A stretch of 44,058 nt of DNA, from the NCBI GenBank assembly GCA_903884235.1, contig CAISEB010000022.1, positions 1 through 44,058 on the forward strand, in the 5' to 3' direction. Position 1 is the first letter of the stretch. Each line of letters opens with the position of its first letter. The notes under the pieces are model-generated. The model saw only the letters and a program-made list of their open reading frames with translations. It did not search any database and had not been told where the DNA came from. This document shows positions 1-44,058 of the stretch, in pieces. The translations under genes and the position numbers were made by a program. The DNA comes from an uncultured Pseudomonadota bacterium (GTDB lineage Bacteria; Pseudomonadota; Gammaproteobacteria; Steroidobacterales; Steroidobacteraceae).

Positions 1-75
1 AACGTCCGCGAACAGGGTCTTCGCAGGGTCGCACCGGCGCTTGCCGAAGTCGAAATCGAGACCAGACAAAGTCAC
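1..75 (-). CDS. Partial hypothetical protein (N-terminal 25 codons)
   Basis: A minus-strand reading frame runs off the left edge. It opens with GTG at 75, preceded by AGGA six bases upstream, which is a good ribosome binding site. The 25 visible residues begin V-T-L-S-G-L-D-F-D-F-G-K and show no recognised domain or signal peptide. A second open frame starts at ATG 100 but lacks such a ribosome binding site. The gene would be divergent from the glycosidase at 219. Function unknown; the call rests only on the start signal and open frame. Confidence 0.35.
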   Translation of the reverse strand, partial: MTLSGLDFDFGKRRCDPAKTLFADV

Positions 76-218
76 GATTTATCCTAAACGGATCAATCAT
101 TTATGGGCGCGCCGCCCACTAACGTCCGGACACTACTGACTTTGGCTATAACTTAGTTTCCTGGTTCACGGGCGGATCGCACCCGCGGCGCCTCCGTCTA
201 CACTGGGGACACTCGCCG
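76..218. promoter_or_regulatory. Divergent intergenic region
   Basis: This 143-base gap separates the minus-strand partial gene from the plus-strand GH89 gene and is less GC-rich than its surroundings. A TATAAC box at 147-152 could serve as a -10 element for the glycosidase, but no -35 of reasonable quality lies at the right distance, so no promoter is claimed. Confidence 0.25.
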
Positions 219-2432
219 ATGGATCCATGGACACCGAGCATGAACCGAAGAAAGCTGCTGCTCGCCGGCGCAGCACTCGCGCTACCCCTTCGACTGCACG
301 CCCGCCCGGCATCTCCCTTCCCGGCCCCGGAGTGGATCGCCGCCGCCCGCGGCGTCCTCGAGCGATGGATCGGCGGCCGCGTGGTGGAGTTCGAACTGCT
401 GCCCCTGCATGGAGAGCCTGGCCAGGACGCCTTCGAATACTCGGCCCGTGGCGGCACGGTCCGCATCCACGGCACCAGCACGGTCGCCCTCGCCCGCGGT
501 GCCTACGAATACCTGCGACGCCACGGCGGCCGCCAGCGCGCCTGGAGCGCGGACGCGTCCGCCCTGCCCCGCCGCTTTCCCGACGCCGCGACGACACGCG
601 GTGCATCTCCTTTCTCGATGCGCCAGTACTTCAACGTCTGCACGTTCGGCTACACCACCGTCTGGTGGGACTGGGCCCGCTGGGAACGCGAGCTCGACTG
701 GATGGCCCTGCACGGCATCAACATGCCGCTCGCGATGACTGGCCAGGAGGCGATCTGGACGCGCGTCTGGGAGTCGTTCGGACTCGCACGCACGGACCTC
801 GACGGCTTCTTCACCGGGCCCGCATTCCTGCCGTGGCAACGGATGGGCAACGTGAACCGGCACGGCGGTCCGCTCGGCGACGCCTGGATGGCGGAGCAGG
901 TGCAGCTGCAGCATCGGATCCTGGCCCGCGCGCGGGAGCTCGGCATGCAGCCGATCGTGCCGGGCTTCTCCGGATTCGTGCCACCCGCCTACCACGGCCT
1001 GCATCCGGACGCCCGGATCGCCACCAATTCCAACTGGGCGCACTTCCCGGACGATCACCGCACGCGGACGCTGAGCCCGGCCGATCCTCGCTTCGTCGAG
1101 ATCGGCGCGAGCTACATCCGCGAATACGAGCGCGAGTACGGCCGTTGCGAGTACTACCTCGCCGACACCTTCAATGAACTCGACCCGCCCGTGAGCACGG
1201 AGCACCGCTACGACGAACTCGCGGCGTACGGCAACGCCGTCTACCGCTCGATCCACGCCGGCAACCCCGATGCGACCTGGGTCATGCAGGGATGGCTGTT
1301 CCACGATCACAAGGAGTTCTGGGACGGCCCGTCCGCGCGCGCGCTGCTGCGCGACGTGCCGGACGACCGGATGATCGTGCTCGACCTCTCGAACGAGCTG
1401 TTCCACGGCTGGGAGGAGCATGCACAGTTCTACGGCAAGCGCTGGATCTACAGCGTGATCCACAGCTTCGGCGGGAATACGCCCTGGCATGGAGACCTCG
1501 CGCTCTACGCCACGGATGCCGCCCGCACCCTCGCCGCCTGCCCGGGCAAGCACCTCGCCGGGTACGGCATGGCGCCGGAAGGCATCGAGAACAACGAGGT
1601 CGTCTACGAACTGATGACCGATGCCGCATGGAGCCGTGCGCCGATCGACGCCGAGACCTGGCTCGAGCAGTACCAGGTCGCCCGCTACGGCGTCGCGACG
1701 CCGGCCACCCGCCGCGCGTGGGCGCTGCTGCGCGAGGATGTCTTCTCGAAGACCATCTTCCTCTGCAAGCATGCCTTCCAGGGACGCCCTTCGGCCAAGC
1801 TGGTCGGCGACGTCCCGGCGAGCCAACATCTCGCGGAGGCGCTGGAACTCCTGCTCGCCGCGGCGCCCAGCCTGCTTGCCGAGCCGCTCTATCGCAACGA
1901 CCTGGTCGATGTCGCCTCGCGACGGGCCGGCATCGCGATCGACCAGCTGCTCGCGACCGCGATCGCGGCACACGCGGCCGGCGATGGCGATGGCCGGGAG
2001 CGGGCCGGCCGGGCAGCCCTCGAACTGATGGAGGATCTCGACGCGCTGCTCGCCACGCGTGCCGACCTGCGCCTCGAGCGGTGGATCGCCGCGGCGCGGG
2101 CCTGGGGACGCGACGAGGCCGAGCGCGACCTCTACGAACGCAACGCCCGGCTGCAGGTCACGACCTGGGGCGGCCCGGACCTGTTCGACTATGCGAGCAA
2201 GTTGTGGAGCGGCCTGGTCCGTGATTTCTACCAGCTGCGATGGGCCGCGTACTTCGGCCTCCTGCGCGCGGGGCGGACCGAAGCGCAGATCGAGCAAGAC
2301 CTCGCGCAGGTCGATGATTTCTGGACCCGGCGCAAGGTCCTGTCGCGCGAGCGAATTGCTCCGGACGTGCCCACCGCGATCCGTGCGCTCCTGCGCCGCA
2401 TCGGCGGCGGTCCAGCGGCCGCAATCGGCTAG
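219..2432 (+). CDS. Alpha-N-acetylglucosaminidase, GH89 (NAGLU-like), exported
   Basis: Family GH89 glycosidase of 737 residues, the usual size for NAGLU homologues, which remove terminal alpha-linked N-acetylglucosamine (in animals, from heparan sulfate). The N-terminus carries a twin-arginine-type signal (N-R-R-K-L-L-L then a hydrophobic run). The central domain has the family motifs Y-F-N-V-C-T-F-G-Y, W-E-R-E-L-D-W-M-A-L-H-G-I-N and A-D-T-F-N-E-L. Glu320 in that last motif matches the known acid/base; a Glu in A-P-E-G-I-E-N-N-E (454-460) falls where the nucleophile lies. A GGGGAC box eight bases before ATG 219 favours that start; ATG 240, right at the twin-arginine segment, is an alternative. 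It leads a plus-strand group with an aldolase-like gene and an MFS transporter, which suggests scavenging of an amino-sugar glycan. The natural substrate cannot be read from the sequence. Confidence 0.9.
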   Translation: MDPWTPSMNRRKLLLAGAALALPLRLHARPASPFPAPEWIAAARGVLERWIGGRVVEFELLPLHGEPGQDAFEYSARGGTVRIHGTSTVALARGAYEYLRRHGGRQRAWSADASALPRRFPDAATTRGASPFSMRQYFNVCTFGYTTVWWDWARWERELDWMALHGINMPLAMTGQEAIWTRVWESFGLARTDLDGFFTGPAFLPWQRMGNVNRHGGPLGDAWMAEQVQLQHRILARARELGMQPIVPGFSGFVPPAYHGLHPDARIATNSNWAHFPDDHRTRTLSPADPRFVEIGASYIREYEREYGRCEYYLADTFNELDPPVSTEHRYDELAAYGNAVYRSIHAGNPDATWVMQGWLFHDHKEFWDGPSARALLRDVPDDRMIVLDLSNELFHGWEEHAQFYGKRWIYSVIHSFGGNTPWHGDLALYATDAARTLAACPGKHLAGYGMAPEGIENNEVVYELMTDAAWSRAPIDAETWLEQYQVARYGVATPATRRAWALLREDVFSKTIFLCKHAFQGRPSAKLVGDVPASQHLAEALELLLAAAPSLLAEPLYRNDLVDVASRRAGIAIDQLLATAIAAHAAGDGDGRERAGRAALELMEDLDALLATRADLRLERWIAAARAWGRDEAERDLYERNARLQVTTWGGPDLFDYASKLWSGLVRDFYQLRWAAYFGLLRAGRTEAQIEQDLAQVDDFWTRRKVLSRERIAPDVPTAIRALLRRIGGGPAAAIG

Positions 2433-2467
2433 ACTCGGGCGATGGGCCTTGGGGCGATTTCGCCCTG

Positions 2468-2605
2468 GTGCCCTGCCGGACGCTGGTTGTCGACGGCAAC
2501 CTCGCGATCGACGATCATCCACCCCAGCCTTGGCTCGCGGCGGTGGACGCCTGGAAACGGCTTCCCGACCCCGGCGCGGGCGGCGATGGAGGAGATCAGA
2601 CGTGA
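2468..2605 (+). CDS. Possible small protein, unknown function
   Basis: Between the glycosidase and the aldolase-like gene lies a frame with coding-like codon use (G or C in about three quarters of third positions). It can start at GTG 2468 and ends with TGA at 2603-2605, overlapping the GTG start of the next gene in the GTGA arrangement used repeatedly in this window. The product would be 45 residues, with the stretch R-T-L-V-V-D-G-N-L-A-I-D-D and no signal or membrane segment. No convincing ribosome binding site precedes 2468. It could be chance, a small gene, or the 3' remnant of a decayed gene. Confidence 0.25.
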   Translation: MPCRTLVVDGNLAIDDHPPQPWLAAVDAWKRLPDPGAGGDGGDQT

Positions 2606-3369
2606 ACGCGCAAGTCCGCCCCTCGAGCGACCCCCTGACGGCCGACGAACTCTGGCAGATGCGAGTGGACCTCGCGGCCGCGTTCAGGCTCGCCGCGGCG
2701 ATGGACTGGCACGAGGCGGTGGGCAATCACTTCAGCCTCGCGGTCTCGGCAGACGGCACGAAGTTCCTGCTCAATCCGAAGGCCCGTCACTTCTCGACGA
2801 TCCGCGCCAGCGAGCTGCTGCTCCTCGACAGCATGGATGCCGATACGATGAAGCGCCCGGATGCGCCGGACCCGTCGGCGTGGTGCATCCACGGGCGCAT
2901 CCACGCCAGCGTGCCGGCTGCCCGCTGCGTCCTGCACGTCCATCCTCCGTATGGCACCGCGCTCGCAGCACTCGCCGACCCGTCCATCAAGCCCGTCGAC
3001 CAGAATTCGGCGCGCTTCTACAACCGCATCGCGACCGACCTCGGCTACGACGGCCTTGCCGACTTCCACGAGGAAGGAGAGCGCCTCGTCCGGGTGCTCG
3101 GTACGAAGCGCCACATGATGATGGGCAATCACGGCGTGCTCGTGACCGGCGATTCGGTCGCCGAGACGTTCGACGACCTGTACTTCCTGGAGCGCGCCGC
3201 ACGCACGCTTGTCCTCGCCTACTCGACCGGGCAGCCCCTGAATGTCATGCCGGATGCGCTCGCCGAGAAGACCGCACGAGGCTGGGAGTCGTACAAGGAC
3301 GACGCCTACGCCCACTTCTCCGCGCTGAAGGCCAGCCTCGACCGGACCGATCCGAGCTACGCGACGTGA
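2602..3369 (+). CDS. Class II aldolase/adducin family protein
   Basis: 255-residue cytoplasmic protein of the class II aldolase/adducin fold. The zinc-binding histidines of the family are visible in H-V-H-P-P-Y-G (His112, His114) and G-N-H-G-V-L-V (His177). In sugar-phosphate aldolases such as FucA a catalytic Glu occurs in a P-S-S-E motif; here the matching stretch reads P-S-A-W-C-I-H, so that Glu is missing, as in the adducin-like branch. A metal-dependent role other than classical aldol cleavage is therefore possible. The GTG start at 2602 is chosen because GGAGGAGA lies just upstream at 2588-2595. Same strand and close to the GH89 and MFS genes, probably one transcription unit. Substrate unknown. 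Confidence 0.85.
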   Translation: MNAQVRPSSDPLTADELWQMRVDLAAAFRLAAAMDWHEAVGNHFSLAVSADGTKFLLNPKARHFSTIRASELLLLDSMDADTMKRPDAPDPSAWCIHGRIHASVPAARCVLHVHPPYGTALAALADPSIKPVDQNSARFYNRIATDLGYDGLADFHEEGERLVRVLGTKRHMMMGNHGVLVTGDSVAETFDDLYFLERAARTLVLAYSTGQPLNVMPDALAEKTARGWESYKDDAYAHFSALKASLDRTDPSYAT

Positions 3370-3390
3370 GCGACCGCCACGTGAACGGAC

Positions 3391-3408
3391 GGCGGCGCTG
3401 ACGCCGCC
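3391..3408 (+). promoter_or_regulatory. Hairpin abutting the MFS start codon
   Basis: A perfect 7-bp stem (GGCGGCG / CGCCGCC) with a CTGA loop ends one base before the GTG at 3409. It occupies the place where a ribosome binding site would be expected and could limit translation of the transporter. No T-run follows, so it is not a typical terminator. Confidence 0.35.
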
Positions 3409-4569
3409 GTGGATCCGCGCGACCACGTTCGCACCAACCTCGTCGCCGGCGCGCTGACGAGCACGCACCTGACGATCCGGACGCTGATGCCGTTGCTGCT
3501 TGCGGCACTCGGTACGGCCTACGGCTTTGCGGAAGGCCGGCTAGGCGATCTCGGTGCCGCCTACAGCGCAGGGGCGACGCTCGCCGCGATGACCTCGCCG
3601 TGGTGGATGTCGGGATTGCAGATGCGGATGCCTGCTCTGGCGCTGCTCGGCATCGGGATCGCCGCGGTCGGCGGCATGCTGCTCGTGCAGCACTTCTGGC
3701 CGCTGATGCTGCTGTTTGCGCTCGCCGGCGTGGGGCATGGTGGCGTATTCGCGCTGATGATCACGCTGCTGTCCCGCACCGACGACCCAAATCGCTCCTA
3801 CGGGTGGCAGTGGTGCCTTGGTAGCGTACCCGGCATCGTCCTCGTCTATGCGGCCCCGGCGTTGTCGACTCCCGCCACAGGCCTGCTCGTGACCTTCGGG
3901 CTCGTGCTCGCCTCGAACATGGTGGCAGGCCTGCCCGCACTGCGCCTGCCCGCCCGGCTCGAACCGATAGGCACGACGGTGGGCACGCGGCACACCCAGG
4001 CGGCCACGGAGCCCGCCTGGCCGCTCGCGCTCGGGCTCTTCGCCGTCCTCGCGACCTACTCGGGCGTCACCGGCGCGTGGGCATTCTTCGGGCGCGTCGC
4101 CCTCGCCAATGGCCTCGGCAGCGTGTACCCGGGCATCGTGCTGGCGATCGCGACGGCCGCGTCCAGCGCCGTGTCGCTGCTCGCCGGCGAAGCCGGCAAC
4201 CGCGGCTCGAGACCACTGCCGATGCTGGTGGCGGCGCTCGGACTGTTCGCGACCCTGCTGCTGGTCGCGCTGCAACCCAACCGCATCGGCTACGGCATCG
4301 GCGTCGTCACGTCGATCGCGCTCGCGGGATGGCTGCTACCTCTCGTGGTCGGCATCGTCCCGAAGCTCGATCCGACGGGTCGCGCGGCGGGCCTGCCGGC
4401 GGCCGCGCTCGGCGTGGGCGCCGTCACGGGCCCCGCGATCGCGGGCCACGTGTACCAGGCGGCCGGATCCCTGACGATGCTGGTCGTGGCCGGCGGGACG
4501 ACGCTTGCCGGGCTCCTCGCGTACGTGGCGGTGCATGGCCGCGCGTTCGCCCGACACGCCGTACGCTGA
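3409..4569 (+). CDS. MFS transporter
   Basis: 386-residue integral membrane protein with about twelve hydrophobic segments and the loop pattern of major facilitator superfamily transporters, a normal length for the family. The GTG at 3409 gives V-D-P-R-D-H-V-R before the first membrane segment; the next internal start would truncate the protein. There are 39 bases between the aldolase-like stop and this start, holding a stable hairpin. Its place after the GH89 glycosidase and aldolase-like gene suggests uptake of a sugar or sugar acid released by the exported glycosidase, but no substrate motif is visible. It ends three bases before the convergent GNAT gene. Confidence 0.85.
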   Translation: MDPRDHVRTNLVAGALTSTHLTIRTLMPLLLAALGTAYGFAEGRLGDLGAAYSAGATLAAMTSPWWMSGLQMRMPALALLGIGIAAVGGMLLVQHFWPLMLLFALAGVGHGGVFALMITLLSRTDDPNRSYGWQWCLGSVPGIVLVYAAPALSTPATGLLVTFGLVLASNMVAGLPALRLPARLEPIGTTVGTRHTQAATEPAWPLALGLFAVLATYSGVTGAWAFFGRVALANGLGSVYPGIVLAIATAASSAVSLLAGEAGNRGSRPLPMLVAALGLFATLLLVALQPNRIGYGIGVVTSIALAGWLLPLVVGIVPKLDPTGRAAGLPAAALGVGAVTGPAIAGHVYQAAGSLTMLVVAGGTTLAGLLAYVAVHGRAFARHAVR

Positions 4570-4572
4570 ACT

Positions 4573-5223
4573 TCAGCGCAGCGTCATGCGCCGATGATCG
4601 GCGACTGCGCCATCGCGGTTGCCGAGCCGCGAGCGGCGCAGCACCGCGACGCTGAAGCCGAGGCGCTCGTAGAGCGCCTCGGCACGTGGATTGGTGACGG
4701 CGACATCCAGCGCGACGACATCGTGCCGAGCGGGATCGCGACGCTGCAGCAGCGCCTCGACGAGGCGCGTGCCGATGCCGGCACCGCGCAGTGCCGGCAC
4801 GACGCCGAGGTGCGCGAGATAGAGCTCGTTCGGCTTCGGCGGACGGATCACGCCCTCAGTGCGCAGCCCCCTGATGATGACGCCGATACCGGCGAACGGG
4901 CCGTAGAACCCCAGGATCTGTCGCGCCGCGGCCAGCGTGAAGGCAAGTGCGGCACTGCCGTCGAATGCGGCGCCCACCGCCGCGACGTGGCCGCGCAGCA
5001 GTGCAACCTCGTGCGCGCGGTAACTGAACTCACCCGCTTCGTCCGCGAACGCATGCTGCAGGAACGCCTGCGCCTTGCCGGCACCGAACACGTAGTCGAA
5101 TGCCGAAGGCCCCGAGCTGTAGATCAGCGGCACCGCGACATCCGCATCGGCGGGCATCGCGGGCCGGAACCCGAGCACGGCCGGGGCCGTGCCGAGATCA
5201 TCTTCCGAAGCCGCCGTGGTCAA
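4573..5223 (-). CDS. GNAT family N-acetyltransferase
   Basis: 216-residue GNAT protein. The acetyl-CoA-binding motif A is seen as L-G-V-V-P-A-L-R-G-A-G-I-G-T-R-L at roughly residues 138-153, followed by V-A-L-D-V-A-V-T-N-P-R-A-E-A-L-Y-E-R-L-G-F, the usual C-terminal beta4-alpha4 signature. These enzymes move an acetyl group from acetyl-CoA to an amine; the acceptor is not predictable here. TTG at 5223 is the start, with AAGGG upstream. The N-terminal half resembles GNATs that carry an extra helical segment. It converges on the MFS gene and lies upstream of the beta-helix gene end, with no clear functional tie to either. Confidence 0.85.
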   Translation of the reverse strand: MTTAASEDDLGTAPAVLGFRPAMPADADVAVPLIYSSGPSAFDYVFGAGKAQAFLQHAFADEAGEFSYRAHEVALLRGHVAAVGAAFDGSAALAFTLAAARQILGFYGPFAGIGVIIRGLRTEGVIRPPKPNELYLAHLGVVPALRGAGIGTRLVEALLQRRDPARHDVVALDVAVTNPRAEALYERLGFSVAVLRRSRLGNRDGAVADHRRMTLR

Positions 5224-5247
5224 TGCGCACCCTTCCCTATGCGATGT

Positions 5248-6807
5248 TCAGCGGGACGCCGATGGTGCGGCCGCAGGAGCAGTTGCCGGCGGCTTCGAGT
5301 TCACCGTCAGCAGGTACTGCGCGACGGCGAGCCTCAGCTCGGGGCTCAGGTGGTCCTGCTTCGGCATCGGCGGGAAATCCTCGCGCTTCTTGGTGGGGTT
5401 CGCGATGTAGTCTGCGATGCCCTGCGGATTCCCGGCGTACAGCGCCTGGATGATCTGCGTGGGCGGACCGACCATGCGGACGTTGTAGGCGTGGCAGCCG
5501 GCACACACCGACGAGTAGATCAGCTTGCCGCGATCGGCGGCCGTGATCGGCCGCGCGGGCGCAGGCTGGTCGAGCAGGTACGAGCCGATGTCGGCCGAGC
5601 TCTTGCGCGCGCACGTGCCCCAGCTGCCGACGTTCAGGCTCTTCAGCGTCCCGGGCGCGCCCAGGCAGCTGCCCGTGCCCCCGCCGACCGTCACGAGGTC
5701 CGGACCTTCGCGGGTCAGGTTGGCGGCCATCAGCGCCCGGACTTCCTTGATCGGATCGGTGCCGTTGTTGTCGAACAGGTTCCACAGCACCGAGACGCGA
5801 TCCGGATTCGGATCAGCCTCCGGATCCGGCGTGATGTTGGCGAAGGACTTGTGGTCGGCGACGATGATGCCCGCGTTCTTGTTGTCGCGGATGAAGTTGT
5901 TTTCGATGATCACGTCGTCCGCCGCCATCACGATGATGCCAGTGCCACTCGGGACACCGGAGACGATCGAGCCGGGAGCGCCGAAATTCTTGTGGTTGTT
6001 GCCGACGACGAAGTTGTTGCGGATCACGACATCGAACGTCGTCTTGATCGGCAGGCCCGGCGTGATGAACGTGAGGATGCCGCCGGCATTGTCGTAGGCC
6101 GTGTTGTTCTCGACGATGGCGTGACGGGAGTTCTCGATCTCGATGCCGGCAACGTTGCCGTGCACCTCGTTGTGCGCCACCTCGATGTTGTCGCACATGC
6201 CGACGTAGATGGCCGCATCCTCGATACCGACGAGTTCGTTGTATTCGATCAGTCCGTTCTGCGCGAACTCGGGGAAGATGCCGTAGACGCCGGAATTCGA
6301 GATCCGGTTGTGCCGGATCACGAAGTTGTTGCCGGCCTGGCCCATGATCGCGTTGCCCTTGTAGTTCACGATGTGCAGGTTCTCCACCCGCACGCCGTTG
6401 CCCGAGTACAGCACCGCGTCGTTGCGCTTGCCCTCGCCATCGAAGGTCGGCCAGTCGCTGCCATGGATCACGCCGACCAGCGCGATGTTGTCCTTGTCGA
6501 TGTAGACCGTCTGGTGGTACGTGCCGGGCAGCACCTGGATCGTGTCGCCCGGTTGCGCCTTCTCGACGACCGCCTGGATCGACTCCTCGGGCTTCACGAC
6601 CCACACGTGCCCGCCCGCCTGGCCGGCCTCGGGCAGGGACCCAGGCGTCGCACCACCCCCCTTGCCGCGCGCGCTCGAGAGCGCCGAGGCCGTCGATTCC
6701 ACCGGGGCTGTCGCGGTGGCGATCACGGTCCGGCGTGCATACAGGTAGCCGCCACCCGCAGCGACGAGGGCAATCAGGACTGCACTCAATAGGGCTTTGC
6801 TGTTCAA
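5248..6807 (-). CDS. Exported parallel beta-helix protein with C-terminal cytochrome c domain
   Basis: 519 residues. An N-terminal membrane/signal segment (about 5-25) leads to a low-complexity linker, then a right-handed parallel beta-helix (about 68-345) of repeated rungs such as V-I-R-H-N-R-I, A-I-V-E-N-N-T-A and V-I-I-E-N-N-F-I. A C-terminal cytochrome c domain has heme motif C-A-G-C-H at 435-439 and a candidate Met ligand in F-P-P-M-P. TTG at 6807 has GGAGA upstream. It is the last gene of an operon with a TonB receptor, a diheme c4-like cytochrome and a MauG-like protein; 19 bases separate it from the MauG-like gene. From memory, a beta-helix family (TIGR03805) is known to pair with a second exported family of unknown role, sometimes as a fusion. 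Function unknown; I infer a periplasmic or surface electron-transfer protein. Confidence 0.85.
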   Translation of the reverse strand: MNSKALLSAVLIALVAAGGGYLYARRTVIATATAPVESTASALSSARGKGGGATPGSLPEAGQAGGHVWVVKPEESIQAVVEKAQPGDTIQVLPGTYHQTVYIDKDNIALVGVIHGSDWPTFDGEGKRNDAVLYSGNGVRVENLHIVNYKGNAIMGQAGNNFVIRHNRISNSGVYGIFPEFAQNGLIEYNELVGIEDAAIYVGMCDNIEVAHNEVHGNVAGIEIENSRHAIVENNTAYDNAGGILTFITPGLPIKTTFDVVIRNNFVVGNNHKNFGAPGSIVSGVPSGTGIIVMAADDVIIENNFIRDNKNAGIIVADHKSFANITPDPEADPNPDRVSVLWNLFDNNGTDPIKEVRALMAANLTREGPDLVTVGGGTGSCLGAPGTLKSLNVGSWGTCARKSSADIGSYLLDQPAPARPITAADRGKLIYSSVCAGCHAYNVRMVGPPTQIIQALYAGNPQGIADYIANPTKKREDFPPMPKQDHLSPELRLAVAQYLLTVNSKPPATAPAAAPSASR

Positions 6808-6826
6808 GTTGGTCTCCGTCGGGGGC

Positions 6827-7972
6827 TCAGGTCGCAGGCGGCAGGCCCGACGGCACGGCCGTCGGTGTCGCCGGTAGGAAGGTCTGGTCGGTCAGCGTCG
6901 CGAGAAAGTCGACAAGCCGGTCGAGCTCGGCGGCGGACAGGTGCGGTTCCCAGATGTGCCAATGCAGCTGCAGGTGCTCGCCCTTCGGCACCGCGTGGCC
7001 GCGCCCGCCGGTGTAGAACCCCACCGTCTCGCGCAGCGTGGCGAACTGACCCGCGTGGCCGTAGGGTGCCGACAGCGCGACATTGCGAAGGCTAGGTACC
7101 CGGAACCCACCACGCAGGCCGGGAATGCCGGTGACGGCGCCGGCGCCGGGATCGAGTGCGTGCCCGCGGGGCTCCGGCATGCCGATCACCGCGATCTGCT
7201 GGTTCGTGAACAGCGGCGGCGTATGGCACTCGCCGCAACGCGCGACGAACGACCGGAACACGTTGAGCCCCTCGATTTCAGGCGTCGTCAGCGCGTCGTG
7301 CACCCCATGGGCGTACAGGTCGTAGCGGCTATTGAGCGAGACGAGCGTCGATTCGAATGCGGCGAGCGCCGTGTACACCTGCGTGGACTGGATGGATTGC
7401 GTCCCGGGGAATGCCTGTGAGAACAGGTCCCGGTAGGCGGCCACGGCGTTCAGCGCCGCCTCGAGCTTCCCGGGCGTCGTCCCCATCTCGCGTTCGCCGT
7501 AGAGCGGCCCCTGCACCTGCTCCTCGAGTGAATGGGCGCGCCCATCCCAGAACAATTTCTGCAGGAAACCGACGTTCCAAAGGCTCGGCGCATTGCGCCT
7601 GACTTCATGGCCACCGACGCCGACGCTGAGCGCGCGCGGATCCGCGAAGCCGTGTCCCGGGCGATGACAGCTCGCGCACGCGACCTGCCCGGTTGCGGAC
7701 AGGACAGGATCGAAGAACAGGTAGCGACCGAGGTCGATCTGTGCCGGCGTGAAACCATCCCGGAACGCCGGCAACCCCGCCTTCAGTCCGCCAACGCCGG
7801 CGCCGGCAAGCGAGGCGTAGTCCTGGTAGGGCGTATGCAGGCGGCACCGTCCCTGCTCGAGCGCGAAGCTCGCGGGGCACCCGCGCGACAGCGCGATCGG
7901 GGCGACAGGCCCGGCGACCGACGCGGCAGTCGTGCCGACGAGCGCGGCCAGCAGGACGATCGTCCGATTCAC
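6827..7972 (-). CDS. Diheme cytochrome c peroxidase / MauG-like protein
   Basis: 381-residue exported diheme protein with a signal peptide (about 1-20). Heme motifs are C-A-S-C-H (99-103) and C-G-E-C-H (246-250), with the family stretches L-G-R-Y-L-F-F-D-P, R-N-A-P-S-L-W-N-V and P-Y-G-H-A-G-Q-F-A-T-L. This family includes bacterial cytochrome c peroxidases and MauG, which oxidises tryptophans in a partner protein. The length and motifs fit the broad CCP/MauG group and do not tell the two roles apart. The GTG start (7972) overlaps the stop of the c4-like cytochrome in a GTGA arrangement, so translation is coupled. The beta-helix protein downstream could be its electron partner or its substrate (inference). 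Confidence 0.9.
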   Translation of the reverse strand: MNRTIVLLAALVGTTAASVAGPVAPIALSRGCPASFALEQGRCRLHTPYQDYASLAGAGVGGLKAGLPAFRDGFTPAQIDLGRYLFFDPVLSATGQVACASCHRPGHGFADPRALSVGVGGHEVRRNAPSLWNVGFLQKLFWDGRAHSLEEQVQGPLYGEREMGTTPGKLEAALNAVAAYRDLFSQAFPGTQSIQSTQVYTALAAFESTLVSLNSRYDLYAHGVHDALTTPEIEGLNVFRSFVARCGECHTPPLFTNQQIAVIGMPEPRGHALDPGAGAVTGIPGLRGGFRVPSLRNVALSAPYGHAGQFATLRETVGFYTGGRGHAVPKGEHLQLHWHIWEPHLSAAELDRLVDFLATLTDQTFLPATPTAVPSGLPPAT

Positions 7973-8601
7973 GGTCGCAGGCTGGCCGCGTAGGCGATGA
8001 CATCGCGGGCGGCCGCCGCATCCGGCAGCATCGCCGTCACCGCGCGCATCTGGGCGCCGTACCGGTCTGCGGGCTGGGCACCGCGGGTTCCACCCGCGAA
8101 GGCGGCGAGCTGCCGGGACAGGTACGGGACCGACTGCCCCGCAATGCGCGGCGCGCCAAGCGCCGCATTGCCCTGGCCCTTGCCGCCGTGGCAGGCACCG
8201 CAGATTGCGTTGAAATAGTTGCGCCCGTTGTCATTGGTCGCGGCAGCCGTGCCCGGCAACGGCGCCGGCATCCCGGCGACGAAGGCCGCGACGCCCTTGC
8301 GGTCGGCCTCCGACGCGAGCAGGGTCGTCGCAGAGGCGCGCATGGTCGCCCCGAACGTATCGCCGGGCTTCGCGCCACGTGCGCCGCCGGCGAACGCCTG
8401 CAGCTGCCGCTCCAGGTAAGGGGCATCGAGTCCCGCGATGGCGGGGGCGCCGGTAGCGGCGACCCCCTCGCCGCGCGCCCCGTGGCACGCGACGCACTTG
8501 GCATACAGCGCCTTGCCATCGACGGCGTACGCCGGCGCCGCCCCGGCCACCACGAAGGCGACCAGGGCGAACCACGCCGGCCCGTGATCAGAACGCGGCA
8601 T
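7969..8601 (-). CDS. Diheme cytochrome c4-like protein
   Basis: 210-residue exported cytochrome with a signal peptide (about 8-26) and two homologous halves. Each half has a heme motif, C-V-A-C-H at 36-40 and C-G-A-C-H at 134-138, followed by the paired stretch P-Y-L-x-R-Q-L-x-A-F-A-G-G seen in c4-type cytochromes. It likely carries electrons in the periplasm between membrane complexes and the neighbouring peroxidase-like protein. The start at 8601 is chosen because it puts the signal peptide at the N-terminus and overlaps the TonB receptor stop by 14 bases; a longer open frame to 8685 lies wholly inside the receptor gene. The stop overlaps the next start. Confidence 0.9.
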   Translation of the reverse strand: MPRSDHGPAWFALVAFVVAGAAPAYAVDGKALYAKCVACHGARGEGVAATGAPAIAGLDAPYLERQLQAFAGGARGAKPGDTFGATMRASATTLLASEADRKGVAAFVAGMPAPLPGTAAATNDNGRNYFNAICGACHGGKGQGNAALGAPRIAGQSVPYLSRQLAAFAGGTRGAQPADRYGAQMRAVTAMLPDAAAARDVIAYAASLRP

Positions 8602-10975
8602 GCAGCTCCACGCCGTAGCGACGCGGCGGGTTGACCGAGGCGATCGGAGTGGCGAACACCGCCGCCGTGATCTGGTTGATGCCATTCACGTAGCGCTTGT
8701 CGAACAGGTTGGAGCCATACGCCGAAACGCCCCACTTGCCAGTCGGGCTGCGCCAGCCGATGCGGGCATCGGTCTGGCTCTGCGCGACGCCGAGCGGGAA
8801 GGACGCCTGCGGCAGGCAGGACATCCGCGGCACCGACTCGTCGTTGCAGCGCGTGGCACCGCGATAGCTGTCGGCGACGAAGAAGTCGATCGTACCCCGG
8901 TCGGCGAGGGTCACCGTGTAGTCCGCGCTGGCCGCGAACGACCAGGTCGGCTCTCCGGTCGGCTGGCCGGCGAGGTTGCCGACGATCGACGCGTACTTGG
9001 TGTACGTCGAGTTGATGTAGGCGGACGCCAGCGTCAGCGTGAGCGCCGAGACCGGCTGCCAGGCGAGGTCCAGGTCCAGGCCGTAGGCCTTCTGGTCACT
9101 GGACGACACCGTGTACTCCGGCACGTTGCCCGTCACCTGGTTCAGCGAGAGCGACTGCTTGTTCTTGTACTCGTAGTGGTACAGCGAGCCGTTCAGCCTG
9201 ACGCGGGCCTCGGGGAAGGTCGTCTTGAACCCGAGCTCGTAGTTCCAGACATCCTCGTTGCGATACTGCCCGTTGATCGAGACGGCATCGAATCCGCCCG
9301 GCGTGAACCCCTTCGCGATCGACGCATACACCATCTTGTTGGGATCGATCTTGTAGTCGAGCACGACGCGCGGGCTGACGTCGCTCCAGGATGCCGAGGC
9401 ATTGAACGGCGTCCCCTGCGCGGCAAGGCCCCGCGGATCGATGAAGATCAGGTTGGGCACCGTGATGTCGATCCCGGTCGCCGCGAGGATCGCGGCGCCG
9501 TAGGCGTCGAGCTCGGGCGCCACGCGCCACGGCGCGACCCACTGGAAGTCCTTGGAATCGCGGGAATAGCGCACGCCCGTCGTGAGGTTCAGGCGGTCCG
9601 TGAGGTGCCAGATCACGTCGGCGAACACGCCGAGCGAGCGGAACCGCCCGTCGTCGCGCATCGCCTCGTTCCACGGCAGGCCCAGCAGGTTGATGGGAAT
9701 GCCATTGGCGGCGAGCAGCTGGCTCGTCGGACCGTAGACTCCCGCGCAGCCGGCGTCAGGCCCCTGGATGCAGAGATTCTGGAAGAGCGTGTCGACGCCA
9801 TCCGTATAGAGGTGCGTATCGGAACTCTGCTGCGCGTGCTCGTACGAGTAGCTGGCGCCCGCCACCCAGTCCGCACGCGAGGTCTTGCCGGAGAGCTTGA
9901 TCTCGTTGTACCAGGCGTTGTTGTGCTCGATGTTGTTCGTGTCGAAGTACGTGGCGATCCGGTTCGTGCCGTCCTCGTCCTCGCGGTTGTGCGTCTGGAA
10001 CTGACGCCAGTCCGTCGTCCAGCTGACGTCGACGTCGCCGATGCGCTTCTGGAACTGCACCATCAGGTCGTCGAACTTGCGGTACTCGGAATTGCCCACG
10101 ACATCGTTGTAGATCGGCGCCGTGATCGGATTGAGGAACGACGCCCCGGTCGGATCGGCCGGGTACGGCGGCAGGACGCCCGCCGCAGGGACCGGCACGA
10201 GGCCGATCGCCGGACGCGCGAGCTGGTTGACCGCATCATGGTTCCAGCTGAGCAGCAGCTTCGTGTCCGGTGCGATATCCCAGCGGAAGGCAGCGCGAGC
10301 GGCCCAGTTCTTTTCCGGATTCAGCTTGCGCCCGGTCGCCGCGTCGCGCAGGAAGCCGTCCGCCTCGTTGCTGAGTGCATTGAATCGCAGCGCCATGCCC
10401 TCGCGCAGCGGGACGTTCAGCATCCCTTCGTAGCGCTGCTTGCCCTCGCTGCCGAAGCGCAGGTCGGCACTGCCCTCGAGGACATCGGTCGGCTTGCGCG
10501 TCACGACGGAAATCGCGCCCGCGGCGCTGCTGCGCCCGAGCAGCGTGCCTTGCGGACCCTTCAGGACCTCGACCCGCTCGATGTCGTTGAAGGCGAGGAA
10601 CGACGCGCCCGAGCGCGCCGCGTAGACGCCGTCGATGTAGACGCCGACCGCCGGGTCCGTGCCCACGCCGAAATCGGATCCGCTGATGCCACGCAACGCG
10701 TAGTGCGGCTGTGTGGGGCTGTCGCCGCTGACGACGAGGCCCGGCAGCCACTTGTCCATCGCCGCCATGTTGTCCGCGACGTGCTTGGCCATGAGCTCCG
10801 TCGAGACCACCTCGACCGCGATCGGCACGTCCTGCATCCGCTGCTCGCGGCGCTGCGCCGTGACCACGACCTCGCCCAGGACGTCAGTGCCACCGGGGGC
10901 GGTATCCGCATAGGACGCGGGAGCGGCCGTGCAGGCCGCGCAGATCGCCAGTGACAGCATGTTGTTGCGACGCAT
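8588..10975 (-). CDS. TonB-dependent outer-membrane receptor
   Basis: 795-residue receptor: signal peptide (about 1-23), TonB-box-like D-V-L-G-E-V-V-V-T-A, plug domain (about 45-165, with the typical R-V-E-V-L-K-G-P-Q-G-T-L-L-G-R motif), then a 22-strand barrel ending in V-E-L-H-A-A-F, whose terminal Phe is the usual assembly signal. The Q-R-R-E-Q-R-M-Q-D-V-P-I-A-V stretch marks the group common in sphingomonads and Steroidobacter relatives. GAGGGGA precedes the ATG. It is the first gene of the operon with the c4-like cytochrome, the MauG-like protein and the beta-helix cytochrome. A sigma70 promoter and palindrome lie upstream, facing the TetR gene. The ligand is unknown; linkage to oxidoreductases suggests uptake tied to oxidation of a substrate or metal complex. 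Confidence 0.92.
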   Translation of the reverse strand: MRRNNMLSLAICAACTAAPASYADTAPGGTDVLGEVVVTAQRREQRMQDVPIAVEVVSTELMAKHVADNMAAMDKWLPGLVVSGDSPTQPHYALRGISGSDFGVGTDPAVGVYIDGVYAARSGASFLAFNDIERVEVLKGPQGTLLGRSSAAGAISVVTRKPTDVLEGSADLRFGSEGKQRYEGMLNVPLREGMALRFNALSNEADGFLRDAATGRKLNPEKNWAARAAFRWDIAPDTKLLLSWNHDAVNQLARPAIGLVPVPAAGVLPPYPADPTGASFLNPITAPIYNDVVGNSEYRKFDDLMVQFQKRIGDVDVSWTTDWRQFQTHNREDEDGTNRIATYFDTNNIEHNNAWYNEIKLSGKTSRADWVAGASYSYEHAQQSSDTHLYTDGVDTLFQNLCIQGPDAGCAGVYGPTSQLLAANGIPINLLGLPWNEAMRDDGRFRSLGVFADVIWHLTDRLNLTTGVRYSRDSKDFQWVAPWRVAPELDAYGAAILAATGIDITVPNLIFIDPRGLAAQGTPFNASASWSDVSPRVVLDYKIDPNKMVYASIAKGFTPGGFDAVSINGQYRNEDVWNYELGFKTTFPEARVRLNGSLYHYEYKNKQSLSLNQVTGNVPEYTVSSSDQKAYGLDLDLAWQPVSALTLTLASAYINSTYTKYASIVGNLAGQPTGEPTWSFAASADYTVTLADRGTIDFFVADSYRGATRCNDESVPRMSCLPQASFPLGVAQSQTDARIGWRSPTGKWGVSAYGSNLFDKRYVNGINQITAAVFATPIASVNPPRRYGVELHAAF

Positions 10976-11012
10976 CAGGATCCCCTCTGACTTTTCGTTC
11001 GGTATCGTCGAC

Positions 11013-11051
11013 CGCCGCGAAGCGGCGCGGATCCCGCCCCTGGGATCCGCG
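11013..11051 (-). promoter_or_regulatory. Structured leader of the TonB-receptor operon
   Basis: Two hairpins lie side by side in the predicted 5' leader: a 6-bp stem with a GAA loop (11013-11027) and a 10-bp stem CGCGGATCCC / GGGATCCGCG with a 6-base loop (11026-11051). They share two bases and may be alternatives. Neither is followed by T residues. They could affect mRNA stability or translation; no known riboswitch is recognised. Confidence 0.35.
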
Positions 11052-11079
11052 AAGGCCGACCAACTTCGTAGTTTGTCCC

Positions 11080-11108
11080 TATATACTGCCTCGCACTCGC
11101 GTTGTCAC
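11080..11108 (-). promoter_or_regulatory. Sigma70-type promoter for the TonB/cytochrome operon
   Basis: On the minus strand a -35 box GTGACA (11103-11108) and a -10 box TATATA (11080-11085) are separated by exactly 17 bases. Transcription would start near 11072 and give a leader of about 97 bases before the receptor ATG. Sequence match only. Confidence 0.5.
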
Positions 11109-11111
11109 GCC

Positions 11112-11133
11112 GAACTCGGTGATCGCCGAGTTC
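11112..11133. promoter_or_regulatory. 22-bp palindrome, candidate TetR operator
   Basis: Perfect 8-bp arms GAACTCGG and CCGAGTTC flank a 6-base centre, TGATCG, that is itself nearly symmetric. The site lies four bases beyond the -35 box of the operon promoter and 64 bases before the TetR start. Size, symmetry and place fit a TetR-family operator that controls both directions (inference). Confidence 0.5.
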
Positions 11134-11197
11134 CACGGGCGCGCGAACACCGCGCAACTGGCGCCTGTATCATTTTCGCATCGGAGATCCGCCGAGC

Positions 11198-11893
11198 ATG
11201 GCCCGTTCGCCGTCGCACACGACACGGCCGGTGGCCGCCCGCACCCAGCGGCGTGGTGACCGCCGGCGCGAGAAGCTGCTGGAGGCCGCCAGCGATCTCG
11301 TGCAGGGCCTCCCCCTCGCCGAGGTCACGTACGCGGCCATCTGCTCGCGAGCCAAGGTGCCGCCGAGCTCGGCGTACCACTTCTACCCCGATCTCGACGC
11401 CATCTTCCGTGCCCTCCTCGAGACCGGCCGCGCGGGTTTCGACACGGCGCTGATGCGCCCCCTGCGCGCCGCGGAGCGGCGGACGTGGCAGAACGTCGTC
11501 GAATGCCTGGTCGACCGGGCGGCGCGATACAACCGGACGAATCCTGTCGCGGCGCGCCTCGCGATCGGCGGACAGACACCGCCACAGCTCAAGCGGCTCG
11601 ACCGGGATGCGGACCGCATCCGTGCAGGCCTCGCGCTCGACGTCCTGGAGTCGCTGTTCGTCGTGCCGCCGCTGCGGCACAAGCGCCAGGTGGCGTTCGT
11701 GGCGACGGAAATCGTCGATGCGGTCTTCACGACGTCGATGATCGAGGAGGGACGACTGACCCCAGCCTACGTGACGATCGCCAAGAGAGCGGTGACCGGC
11801 TTTCTCGGCAGCTACTTCGGCGCGTCGCTGCCGACCCACGCCGCGAAGGTCAGCCGGCCTCGTAGGTCGAGGTCAGCAGTTTCTCGACGATAG
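11198..11893 (+). CDS. TetR family transcriptional regulator
   Basis: 231 residues. An N-terminal helix-turn-helix domain (about 20-70) reads R-R-E-K-L-L-E-A-A-S-D-L then T-Y-A-A-I-C-S-R-A-K-V-P-P-S-S-A-Y-H-F-Y-P-D, the usual TetR recognition-helix pattern. The C-terminal domain, a helical ligand-binding/dimer fold, is unlike any I recognise by ligand. The gene is divergent from the TonB/cytochrome operon, with a 22-bp palindrome between them, so it is probably the local regulator and autoregulated. The last 44 bases overlap the 3' end of the convergent SDR gene, and the Arg/Ser-rich tail read through that overlap may be unstructured. Confidence 0.88.
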   Translation: MARSPSHTTRPVAARTQRRGDRRREKLLEAASDLVQGLPLAEVTYAAICSRAKVPPSSAYHFYPDLDAIFRALLETGRAGFDTALMRPLRAAERRTWQNVVECLVDRAARYNRTNPVAARLAIGGQTPPQLKRLDRDADRIRAGLALDVLESLFVVPPLRHKRQVAFVATEIVDAVFTTSMIEEGRLTPAYVTIAKRAVTGFLGSYFGASLPTHAAKVSRPRRSRSAVSRR

Positions 11894-12665
11894 CGTCGGG
11901 CAGGAAGGGTTTCAGGGCGACGAGGATTCGTTGTGCCGCCGTCGCGGTGGGGTAACGCAGCTTCGGTGTCGCGGCCTCGAGTGCGCGACGCACCGTCGCG
12001 ACCACGGGCCCCAGATCCCGGTTCGCCTGTTCGTCCCGCGCCATGATCGCGACCGCACGGCTGACCCGCGCGTGGTAGGGCGAAGCCGAATTCGACGCGG
12101 TCGTCATGCGCCGGTGCGCGGTGAAGCCGGTGGCGTAGTCCCCGGGCTCGATCATCGAGACATGGATTCCGAACGGCTTCGCCTCGATGCGCAGCGCCTC
12201 AGAGTAGGCCTCGACTGCGAATTTCGAAGCGCTGTAGAACGCCTGGAACGGCAGGGGCACGATCCCCGCGAGCGAACTGACGTTCACGATGCGGCCGCCG
12301 CCCTGTGCGCGCATAAGCGGCAGGACCGCGCGACACACCCGGTGCGTGCCGAGGAAGTTGGTGCACATCTGCGCCCCAGCCTCGTCGGACGTCGTGTCCT
12401 CGATGGCCCCGGCGATGCCGAAACCCGCATTGTTGACGACCGCATCGATGCGACCCACCAGCGCGACGACCTGCCCGATGGCCATTGCGACGGACGCGTC
12501 ATCATCGACGTCCATGGCCACCATCGGGATGGCACCGCCGTCGCCCCGCGGCTGGCGCGAGGTCCCGACGACGCGGTATCCGCCTGCCGTAAGGCCCGCC
12601 GCGATGGCCGCACCGAGTCCGCTCGATGCGCCGGTAACCAGGACGGTCTGGGGTCGGTTGGTCAT
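11850..12665 (-). CDS. Short-chain dehydrogenase/reductase (SDR)
   Basis: 271-residue classical SDR using NAD(P)H. The cofactor motif T-G-A-S-S-G-L-G is at 11-18, N-N-A-G at 78-81, the catalytic Ser near 130 (N-V-S-S) and the Y-S-A-S-K active-site motif at 144-148. Arg38 in T-S-R after strand beta2 hints at NADP preference. The ATG at 12665 is 26 bases past the stop of the PLP-enzyme gene, so it is probably the last gene of that minus-strand operon. Substrate unknown; such enzymes interconvert alcohols and ketones. Its 3' end overlaps the convergent TetR gene by 44 bases. Confidence 0.9.
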   Translation of the reverse strand: MTNRPQTVLVTGASSGLGAAIAAGLTAGGYRVVGTSRQPRGDGGAIPMVAMDVDDDASVAMAIGQVVALVGRIDAVVNNAGFGIAGAIEDTTSDEAGAQMCTNFLGTHRVCRAVLPLMRAQGGGRIVNVSSLAGIVPLPFQAFYSASKFAVEAYSEALRIEAKPFGIHVSMIEPGDYATGFTAHRRMTTASNSASPYHARVSRAVAIMARDEQANRDLGPVVATVRRALEAATPKLRYPTATAAQRILVALKPFLPDAIVEKLLTSTYEAG

Positions 12666-12691
12666 GAAACCTCGGTGATCCCTGATCGGGG

Positions 12692-13972
12692 TCAGGCCGA
12701 AACGGGGAAGGTCGGCCAGCGATCCGTGATCGCGCCATTCTCGTAGACGAGAATATCGCCGAACTGGAGCAACACAGCCTCGCTCTGGTTCGGCCTCAGA
12801 AACACGTAATCGTCCGGCCGCAGCGGCACGTTCCGCGAGCCGGTCAGCAATTCCTGGTTGCTCGAGCGTCCATAGATCGAGCTGTACTCGAGGCCAGGCG
12901 GTGACTCCGGCTCGGCGAGCCAGTGGCCGCCGTAGACGAAGAAGCCGCGTTCGGCATTCGCATCGAGCGCGCGGAACACCCCGCCGAGCGCCTCGAGACC
13001 CGGAATCCTGAGCGGATCCACCACCTTGAGGACCGGCGTCGCAATGAACGCAGCCGGCACGTGATGCGACAGCGTCTCGAGGTCGAAGTCACGCGGCTTC
13101 AGGAATGCGGACCCGATGGCCACTTCATTGGCGTTCGGATCGGCCACATGCAGCCGGTACGTTGGGCTTCCGGCCGTGTTCAGAGTCAGGCCTGCCTTCG
13201 TTTCCGACGTCGCCCGCGAGCGCACGACGTCGAGTGCCGCGCGGTAGGATTCGACCACCGCCTGGTACGCGGCCTCGGGGCGCGGCATCTTCGGCACGTG
13301 CGGGTCATATCCCATGAGGCCCGAGAACTGCAGCTCCGGCATGCCCGCGATTGCATCGAGCGCAGCGGCGACATCAGCGGGCCCCGCGAGTCCGCCGCGA
13401 TGCAAGCCAACGTCGATTTCGAGGCTGACGCGCAGCTTGATGCCGCGTGCGCGTGCCACGGCTGCGTAGTCGCGCAGCCGGGGAATGCTGTCGCCAAGCC
13501 ATTGTGGCCGGGCTGCCGCGACCATGGGATGCGCATCGAGTACCCGCGCGACTTCGGCCGCCGGCAGGGGCTTGCCGAGGAGCAGGTCGGCGGCCGGCCG
13601 CCACTTGAGCGTATCGAGCACCATCGGCCCGTTGAATACCATGCAGCGGTTGGTCTCGAGGCCAGCCGAGACCTCCTCGAGGAGGCGCGGCACGGGCAGC
13701 GACTTCACGACGATCCGGGTGGCGAGCTTCGTTCCGACAAGCGTCTGGCGCACGGCTGCGACGTTCGCCGCCAGACGCACACGGTCAATCACCATCACCG
13801 GACGCGCGATGCCGGCGGCCGCGAGCGCGCGCGACACACGGAGGAAGTACTCGGAATGCGCGCCACCCCGATCCCGTCGGTGCACGCCAACGTAGGCGGC
13901 CCCGCCCGCGATCGAGACGACGCCGCCGATCAGCGCGCGACGACTCCAGCGACCCGGACGTGGCTCAGACAT
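12692..13972 (-). CDS. Tat-exported PLP fold-type III protein, D-threonine-aldolase / D-serine-dehydratase-like
   Basis: 426 residues. The N-terminus W-S-R-R-A-L-I-G-G-V with a hydrophobic core (about 12-30) is a twin-arginine signal, so the cofactor-loaded enzyme should be exported folded. The alanine-racemase-type barrel follows, with the likely PLP lysine at Lys90 (T-R-I-V-V-K-S-L-P), then the C-terminal DSD1-type beta domain. In characterised D-threonine aldolases and D-serine dehydratases this domain carries a metal site with a P-N-H-x-C/D motif; here it reads P-N-Q-S-E (Gln396, Glu398), so the usual ligands are replaced. Activity may be altered or lost. The gene overlaps the FAD-oxidase gene by 8 bases, marking a coupled periplasmic module. 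Substrate unknown, probably a D-amino or hydroxy-amino acid. Confidence 0.82.
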   Translation of the reverse strand: MSEPRPGRWSRRALIGGVVSIAGGAAYVGVHRRDRGGAHSEYFLRVSRALAAAGIARPVMVIDRVRLAANVAAVRQTLVGTKLATRIVVKSLPVPRLLEEVSAGLETNRCMVFNGPMVLDTLKWRPAADLLLGKPLPAAEVARVLDAHPMVAAARPQWLGDSIPRLRDYAAVARARGIKLRVSLEIDVGLHRGGLAGPADVAAALDAIAGMPELQFSGLMGYDPHVPKMPRPEAAYQAVVESYRAALDVVRSRATSETKAGLTLNTAGSPTYRLHVADPNANEVAIGSAFLKPRDFDLETLSHHVPAAFIATPVLKVVDPLRIPGLEALGGVFRALDANAERGFFVYGGHWLAEPESPPGLEYSSIYGRSSNQELLTGSRNVPLRPDDYVFLRPNQSEAVLLQFGDILVYENGAITDRWPTFPVSA

Positions 13973-15371
13973 CGTGCAGCAGCCGGCGAAGGTACGGATT
14001 CAGCAGGCGCCCGGCGGGGTCGAGCGTCTGACGAACGTCCATCGCGTCCTTCCAGCGCGGATAGAGTGCGGAGAGTTCGCGGGCGGTCAGCGAGTGCAGC
14101 TTGCCCCAGTGTGGACGCCCACCGTGGCGCCGCAGAATCGGCTCGATCAGTTCGAACAGGAACTTGTAGTCGTCCTTGTAGTACGCGTGCACGGCGAGCG
14201 AGCCGGATTCACGGTCATGGAAGGGCGAGAGCCACGCGTCATCCGGCGCGATCGAGCGGACCTCGATGGGGAAGAAGACATCCGGTCGGCGCGCCTCGAT
14301 CGCAGCGAGCACTTCGCGCAGTGCCGTGATCTGCTCCTCGCGAGGCAGGTGGAACTCCATCTCGTTGAAACGGATGTCGCGCTCGTTCGAGAGGAGCTTC
14401 CAGGCCTCCTCGACCGACTCCTCCGGCTTGAGGCTCGACATGGCCGACTGCGCGAGCCGGCGCCGCAACCAGTTCGAGAATCCGGCCCAGTCACGCAGCC
14501 ACTTGAGGTCGAGGAGCACCTGCGAGTCCTGGGGCGCTACTCGCGTCTCCGCTGGCCGATCCGTCTCATCGTGCGTCACGGTGGCCGACATGCCCGTAAA
14601 AGGCAGCGCGAAGAATTCGGCGTTGCGGTGACGAGCCCGGATCGAGGGCCAGTCCTCGAGGACCTCCGCCGTGGGCCGCAACTCGACGCGCTTCAGCAGG
14701 CGGATGGAGGGAACGTTCTGCAGCCGGTAGCGCGTCACGACCCCGAACGCGCCGAGCCCGACGCGAGCCGCATCGAAGATCTCGGGATGCTCGGTCCGGC
14801 TGCACTCGAGGATGCCAAGCGCAGGCGTGGCGATCCGCATCGAAAGGACCTGCGCGTGGAGCGCCGGCGAATTCACGCCGCTGCCGTGGGTCGCCGTCGC
14901 GATCGCACCGCCGAGGGACTGCTTGTTGATGTCGGGCAGGTTCGGCATGCACTGTCCGACCGCGGCCAGCGCGGCACCCAGCTCGCCGAGGCGAGTCCCG
15001 GCGAGCACGGTAGCCTGGTGCGACGTCGGATCGTGGTCGACGATGCCGCTCAGGCCATCGAGTGACAGCAGCGTGCCGTCGGTCGGGACCAGCCCGGTGA
15101 ACGAATGCCCGGCCCCGACCACGCGCACAGGCGCGGGCCCAGTGGTGATGGCGGAGAGCACCTCGTCCTCGCTGGTCGGGCCGGCTCGCAGCGCCGGATA
15201 GGACGCTTCCGTACCCGACCAGTTGCGCCAGAGCAGGCGGTCGCCCGGACCCCGCAACGGCGGCGCAGGTGGCTCCGCCCCGAGAGAACGGATCCGCAGC
15301 TCGACGCCTGCCGCGCCGGCAGCAGCGGTCGCACCGGCGGCAAGGAGTACCTTGCGCCTTGAAATCGTCAC
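13965..15371 (-). CDS. FAD-linked oxidase, D-arabinono-1,4-lactone oxidase family, Tat-exported
   Basis: 468 residues from GTG 15371, which has GGAGAGG just upstream and overlaps the cytochrome stop (GTGA). The N-terminus I-S-R-R-K-V-L-L-A-A-G is a twin-arginine signal. The FAD domain of the vanillyl-alcohol-oxidase superfamily follows, with V-G-A-G-H-S-F-T-G-L, where the His is the covalent flavin attachment point in gulonolactone/aldonolactone oxidases. L-G-G-A-I-A-T-A-T-H-G-S-G comes later, and the C-terminal H-W-G-K motif typical of this family is present. Such enzymes oxidise aldono-lactones or alditols. The adjacent cytochrome c5-like lipoprotein is a plausible electron acceptor, suggesting a dehydrogenase rather than an oxygen-using oxidase (inference). 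Confidence 0.88.
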   Translation of the reverse strand: MTISRRKVLLAAGATAAAGAAGVELRIRSLGAEPPAPPLRGPGDRLLWRNWSGTEASYPALRAGPTSEDEVLSAITTGPAPVRVVGAGHSFTGLVPTDGTLLSLDGLSGIVDHDPTSHQATVLAGTRLGELGAALAAVGQCMPNLPDINKQSLGGAIATATHGSGVNSPALHAQVLSMRIATPALGILECSRTEHPEIFDAARVGLGAFGVVTRYRLQNVPSIRLLKRVELRPTAEVLEDWPSIRARHRNAEFFALPFTGMSATVTHDETDRPAETRVAPQDSQVLLDLKWLRDWAGFSNWLRRRLAQSAMSSLKPEESVEEAWKLLSNERDIRFNEMEFHLPREEQITALREVLAAIEARRPDVFFPIEVRSIAPDDAWLSPFHDRESGSLAVHAYYKDDYKFLFELIEPILRRHGGRPHWGKLHSLTARELSALYPRWKDAMDVRQTLDPAGRLLNPYLRRLLHDV

Positions 15372-15754
15372 GGCGCCTCTCCTGCCATGAAACGAATCAA
15401 CGCCTCGTAATCGGCGGCCGTGCAGCGCACGCACTGCCCGCCGGCAGGCATGCCGTTCAGGCCCGCGATGGCGTTGTCCACGAGCTTGGGCAGCCCCTTC
15501 TTCCAGCGCTCGCGCCAGGCATCACGATCGCCCGTGAGCGGCGCTCCGGACGTAACGACGACATGGCAGGCACGGCAGGCGTGCTGGTACAGGTCGGCGA
15601 TACGGGGGTCGGCGGGCTGCAGCGCCTCGGCGCGCAGCGCAAGCGCGGCGCGATCCACGGGCTTCGGATCGGCACAGGACGCCAGGATGCCGGCGGCCAA
15701 GAAGGCACCGAAGGCGGCAACGACGATCCTGGGAGTTGGAATTTTGGTCGGCAT
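15368..15754 (-). CDS. Cytochrome c5-like lipoprotein
   Basis: 128 residues. The signal peptide ends in a lipobox L-A-S-C (Cys27), so the protein should be lipid-anchored in the periplasm. A single heme motif C-R-A-C-H is at 60-64; G-M-P-A-G-G-Q-C-V-R-C near 101-111 gives the axial Met102 and the extra Cys pair typical of cytochrome c5. It starts a minus-strand operon with the FAD oxidase (4-base overlap), the PLP protein and the SDR. It probably takes electrons from the exported FAD enzyme and passes them to the respiratory chain (inference). Confidence 0.88.
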   Translation of the reverse strand: MPTKIPTPRIVVAAFGAFLAAGILASCADPKPVDRAALALRAEALQPADPRIADLYQHACRACHVVVTSGAPLTGDRDAWRERWKKGLPKLVDNAIAGLNGMPAGGQCVRCTAADYEALIRFMAGEAP

Positions 15755-15795
15755 CGGGCGCAGACGATGTCAGCATTTGATCTTCGAACGCAAGA

Positions 15796-15813
15796 GGACG
15801 TGGCCGCACGTCC
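15796..15813. other. Hairpin in the gap before the cytochrome c5 operon
   Basis: A 7-bp perfect stem GGACGTG / CACGTCC with a 4-base loop lies in the 168-base gap between the FMN oxidase stop and the cytochrome start. It could end transcription of the FMN-oxidase gene or sit in the leader of the next operon. There is no T-run, so its role is undecided. Confidence 0.3.
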
Positions 15814-15922
15814 AGATGCAGGCGGTGTCGTGCGGCGCAAAAACGCAGGGCAAGGGTCGGTCCGGGAGTACGGCGCGGCCCGGGTGGAACTCCGGGCGCG
15901 GGCGTGGCGCGCGATAGAACCG

Positions 15923-17077
15923 CTATGCCCGCGCGCGCGGCACGAGAACGTCGGGGCCGAGATCGGCGATCGACAGCGTGCCGAGTTGCGCCATGACTCG
16001 CGAAAGTTCGTCGCGCAGGATCCCGAAGGCCTCGTTCGCCCCCGCCTCGCCACGAGCGATGACGCCATAGAGGATCGCGCGACCGGCGAAGACATAGTCG
16101 GCGCCGGATGCGAGCGCGATCGCGATGTCCGCGCCACGTCGGATGCCACCATCCAGCATGACGACAGCCTGGTCCCCAACCGCGGCACGGATCAGGGGCA
16201 GGGCCTCCAGCGACGTGATCGCGCGATCGAGCTGACGAGCTCCGTGATTGGAGACGATGATTCCATCCGCGCCGGCGGAAATCGCGCGGTTTGCGTCCTC
16301 CGGGTGCAGCACGCCCTTGACGACGAGCTTGCCTGGCCACAGGCGACGATAATCCTCGACGTCCGCCCAGGTCTGCACGGGATATTTCTGCGCGAACTGG
16401 AACGTCGCTACCTCGGCTGGCGTCGCTCCGGGCCGCGCGTACGCCGACCAGCTGCCGAGTGCCGGCAGCCCACCCGACGTCAGGTACGACAAGGTCCACG
16501 CCGGGTGACTGATGCCGTCCCACAGCAGCCGTGGCGTGTAGCGCAGCGGCAGGGTGAACCCGTTGCGGATGTCGCGCTCGCGCTTGGCCTCGACCGGCAT
16601 GTCGACGGTCAGCACGAGCACGTCGTAGCCGGCATCCCGGGCACGGCGCGCGATGTCGAGCGAAATCGCCGAATCCCGCGCCGGATAGAGCTGGTACCAC
16701 GCACGCCCCGGGCTCGCGGAGGCAATGTCCTCGAGGGACGCCGCGCTCACGCCGGAGAGGAGGTACGGGACGTTCGCAGCGTCGGCCGCGGCGAGCATCA
16801 TCCGCTCCCCGCCCGGACGCAGGAGTCCGGTGTACCCGGTCGGCGCAATGCCGAATGGCAGGTCGTACTGCCGGTCGAAGAGCGTCGTCGCGAGAGACCG
16901 GCCGGTCATGTCGCGCCCATAGCGGGGCAGGAGGCGCTCGGCGGCGTAGACGTCCCGGTTCCGCACGAGCCCGGCCTCGTCCTCGGCACCGCCCTCCACC
17001 CAGTCCCACAGGATTCGCGGCAATCGCTTGCGCGCCAGGGAGCGGAGGTCGTCGATGGACAGGATCTCGTCGCGCAT
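15923..17077 (-). CDS. FMN-dependent 2-hydroxyacid oxidase/dehydrogenase (LldD family)
   Basis: 384-residue member of the glycolate oxidase/lactate dehydrogenase/mandelate dehydrogenase family, which oxidises L-2-hydroxyacids to 2-oxoacids with FMN. Seen are P-F-G-I-A-P-T-G-Y (FMN binding), W-Y-Q-L-Y, V-V-K-G-V (catalytic Lys) and S-N-H-G-A-R-Q-L-D (catalytic His and substrate Arg), then the C-terminal phosphate-binding D-G-G-I-R-R-G-A-D. The N-terminal motif reads W-D-W-V-E-G-G-A-E-D-E: the Tyr that binds the substrate carboxylate in glycolate oxidase (Tyr24) is Trp26 here. That substitution makes the substrate uncertain. GAGGTGA precedes the ATG. It lies between the LysR gene and the cytochrome c5 operon on the same strand. 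Confidence 0.88.
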   Translation of the reverse strand: MRDEILSIDDLRSLARKRLPRILWDWVEGGAEDEAGLVRNRDVYAAERLLPRYGRDMTGRSLATTLFDRQYDLPFGIAPTGYTGLLRPGGERMMLAAADAANVPYLLSGVSAASLEDIASASPGRAWYQLYPARDSAISLDIARRARDAGYDVLVLTVDMPVEAKRERDIRNGFTLPLRYTPRLLWDGISHPAWTLSYLTSGGLPALGSWSAYARPGATPAEVATFQFAQKYPVQTWADVEDYRRLWPGKLVVKGVLHPEDANRAISAGADGIIVSNHGARQLDRAITSLEALPLIRAAVGDQAVVMLDGGIRRGADIAIALASGADYVFAGRAILYGVIARGEAGANEAFGILRDELSRVMAQLGTLSIADLGPDVLVPRARA

Positions 17078-17206
17078 CTGCGGCTTTCACCTCGATGCGT
17101 CGCTGCGCATCCTCGGGGCGAGGATACCAGCCCTCCAACGATCGCCACAGTCGCCGGGATCCGGGCTGTCCGCAGCAGCGCCCCGGCGCGGGTCCGTCAT
17201 CAGGGG

Positions 17207-17225
17207 CGGAGCTGATCCAGCTCCG
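17207..17225 (-). terminator. Hairpin downstream of the LysR gene
   Basis: Perfect 8-bp stem CGGAGCTG / CAGCTCCG with a 3-base loop, 29 bases past the LysR stop. No T-run follows, so it is at best a weak or Rho-assisted end, or a 3' stabiliser. The rest of the 176-base gap before the FMN-oxidase gene shows nothing clear. Confidence 0.4.
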
Positions 17226-17253
17226 GCGCAGACGCGGCGAGAACCATCACATC

Positions 17254-18180
17254 CTAGGCACGACGGTCCCGGACGACGAGGGCGAGCGCGTCGGCGACCT
17301 CCCGCGCCGGGGATGCTCGCCCGCGGCTCACGCGCAGGTGTGCATACCAGGTCAGGTAGTGGCCAGACGGCGTGAGCGGCACGACCTTGAGACCGCCGCC
17401 GCCGACGAATGGCACCGCGCCTGTCCTCGTCGTGACCGTCAGCCCAAGGCCTGCCCGCACCAGCGCGATGACCGCCTCCATGTGCCCGGCCCGAAGCACG
17501 CGCTCCGGCCGCAGGCCGGCCGGTTCGAAGAGTCGCTCGTACTCGCGCCCGGTCTCCTGGGTGGTCGTGTCGGTCACGTAGACTTCATTGACCAGGTCCC
17601 TGACGTCGAGGTACCGCCGGCGCGCCTTCGGATGCGCGAGGGGCACGAGCGCGACCAGTTCGTCCTGGAACAGGCGCAGCGCGCTCACATCGCGCCCGCG
17701 CGCCCGTCCCGGCATCACGGCCACGTCGATTCGTCGGTCGCGCAGCGCCGACACGGGATCGAGCGAGACGTCGATGACGACCTCCACGTCGATGGATGGC
17801 TGGGCCGACTCCAGATGCCGCAGCAACCCGGGCAGCCAGTCGTATCCACACAGCGTCGAGGCGCCGAGACGCACGACGTGCCTCGCCGCGGACCCTGCGG
17901 TTCGCGCCTCGCGCTCCGCCACCTCGAGCTCCGCGAGGCAGCGCCGTGCCGCGAGCAGCAGCCGCTGCCCGCCGTCCGTGAGGCGCGGCCGCCCGCCACG
18001 GCGCACCAGCACCAGTGCCGCGCGCCGCTCGGCCTCGCGCAGGCGATGCGTGAGTGCGGATGGCGTGATGTTGAGCTCGAGCGCCGCTTCGGCGAGCGTT
18101 GCCGCCCGGTCGATCGCGACCAGCATCGCGAGATGGCGAATCTCCAGCTTCGGAACGAATTGAATCATTTTCAATGACAT
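17254..18180 (-). CDS. LysR family transcriptional regulator
   Basis: 308 residues. The N-terminal winged helix-turn-helix (about 12-72) reads L-E-I-R-H-L-A-M-L-V-A-I, then A-A-L-E-L-N-I-T-P-S-A-L-T-H-R-L-R-E-A-E, the standard LysR pattern. The periplasmic-binding-protein-like effector domain follows, and the length is normal. ATG 18180 is taken as start; ATG 18168 (M-I-Q-F-V-P) would free the inverted repeat at 18159-18175 to act as an operator. The gene is divergent from tryptophanase across 75 bases, the classical LysR layout, so tryptophanase is the likely target; the FMN oxidase downstream could be another. Confidence 0.9.
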   Translation of the reverse strand: MSLKMIQFVPKLEIRHLAMLVAIDRAATLAEAALELNITPSALTHRLREAERRAALVLVRRGGRPRLTDGGQRLLLAARRCLAELEVAEREARTAGSAARHVVRLGASTLCGYDWLPGLLRHLESAQPSIDVEVVIDVSLDPVSALRDRRIDVAVMPGRARGRDVSALRLFQDELVALVPLAHPKARRRYLDVRDLVNEVYVTDTTTQETGREYERLFEPAGLRPERVLRAGHMEAVIALVRAGLGLTVTTRTGAVPFVGGGGLKVVPLTPSGHYLTWYAHLRVSRGRASPAREVADALALVVRDRRA

Positions 18181-18210
18181 GATGAATTAATTGCGCCGTA
18201 TTGTATCAAT
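18159..18210. promoter_or_regulatory. Candidate LysR-type binding sites between lysR and tnaA
   Basis: Two inverted repeats with the same core lie close together: ATTGA-N7-TCAAT at 18159-18175 (inside the annotated 5' end of the LysR gene) and ATTG-TAT-CAAT at 18200-18210. Their centres are 38 bases apart, as for paired recognition and activation sites of LysR regulators. The surrounding DNA is unusually A+T-rich for this window. Confidence 0.45.
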
Positions 18211-18255
18211 GGTCGGCGTAACCTCGTCGCACTCCCGAAGAACCCGAGGCAGGCA

Positions 18256-19620
18256 ATGCGCACGATCATCGAACCGTTCCGGATCAAGTCGGTCGAACCG
18301 ATCCGGATGACCACTCCGGTGGAACGCCGCTCGCTCCTCGAGCGCGCTGCCTTCAACCTGTTCGGCCTCGCGTCGGACGACGTGATGATCGACCTGCTGA
18401 CCGATTCGGGCACGAGCGCGATGAGTGCAGCCCAGTGGGGGGCCGTCATGCGCGGCGACGAGTCCTATGCCGGCTCGCCCTCCTTCTATCGGTTCGAGAA
18501 GGCGGTCAAGAACCTGATGCCCTTCCGGCACGTCATCCCCACTCACCAGGGCCGCGCGGCCGAGGCGATCCTGTTCTCGATCATCGGCGGCAAGGGCCAG
18601 GTCATCCCCTCGAACACCCACTTCGACACGACGCGGGGCAACATCGAGGCGACGGGCGCGAAGGCTGTCGACCTCGTCATCGCCGAAGGGCATGACCCGG
18701 CCAGCCTGCACCCGTTCAAGGGCAACATCGACCTCGGCCGCCTGGAATCGCTCCTGCAGTCCGAAGGCGATAGCGTCCCGGTCGTGATGATGACCGTCAC
18801 CAACAACGCCGGCGGCGGCCAGCCGGTCAGCCTCGCGAACCTGCACGCGGCCGCTGCCATCGCACATCGGTTCGGCAAGCCGTTCTTCATCGACGGCTGT
18901 CGTTTCGCGGAGAACGCGTGGTTCATCAAGTGCCGCGAACCCGGCCAGGCCGAGCGCTCGGTCGAGGACATCGTCCGCGACATGTTCTCCGTCGCCGACG
19001 GCATGACCATGAGCGCCAAGAAGGATGCTTTTGCAAACATCGGCGGCTGGCTCGCGGTCAACGACGACACGCTGGCGGCGGCGGCACGAAACCGGCTGAT
19101 CCTCACGGAGGGCTTTCCCACCTACGGCGGGCTCGCCGGCCGTGACCTCGACGCGATCGCGATCGGTCTCGAGGAGATCGTGGACGAGCAGTACCTGCGT
19201 TATCGCGTGCGCACGAACGAGTACATCGGCGAGCGACTGATCGCGCTCGGCGTGCCGATCGTGCGGCCGGTCGGTGGCCACGCCGTGTTTGTCGATGCGC
19301 GCGGCCTCCTGCCGCACATCGCGCCGTTGCAGTACCCGGGGCAGGCGCTCGCGACGAGCTTGTACGAGCTCGGCGGGATCCGCGCGTGCGAGATCGGCAC
19401 CGTGATGTTCGGCCAGCAGCCCGACGGCAGCGAAAAAGCGGCCGACATGGACCTGGTGCGACTCGCGATGCCGCGGCGCGTCTATACGCAGTCCCATGCC
19501 GACTACGTCGTCGAGGTGTTCGAGGAAGTGGTGGCCCGGCGCGACACGCTGCGAGGCTTCCGGATCGTCTCGCAGCCACCGCGGCTGCGGCACTTCACCG
19601 CCCGCTTCGAGCCGCTATAG
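18256..19620 (+). CDS. tnaA: Tryptophanase (tryptophan indole-lyase)
   Basis: 454-residue PLP beta-eliminating lyase, in the family that splits tryptophan to indole, pyruvate and ammonia or tyrosine to phenol. The PLP lysine is Lys256 in M-S-A-K-K-D; T-H-Q-G-R-A-A-E binds the cofactor phosphate. Three positions that separate the two activities favour tryptophanase: Asp124 (H-F-D-T-T) where tyrosine phenol-lyase has Thr, Ile380 (R-A-C-E-I-G) where it has the phenol-binding Arg381, and His446 (R-H-F-T-A-R) where it has Phe. Elsewhere (N-I-G-G, P-R-R-V-Y-T) it looks more like tyrosine phenol-lyase, so specificity should be treated as likely, not proven. AGGCAGG precedes the ATG. The 75-base upstream gap is too short for a TnaC-type leader, and control by the divergent LysR is more likely. 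Confidence 0.82.
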   Translation: MRTIIEPFRIKSVEPIRMTTPVERRSLLERAAFNLFGLASDDVMIDLLTDSGTSAMSAAQWGAVMRGDESYAGSPSFYRFEKAVKNLMPFRHVIPTHQGRAAEAILFSIIGGKGQVIPSNTHFDTTRGNIEATGAKAVDLVIAEGHDPASLHPFKGNIDLGRLESLLQSEGDSVPVVMMTVTNNAGGGQPVSLANLHAAAAIAHRFGKPFFIDGCRFAENAWFIKCREPGQAERSVEDIVRDMFSVADGMTMSAKKDAFANIGGWLAVNDDTLAAAARNRLILTEGFPTYGGLAGRDLDAIAIGLEEIVDEQYLRYRVRTNEYIGERLIALGVPIVRPVGGHAVFVDARGLLPHIAPLQYPGQALATSLYELGGIRACEIGTVMFGQQPDGSEKAADMDLVRLAMPRRVYTQSHADYVVEVFEEVVARRDTLRGFRIVSQPPRLRHFTARFEPL

Positions 19621-19640
19621 CCAGGCACCGCGCAAAAACA

Positions 19641-19670
19641 GGCAAGTTCCCGACAAATCCGGCACGAAAC
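19641..19670. promoter_or_regulatory. Repeated 30-bp motif, copy 1 (candidate AraC site)
   Basis: The core GGCAAGTTCCCGACA followed by GGCACGAA recurs upstream of the barrel gene at 23866-23895, matching at 14 of the first 15 positions and with a shared GCAnGAA further on. It lies 115 bases before the aldehyde dehydrogenase start, in the 165-base gap after tryptophanase. The GCA-type elements 21 bases apart resemble the two half-sites of AraC-family operators. Confidence 0.5.
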
Positions 19671-19785
19671 GGGTACCACGCGGTCGCGCACTCTCGCAGA
19701 CTGGGCTTCGAGTCCGCGGGACCGGCGCCGACCTGGTCGCGCCGCCGCCCTGCAGCCGACATTCGAACCGCAAGAGGGTGCCCAC

Positions 19786-21303
19786 GTGAGCGCAATCGAG
19801 ACTTTCCGGTCGCTGAGCGGCCATCACCGGATCGGCGGGGCCCTCGTCCGGGCCGCCGGCACCACGGTCACGCCGGTCATCGATCCGGCGACCGAGGAGC
19901 GCATCGGCGAGATCGTCGACGCCACGAACGCAGAGGTCACCAGCGCGATCTCCGTGGCGAACACCGCTCAGCGCGCCTGGAACAAGGTCAACGCCCACCG
20001 CCGCGCCGAGCTCCTGCACGAGGTCGCACGCCGCATGATCGCGGGCCGGCCCCTCACTGCCGAGATGCTCACCCGCGAGATGGGCAAGCCATATAAGGAG
20101 TCGTTCGACGAGACCACGTGGTCCGCATCGTCGGTCGACTACTACGCGGAGGCCGCGCGCCATGAGCTCGGTCGCGTGCTCGGGCCGGCCACCGACGGGC
20201 AGCTCCATTTCACGACGAAGGAGCCGCTCGGCGTCGTCGTCATCATTCTGCCGTTCAACTACCCGCTTTGCCTGCTCTGCTGGCAGGCCGCGGCCGCCAT
20301 CGCGAGCGGCAACGCGGTCATCATCAAGCCTTCGGAAATGACGACGCTGACGACGTTGAACTTCGTCGAGGCCTTCGACGCCCTGCCGCCGGGACTCGTG
20401 CAGGTCGTCGCCGGCGGTGGTGCCGTTGGTCGGCAGCTGGTCGAGGATACGGACACGCACATGGTCGCCTTCACCGGCGGCATCGAGACTGGGCGGATCG
20501 TGGCGGAGGCCTGCGCGCGCCAGTACAAGCGCTCGCTCATCGAAACCTCGGGCAACGATCCGTTCATCGTGATGTCCTCCGCACCGATCGAGATCGCGGC
20601 ACGCGGCGCCGCGTTCGGCGCGTTCCTCAATTGCGGGCAGGTCTGCGCGGCCGCGGAACGCTTCTACGTGCACGAGGCGGTCTACGACCGCTTCGTCGAG
20701 CGCCTCGTGCACTACGCCAGGCAGGTCCGCATCGGCAACGGCCTCGACAAGGTGGACATGGGCCCGCTCGGGTCGAAGCGCGAGCTCGAGCGCTACCTGC
20801 GGGTCCTCGAGGGCGCAGGCCGGGATGGCGCCAAGGTGCTGACCGGGGGTGGCCGGCCCGCCAGCCTTCCCAAGGGATGGTTCGTGGACGCGACGGTGCT
20901 CGGCGACGTGCCGGCGACTGCGGCGATCATGAACGACGAGTCGTTCGGGCCGGTGGCGCCGGTCACCCGCGTGCGCGACCTCGACGAGGCGCTGGCGCTC
21001 GCGAACAAGTCGCGGTACGGTCTCGGCTCGACGATCTATACGCGCGACCTCGAGGAATCGATGCGCGCGGTCAACGAACTCGAAGCCGGGATGGTGTGGG
21101 TCAATGCGCCACTGCTCGACAACGACGCGGGTCCCTTCGGTGGCCGCAAGCAATCCGGCATGGGACGCCAGCTCGGCGCCGAGGGCCTGGATTCGTTCCG
21201 GCACACCAAGCTCGCGATGATCGACCCGGCAGCGAGCGCGCATGACTTCTGGTGGTTCCCCTATTCCGACGCCGAGGCCTACCCCGGCAAGCGCAGTGGC
21301 TGA
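19786..21303 (+). CDS. NAD(P)-dependent aldehyde dehydrogenase
   Basis: 505-residue aldehyde dehydrogenase that oxidises an aldehyde to its acid or CoA-free product. Seen are the oxyanion Asn in P-F-N-Y-P (158), cofactor Lys181 (I-I-K-P-S-E), the general base Glu253 in I-E-T-S-G-N-D-P and the nucleophile Cys287 in N-C-G-Q-V-C. Both E-T-S-G and F-T-G-G-I-E-T-G are variants of the usual E-L-G-G and F-T-G-S, hinting at a less common subfamily. GTG 19786 has AAGAGGG upstream. The last 8 bases overlap the small membrane-protein gene, which overlaps the permease gene, so the three are co-translated. A permease partner suggests the aldehyde arises from an imported nitrogen compound. Confidence 0.9.
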   Translation: MSAIETFRSLSGHHRIGGALVRAAGTTVTPVIDPATEERIGEIVDATNAEVTSAISVANTAQRAWNKVNAHRRAELLHEVARRMIAGRPLTAEMLTREMGKPYKESFDETTWSASSVDYYAEAARHELGRVLGPATDGQLHFTTKEPLGVVVIILPFNYPLCLLCWQAAAAIASGNAVIIKPSEMTTLTTLNFVEAFDALPPGLVQVVAGGGAVGRQLVEDTDTHMVAFTGGIETGRIVAEACARQYKRSLIETSGNDPFIVMSSAPIEIAARGAAFGAFLNCGQVCAAAERFYVHEAVYDRFVERLVHYARQVRIGNGLDKVDMGPLGSKRELERYLRVLEGAGRDGAKVLTGGGRPASLPKGWFVDATVLGDVPATAAIMNDESFGPVAPVTRVRDLDEALALANKSRYGLGSTIYTRDLEESMRAVNELEAGMVWVNAPLLDNDAGPFGGRKQSGMGRQLGAEGLDSFRHTKLAMIDPAASAHDFWWFPYSDAEAYPGKRSG

Positions 21304-21475
21304 CGACCGGGGGGTGGACACGTCGCTGCCCGCCGAACTCGAAGCCCGCATCGCCGCCGCCGCTGGCGAGGATGGCGATTTCGACGCGGTGAGCTGGGCG
21401 TGGATGGCGACGCTCGGCCTGCTGGTCCCGCTCGCCCTTGTCGCCGTCGGCTGGTGGCTCGGCGAGACGCCGTGA
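21296..21475 (+). CDS. Small single-span membrane protein (59 aa)
   Basis: A 59-residue frame starting at GTG 21296 overlaps the aldehyde dehydrogenase stop by 8 bases and the permease start by 4 (GTGA). An acidic N-terminal half (E-L-E-A-R-I-A-A-A-A-G-E-D-G-D-F-D) precedes one membrane helix at about 34-56, rich in Trp (W-A-W-M-A ... G-W-W-L-G). The tight coupling on both sides and the clear membrane segment support a real gene. It may be an accessory subunit of the NCS1 permease, as small partners are known for some solute-sodium symporters (inference). GTG 21314 is a possible shorter start but lacks a spaced ribosome binding site. Confidence 0.65.
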   Translation: MADDRGVDTSLPAELEARIAAAAGEDGDFDAVSWAWMATLGLLVPLALVAVGWWLGETP

Positions 21476-22866
21476 GCACCCACCCCGCACCTCCTGACGA
21501 GAGCGCCTGGCCGCTCTTTCCGGCCGAACGCACGTGGAGCCCACTCAGGCTCGCCGTCACGCTGGTCACCGCCTCGGCTGCAACCTGGTGTTACCTGATC
21601 GGGGAATCGGTCGGCGGCTATCTTGGCTTCGTCCGCGGCGCGCTGGCCCTGTCCGCCGGATGCATGATCGGGATGCTGCTCGTGCTGATGGCCGCCGGCC
21701 CGCCGAGCGTGCGCTTCGGCATCGATTCGATCGCCGGCACCAAGCCGCAGTTCGGTTCGCGCGGCTGGGTCGTCCCGGCCGCGCTGCAGGCCGTGTCGAT
21801 CATCGGCTGGAACTCGCTGCTGATCATCTTCTTCGCCAAGTCGGCAATCCAGCTCGCGGCGGCGCTCGGACTGCTGCCGCCCGGCACCGGCGCGGGCTGG
21901 GTGCCGGCCCTGACACTCTTCGCCTGCACGCTGATCTTCGTCGTGCTGCGCCGTGGCGCAACCGGGGTCTCGGCCGTGTCGAACGTGCTGGTCGCACACG
22001 TCTTCGTCGGCTTGTGGATGCTGTACCTGCTCGTATCGCGACGCTGGCCCGAACTGCTAGCAGCCCAGGCGGCGTCCGCGAGTCCCGATCCGCTGTGGAA
22101 CTACACCACCGGGCTCGAGCTTGGCATCGCGACCACGCTGTCGTGGTGGCCATACATCGGCGCGATGATCCGGATGGCGCCGAACGGACGCGCCGTCGTT
22201 CTGCCGGTGCTGCTCGGCATGGGTGCGCCGGTGCCGCTGCTCAGCTTCATTGGCCTCGCCGGCGTGCTCGTGCTCAAGTCGTCGGACCCGTCGGAGTGGC
22301 TGCGGACGGTGGGTGGACCCGGCTACGCGATCGTCGCGCTGTGCTTCGTCACCGCCGCCAACTTCGGCACGGCCATCGCGGGCATCTTCGCCTCCACGGT
22401 CGGGCTTCGTAACTTCGCGAGCCTCGAGAGGCGCAGCTGGACGACGCTGCTGGTCCTGACCATCGGACCCGTCGCACTCGTCGGCGCGTTGATTCCAGAG
22501 CTCTTTTTCGCCAAGTTCGGCAACTTCCTCGCCTTCATCGGCGTCGCGTTCGCGCCCCTGTGCGGCATCCAAATCTGCGACTACTACCTGCTGCGCCGAC
22601 GCCGGCTCGACCTGCGGGCCATCTTCGACGGATCCCCCGGGTCCCCGTACTACTTCTGGCGCGGCTTCAACCCGGCGGCGCTGGTCGCCCTGGCGACCGG
22701 CTGCGCCGCCTACATCCTGCTGCTCAATCCGCTGACCTACGCCTCGTGGGGCCCGTATCGATTCCTGACCGCATCCCTGCCGTCCGCGCTGGTCGCCGGG
22801 CTCGTCCATGCGCTCGGCACCCGGCTCGTCCGCCGCGCGGGTCGCGGCGGGTACGGGCGGACGTAG
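21472..22866 (+). CDS. NCS1 family permease (cytosine/purine/hydantoin-type)
   Basis: 464-residue membrane protein with about twelve hydrophobic helices. The pattern matches nucleobase-cation symporter-1 transporters of the cytosine permease type: W-C-Y-L-I-G-E-S-V-G-G-Y-L-G-F near the start, S-W-W-P-Y-I-G-A-M-I-R mid-protein, and F-A-P-L-C-G-I-Q-I-C-D-Y-Y-L-L-R-R-R with the cytoplasmic Arg run. The family imports nucleobases, hydantoins, allantoin or similar nitrogen compounds with protons or sodium. GTG 21472 overlaps the stop of the 59-residue protein; a longer open frame upstream lies inside that gene. Followed 74 bases later by an AraC regulator. Substrate unknown. Confidence 0.85.
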   Translation: MSTHPAPPDESAWPLFPAERTWSPLRLAVTLVTASAATWCYLIGESVGGYLGFVRGALALSAGCMIGMLLVLMAAGPPSVRFGIDSIAGTKPQFGSRGWVVPAALQAVSIIGWNSLLIIFFAKSAIQLAAALGLLPPGTGAGWVPALTLFACTLIFVVLRRGATGVSAVSNVLVAHVFVGLWMLYLLVSRRWPELLAAQAASASPDPLWNYTTGLELGIATTLSWWPYIGAMIRMAPNGRAVVLPVLLGMGAPVPLLSFIGLAGVLVLKSSDPSEWLRTVGGPGYAIVALCFVTAANFGTAIAGIFASTVGLRNFASLERRSWTTLLVLTIGPVALVGALIPELFFAKFGNFLAFIGVAFAPLCGIQICDYYLLRRRRLDLRAIFDGSPGSPYYFWRGFNPAALVALATGCAAYILLLNPLTYASWGPYRFLTASLPSALVAGLVHALGTRLVRRAGRGGYGRT

Positions 22867-22940
22867 TATCCCGTCCGGCCAGTCGATATAGTCGCCGGGC
22901 CGGGCGCTTTGCCGGTCTCGGGGAGCCACACGGAGGGCGT

Positions 22941-23840
22941 ATGGCGAGTGCGGGAACGATCGCGGCAGATGACCTGACGTCGCGCTGGCTCGGCGCGTTC
23001 CAGCAGGGCCCGAGTTGCTCGAGCGCCGCGCTCGGCTGGCGTCACCTCGAGGCATACCGCTTCGACGGACTGCGCTGCTGGGACCTGGACCTGCCGCCCG
23101 TGCAGCGACACTTCATTTCCGCGCACCTCCTGCGGCCCTGCGACGTCCAGACGCGCTGGAGTGGCCGCGCCGTACGCGGCCACTCGGTCCCGGGCAACGC
23201 GATGCTGATGGCTGCGGGCCAGGACAGCGTGTGGCATTGCGCGACCGCCATCGACGAGCTGCAGGTGTTCCTGGATCCCGCCGTCGTCGACGAGGTCGCC
23301 AACGAAATCGGCGTGCCCGGATTCAGCCTGATCGAAGGCGTTGGTATCGTCGACCCGGTCATCCGCGACATTTCGCTGCAGATTCTCGCCGAGATCGAGA
23401 GCCCGGGGATGGGCACGCGCCTGTTCGGCGACACGATCGCGCGGACGCTCGCGCTCCACCTGCTGCGGCGGCACTCGACCGCCGGCGCGACCGAGGCACC
23501 GCGCCGCATCGAGATGACGGCGCGCCAGCTGCGCGCGGCGACCGACTACATCGAATCGCACCTGGACGAGGACCTGTCGCTCGAGACCATCGCGTCCGCC
23601 CCGGCGATGAGCCCATTCCGCTTCGCACGGGCGTTCAAGAAGGCCACGGGACAGTCGCCGCGCCAGTACGTCATCCATCGCCGCATCGAGCGCGCCAAGG
23701 CGTTGCTCCGGTCCGGCGACCAGGACCTCGCACAGATCGCCCAGCGCGTCGGTTTTTCGACCCAGAGTCACTTCACGGACGTGTTCCGTCGCCTCTGCGG
23801 AACCACGCCCGCCCGGTACCGCGACACCTGTCGCGCCTAG
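22941..23840 (+). CDS. AraC family transcriptional regulator
   Basis: 299 residues. The C-terminal double helix-turn-helix domain (about 195-298) shows I-E-S-H-L-D-E-D-L-S-L-E-T-I-A, M-S-P-F-R-F-A-R-A-F-K-K-A-T-G-Q-S-P and the signature I-A-Q-R-V-G-F-S-T-Q-S-H-F-T-D-V-F-R-R. The N-terminal half is a cupin-like effector domain with no clear ligand. GGAGGG precedes the ATG at 22941. The two copies of a 30-bp motif at 19641 and 23866, upstream of the aldehyde dehydrogenase and the barrel gene on either side of this gene, are its best candidate binding sites. Confidence 0.9.
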   Translation: MASAGTIAADDLTSRWLGAFQQGPSCSSAALGWRHLEAYRFDGLRCWDLDLPPVQRHFISAHLLRPCDVQTRWSGRAVRGHSVPGNAMLMAAGQDSVWHCATAIDELQVFLDPAVVDEVANEIGVPGFSLIEGVGIVDPVIRDISLQILAEIESPGMGTRLFGDTIARTLALHLLRRHSTAGATEAPRRIEMTARQLRAATDYIESHLDEDLSLETIASAPAMSPFRFARAFKKATGQSPRQYVIHRRIERAKALLRSGDQDLAQIAQRVGFSTQSHFTDVFRRLCGTTPARYRDTCRA

Positions 23841-23865
23841 GCAACGCGGAAGCCAGCCGGAAAAC

Positions 23866-23895
23866 GGCAAGTTTCCGACACGAGTAGCAGGAACG
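23866..23895. promoter_or_regulatory. Repeated 30-bp motif, copy 2 (candidate AraC site)
   Basis: GGCAAGTTTCCGACA followed by AGCAGGAA, the second copy of the motif at 19641-19670. It lies 25 bases after the AraC stop and 84 bases before the start of the exported barrel gene. The similar position relative to two different genes supports a shared control site. Confidence 0.5.
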
Positions 23896-23978
23896 CGAAA
23901 GACCCACGGCCAGCGCCAGCGCACGCTGGACCCGACGGCGTGTTCCGTCGCATACCAGCGCGCAAGGGGGAATGACGC

Positions 23979-24428
23979 ATGGTCGACGTCCAGCGGGGGC
24001 TGCGTGCCCTGATCCTCTTTGCGGCAATCGCCTGCCTCGCGGCACCCGTCGCGCGCGCGGCCGAGCCGATCCGCCTCGTCGAGCGCGCCTCGAACGAGCA
24101 TGTGCTCGACCTGGGTGCGCACGGCGATTCCCTCGGCGACCTCCTGGTCTTCGCGAACCCCCTGTACGACGCGGCCAATGCCAAGGCGCTCGGCACCAGC
24201 AACGGCTCTTGTGTCAGGACGGTCGTCGGCAAGCGCTGGCAGTGCGCATGGACCATGACGCTCGCGACAGGCCAGCTGCAGATTGGCGGTGAATATCCTG
24301 ACGAAGGGGACGCCGACTTCGCGATCACCGGTGGCACCGGCCGCTACGCCGGCGCCCGCGGCACGCTGCACGTCCACGCCCGTGACGCCGGGCACACGAG
24401 CTACGACTTCATCGTCTCGCTGCTTTGA
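23979..24428 (+). CDS. Exported allene-oxide-cyclase/dirigent-like barrel protein
   Basis: 149 residues with a Sec signal peptide (about 8-28, A-R-A-A). The rest resembles the allene oxide cyclase/dirigent beta-barrel superfamily: F-A-N-P-L-Y-D mid-domain, then a Cys-containing C-V-R-T-V-V-G-K-R-W-Q-C-A-W-T, and the characteristic I-T-G-G-T-G-R-Y-A-G-A-R-G-T-L loop that plant dirigent proteins also show. In plants these barrels guide coupling or cyclisation of bound intermediates; in bacteria the role is unknown. The two Cys may form a disulfide. AAGGGGG precedes the ATG. Location between an AraC gene and a GcvT-type flavoprotein, with the shared upstream motif, ties it to the catabolic island. 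Assignment rests on motif resemblance. Confidence 0.7.
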   Translation: MVDVQRGLRALILFAAIACLAAPVARAAEPIRLVERASNEHVLDLGAHGDSLGDLLVFANPLYDAANAKALGTSNGSCVRTVVGKRWQCAWTMTLATGQLQIGGEYPDEGDADFAITGGTGRYAGARGTLHVHARDAGHTSYDFIVSLL

Positions 24429-24443
24429 TCGACCCCGCAGCCG

Positions 24444-24462
24444 GCGCCGCGAGGCGCGGCGC
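24444..24462 (+). terminator. Hairpin after the barrel gene
   Basis: An 8-bp perfect stem GCGCCGCG / CGCGGCGC with an AGG loop, 15 bases past the stop. The following bases (GTGCTTCCG) are only weakly T-rich, so termination may be partial. Confidence 0.4.
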
Positions 24463-24497
24463 GTGCTTCCGTAGAACGCCCACGCCAGGTATCCCCG

Positions 24498-26951
24498 TTG
24501 AGCACTAGCCCACTTCCCACCCAGGCCCGCGTCGTCATCATCGGCGGCGGCGTGATCGGCTGCTCGATCGCCTACCACCTCGCGAAGCTCGGCTGCCGCG
24601 ATGTCGTGCTGCTGGAGCGCAAGCAGCTGACGTCCGGGACGACGTGGCACGCAGCAGGCCTGTTGACGACGCTGCGCGACACCGAAACCCAGACCAAGCT
24701 CGCGAAATACACGCAGGATCTCTATCGGAGCCTCGAGGCCGAGACCGGCCAGTCGACCGGGCTGATCGGCTGCGGTTCCATCCAGCTCGCGATGACGGCC
24801 GACAAGGCGATCGAGATGCGCCGGGGCCTGCACATGGCGACCTCGTTCGGCGTCGAGGCTCGTGAGATCACGCGCGACGAGGTCAAGGCGATGTGGCCGC
24901 TCGCGGACGTCAGCGACCTGCAGGCGGCGTTCCACTTCCCGAACGACGCCCGCGTGAACCCGACCGACGTCACGCAGGCGCTCGCCCGGGGCGCGCGCCA
25001 GAACGGCGTGCGCATCTTCGAGCACACGGCCGTGACCGCGATCCTGCAGGAGCACGGCACCGTCACCGGAGTCAGCACCGACGCGGGCGACATCAAGGCC
25101 GAGATCGTCGTGAACTGCGCGGGCATGTGGGCCCGCACGGTCGGCAGGATGGCGGGCGTCAACGTCCCGCTGCAGGCCGCGGAGCACTACTACCTGATCT
25201 CCGAGCCGGTCGCGGGCGTCCACCCGCTGCTGCCGATCCTGCGCGATCCGGGCAACTCGGCCTACATCCGCGAGGAGGCCGGCAAGATTATGGTCGGCCT
25301 GTTCGAGAAGGCCGCGAACCCATGGGCGCTCGACGGTATCCCGGAGGATTTCTGCTTCGGCGACATCCCGCCCGACTGGGATCGGATGACGCCCTACATC
25401 GAAAAGGCGATGCGTCGGGTTCCGATTCTTCTGGAGACCGGAATCAAGCTGCTGTTCTGCGGCCCGGAATCCTTCACGCCGGACCACAACTACCTGATGG
25501 GCGAGGCGCCGAACCTCAGGAACTTCTTCGTCGCCGCGGGCTTCAACTCGCTCGGCATCCTGTCGGGGGGTGGCGCCGGGCAGGTGATGGCGCAGTGGAT
25601 CGTGGATGGCCATCCGTCGATGGACGTCTGGTCCGTGAACCTGCGGCGAACCCATCCCTGGCAGGACAACGATCGCTTCCTGCAGGATCGCATCGTCGAG
25701 GCGCTCGGCATCGGCTACCAGGATCACTGGCCGTACCGGCAGTGGGAGACCGCGCGAGGCGTCAAGAAGTCCATCCTCCATGACCGCCTTGCGGCCGCCG
25801 GCGCCTGCTTTGGCGAGGGCGCGGGTTGGGAACGGCCGAACTGGTACGCGAACCCGGGCCAGGCGCCGGTCTACGAGTACAGCTGGGGCCGGCAGAACTG
25901 GTGGGCGAACAGCGCGGCCGAGCATGCCGCGGTGCGCAACGCCGTGGGCGTCTTCGAGCAGTCCTCCTTCAGCAAGCTCCTGGTGCAGGGACGTGACGCC
26001 GTCACGGTGCTGAATCGCCTGTCGACGGCCAACGTCGACGTCGCGGTCGGCCGCTGCGTCTACACGCAGTTCCTGAATCCCCGCGGCGGCATCGAGGCGG
26101 ACCTCACGGTCACGCGGCTCGCCGCGGACAAGTTCCTGGTCCTGACGGCCGCCTTCACGCAGACGCACGTCGAATCCTGGATCCAGAACCACGTGCCCGA
26201 AGGCGCGTTCTGCGTGATCACCGACATTTCCGGCGCCTACGCGATGCTCAACGTGCAGGGCCCGCGCTCGCGCGAGCTGCTGCAGTCGCTGTCGGGGGAC
26301 GACTTCTCGCATGCCGGATTCCCGTTCGGGACCTGCCGCGACGTGCGCCTCGGCCACCAGACGGTCATGGCGATCCGCCTCACCTACGTCGGCGAACTCG
26401 GCTGGGAGCTCTACATCCCGACCGCTTTCGCGCTGCCGGTGTACGACGCACTCGTCGAGGCCGGACAGGCGTTCGGGCTGCGCCACTGCGGCTACCACGC
26501 GCTGAACTCGCTGCGCATCGAGAAGGCCTATCGGGAGTGGTCCCACGACATCGGCCCCGACGATTCGCCGCTCGAGGCCGGGCTCGGCTTCACCTGCGCG
26601 TGGCAGAAGGCCGGGGGCTTCATCGGCATGGAGGCGCTCGCCGCGCAGCGCACGGCCGGGGTGCCGAAGCGCCGACTGGTGCAGTTCCTGCTCGAGGATG
26701 CACAGCCGGTCGTCTACCACAATGAACCGATCTACCGGGATGGCCACCGGGTCGGGTTCGTGACCTCGGGCATGTACGGCCACACGCTCGGCGCGTGCGT
26801 CGCGATGGCCTTCGTCGGCCACCCCGATGGCGCGAGTGATGAATTCGTGCTCGGGGGTCGCTACGAGATCCAGCTCGCCAACGAACGGGTCGGCGCGCGA
26901 CCGTCGCTCGTGCCGATGTACGACCCGAAGAACCTCAGGATTCGACAGTAA
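24498..26951 (+). CDS. Dimethylglycine/sarcosine dehydrogenase-like flavoprotein with GcvT domain
   Basis: 817 residues. The N-terminal DAO-type FAD domain has I-I-G-G-G-V-I-G-C-S-I-A-Y-H and the stretch S-G-T-T-W-H-A-A-G-L-L, where His51 matches the covalent flavin histidine of dimethylglycine dehydrogenase. A central FAO_M-type linker is followed by an aminomethyltransferase (GcvT) domain from about 425 to the end, with Y-T-Q-F-L-N-P-R-G-G-I-E-A-D-L-T and the C-terminal barrel. Such enzymes remove a methyl group from N-methylated amines and pass it to tetrahydrofolate or release formaldehyde. The start is TTG 24498, with a poor ribosome binding site. The upstream aldehyde dehydrogenase could handle an aldehyde from such chemistry (inference). 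Exact substrate unknown. Confidence 0.88.
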   Translation: MSTSPLPTQARVVIIGGGVIGCSIAYHLAKLGCRDVVLLERKQLTSGTTWHAAGLLTTLRDTETQTKLAKYTQDLYRSLEAETGQSTGLIGCGSIQLAMTADKAIEMRRGLHMATSFGVEAREITRDEVKAMWPLADVSDLQAAFHFPNDARVNPTDVTQALARGARQNGVRIFEHTAVTAILQEHGTVTGVSTDAGDIKAEIVVNCAGMWARTVGRMAGVNVPLQAAEHYYLISEPVAGVHPLLPILRDPGNSAYIREEAGKIMVGLFEKAANPWALDGIPEDFCFGDIPPDWDRMTPYIEKAMRRVPILLETGIKLLFCGPESFTPDHNYLMGEAPNLRNFFVAAGFNSLGILSGGGAGQVMAQWIVDGHPSMDVWSVNLRRTHPWQDNDRFLQDRIVEALGIGYQDHWPYRQWETARGVKKSILHDRLAAAGACFGEGAGWERPNWYANPGQAPVYEYSWGRQNWWANSAAEHAAVRNAVGVFEQSSFSKLLVQGRDAVTVLNRLSTANVDVAVGRCVYTQFLNPRGGIEADLTVTRLAADKFLVLTAAFTQTHVESWIQNHVPEGAFCVITDISGAYAMLNVQGPRSRELLQSLSGDDFSHAGFPFGTCRDVRLGHQTVMAIRLTYVGELGWELYIPTAFALPVYDALVEAGQAFGLRHCGYHALNSLRIEKAYREWSHDIGPDDSPLEAGLGFTCAWQKAGGFIGMEALAAQRTAGVPKRRLVQFLLEDAQPVVYHNEPIYRDGHRVGFVTSGMYGHTLGACVAMAFVGHPDGASDEFVLGGRYEIQLANERVGARPSLVPMYDPKNLRIRQ

Positions 26952-26958
26952 CAGGACC

Positions 26959-26988
26959 GCCGCGGGAGCCGGCGACGGCCCCCGCGGC
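26959..26988 (+). promoter_or_regulatory. Long GC hairpin between flavoprotein and TonB receptor genes
   Basis: An 8-bp stem GCCGCGGG / CCCGCGGC continues past one mismatch into GCCG / CGGC closed by a GCGA tetraloop, 7 bases after the flavoprotein stop and 38 before the receptor start. No T-run. It may reduce read-through or protect the upstream mRNA end. Confidence 0.45.
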
Positions 26989-27026
26989 AGATGGACCTCA
27001 ACGACAATCGCCGGAGAACACGACCC

Positions 27027-29387
27027 ATGACGACATCCGCGCTTTCACGCGCACTGCGCATCGCATGCTCCATCGGCCTCGCGGTCGCCGCCGTCGGGCC
27101 GGGCATCGTCCAGGCCGCCGAACAGGTCGTCCTCGACGAGGTGATCGTCACCGCAGAGCGCCGCTCCGAGCGCGCCCAGGACGTGCCCATCGCGATTTCG
27201 GCCTTCTCGGCCGCAGACCTCGAGGCCCGCGGCGTCCGCCAGGCCGGTGACATCGCCGCCGGCGTCCCGAACCTGATGCTCAGCTCGCCCTACGGCGAGG
27301 AGGCCCAGCCGACGTTCGCGCTGCGCGGCGTGACAACCAATGACTGGAGCCAGAACCAGAGCAGCCCGATCGCGATGTACGTCGACGACGTCTACAAGAG
27401 CGTCGGCGCCGTGCAGGCGCTGCAGACCTACGACCTCGATCGAGTGGAAGTGCTGCGCGGCCCCCAGGGCACGCTCTACGGCAAGAACGCGACCGGCGGC
27501 GCGATGAACTTCTATTCGCGCAACCCGAGCCTGACCGAGACGGACGGCTACATCACGGCCGGCTTCGGTAACTACAACGCGCGCACCGTGACGGCCGCGG
27601 CCGGGACGCCGATCATCGAGAACGAGCTCGGCGTGCGCGCGGCCGTCTACTACGCGCAGCGCGATGGCTGGGTGCGCAGCGTCGTTCCCGGCGTGCAGCC
27701 GCTCAATGGCGTGGACGCGGTGTCCGTGCGCCTCTCGTTGCTGTGGAAGCCGAACGACCGGCTCACGGCGCTGCTCAAGTTCAACGCCACGGATTCCGGG
27801 GGTACGCCGTACGGCGCCCACGCGCTCAACAACAATCCGGACGTGACCGGGTTCAGCGGCGATTACGGCTGGTTCAACAGCGGCGCGAAGTACGCGATCC
27901 ACAAGAAGCTCAAGAACGACGGCGCGTCGCTGAAGCTGGACTGGCAGGTCTCGGATCACTACACGCTCACGTCCGTCACCGGCTTCGACTACGGCCTCTG
28001 GTTCGAGAAGAGCGACGACGGCGCGCTCGCGGTGACCGACGCCGGAACCGCGATCCACCTCGACGACCCGAACACGTATTCCTCCAGCGTGAACGCGTTC
28101 TCCCAGGAACTGCGCATTTCCTCGCATGACCTCGGCAAGTTCGGCTGGCTGGCGGGCGTATTCTACGGTCGCGACAGCACCCACGCTTCGGAGACCTTCC
28201 ACTTCTTCGATTCTTCCTGTCCCGGGTGCTTCGTCACGCCGGATGGCACATCACTGTGGGGCTTCGACGAGTTCAACAGTTTCGACCAGGTCCGCGAGAG
28301 CAAGGCGATGTTCCTGAACGCGACCGTCAACTTCACGCCGAAGCTCACGCTGCGCGCCGGCGTCCGCTACACCAAGGACGACATCTCGATCAGCAACTTC
28401 TACGCCCTCGAGGGCGGCCTGACGGACTTCCCCGCCGCCCTCGGGCCGGACTCGGTGACGACGCTCTGGACGCAGACGATCCCCTACGTCGACACGATCA
28501 GCTACATCAACTACGTGCCGGGCACCGCGGTGCAGGGCATGGTAACGCCGCGCTTCAGCAACTCCGACAGCAACGTCAGCATCAAGGTCGGCCTCGACTA
28601 CAAGGTCTCGGACGACGTTCTGACGTACCTCACGTTCAGCCAGGGGTATCGTGGCGCCGCATTCAACGGCCAGGCGTTCAACAACCCCTCCGAGCTCACC
28701 TTCGCGAAGCCGGAGAAGCTCGATTCGTTCGAGGCCGGCGTCAAGAGCTCCCTCCTCGACAAGCGCGTCGAACTCAATGCGGCCGCCTTCTACTACCGCT
28801 ACCGGGACCAGCAGTTCCTCGACACGTACTGCGCGGCGCCCACCGACACCGGCTGCGCCGGCACCGGCTTCGTGACCTCGAACGCCCCGCGCTCGCGGAT
28901 CATGGGCGGCGAGGCGGAACTGCGTGCGCGACCGGCGCCCAGCCTCGAGCTGCGTGCGAGCGTCGGCGTCCTTGACTCGAAGTACCAGGAGCTGTACCTG
29001 CACTTCGCGGATCGCTCCGGCAACAAGCTGATCATGGCGCCGGACGTCAGCGGCAGCCTGTCGGCCGACTGGCGCGCAGCCCGGTTCGAGACGGGTGACC
29101 TGCACTTCGAGGTGGATGCGAACTACTACGGCAAGCAGTACTTCGACGCCCTGAACACCGACCGCATCTCGCAGCCGGCCTACTCGGTCGTGAATGCGCG
29201 GCTCTCGCTGCTCGGCAACTCCTCGCACCACTTCTCCGCAGCGCTCTGGGCGAAGAACCTGACCAATCGCCAGTACCTCGCGTATGGCCTCGCGCAGCGC
29301 AACCCCGAGGACGGCGGCCTCGGCTTCGACTACGTGCTCGTGGGCGAGCCACGCATGTACGGCGCCGAAGTCACCTTCCGGTACTGA
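27027..29387 (+). CDS. TonB-dependent outer-membrane receptor
   Basis: 786 residues from ATG 27027, chosen because GGAGA lies 10 bases upstream and it puts the signal peptide (about 8-30, V-Q-A-A) at the N-terminus; ATG 26991 would add twelve charged residues. A TonB-box-like V-L-D-E-V-I-V-T-A is followed by the plug domain with R-V-E-V-L-R-G-P-Q-G-T-L-Y-G-K-N-A-T-G-G-A-M-N, then the barrel ending G-A-E-V-T-F-R-Y with a terminal aromatic residue. It would import a substrate too large or scarce for porins. Position after the N-demethylating flavoprotein and before an exported esterase suggests uptake of a related organic compound. Ligand unknown. Confidence 0.92.
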   Translation: MTTSALSRALRIACSIGLAVAAVGPGIVQAAEQVVLDEVIVTAERRSERAQDVPIAISAFSAADLEARGVRQAGDIAAGVPNLMLSSPYGEEAQPTFALRGVTTNDWSQNQSSPIAMYVDDVYKSVGAVQALQTYDLDRVEVLRGPQGTLYGKNATGGAMNFYSRNPSLTETDGYITAGFGNYNARTVTAAAGTPIIENELGVRAAVYYAQRDGWVRSVVPGVQPLNGVDAVSVRLSLLWKPNDRLTALLKFNATDSGGTPYGAHALNNNPDVTGFSGDYGWFNSGAKYAIHKKLKNDGASLKLDWQVSDHYTLTSVTGFDYGLWFEKSDDGALAVTDAGTAIHLDDPNTYSSSVNAFSQELRISSHDLGKFGWLAGVFYGRDSTHASETFHFFDSSCPGCFVTPDGTSLWGFDEFNSFDQVRESKAMFLNATVNFTPKLTLRAGVRYTKDDISISNFYALEGGLTDFPAALGPDSVTTLWTQTIPYVDTISYINYVPGTAVQGMVTPRFSNSDSNVSIKVGLDYKVSDDVLTYLTFSQGYRGAAFNGQAFNNPSELTFAKPEKLDSFEAGVKSSLLDKRVELNAAAFYYRYRDQQFLDTYCAAPTDTGCAGTGFVTSNAPRSRIMGGEAELRARPAPSLELRASVGVLDSKYQELYLHFADRSGNKLIMAPDVSGSLSADWRAARFETGDLHFEVDANYYGKQYFDALNTDRISQPAYSVVNARLSLLGNSSHHFSAALWAKNLTNRQYLAYGLAQRNPEDGGLGFDYVLVGEPRMYGAEVTFRY

Positions 29388-29393
29388 GGCCCG

Positions 29394-29422
29394 GGCGGGA
29401 GGGTAGCCACTACCCTCCCGCC
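29394..29422 (+). terminator. Strong hairpin after the TonB receptor
   Basis: A 13-bp perfect stem GGCGGGAGGGTAG / CTACCCTCCCGCC with a CCA loop begins 7 bases after the receptor stop. The stability and place suit a transcription end, though no T-run follows. Confidence 0.6.
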
Positions 29423-29478
29423 GCCCGCGCGGTTCCCGCTACACTCCCCGCCTCGATGGTTGGAATTCGAGGCGACAC

Positions 29479-31110
29479 GTGAACTGCAAGACGCTCCTCG
29501 CGGCACTTTGCGTGCCGCTGTGCTTCGCGCTCGTCCCTGCGCCGACAGCCACCGCGGCAAGCCACACCTTCGCCCCGGGCGCACCCGACACGATCGTCGT
29601 CACAGACCATGGGCGCGTCCGCGGCTTCATCGGCGAGGGCGCCCGAGAATTCCGCGGCATCCCGTTTGCGGCGCCACCGACCGGAGAGCGTCGCTGGACG
29701 TCGCCGGCGCCGATCGCACCGTGGAGCGGGATCCTGGACGCGACCCACTACCGGGATGCCTGCCCACAGGTGTCGCGCTACGGTCTCACCGAGGCGAGCG
29801 ACGTCGAGGATTGCCTCTATCTCAACGTCGCCACACCGGCGACCGCCGCACGGGACGGCAAGCCTCGCGCCGTGCTGGTCTGGATCCATGGCGGTGCGTT
29901 CGTTGGTGGTGGTGCCAACCTCTATCCGCTCGATTACCTGGCCCTGCAGGGCGACCTCGTCGTCGTCTCCATCAATTACCGACTTGGCGCGCTCGGCTAC
30001 CTGTCGCACCCCGCGTTCCCGGCTGACCGCGCCGGCGGCTACGCGCTCGAGGACCAACGTGCGGCGCTTCGCTGGGTGCAGCGGAATATCGCCGCGTTCG
30101 GAGGCGACCCGCATCGGGTGACCATCGCAGGCGAATCGGCCGGTGCCGCGAACGTGTGCATGCAGATGTTCGCGCCCGAGGAGGCGAAGGGACTCTTCCA
30201 GGGGGCAATCGTCCAGAGCGCAGGCTGCGCACGCCGCCTGAGGACCGTCGAGGAAGCGCAGTCGGTCGGGCTCAAGGTCGCCGCCAAGCTCGGCTGCAAC
30301 GACCCGAAGACGGCAGCCGCCTGCCTGCGCGCGGCGCCACTGCAGGCCCTCCTGCAGGCACAGACGGAAGTCACGGCCACCGAGCTGATCGCGTTCGCCC
30401 CGAGCGCAGGGTCGAAGACGCTCCCTCGCCAGCCGCTCGATGCGCTCGACTCCGGCGACTTCGTGCGCGTACCGGTCATGAACGGCGGCAACCGCGACGA
30501 GATGCGCCTGTACGTGGGCTACGATGTCGCCGCCGGTCGCAAGGTCACGCCGGAGAATTACGCCGCGGCCCTCGCCGCGGTCTATGGCGCGCACGGCGCC
30601 GAGGTCCTCGCGCACTATCCGCTCGATGCGTATCCGTCGGCGCCCTCCGCCCTCGGGAGCGCGATGTCCGACTACCAGCCTAGCGGCATCCTGGCCAACT
30701 GTAGCTTCCTCGAGACGGCGCGGCGCGCCTCGCGGCATGTGCCCCTCTACGAGTACGAATTCACCGACCGCGCTGCACCCCCGGTGATGGACGACCCGGG
30801 CTTCGAACTCGGCGCCGTGCACTCCGCGGAACTCCCCTACCTGTTCCCGCATTTCTCGAACAAGACCCTGCTCGATGGGCCGGACCTCGGGTCGGGCTCG
30901 CAGCGCCTTTCGGGCCAGATGGTTCGCTACTGGGCGGCGTTCGCGCGCCATGGGCGACCGGACGCCAAGGACCTGCCGGCGTGGCCGCAGTTCCGCACCC
31001 TCGCCGACGTGCAGCGCCTGCACCCGGACACGCTCGGGCCCTTCGATGCCGGCGTCGCCCACCAGTGCTCGTTCTGGCAGTCGCTGTATCCGCAGGAACT
31101 CGGGCGATAA
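29479..31110 (+). CDS. Exported type B carboxylesterase
   Basis: 543 residues, normal for the family. A signal peptide (about 3-27, A-T-A-A) is followed by the alpha/beta hydrolase fold of type B carboxylesterases: G-I-P-F-A-A-P-P at 61-68, the oxyanion stretch W-I-H-G-G-A-F, nucleophile Ser220 in G-E-S-A-G-A, an acidic residue in N-R-D-E-M, and the catalytic His in G-A-V-H-S-A-E-L-P-Y. It hydrolyses esters in the periplasm or outside the cell. GTG 29479 has CGAGGCG upstream. Cys95 and Cys112 (D-A-C-P-Q ... E-D-C-L-Y-L-N) match the disulfide common in the family. Next to the TonB receptor, it could process the ligand before or after uptake (inference). Confidence 0.92.
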   Translation: MNCKTLLAALCVPLCFALVPAPTATAASHTFAPGAPDTIVVTDHGRVRGFIGEGAREFRGIPFAAPPTGERRWTSPAPIAPWSGILDATHYRDACPQVSRYGLTEASDVEDCLYLNVATPATAARDGKPRAVLVWIHGGAFVGGGANLYPLDYLALQGDLVVVSINYRLGALGYLSHPAFPADRAGGYALEDQRAALRWVQRNIAAFGGDPHRVTIAGESAGAANVCMQMFAPEEAKGLFQGAIVQSAGCARRLRTVEEAQSVGLKVAAKLGCNDPKTAAACLRAAPLQALLQAQTEVTATELIAFAPSAGSKTLPRQPLDALDSGDFVRVPVMNGGNRDEMRLYVGYDVAAGRKVTPENYAAALAAVYGAHGAEVLAHYPLDAYPSAPSALGSAMSDYQPSGILANCSFLETARRASRHVPLYEYEFTDRAAPPVMDDPGFELGAVHSAELPYLFPHFSNKTLLDGPDLGSGSQRLSGQMVRYWAAFARHGRPDAKDLPAWPQFRTLADVQRLHPDTLGPFDAGVAHQCSFWQSLYPQELGR

Positions 31111-31123
31111 ACCACGACGCGCG

Positions 31124-31141
31124 TCCCGGCGAGCGCCGGGA
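31124..31141 (+). terminator. Hairpin after the carboxylesterase
   Basis: A 7-bp perfect stem TCCCGGC / GCCGGGA with a GAGC loop, 13 bases past the stop. No T-run, so a weak candidate. Confidence 0.4.
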
Positions 31142-31189
31142 GGGCCCGGTAGGATGCGACCCGGCCCGAGTCGGGCACGAGGAGCCATC

Positions 31190-31657
31190 ATGAAATTGAT
31201 CTATGCCGCGCTCGCTATCGGCCTCTGCGGCTGCGCATCCGTCGCGCCCGTCACACAGGGCCAGCCACCGCCGCCCCCGCGCGTGGACTCAGGGTGGATC
31301 CAGGCAGCACCGAAGGGCCAGTTCGAAACCTGGGGCTTCGCGACCATCACGAATCCAGGCAAGGCTGACTCGATCGTGGAGGTTCGCTCGCCGGACGCGG
31401 CCAGCGTCGTGCTGCGCGCGACCACCGTCACCGATGCGGGACGCAAGGTCAGGACGGTCGTCTCGATTCCCGTGCCGGCAGCGAGCACGCTGGTTTTGAA
31501 CGCCAACACCTACTTCGTCGCATTCATCGAGGCGACCCACGCGTTCAGCCCGGGACAATCCATCACGGCGACGATGAAGTTCGCGAGCGGCGCGACCGTG
31601 CCCGTCACGTTTCACATCACGGCGGCGGAAGGCGATCCGGCGGACGCCGGACGCTGA
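31190..31657 (+). CDS. PCu(A)C-fold lipoprotein lacking the copper ligands
   Basis: 155 residues. The signal ends in L-C-G-C (Cys15), a lipobox, followed by a proline-rich linker. The domain from about 45 to 143 follows the PCu(A)C copper chaperone pattern (A-T-I-T-N-P-G-K-A-D ... V-R-S-P-D-A-A-S-V-V-L ... S-I-P-V-P-A-A-S-T-L-V-L). In copper-binding members the ligands are a His and Met after that Val-x-Leu and a His-x-Met after the Tyr of the last strand. Here they are Arg76, Thr78, Phe109 and Ala111, so no copper site remains. GAGGAG lies upstream of the ATG. It sits near the multicopper oxidase locus but on the other strand. Role unknown. Confidence 0.7.
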   Translation: MKLIYAALAIGLCGCASVAPVTQGQPPPPPRVDSGWIQAAPKGQFETWGFATITNPGKADSIVEVRSPDAASVVLRATTVTDAGRKVRTVVSIPVPAASTLVLNANTYFVAFIEATHAFSPGQSITATMKFASGATVPVTFHITAAEGDPADAGR

Positions 31658-31680
31658 TTCAGCGGGAATCGGAGGCGCCG

Positions 31681-31704
31681 GCGCTCCCCTGAAGCCGGGA
31701 GCGC
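31681..31704. terminator. Bidirectional hairpin between convergent genes
   Basis: A perfect 8-bp stem GCGCTCCC / GGGAGCGC with an 8-base loop lies in the 72-base gap between two convergent genes and could serve both strands. No strong T-run on either side. Confidence 0.5.
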
Positions 31705-31729
31705 AGGCCCCTGCCTGTCTGGCGGTGGC

Positions 31730-32197
31730 CTAGGGGATCATCCCGAGCGCACGCTGGTATTCAACGCGATTGGTCATCAGGTAACGGCGAATCGTCGCCG
31801 GGTTCCCGACCGCAGAGGGCTGGCCTGCGGCGTACGCGGCACGGGCCTGCGCGATCGCATCGTCACGACGCTGCGCGATTGCCGGCTTCGTCGAGGGCCG
31901 CTTGGCGGTGGCATCCGTCGGCGCGATCGAGTCGGATTCGCGCGCCGCCACTTCGCCGACGATGCCGGCCGCTGCCGGGGCCGGGGCCCTTGCAACGGCG
32001 GCCGCAGGAGCGGGCACCTCGACCGGAGCGGTGTAGCTAAACAGCTGCTCGCACTGCCCCTGCGGTACGTTCGTCAGCGACACAGTGCCGCTGCTCGGGT
32101 CCGTGCAGGAATACATCGCGTTCTCGGCGTGGGCCGACCCCACCGCGGCGACGCTGGCGCCCACCGCGAAGAGGATACCGAACAAGGTCTTCTTCAT
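31730..32197 (-). CDS. Small exported protein, DUF4124-like N-terminus
   Basis: 155 residues. A signal peptide (about 3-24, A-H-A-E) is followed by a short domain, Y-S-C-T-D-P-S-S-G-T-V-S-L-T-N-V-P, which resembles DUF4124 proteins that begin with a strand-turn-strand unit, here with two Cys that could pair. An Ala/Pro-rich linker and a charged helical C-terminus (R-R-D-D-A-I-A-Q-A-R-A-A-Y) complete it. ATG 32197 is chosen because GGAGA lies upstream and it starts the signal peptide. It lies just downstream of the mofC-like gene on the same strand, 89 bases away, so it may be the last gene of that locus. Function unknown. Confidence 0.65.
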   Translation of the reverse strand: MKKTLFGILFAVGASVAAVGSAHAENAMYSCTDPSSGTVSLTNVPQGQCEQLFSYTAPVEVPAPAAAVARAPAPAAAGIVGEVAARESDSIAPTDATAKRPSTKPAIAQRRDDAIAQARAAYAAGQPSAVGNPATIRRYLMTNRVEYQRALGMIP

Positions 32198-32286
32198 GAG
32201 AGATCTCCGGCAACAATCTGTCAGGGACTCGATCCGGCGAGCCGCATCCTGCGACTCGTGGGAAATTGGTTTGGAATCAGGGAATT

Positions 32287-34080
32287 TCACGGCACGCTCC
32301 AGGCGCTGTCGGCGACCAGAGCACCGTCGCCGTCGAAATGAGCGATGTAGCCGCCCTTGGACGCGAAGCGCTGGCCCGGCCCGAGCGTCAGGCGCGGAAA
32401 CACGGTCGTGCCTTCGCGCTTGCCGAACGAGCTGCCGGCGAGTTGCAGCGCCTGCAGGCCCGGAGCTTCCACGCTCGCGGCGTGGTCAGCGATCACCCCT
32501 GCGCTCTGCGCGTGCGTGCGCACGTGGTTCTGGGTGCTGCTGTAGTACTCGGCCTCTGCCTTGCTGCCCTCGCGCTTGGCGATCATGGTCTCGGCACGCT
32601 CCAGCAGGTAGTCGCGATGAAGGTTGTTCAGCATTTCCGAGATGGTGTCGGTCAGGAATGCGAACGAGAAATACACCTGCGACTGCATGATTTCGTCGTC
32701 CAGCGGGATATGCCGCTGGTTCAGCCAGGCCTTGAAGTAGGCGAGGTTCGCGGCCCGGCGTCCAGGCAGCTCGTAGGGATAGACCAGCTGGGCCGACGTC
32801 CGCCATGCGCCCTTCAGAGGGATCCGCTCTGCGCCGCCGAGCACCGCGGAGAAATAGCTGTGGCCCACGGGCGGCGCGAATGCCTGAAGTTGCGCGACGT
32901 CGGGCTCGGCCAGCCAGAACATCACGACATCGCTGGGCCCTGCGTCGGCGACGGCGCCCTGCACGGCCGTCGCGGCGTCGCCGGAAATGATCCGGTCCAC
33001 GACCTGCACCTTCGACGAGGCCAGGGCGTCGGTCAGTGCCTTGGCCGCGCCGCGCCCGGTCGCATCGTCGCGGAATACCTGGATGACGCGATGGGTCGGT
33101 GATGCCTCCGGAAGCATGAGTTGCGTGGCCAGCACCCTGGTTTCGAGGACGACCCCGCCGCTGAAATAGAGGCTGTACCGGGGGGCATTCGCAGGCGGCA
33201 TCGTCACGCTCGGGAACCAGCACGGGACGCGCTCGCGGTCGCAGAACGAGTCGACCGGACCCCAATCGGAGCCACCGAGCCCCGACACGAGCGCGAAGAC
33301 GGGCTGGCGAGCGTAGTTGGTCTCGAGCTGCGCTGCCCAGGTGTCAGGGGCTCCATGCAGCTCCCAGACATCGAGGACCCAGCGGCGCTCGGTCCCGAGC
33401 ACCAGCTCCGCGGCCGACGTCATGTGGTGGCGCGACCGCCCGGTGGACGCGGTCATCGTGCTGCCGTTCTTCTGGGCAACGATCTTCTTCGCCATGTCGA
33501 TGAACAGCGCGCGCCGAGCGGCCGGTACATCCGGCGCCACGACGGTCGCAAAGTGGATCGTGCTGTCATCGACGCCCGGCGACCAGCTCGACGACAGCGA
33601 GTGCAGGTAGGCAACCAGTGCATCCATGTCCGCCGGGCCCAGGCGATAGCGAGGCATCAGCGGCTGCATCTTCTGTCCATCGACCCGTCGCCCCTCCCGC
33701 ACCGCGGCGACCACTGTCGCATCGGTATAGGGCTCGTGGGCGCGGTTGAACGCCTTTCCCGATCGCGGATCCATCGTCGCGATGACCCGGTCACCCGTGG
33801 AGAAGAGCGCATTGCCGGTCACCGGCGGCGCCTGGATGTCCCCTTCGACTGCGCCCATGCCGCTCGGCCGGTGGCATTGAGCGCACGTGGCGTCGGCGCC
33901 GGTGACGACGGTGCCATCGAGTCGGGTCCCGCGCAGGACGCTACCGTCGGACAGGACGCCCTCCTGGTAGATTCGTCGCCCGACTTCCACGGCATCCGCA
34001 CCGAAGGCCGGCGCAGCCAGGACACAGCACAGGAGCGCGAGGATCGTGGCAGGGAGCAGCCGTGTGTCCGGGAAGCCCAT
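32287..34080 (-). CDS. mofC: Cytochrome c fused to periplasmic-binding-protein-like domain (MofC-like)
   Basis: 597 residues. A signal peptide (about 7-27) leads to a class I cytochrome c domain (about 30-165) with C-A-Q-C-H at 66-70 and a candidate axial Met in P-L-M-P-R-Y. From about 175 to the end is an alpha/beta domain resembling type 1 periplasmic binding proteins of amino-acid ABC transporters, with H-F-A-T-V-V-A-P-D-V, Q-P-V-F-A-L-V-S-G-L-G and V-I-Q-V-F-R-D-D. Only three bases separate it from the FKBP gene. In the Leptothrix mofABC locus the third gene encodes a heme-binding protein, which this matches by order and heme motif. It may carry electrons from the multicopper oxidase or sense a ligand through the binding domain (inference). 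Confidence 0.8.
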   Translation of the reverse strand: MGFPDTRLLPATILALLCCVLAAPAFGADAVEVGRRIYQEGVLSDGSVLRGTRLDGTVVTGADATCAQCHRPSGMGAVEGDIQAPPVTGNALFSTGDRVIATMDPRSGKAFNRAHEPYTDATVVAAVREGRRVDGQKMQPLMPRYRLGPADMDALVAYLHSLSSSWSPGVDDSTIHFATVVAPDVPAARRALFIDMAKKIVAQKNGSTMTASTGRSRHHMTSAAELVLGTERRWVLDVWELHGAPDTWAAQLETNYARQPVFALVSGLGGSDWGPVDSFCDRERVPCWFPSVTMPPANAPRYSLYFSGGVVLETRVLATQLMLPEASPTHRVIQVFRDDATGRGAAKALTDALASSKVQVVDRIISGDAATAVQGAVADAGPSDVVMFWLAEPDVAQLQAFAPPVGHSYFSAVLGGAERIPLKGAWRTSAQLVYPYELPGRRAANLAYFKAWLNQRHIPLDDEIMQSQVYFSFAFLTDTISEMLNNLHRDYLLERAETMIAKREGSKAEAEYYSSTQNHVRTHAQSAGVIADHAASVEAPGLQALQLAGSSFGKREGTTVFPRLTLGPGQRFASKGGYIAHFDGDGALVADSAWSVP

Positions 34081-34083
34081 GCG

Positions 34084-34776
34084 TCAGGGTGTCTTCTTGT
34101 CCAGGAGTTCGATCTCGAAGACCAGCACCGCGTTCGGTCCGATCTGGGTACCGGTCCCGCGGTCGCCGTATGCGAGCCTCGGCGGTACGACGATCCGCCA
34201 GCGAGATCCGACCGGCATCAGCTGCAATGCCTCCTTCCAGCCGGGGATCGTCTGCGCCGCGACGAACTCCGACGGCTTGCCAGCCGGCGACGCGTCGAAT
34301 TCGGTGCCGTCGAGCAACGTGCCGCGGTAGTTCACGACCACCGTGTCGCTCAGCACGGGCTTCGGTCCCTTGCCCGGCTTGAGCACCGTGTACTGCAGGC
34401 CGCTCTCGGTCGTCGTGACGCCCTCCTTCTTGCCGTTCTCGGCGAGGTACTGGGCGCCCGTCTCTTTGTTCCGCTCGCCGGTTGCCCGGCGATTGGTCAC
34501 CATGTTCTTGTGGAGTTCCTGCTGGACGCGGCTCATGACCGCGCGGAGCTCCTTGTCCGTCATCATCAGCTTGCCATCCGACAGGCCGTCGCGAAGTCCG
34601 CGCACGAGCATGTCGACGTCGATGTCGACGTTGTCCTGGCGCAGCGTGCGCGCCGTCTGCGCGCCGATCGCGTAGCTCTCCTGCTGCTTCAGGTCCTTGA
34701 AGGACGCTGCGTCATCCGCGAAGGCCTGGGAGGCCAGGAGCGACGCGATGGCGAGGGCTAGGCACTTCGTCCGCAT
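34084..34776 (-). CDS. mofB: Exported FKBP-type peptidyl-prolyl isomerase (MofB-like)
   Basis: 230 residues. A signal peptide (about 1-20, S-Q-A-F-A-D) is followed by the helical dimerisation domain of FkpA/Mip-type isomerases (about 25-110: S-Y-A-I-G-A-Q-T-A-R-T-L) and the FKBP domain (about 120-228) with V-V-N-Y-R-G-T-L-L-D-G-T-E-F-D-A-S, I-P-G-W-K-E-A-L-Q-L-M-P-V-G-S and R-L-A-Y-G-D-R-G. It speeds proline isomerisation and folding in the periplasm. Lying between a very large multicopper oxidase and a cytochrome, it matches MofB of the Leptothrix locus. The obvious client is the roughly 1,900-residue oxidase with its many Pro-rich fibronectin domains (inference). Confidence 0.9.
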   Translation of the reverse strand: MRTKCLALAIASLLASQAFADDAASFKDLKQQESYAIGAQTARTLRQDNVDIDVDMLVRGLRDGLSDGKLMMTDKELRAVMSRVQQELHKNMVTNRRATGERNKETGAQYLAENGKKEGVTTTESGLQYTVLKPGKGPKPVLSDTVVVNYRGTLLDGTEFDASPAGKPSEFVAAQTIPGWKEALQLMPVGSRWRIVVPPRLAYGDRGTGTQIGPNAVLVFEIELLDKKTP

Positions 34777-34892
34777 TTCATCTTCCTTGAGAAAAAGACG
34801 CCATCCCCCGTTTCATCCACCGTCCGGCCCGGGGGCTGGCGGCGAAGTCACGAACGATGGCGTCCAGATTCTAAATCCGATCTCAGCGCAGC

Positions 34893-34924
34893 GGCCCGCA
34901 TCGAGTTCACATTCGATGCGGGCC
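34893..34924 (-). terminator. 12-bp perfect hairpin between mofA and mofB
   Basis: A 12-bp perfect stem GGCCCGCATCGA / TCGATGCGGGCC with an 8-base loop begins 13 bases past the oxidase stop and lies in the 161-base gap before the FKBP gene. On the oxidase strand no T-run follows, so it may be a partial terminator or processing and stability element that sets the ratio of oxidase to downstream proteins. Confidence 0.6.
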
Positions 34925-34937
34925 GTGCGTCTCTTTC

Positions 34938-37900
34938 TTACGGCGCCGTCGTCACCGACACCACCACGCTCTGGTTGGTGCCACCCGCCGTCACTTCCTG
35001 AACCTGGAAGTAGTACGTCGTGTTGCGAGCGAGGCCACCTACGGTCGTCGTCACTGCCGTCGCGCCGACGTTCGTCGTCGTCACGCCGCCGGTGAGGACA
35101 CCGTTCGTCTGGCCAGCGGTCGGCGCGCCCTGCGTGCCGGTGGCGTTGCGCAGCACGCGGATACCGGTGACGGTCGAACCGTTCGCCGCTCCGAGCGCCC
35201 AGGCCAACGTGACCTGGCGCGTGCCCGCACCTGCCGTCACGCCGGTCGTGACAGCTGCAGCGCTCACGCCCGCAGGGGCGTTGGCAAGCTCACGCGGCGT
35301 GACGGTGGCCGAGTTGGCGCCGTTGCCCGAGGTCCCTGCCGCGTTCACCGCCACCAGGTGGAAGCGGTACTGCGTGTCAGGCGTCAGCGCCGCACTCTGC
35401 CACGTCGTTCCAGTCACACCCGTCGCGACAGCCGTCGCCACGCTCCACGCACCGCCGAAGCCGGTGCGCGACTGCTGGTAGACCGTGTAGGTCACGCCAG
35501 CCGGGGGAGCCGGCAGCGTCAGCGTCACGGTCGGCGCGGACGTGCTGATCGGCGACACTGCTGCGACAGGGGCTGCCGGGGCTGCCGGGGCTGCCGGCGG
35601 CTGGAAGCTGAACGTCGCGGAGTAGGCGCTGCTACCGACCGAATTCGTCGCCAGTACCCGGAAGTAGTACGTGGTGTTCGAATTCAGGCCCGCGAACGGC
35701 ACGTTGGTGCCGATCACGTTGAGCACCGTCTGCAGGCCACGCGTGAACGTCGCATTCGTCGCACGCTGCACCGTGTAGCTCGTCGCCGGACCGGTCGCAG
35801 GCGCGATCCAGTTCAGCACGACGCTGGTCGAGGTCGGCAGGGATGCCGTGCAGCAGGTCGGGATGCCCGGCGCCACGGTGGCTGCCGGCGTCGCCGCCGT
35901 CGCCTGGCCGGACGGCGCACTCGAGCCCGTGGCGTTCGTCGCGTACACCTGGAACAGGTACGTCGTCGACGGCGTCAGGCCGGTGACGGTCGTGCCCGTG
36001 CCCACGAGCGGGGCGAGGCTGGTCCAGCTGGCGCCATTGTTCGCGCTGTACTGCACCATGTAGCTCGCCGCACCGTTGGTCGACGCGGTCCATGCCAGGG
36101 TCACGCTCGTGCTGCTGGCCGGGTTCGCCGACAGGTTCGTCGGGGCCACCGGCAGCGTCAGGGCGCTCGCCGAGTTGGACGCCACACTCGCGCCGGAGGC
36201 GTTGACCGCCACCACCGTGAACGTGTAGGTCGTGTTCGGGCCGAGGCCCGAAACCACCGCCGTCGTGCCGTTGTACGCGACGCTACCCGCGACCGGCGCG
36301 ACCGTGACCGTGTAGGTCAGGCCGGCGCTGTTCGCCGGGGCCGTCCACGAGAGGGCAACCGTCGACGAGCTGATCGCGCCCGTCGTCAGCGCCGCCGGGG
36401 CGGCCGGAAGCGTCAGGCCAGTCGCCGGCGCGGAGGCCGCGCCAGTGCCGGTCGCGTTGACCGCCGAGACGGTGAACGAGTACGACGTGTTCGCCGCAAG
36501 GCCAGTCACGACGTCAGGCGACGTCGCGGCCACGCCCGGGGCACCACCGCGCGAAACGAGGTAGCTCGTCACGGCCTGGGCCGCCGGCGAGGCCGGCCAG
36601 TTGACCTGCAGCGAGCTCACGGTCGGGTTGGTCACCGTGACCCCGGCAACGGCCGCAGGCGCCATCACGACGGTCGTCGGTGCCGACGGGGCCGAGCTGC
36701 TCGCACCCGAGGCCGTGACCGGCTGGGCGTTGTCCGAGGTCGTCTCGCCAGCAGCCGTCACCGCAACCACGCGGTACGAGAACTGCGACGAACCACTCGC
36801 CACCGCGATCACGGTGTAGGTGTAGGCATTGCCCACGGCCACCGCGCTGTCGACGAAGTTGCCGGCAGGCTGGTTCGACGCGATCTTCACGTTGTTGCGA
36901 TAGACGTCGTAGCCCGTCGCGCCGGCGATCAGCGTCAGCGGCTGCAGCGACAGCGTCACCGACGTCGGGGTCACCGACACCAGGGTCGGAGCCGCCGGCG
37001 CCGCGAGGGCGGAACCCGCCGCCGCAGTCGTGTCGACGAAGCTCGTAGCATTGGCCGGTGCATTGACCGCTCCCGTGATCGCGTTGATCTTGTTCAGGCC
37101 AGCCGCGACCGGCGCATACGCACCGACCACTCCGGCTGCATCAACGGACGCACGCTCCACACGGAACCCGATTTCATTGTTCGGGTTGCCAAGGAAGCCC
37201 GTGACGTTGCTGATGGGATCATAGGACGTCAGCGTTGCCGGGACCGGGGTCGGATCGACCCAGGAGACGGTAACGCCGGCTGCTCCACCCGTCGCACTGG
37301 TGGTCGTGAACGCAGGGGCCTTCACTTCCTTCGCATTGAAGATGAACGGACGCATGAAGTCGTTCTCTTCGTGGCCGAGGATGTGGCAGTGCCACACGTA
37401 CTCCGAGCCGTAGTCGACGGCCGCATTCGTGTACGGCGTGGTCGGCGCATTGCCGGTGGCCGGATCGATCTGCGTGATGCCGTGGTTGTCCGTCGGCAGC
37501 TGGTTCGGGGCCGGCTGACGGAAGCTGTGCGGCAGGCCAAACGGCGTCGGAGGAGCAGTCTTCGCACGCACCGCGACGATGATGTCCTCGAGGGGGTGCA
37601 TCTTGACGGTTTCCTTCCAACCCACTTCGTCAGCCGGGATCGGCTTGATCGTACCGTCCCAACCCACACGGTTGATGACCTGCACGTTGATGAAGTGGAA
37701 GTGGACCGGGTGCGAGTCGACGCCGTTGTGGGTGATCTTCCAGAACTGGGTCTCACCGTTGGCAATCGTCTCCGTGGCCGGATCGACGTAGGCCAAGGGG
37801 ATCGTCGTCTGGATCGACACGTTCGTGAACGGCAGCTCGACGCCCAGCGTGGCGTTCATGCGGCCATAGTCGGCCTCGAACAGCTCCTGGATCGCCTTGC

Positions 37901-40751
37901 TCTCGACATACGCGTTCACCGGCGCACCGACGACCGACTTGACCAGGCCGGCATTGGCGCCCTTGCGGATGTTCGCCAGCGTCGTCAGGCAGTTCGCCGT
38001 CGTGTTGCAGGTCGGGGCCGGCGTGTAGTTGAACACGTCCGCCGCAGCCGGGATGGTCAGCGCGTTGTACTTGTTCAGGTAGATCGCGCCCGTGAAGATG
38101 TGCTCATACGGGGCCGTCGTCGAGAAGCCGAGCGCGGTACCCATCGGGGCGTACTCGGGCGTCGGAACGACTGGCTTCGGCTGCGTCGCGATGTAGGCGG
38201 CGAGCAGCTGGGTGTTGAGCGCAGCGACGTCGAACGGCGCGGTCGCGCCGGTCGCGTTGACGTTGATCTGCATGATCGTGCGCGTGTTCGGGCCGTAGCC
38301 GATCTCGGTGTTCGGCGCGCCACCGGCACCGGTCTGGTCACCGTCGCCCGTGTAGTAGTCGATGCGCGGATCGCCGGCAGGAACCGGGGCACCCGAGTCG
38401 TTGTACAGGATCAGCGTCTTACCCGCGTACTGCGAGAAGTCGATGATGATGTCCGCGCGCTCCGCGGGCCCGAGCCACAGGCCACGCTCGAGTACGTTGA
38501 GGACGGTGACCGAGCGCTTGTTGTACTCGTAGTTGATCGGCGTGGCCGGGATGACGACCGCCTGCTGGAAGAGACCACCCTCATTGCCGATGCGGATGAT
38601 GTCCGGACCGATGTTCGCCGGATCCGGCACGCCGCCCGGGCGGTTGTCCGCCTGGCCCCAGCCGGTGCCGATGAGACCGCCGGCGCAGGGGAACGAGACG
38701 TTGTACAACGTGATGCCGGCACTGTTCGGGCCAGACTCCGTGTAGTTCGCCTTCGTCACCGTGCCATTGGCAGTGACCGACCCGACCGCCTGGCCGGCGG
38801 TGACGCCGTCCGGGCAGTTGTAGGTGACCGACGTCTGCCCGAACGGGCTGTTGAACGGCACCATCTTCACTTCGGTATTGGCGGCCGGGGGGCTCGCGCC
38901 GCCCGACTGGTCGATTGCCTTCTGCGTGCTGTCCGCGACGAACAGGTTCAGGTTCAGCATTCGGTCATTGGCAACGCCGAGGATGCGGAACCGGTAGGCC
39001 GTCGGGTTGACGGTCACCGTCGGATACGCCATGCCGTTGACGATCGGCGTGTCCATGAACGCTTCTGGCGTTGTCGTGGCATTGCCGTACTCGCCGCTCG
39101 GCGTCGCGTAGGTCTGCGGAAACACTGGCCAGAAGAACGAGGCCCCGTCCCAGCGCCCGACCGGGTTGGTCGCGTCCGCCGACATCGGATCCTGGTTCGT
39201 CTCGTAGACGTGCGGGAACCAGAGGTCGCCCTCCTGACCCCAGTGGACGGTATCCCACTTGGCATCTTCGGTCGTAATGTCCTTCGGGACGAAGGTCTTT
39301 TCCTGGATGACCAGCGGAACTTCGGCGGCGACGAGCGCATTGATCGCGCGCTCGGTCGTATCAGTGAGCAGGTAGCCCGCCGCAGTGCCCGCGTACACGT
39401 TCAAGCGCGTCAGGCCCGTCGCATGGTCATGAAAGAACAGAAGGCGACCGGACTGTCCGTTCGGCCAGTAGTACGTGACTGCGCCCGGGCCGGGATTCGG
39501 CATGTCGGGCACGTTGTAGGCGATGTCGCCACGCTTGTAGTTCTGCGCGACGGCCGGGTTCAGCTCGTCCGCGGCCGGCGTGATCCACTGGTGCGGATGA
39601 CCGTCGGACAGCCACGGATTGTCGCCGCCGTGAAGATGCAGCTCCTCGCGGTTCTCGGTGTACTGCTCGAACGCCGGGACGTGCACGTAGCCGACCGGGG
39701 TCGTCGAGCCGTCCGCGTTCAGGCCGCCTAGGCACGCGCTCAACGTCGGGTCGCCCGCATTGTTCGGGCCCGACAGGACGTCGCCACATAGCAGGTCCTT
39801 GAAGCCGCTCTGGGTCTGGCCGTCACCACCGCCAAAGAGCGTGTGGTCGACCGGGATGAACAGGTCGCCCTGGCGATGCCAGGCACCACCCGCGTCGACG
39901 AAGCCATGACCGGCCGGCAGGGCGTTGTAGAACTTCACGCGTGTCGGCGTACCGTGGACCGCGATGATCGTGGGCCCAAGGTAGGAGGGGTTGTCGACCG
40001 CGACGGCCTGCACCTGCTCGAAGCCGTTAACGGCCGCCGGGCGCGTGCTCGGACGCGAGATCAGCACCGGGGAGCCATCGAGGTTCACCAGCGGGAGCGA
40101 TTTGGATCCCGTCGGGCTGATGCCGCCGTTACCCGTAATGCCCGCGAGCGAGTCGGTCGCGACCGGATCGATCTGCACGTAGCCGCGCAACGACGTGGCC
40201 TTCGCGAGGTCAGAGTGCATGCGCTGCGCGTACTCGACGACCGCGATTTCGTAGTAGACCGAGCCTGGGTACGAGGTCGCATCACCGACAGCGACGGGGA
40301 TATATGCACCCGCCGTACTGAGGCCGCTGGGCTGCCAGGTCGCGGAGAGGGCGTTGGGACCAAGCGTCGGCAGCGGGTCGACGAACTTGCGCAGCGCCGT
40401 GCCTGTGTCGCGGGTCTGCAGGCCGGTCAGCGCATCGAACTGCATGCCCATCGGGCTGTTCGCGTAGTACGTGCGGACCTTGATCGCCTTGGTACTGTCG
40501 ATCGCGGAGACGGCAGCGTCGGGCGTGGGGTTCGTCGTGTCGCCCCAGCCAGCACCTGCGCTGGCGGGATTGGCGGCGAAGATCGTCGCCGCGACTCCGA
40601 GCACCGTCAGGACCGCAGCAAGCAGCTTCGGCCTTGCGTGCGTGTCACTTTGGGACTTCTCCGCGTAACGACCTTCCCAGAGCCGCGACCAGAATCGGCC
40701 GGAGCCGAGCCTGGCGAGCGTCGCCTGGGGAACTTTGTTCCTGATGTGCAT
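34938..40751 (-). CDS. mofA: Giant multicopper oxidase with C-terminal fibronectin III domains (MofA-like)
   Basis: 1,937 residues. A long basic N-region precedes a hydrophobic signal (about 43-66, N-P-A-S-A). The cupredoxin region runs to about 1135 and holds all four copper motifs: H-L-H-G (His372, His374), H-D-H (441, 443), H-P-V-H-F-H (1014-1019) and H-C-H-I-L-G-H-E-E-N-D-F-M (1121-1132, Met1132 as axial ligand). The three-domain oxidase is swollen by long insertions, as in MofA and MnxG. About eight fibronectin-III-like domains follow. With FKBP and cytochrome genes downstream in the same order as Leptothrix mofABC, manganese(II) or other metal oxidation at the cell surface is the likely role. 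Substrate is inferred from family and context. AGGA lies 9 bases before the ATG. Confidence 0.88.
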   Translation of the reverse strand: MHIRNKVPQATLARLGSGRFWSRLWEGRYAEKSQSDTHARPKLLAAVLTVLGVAATIFAANPASAGAGWGDTTNPTPDAAVSAIDSTKAIKVRTYYANSPMGMQFDALTGLQTRDTGTALRKFVDPLPTLGPNALSATWQPSGLSTAGAYIPVAVGDATSYPGSVYYEIAVVEYAQRMHSDLAKATSLRGYVQIDPVATDSLAGITGNGGISPTGSKSLPLVNLDGSPVLISRPSTRPAAVNGFEQVQAVAVDNPSYLGPTIIAVHGTPTRVKFYNALPAGHGFVDAGGAWHRQGDLFIPVDHTLFGGGDGQTQSGFKDLLCGDVLSGPNNAGDPTLSACLGGLNADGSTTPVGYVHVPAFEQYTENREELHLHGGDNPWLSDGHPHQWITPAADELNPAVAQNYKRGDIAYNVPDMPNPGPGAVTYYWPNGQSGRLLFFHDHATGLTRLNVYAGTAAGYLLTDTTERAINALVAAEVPLVIQEKTFVPKDITTEDAKWDTVHWGQEGDLWFPHVYETNQDPMSADATNPVGRWDGASFFWPVFPQTYATPSGEYGNATTTPEAFMDTPIVNGMAYPTVTVNPTAYRFRILGVANDRMLNLNLFVADSTQKAIDQSGGASPPAANTEVKMVPFNSPFGQTSVTYNCPDGVTAGQAVGSVTANGTVTKANYTESGPNSAGITLYNVSFPCAGGLIGTGWGQADNRPGGVPDPANIGPDIIRIGNEGGLFQQAVVIPATPINYEYNKRSVTVLNVLERGLWLGPAERADIIIDFSQYAGKTLILYNDSGAPVPAGDPRIDYYTGDGDQTGAGGAPNTEIGYGPNTRTIMQINVNATGATAPFDVAALNTQLLAAYIATQPKPVVPTPEYAPMGTALGFSTTAPYEHIFTGAIYLNKYNALTIPAAADVFNYTPAPTCNTTANCLTTLANIRKGANAGLVKSVVGAPVNAYVESKAIQELFEADYGRMNATLGVELPFTNVSIQTTIPLAYVDPATETIANGETQFWKITHNGVDSHPVHFHFINVQVINRVGWDGTIKPIPADEVGWKETVKMHPLEDIIVAVRAKTAPPTPFGLPHSFRQPAPNQLPTDNHGITQIDPATGNAPTTPYTNAAVDYGSEYVWHCHILGHEENDFMRPFIFNAKEVKAPAFTTTSATGGAAGVTVSWVDPTPVPATLTSYDPISNVTGFLGNPNNEIGFRVERASVDAAGVVGAYAPVAAGLNKINAITGAVNAPANATSFVDTTAAAGSALAAPAAPTLVSVTPTSVTLSLQPLTLIAGATGYDVYRNNVKIASNQPAGNFVDSAVAVGNAYTYTVIAVASGSSQFSYRVVAVTAAGETTSDNAQPVTASGASSSAPSAPTTVVMAPAAVAGVTVTNPTVSSLQVNWPASPAAQAVTSYLVSRGGAPGVAATSPDVVTGLAANTSYSFTVSAVNATGTGAASAPATGLTLPAAPAALTTGAISSSTVALSWTAPANSAGLTYTVTVAPVAGSVAYNGTTAVVSGLGPNTTYTFTVVAVNASGASVASNSASALTLPVAPTNLSANPASSTSVTLAWTASTNGAASYMVQYSANNGASWTSLAPLVGTGTTVTGLTPSTTYLFQVYATNATGSSAPSGQATAATPAATVAPGIPTCCTASLPTSTSVVLNWIAPATGPATSYTVQRATNATFTRGLQTVLNVIGTNVPFAGLNSNTTYYFRVLATNSVGSSAYSATFSFQPPAAPAAPAAPVAAVSPISTSAPTVTLTLPAPPAGVTYTVYQQSRTGFGGAWSVATAVATGVTGTTWQSAALTPDTQYRFHLVAVNAAGTSGNGANSATVTPRELANAPAGVSAAAVTTGVTAGAGTRQVTLAWALGAANGSTVTGIRVLRNATGTQGAPTAGQTNGVLTGGVTTTNVGATAVTTTVGGLARNTTYYFQVQEVTAGGTNQSVVVSVTTAP
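34941..37330 (-). repeat. About eight tandem fibronectin-III-like domains in the oxidase
   Basis: Residues from about 1140 to the C-terminus form repeated units of 80-110 residues, each with a Pro-rich start (A-P-x-x-P or L-P-x-A-P), a V-x-L-x-W core strand and a T-T-Y-x-F-x-V-x-A-x-N-A-x-G end. They are diverged protein repeats and not recent DNA duplications. Such domains often hold enzymes at the cell surface or on polysaccharide. Confidence 0.75.
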
Positions 40752-40830
40752 CGCAAGTGTCCTAATGCGAAGTGGACTGTCGGAACGCGATCGCCGGAAC
40801 TCTTTTCCGTTTTTCCGTGACGCGCACTCT

Positions 40831-40854
40831 GCGCTTGGGAAATTTCCCTAGCGC
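40831..40854. promoter_or_regulatory. 24-bp near-perfect palindrome upstream of mofA
   Basis: The perfect centre GGGAAATTTCCC (40837-40848) is flanked by GCGC on both sides after two unpaired bases. It lies 80 bases before the oxidase ATG and would cover the predicted transcription start, the usual place for a repressor site. Confidence 0.5.
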
Positions 40855-40859
40855 GGCGC

Positions 40860-40888
40860 GAATGTGTCACGAGACGTTCACTTGACAA
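40860..40888 (-). promoter_or_regulatory. Possible sigma70 promoter for mofA
   Basis: On the minus strand TTGTCA (40883-40888) is followed after 17 bases by ACATTC (40860-40865). The -35 is good and the -10 poor, as in activator-dependent promoters. The palindrome at 40831-40854 would overlap the start point. Confidence 0.3.
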
Positions 40889-41196
40889 CCCACATCGGCA
40901 ATCGGCCTACCACGCGATTAACCGAGTTCACCCCATTGCAAATCAACTTGAAATTTGCATCCCCGACTTTTTGTGTGACTTAGCGAACATTCGCTGCGGC
41001 AATCCACTATCACGCGTCGTCGATGGGATGAAACTCATTCGCGTTCCGCGCTAAATGCCTAAAAATGCAGCACTTGCGTGATGCATCTCATTCGCGTTGA
41101 GGAGCGAAAAGCGCGTCGTTGAGCGCGTGTGAATACGAATCACTCGCGATTCGGAAGGAGAAATCCGGCAGCGACGAATGCGCTGCGAAGATCAAC
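40889..41196. other. Upstream region of the mof locus with several short repeats
   Basis: Most of the 484-base gap between mofA and ahpF, more A+T-rich than its flanks and without a credible gene. It holds an inverted repeat GCAAAT-N9-ATTTGC (40938-40958), the small palindrome GCGAA-CA-TTCGC (40983-40994), the 12-base direct repeat CTCATTCGCGTT (41034-41045 and 41087-41098, 53 bases apart), and an inverted repeat CGAATC-N6-GATTCG (41135-41152). The density of repeats suggests regulator binding; no known consensus fits. Confidence 0.45.
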
Positions 41197-41221
41197 GAGG
41201 CGACGCGCGGTGCGTCGTCTC
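41197..41221 (-). terminator. Hairpin after ahpF
   Basis: On the minus strand a 10-bp stem with one mismatch (GAGACGACGC / GCGTCGCCTC) and a 5-base loop starts 14 bases past the ahpF stop and is followed by TTGATCTT. A reasonable terminator. Confidence 0.5.
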
Positions 41222-41235
41222 GTCGTAGCACGGCG

Positions 41236-42798
41236 TCACGCAGCCGCGGACACCGGCATGCGGATCAGATGATCGAACGCACCGAGTGCGGCCTTCGCTC
41301 CCTCTCCGACGGCGATGACGATCTGCTTGAACGGCACCGTCGTGCAATCGCCGGCCGCGAACACGCCGGGCACCGAGGTCTGGCCACGCGCGTCGACCTC
41401 GATCTCGCCACGCGGCGAGAGCTTGACCGTGCCCTTCAGCCAGTCGGTGTTCGGCACGAGGCCGATCTGCACGAAGATCCCCGCAAGCGGGACGGCGTGC
41501 GAGGCGCCACTGCTGCGGTCCTTGTAGAGGAGCCCGGTCACCCGCTCGCCATCGCCGGTCACTTCCGTCGTCAGTGCGCCGGTGATCACCGTCACGTTCG
41601 GCAGGCTGTGCAGCTTGCGGGTCAGCACCGCATCGGCCCTGAGCGCCGTGTCGAATTCGATCAGCGTCACGTGGCTGACGATGCCGGCGAGGTCGATCGC
41701 GGCCTCGACGCCGGAATTGCCACCGCCGATCACCGCGACAGGCTTGCCCTTGAAGAGCGGGCCGTCGCAATGCGGGCAGTAGGCGACGCCGCGATTGCGG
41801 TACTCCGCCTCGCCGGGGACGTTCATCTCGCGCCACCGGGCGCCGGTCGCGAGCACGACCGAGCGTGCCTTCACCGAGCCGCCATCCCGGAAACGGACCT
41901 CGATCAGGTCGCCCGGCACGAGCGCCTCGGCGCGCTGCAGGTTCATGATGTCCACGTCATACGAGCGGACGTGCTGTTCGAGCGCGGCCGCGAGCTTCGG
42001 TCCTTGGGTCTCGGTGACCGAGATGAAGTTCTCGATGCCAAGTGTATCCAGCACCTGTCCGCCGAAGCGCTCGGCGGCGACGCCGGTACGGATGCCCTTG
42101 CGTGCCGCGTAGATCGCCGCCGCCGCACCGGCCGGCCCGCCGCCGACGACCAGCACGTCGTACGGCGCCTTGCCGGACATCGCCGCGGCCTCGCGGGCCG
42201 CGGCGCCCGTGTCGAGCTTCGCGATGATTTCCTCGAGGCCCATCCGCCCCTGGCCGAACGGGGCGCCGTTCAGGAACACGGACGGGACCGCCATCACCTG
42301 GCGGCGGCTGACCTCGTCCTGGTACAGGGCGCCATCGACCATCGTGTGGCGGATGCGGGAATTGATGACCGCCATCAGGTTCAGTGCCTGCACGACGTCC
42401 GGGCAGTTCTGGCAGCTGAGCGAGATGAAGGTCTCGAAGACGAGGTCGCCGGGCAGCGCCGCGATCTGCGCGACCAGCTCCGGCGTGACCTTGGGTGGGT
42501 AGCCACCGACCTGCAGGAGCGCGAGCACGAGCGAGGTGAATTCATGGCCCATCGGGATGCCGGCAAAGCGGATCCGGGCCTCGGTACCCCGGGCCCGCAC
42601 CGCGAACGACGGCGCCGGGGCGGCAGGATCGTCGACCTCGACGACGGTGACGAGATCGGACAGGGACGCGATGTCCGACAGCAGCTGGGACAGTTCCGCC
42701 GACGCGGGGGTCGCGTCGAGCGTGGGCACGAGTTCGATCGGCCCGGCGAGTCGGCCGAGATAGCCCTGCAGCTGTGCCTTCATGTTGTCGTCGAGCAT
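41236..42798 (-). CDS. ahpF: Alkyl hydroperoxide reductase subunit F
   Basis: 520 residues, as in E. coli AhpF. The N-terminal double-thioredoxin-fold domain carries C-Q-N-C (Cys129, Cys132), and the thioredoxin-reductase-like part has the FAD motif [11 protein letters not shown] and C-P-H-C (Cys341, Cys344). It takes electrons from NADH and reduces AhpC after each peroxide turnover. ATG 42798 is chosen because M-L-D-D-N-M-K matches the family N-terminus and AGGTG lies 6 bases upstream; GTG 42807 and ATG 42783 are alternatives. It lies downstream of ahpC on the same strand, with a long hairpin in the 103-base gap, so AhpC is probably made in excess. Confidence 0.95.
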
Positions 42799-42825
42799 CG
42801 CAATCACCTATGGGGAATCTGGGGT

Positions 42826-42867
42826 GGCGGCACCGGCCCGGGCGGGGAGTCCCGGGCCGGTGCCGCC
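42826..42867 (-). promoter_or_regulatory. 17-bp perfect hairpin between ahpC and ahpF
   Basis: The arms 42826-42842 and 42851-42867 are perfectly complementary over 17 bases, all but one pair of them G-C, with an 8-base loop. It begins 34 bases past the ahpC stop. Without a T-run on the transcript side it is more likely an attenuating or mRNA-processing element than a full terminator. Confidence 0.65.
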
Positions 42868-42901
42868 TTCAGCGGAATCGACAGTCAGAGGAGGAGCGGA
42901 A

Positions 42902-43465
42902 TCAGATCTTGCCGACCAGGTCGAGCGACGGCGCGAGGGTCTTGGCACCCGGCGTCCACTTGGCCGGGCACACCTCACCCGGGTGGCTCGCGACGTACTG
43001 GGCCGCCTGCACCTTGCGAAGCAGCTCCTTGGCGTCACGGCCGATGCCGTTGTCGTGCACTTCCATGACCTTGATCTCGCCGGCCGGATTGATCACGAAC
43101 GTGCCGCGCAGTGAGAGACCCTCTTCCTCGATCAGCACTTCGAAGTTGCGGGCGAGCGTCGCGGTCGGATCGCCGACCAGCGGGTACTGCACCTTCTTGA
43201 TCGTGTCCGAGGTGTCGTGCCAGGCCTTGTGCGCGAAGTGCGTGTCGGTCGACACGCCGTAGATCTCGACGCCCAGCTTCTGGAACTCGGCGTACTGATC
43301 GGCGAGGTCGCCAAGCTCGGTCGGGCAGACGAACGTGAAGTCGGCCGGGTAGAACACGAAGACCGACCACTTGCCCTTCAGGCCCTCGCTCGTCACGGGG
43401 ACGAACTTGCCATTGTGGTACGCGGTGGCCTTGAAGGGCTTGATGACGGTATTGATCAGGGACAT
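42902..43465 (-). CDS. ahpC: Alkyl hydroperoxide reductase subunit C (peroxiredoxin)
   Basis: 187-residue typical 2-Cys peroxiredoxin. The peroxidatic Cys47 is in [10 protein letters not shown] and the resolving Cys166 in G-E-V-C-P-A-K-W, both at the positions of the E. coli protein. It reduces hydrogen peroxide and organic peroxides in the cytoplasm and is recharged by AhpF, encoded downstream. GAGGA precedes the ATG. A sigma70 promoter and an OxyR-like site lie upstream in the divergent gap with the cupin gene, so induction by peroxide is expected. Having it next to a locus full of oxidases and peroxidase-like cytochromes may be chance. Confidence 0.96.
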
Positions 43466-43521
43466 GAGTCGAATCCTCGGGCAGGTGTTGGAACAGGGGC
43501 TATCGTGCCACCGGCGCCATC

Positions 43522-43550
43522 ATAGTAGAAATGCATTGATTCAATGTGAA
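43522..43550 (-). promoter_or_regulatory. Sigma70 promoter of ahpC
   Basis: On the minus strand TTCACA (43545-43550) and TACTAT (43522-43527) are exactly 17 bases apart. Transcription would start near 43515, giving a leader of about 50 bases. The -35 overlaps the OxyR-like site. Confidence 0.6.
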
Positions 43551-43567
43551 CGATAGTTATTGTCTAT
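43531..43567. promoter_or_regulatory. OxyR-like binding site
   Basis: Four tetrads spaced by 7 bases follow the OxyR pattern ATAG-N7-CTAT-N7-ATAG-N7-CTAT: ATGC, CAAT, ATAG and CTAT at 43531, 43542, 43553 and 43564. The last pair is perfect and sits in a GATAG-N7-CTATC inverted repeat. The site overlaps the -35 of the ahpC promoter, as expected for activation. Confidence 0.6.
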
Positions 43568-43594
43568 CTTTCGCGCCGCGCCGGCCGGAGGCCT

Positions 43595-43924
43595 ATGCTC
43601 GTCACTGCCCGGAACGTTCCGGTGCGCGCACCGGGGAACACGATGAAGAAAGCCGAGGGGATCCCGCAGCTTGAGACGGACCGGGTCATCGTCACGGAGT
43701 GGCGGTTCCCGCCCGGCGCCGAGACCGGGTTCCACGTCCATGGCCATGACTACGTGGTCATTCCCCTGACGACGGGAACGCTGAGGCTGGAGGAACCGGC
43801 CGGGACGCGGGATGCGGCGTTGACCGCGGGCGCCTCCTACGCGCGCCCGAAGGGCATCGCGCACAACGTCATCAACGTCAACGACTTCGAGTTCCGCTTC
43901 GTCGAAGTGGAGCTGAAGCCCTAG
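43595..43924 (+). CDS. Cupin domain protein
   Basis: 109 residues, a single small cupin barrel. The metal-binding pattern is visible as G-A-E-T-G-F-H-V-H-G-H-D-Y (three His), with the second motif G-I-A-H-N-V-I-N supplying a fourth. Such proteins can be dioxygenases, isomerases or sensors; none is indicated here. ATG 43595 has GGAGG only 3 bases away; ATG 43643 with GGGGA 5 bases upstream gives a 93-residue product that still holds the whole barrel and may be the true start. Divergent from ahpC, so it may share the OxyR-like site. The insertion-sequence end begins right after its stop. Confidence 0.8.
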   Translation: MLVTARNVPVRAPGNTMKKAEGIPQLETDRVIVTEWRFPPGAETGFHVHGHDYVVIPLTTGTLRLEEPAGTRDAALTAGASYARPKGIAHNVINVNDFEFRFVEVELKP

Positions 43925-44058
43925 CAGGCTGTTGAAAATCGCTGCATTTGATGCAGAGTAAGGCATCGGTGATGCACGAGGCTAAGCAGATGCGCGGTAG
44001 CGATGTTCAGCAGGGCGGTCTCTTTAGTTACGTCTCGCTTGAGGATCGGATACCGGCG
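43925..44058 (+). mobile_element. Left end of an insertion sequence (IS5/IS1182-like), partial
   Basis: CAGGCTGTTGAAAAT at 43925 resembles the terminal inverted repeat of IS elements of the IS5/IS1182 kind, and a transposase reading frame follows within 30-65 bases. The element runs off the window, so its right end and target duplication cannot be seen. It starts directly after the cupin stop. The exact end is uncertain by a few bases. Confidence 0.7.
43990..44058 (+). CDS. Transposase, N-terminal fragment (window edge)
   Basis: The first 23 residues, M-R-G-S-D-V-Q-Q-G-G-L-F-S-Y-V-S-L-E-D, match the conserved N-terminus of DDE transposases with an InsH/DUF772-type domain. ATG 43990 is chosen because GAGG lies 8 bases upstream and homologues start at M-R-G; the frame is also open back to ATG 43951, which sits in a small hairpin (CTGCAT-TTG-ATGCAG, 43942-43956). 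The gene continues past the window edge. Confidence 0.75.
   Translation, partial: MRGSDVQQGGLFSYVSLEDRIPA

Follow-up and report, generated by a model that had tools for sequence, protein, structure and literature searches.

On the minus strand of a 44,058-nucleotide stretch of DNA from an uncultured member of the Steroidobacteraceae, the whole of which is called the window here, three genes between positions 32287 and 40751 follow one another as a giant multicopper oxidase, an FKBP isomerase and a c-type cytochrome. This is the order mofA-mofB-mofC which an earlier note had proposed for this DNA, and it is borne out by the open reading frames with Pfam and NCBIfam matches. The mofA-type gene (34938..40751, minus strand) encodes a multicopper oxidase of 1937 aa matched by Pfam Cu-oxidase_2 (5.8e-09), and the C-terminal region of the gene (34941..37340, minus strand) encodes at least four Pfam fn3 stretches (4.7e-52 for the 4 stretches matched). 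The mofB-type gene (34084..34776, minus strand) gives a peptidyl-prolyl isomerase of 230 aa with FKBP_N (1.2e-26) and FKBP_C (1e-25) domains, and the mofC-type gene (32287..34080, minus strand) a 597-aa protein in which a cytochrome c (Cytochrom_C, 1.7e-08) is joined to a type-I periplasmic binding protein fold, with a Peripla_BP_6 match below the cut-off. Both NCBIfam and Pfam support the naming, the cytochrome being named by its Pfam match alone. MofA, MofB and MofC have signal-like N-termini, as judged by eye; of the earlier claim of an exported FKBP isomerase the enzyme stands by its two domains and its export is suggested by the N-terminus. Only 3 bases separate mofB from mofC, and 161 separate mofA from mofB.

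The full set of copper ligands that had been claimed for the oxidase is present, ten His and a Cys being read from the sequence (H372, H374, H441, H443, H1014, H1017, H1019, H1121, C1122, H1123 and H1127). Motifs A and B (HLHGG from residue 372; HDH, residues 441-443) map to 39423..39638 (minus strand, coordinates derived from residue numbers), and motifs C and D (HPVHFH, 1014-1019; HCHILGHEENDFM, 1121-1133, with Phe1132 as the type-1 axial residue) to 37353..37712 on the same strand. A and B thus lie on the N-terminal side and C and D on the C-terminal side, which is the MofA-type order. A large antisense open reading frame across this region (35358-39731, plus strand, 1457 aa) was taken to be a shadow of mofA, whose frame is GC-rich, and was rejected: scoring by codon use favoured mofA, with a training set that was partly mofA itself.

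Around the three genes lie further features. Immediately past the mofA stop there is a hairpin of 16 pairs (34891..34926, minus strand), and ahead of the mofB start a second one (34797-34864) followed by five T (34796-34792), together a terminator- or attenuator-like element at 34792..34864 (minus strand). On the 3' side of mofC, orf4 (31730..32197, minus strand) encodes a small protein without known family and with a signal-like N-terminus, relatives of which, two of them weak matches, stand directly 3' of mofC in five further genomes. Upstream of mofA an intergenic region of 484 bases (40752..41235, minus strand) follows ahpF, and a promoter scan of it gave no sigma-70 consensus (0 found, 0.9 expected); ahpC-ahpF (41236-43465) are the genes directly upstream. 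Both halves of this arrangement recur in a genome of the same genus (G006), ahpC-ahpF-mofA on one contig (L028) and mofA-mofB-mofC on another (L027), and this recurrence, together with an A-B-C order in eight loci, indicates that the arrangement is more than chance. Among the loci examined, ahpC-ahpF were found upstream of mofA only in the window and in G006. Elsewhere in the window (5248-10975, minus strand) a TonB receptor is clustered with a NosD/beta-helix protein that matches a cytochrome weakly, a di-haem CCP/MauG peroxidase and a cytochrome c containing two haem motifs.

Overall the locus anatomy is that of a MofABC unit. The three features by which membership could be examined, motif order, mofB and mofC downstream in that order, and a MofC made of cytochrome c and a periplasmic binding domain, were all found, the binding part of the last being given by its predicted fold. 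The cytochrome thus agrees with the architecture published for MofC (PMC5566968), a relation on which the earlier note had made its reading depend.

Type-1 copper of MofA and architecture of MofC

MofA is laid out as a core of about residues 62-1140 and then some 800 residues with fn3 domains. A model of the core (1089 aa, 50-row alignment) is of medium confidence (mean pLDDT 72.2, pTM 0.80) and finds CotA laccases as its best matches among solved structures (Foldseek E 3.2e-36 to 5zll; TM 0.80 by target). HMMER aligns CotA 483-506 gap-free to the window protein, and CotA residue 502, a Met which we take to be the type-1 axial ligand, falls on F1132, so that the axial position of window MofA is occupied by Phe instead of Met. 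Motif D is present in 52 of 55 MofA-family proteins, with axial Phe in 22, Leu in 5 and Met in 25. Within the 22-row clade of the oxidase tree to which window MofA belongs (see below), 14 rows have Phe and 5 have Leu, a paralogue from the window's own genome being among the latter, and motif D is absent in three; axial Phe is not exclusive to this clade and occurs outside it as well, for example in Holophagaceae. Axial Phe is known in high-potential fungal laccases, and since a non-coordinating axial residue raises the type-1 potential, window MofA is predicted to be a high-potential oxidase. Exchange of the axial Leu499 of a fungal laccase for Met (L499M) brought the type-1 potential down by 140 mV (PMC4220974).

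Across all 17 aligned MofC rows the residues C66, C69, H70 and M142 do not vary, M142 belonging to an MPRY motif. It is on account of this invariance that MofC is likely to be a class I His/Met cytochrome c, with Met142 as probable ligand by its conservation, fused to a binding-protein fold. The model (17-row alignment, mean pLDDT 76.5) finds its best match (E 1.2e-11) among type-I periplasmic binding proteins of the Leu/Ile/Val kind, and among the many fold matches are the Rhodopseudomonas aromatic-acid binding proteins 4evq, 4f8j and 4eyg.

Paralogues, relatives and gene order

The window's own genome (G000) holds three further MofA-type oxidases. One contig (C46; L021 6221-12266) has a second MofA-MofC pair of 1425 and 586 aa, with no FKBP gene between them and with axial Leu, and another (C51) has two giant MofA-type oxidases in tandem (2236 and 2651 aa), adjoined by FKBP genes and a MofC. 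Giant oxidases were seen at L022 12794-16999 and L023 2-13363 (the C51 pair) and at L026 841-8802 (2236, 2651 and 2653 aa), in which motifs A and B are 731-1162 residues apart, against 62-93 in those other oxidases where both motifs were pattern-matched. The extra stretch lies within the first copper domain and consists of degenerate repeats of the AP[T]VT type, often 40-42 residues apart, which are visible only in the protein, Tandem Repeats Finder returning just two short 2-copy rows from one C51 oxidase gene. A further region (C28; L165 8029-18999, L156 1-11845) carries two short multicopper oxidases, a fourth MofC-like cytochrome and a SCO1/SenC gene, along with a very long repeat protein (2459 aa ending one stretch and 1656 aa starting the other) and another protein that has a weak LolA-like match. 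It resembles the tandem-oxidase cluster described for Sideroxydans ES-1, which has a mofC-like gene and a copper chaperone (PMC5566968).

Copper-less MofA homologues, six in four genomes, were also seen (L145 1569-7220, L159 4404-11141, L160 2298-9830, L178 7166-12058, L179 6411-11456 and L180 3-6149). They share the same motif losses, with HL[VI]GG, QDR and NS[MI][HR]F in all six and WGSA in five. Five lie 13-115 bases behind a MofA that is intact or of which the end is present, and the sixth (L145) starts near a contig end; three (L145, L159 and L179) stand directly before mofC. Of the six, the three that entered the MofA tree form one clade (100) with short branches. Taken together this hints at a kept, non-catalytic partner.

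A single scan of genome contigs gave 112 relatives of MofA, of which 80 loci were kept, and these span, going by record titles, Pseudomonadota, Desulfuromonadales and kin, Acidobacteriota, Chloroflexota, Actinomycetota, Nitrospirota, Bacillota, Planctomycetes and archaea. Leptothrix is absent from the 80, probably because both peptide patterns used were built from five sequences of the window genus. A tree built from 55 cores by a quick method (887 columns; SH-aLRT support only) places window MofA in a clade of 22 rows (97) made up of proteobacterial and other oxidases, among them those of a Comamonadaceae bin (G045) and a betaproteobacterial bin (L035/G043), plus three of Geobacter type (L037, L038 and L073). 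The nearest is L162 of G048 (60% identity), followed by L034, L050, L159a and L147, the last from the Comamonadaceae bin. Occurrence is sparse: any match was found in 6 of 40 relative genomes searched, own included, and a close orthologue in 3 of 15 genomes of the genus (G000, G006 and G009), some of the others being incomplete bins. For the family of the Comamonadaceae bin, overlapping draws of genomes gave a MofC match at 1e-60 in 8 of 299 and a MofA match at 1e-80 in 5 of 399. A plasmid search returned 44 records, all below 60% identity and none covering 80% of the query.

Leptothrix is a betaproteobacterium, and the host of the window falls outside the betaproteobacterial group sampled here. 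In a GyrA tree of 11 genomes, with a backbone lacking resolution and with Leptothrix outside the sample, the window genome lies outside a group (100/100) of the Comamonadaceae bin, the betaproteobacterial bin, G110 and G048, and the GyrA of the genus shares 64% identity with that of two gammaproteobacterial bins, the figure for three from the beta group being 60-61%. A 23S probe pattern gave no match in G000 or its kin and one gamma-type match in G044. Clusters of the mofABC kind have been published for Gallionellaceae, Ferriphaselus and L. cholodnii (PMC5566968) and a mof cluster for Rubrivivax A210 (PMC8218464), and the mofA, mofB and mofC genes are, by title, the subject of PMC4454072, PMC5566968 and PMC8218464; in the accessible parts of the open-licence literature no report of the full trio outside Betaproteobacteria was found. 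The earlier suggestion of a wider range for the system thus holds in that the host stands outside the betaproteobacterial group tested, and the sequences point to a modest extension beyond that group, the novelty being smaller than supposed since oxidase relatives occur in many phyla and mofABC clusters were already published.

Gene order was tabulated for 103 MofA rows after 19 loci had been dropped as repeats or other oxidases, some genes being counted in more than one row (contig fragments are numerous, L022 and the first L023 row are two pieces of one gene, and L035 equals L181). The A-B-C order on one strand is found in eight loci of seven genomes (window, G006, L034, L050, G045, G123 and two in G048), seven by script and L034 by hand, the called FKBP frame there overlapping the end of mofA. 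Those with taxon names are all Pseudomonadota. One of the G048 loci (L160) has two FKBP genes, and mofB is preceded there by a copper-less MofA copy that in turn follows the end of a MofA carrying motifs C and D. MofC comes directly after MofA, with no FKBP between, in three loci (own C46 (L021), L024 and L057) and after a copper-less copy in three (L145, L159 and L179). It is upstream of MofA in 13 loci (14 rows), most of which are Geobacter-type or Holophagaceae and which include the own C51 cluster. Neither partner lies within the flank examined in 62 of the 103 rows, many flanks being short.

The gap between mofA and mofB was folded in seven of the eight A-B-C loci, L034 being left out for its overlapping frames. 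In the window it folds with z -6.6 (141 bases) or -6.5 (150 bases) relative to shuffles, and the z-scores elsewhere are -5.6 (L027), -3.3 (L147), -1.8 (L162, where 13 of 200 shuffles folded equally well), -4.2 (L149), -2.7 (L050) and -5.0 (L160, the gap there following the copper-less copy); for the window, L162, L050 and L160 a 150-base limit meant that part of the gap was folded. A long stem is present in all seven, and a T run then follows in three (window, L147 and L162). GC-rich gaps fold well anyway, and the hairpin looks like an attenuator that may give more mofA than mofBC transcript. No mention of this recurrent hairpin, of the axial Phe or of the paralogue set was found in the accessible parts of the published open-licence mof accounts.

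The cytochromes tell much the same story of descent as the oxidases. In a tree of 36 MofC proteins (quick method) those of the window, G006 and G041 group together (100), and window MofC belongs to a set of 14 rows (96), its internal order largely without resolution, which also takes in the cytochromes of the A-B-C loci and those of L145, L146, L159, L179 and the own C51 cluster. C46-type cytochromes (L021, L024 and L057) form a group of their own (100), matching their oxidases, and L147 pairs with L149 in both trees. Cytochromes with no adjacent MofA in the DNA examined (L150, L151, L152, L153, L154 and L156) fall outside the 14-row set, L146 being the exception. The MofC tree repeats the main groups of the MofA tree, and from these matching groups and the placing of the MofA-less cytochromes it follows that MofA and MofC have mostly travelled together; in the main groups they are mostly co-inherited.

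Function of the unit

MofA was among the earliest bacterial Mn oxidases to be named. The reading favoured here, to which we would give an even chance, is that the MofABC-type unit is a secreted, surface-associated oxidase of extracellular Mn(II) and/or Fe(II) with MofC as dedicated partner. MofA would be exported and then folded with the help of MofB, and its fn3 tail would hold it at the cell surface. The type-1 copper, at high potential through the axial Phe, would take single electrons from extracellular Mn(II) and/or Fe(II), and the trinuclear centre would hand four electrons to O2. MofC, as a His/Met cytochrome c with a ligand-binding domain, would be the dedicated electron or ligand partner. 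Export, surface location, potential, metal substrate, O2 as acceptor and electron flow between MofA and MofC are all inferred here. The reading draws support from the complete set of 11 copper ligands, the CotA-like core with its axial Phe, the A-B-C order in eight loci, the invariant C66, C69, H70 and M142 and the binding fold of MofC, the matching main groups of the two trees and the oxidation of Mn(II) by CotA of B. pumilus (PMC3618234); in three Leptothrix ochracea bins mofA ranks with the most highly expressed genes (PMC11412304). Mutation or disruption of mofA is cited as evidence for its role (PMC7734401, PMC3618234). Published accounts, as far as accessible, still call the role of MofA unproven, PMC5566968 describes the functions of these gene products as yet to be elucidated, and no report of a purified enzyme of the window clade oxidising metal was found in the accessible open-licence literature. 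The patchy occurrence of a close orthologue in the genus counts against the favoured reading, as does the tie of OmpB, the Geobacter relative, to Fe(III) oxide reduction. On the same side, what links MofC to MofA is confined to position and shared descent.

The own genome is relevant to a different use of the oxidase. On one contig (C9; L164 9793-18372) an MtrB/PioB porin (311 bits) and a 10-haem MtrA-like protein are encoded side by side with two MtrC/OmcA-like proteins, which have 10 and 9 haem motifs, and another contig (C25) encodes a NapC/NirT-family protein, so that the organism looks equipped for extracellular electron transfer. A search of the same genome for a MopA-type heme peroxidase gave no match, the controls being equally silent. 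With such a conduit present, Mn oxidation alone becomes a weaker account of the mof genes, and metal chemistry could take place elsewhere; together with the three Geobacter-type members of the oxidase clade the conduit would suit an OmpB-like function, in which the oxidase binds surface Fe minerals and works with the cell's cytochromes in iron respiration, with or without O2. However the Mtr locus is on a separate contig, with no MofA, MofB or MofC match in 19 kb around it, and Geobacter-type loci with partners have MofC or MofB upstream of MofA, their MofC being 26-30% identical to that of the window; an iron-respiratory role is held to be rather unlikely.

Much the same low weight is given to a secreted laccase for phenolics or humic matter, whose MofC binding domain would capture an aromatic product or a mediator. 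A phenolic laccase would share the same sequence features, which tells against the metal-oxidase reading, and the CotA-like core, the axial Phe of high-potential fungal laccases and the aromatic-acid binding proteins among the MofC fold matches are all in keeping with it. Foldseek, though, ranks amino-acid binding proteins level with the aromatic ones, and the scan of 27 of the 29 called window open reading frames yielded no named ring-cleavage enzyme.

A combined scheme of two-way extracellular metal redox is also conceivable, and a shade less probable still: several high-potential, O2-using surface oxidases of MofA type, each with its own cytochrome/binding-protein partner, would operate beside an MtrCAB/OmcA-type conduit running outward, and MofC would be a ligand-gated cytochrome with a binding domain that captures a chelate or mediator coupling MofA to the cell. 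A role mainly in copper or oxidative stress, as for CueO with copper, with ahpC-ahpF directly upstream in the window and G006 marking a stress locus, is very improbable, given the 484 bases between ahpC-ahpF and mofA and, in a partial test of upstream flanks of about 2-9 kb, the lack of AhpC or AhpF matches in the flanks of L034, L050, L147, L149, L160 and L162.

Returning to the surface metal oxidase that we favour, the comparison supplies handles by which it can be tested, namely the axial residue, Phe in the window clade where other clades have Leu and Met, a fusion of cytochrome c and binding protein that descends together with the oxidase, and the tandem copies, natural to some relatives, that have lost the copper motifs. 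Axial variants of a clade core would test whether a high type-1 potential makes metal oxidases.

Comparison with known systems

MnxG of Bacillus SG-1 is likewise a large multicopper oxidase linked to Mn(II). It has motifs C and D at the N-terminus and A and B at the C-terminus (PMC3618234), and the window oxidase has the opposite, MofA-like order. CotA laccase shares core fold and ligand motifs with window MofA, and CotA of B. pumilus oxidises Mn(II) (PMC3618234). In contrast to CotA, where motif A begins at about residue 105, the window protein has it at about 372 and adds long insertions, an fn3 tail and an axial Phe for Met.

The OmpB cluster of Geobacter sulfurreducens, compared here by its description (GSU1394 being outside the sequence set), has a MofA homologue, an fn3 domain and a MofC homologue (PMC5566968). 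It differs in having no mofB, in its SCO1-type chaperone and in its tie to Fe(III) oxide reduction (PMC5566968), whereas the window has mofB, and no SCO1 was found in the 27 of its 29 called open reading frames scanned, two of the 27, including ahpC, by NCBIfam only. The mof operon of Rubrivivax sp. A210 is described with a metallochaperone (PMC8218464), and none was found in the window locus, which has after mofC, likewise, a small signal-bearing orf4.

The locus also resembles mofABC of Leptothrix discophora SS-1 and L. cholodnii, a likeness drawn from published descriptions. Gene order, copper ligands and MofC architecture uphold in part the Leptothrix-type assignment of the earlier note on that footing. 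Leptothrix MofA (for L. discophora, GenBank CAA81037.2) is given as 1661 aa (PMC3618234) against 1937 aa in the window, and the window host is outside the betaproteobacterial group tested; shared are the gene trio, the FKBP protein and a MofC that is cytochrome c plus periplasmic binding domain (PMC5566968), and a MofA with motifs A and B on the N-terminal side and C and D on the C-terminal side (PMC3618234).
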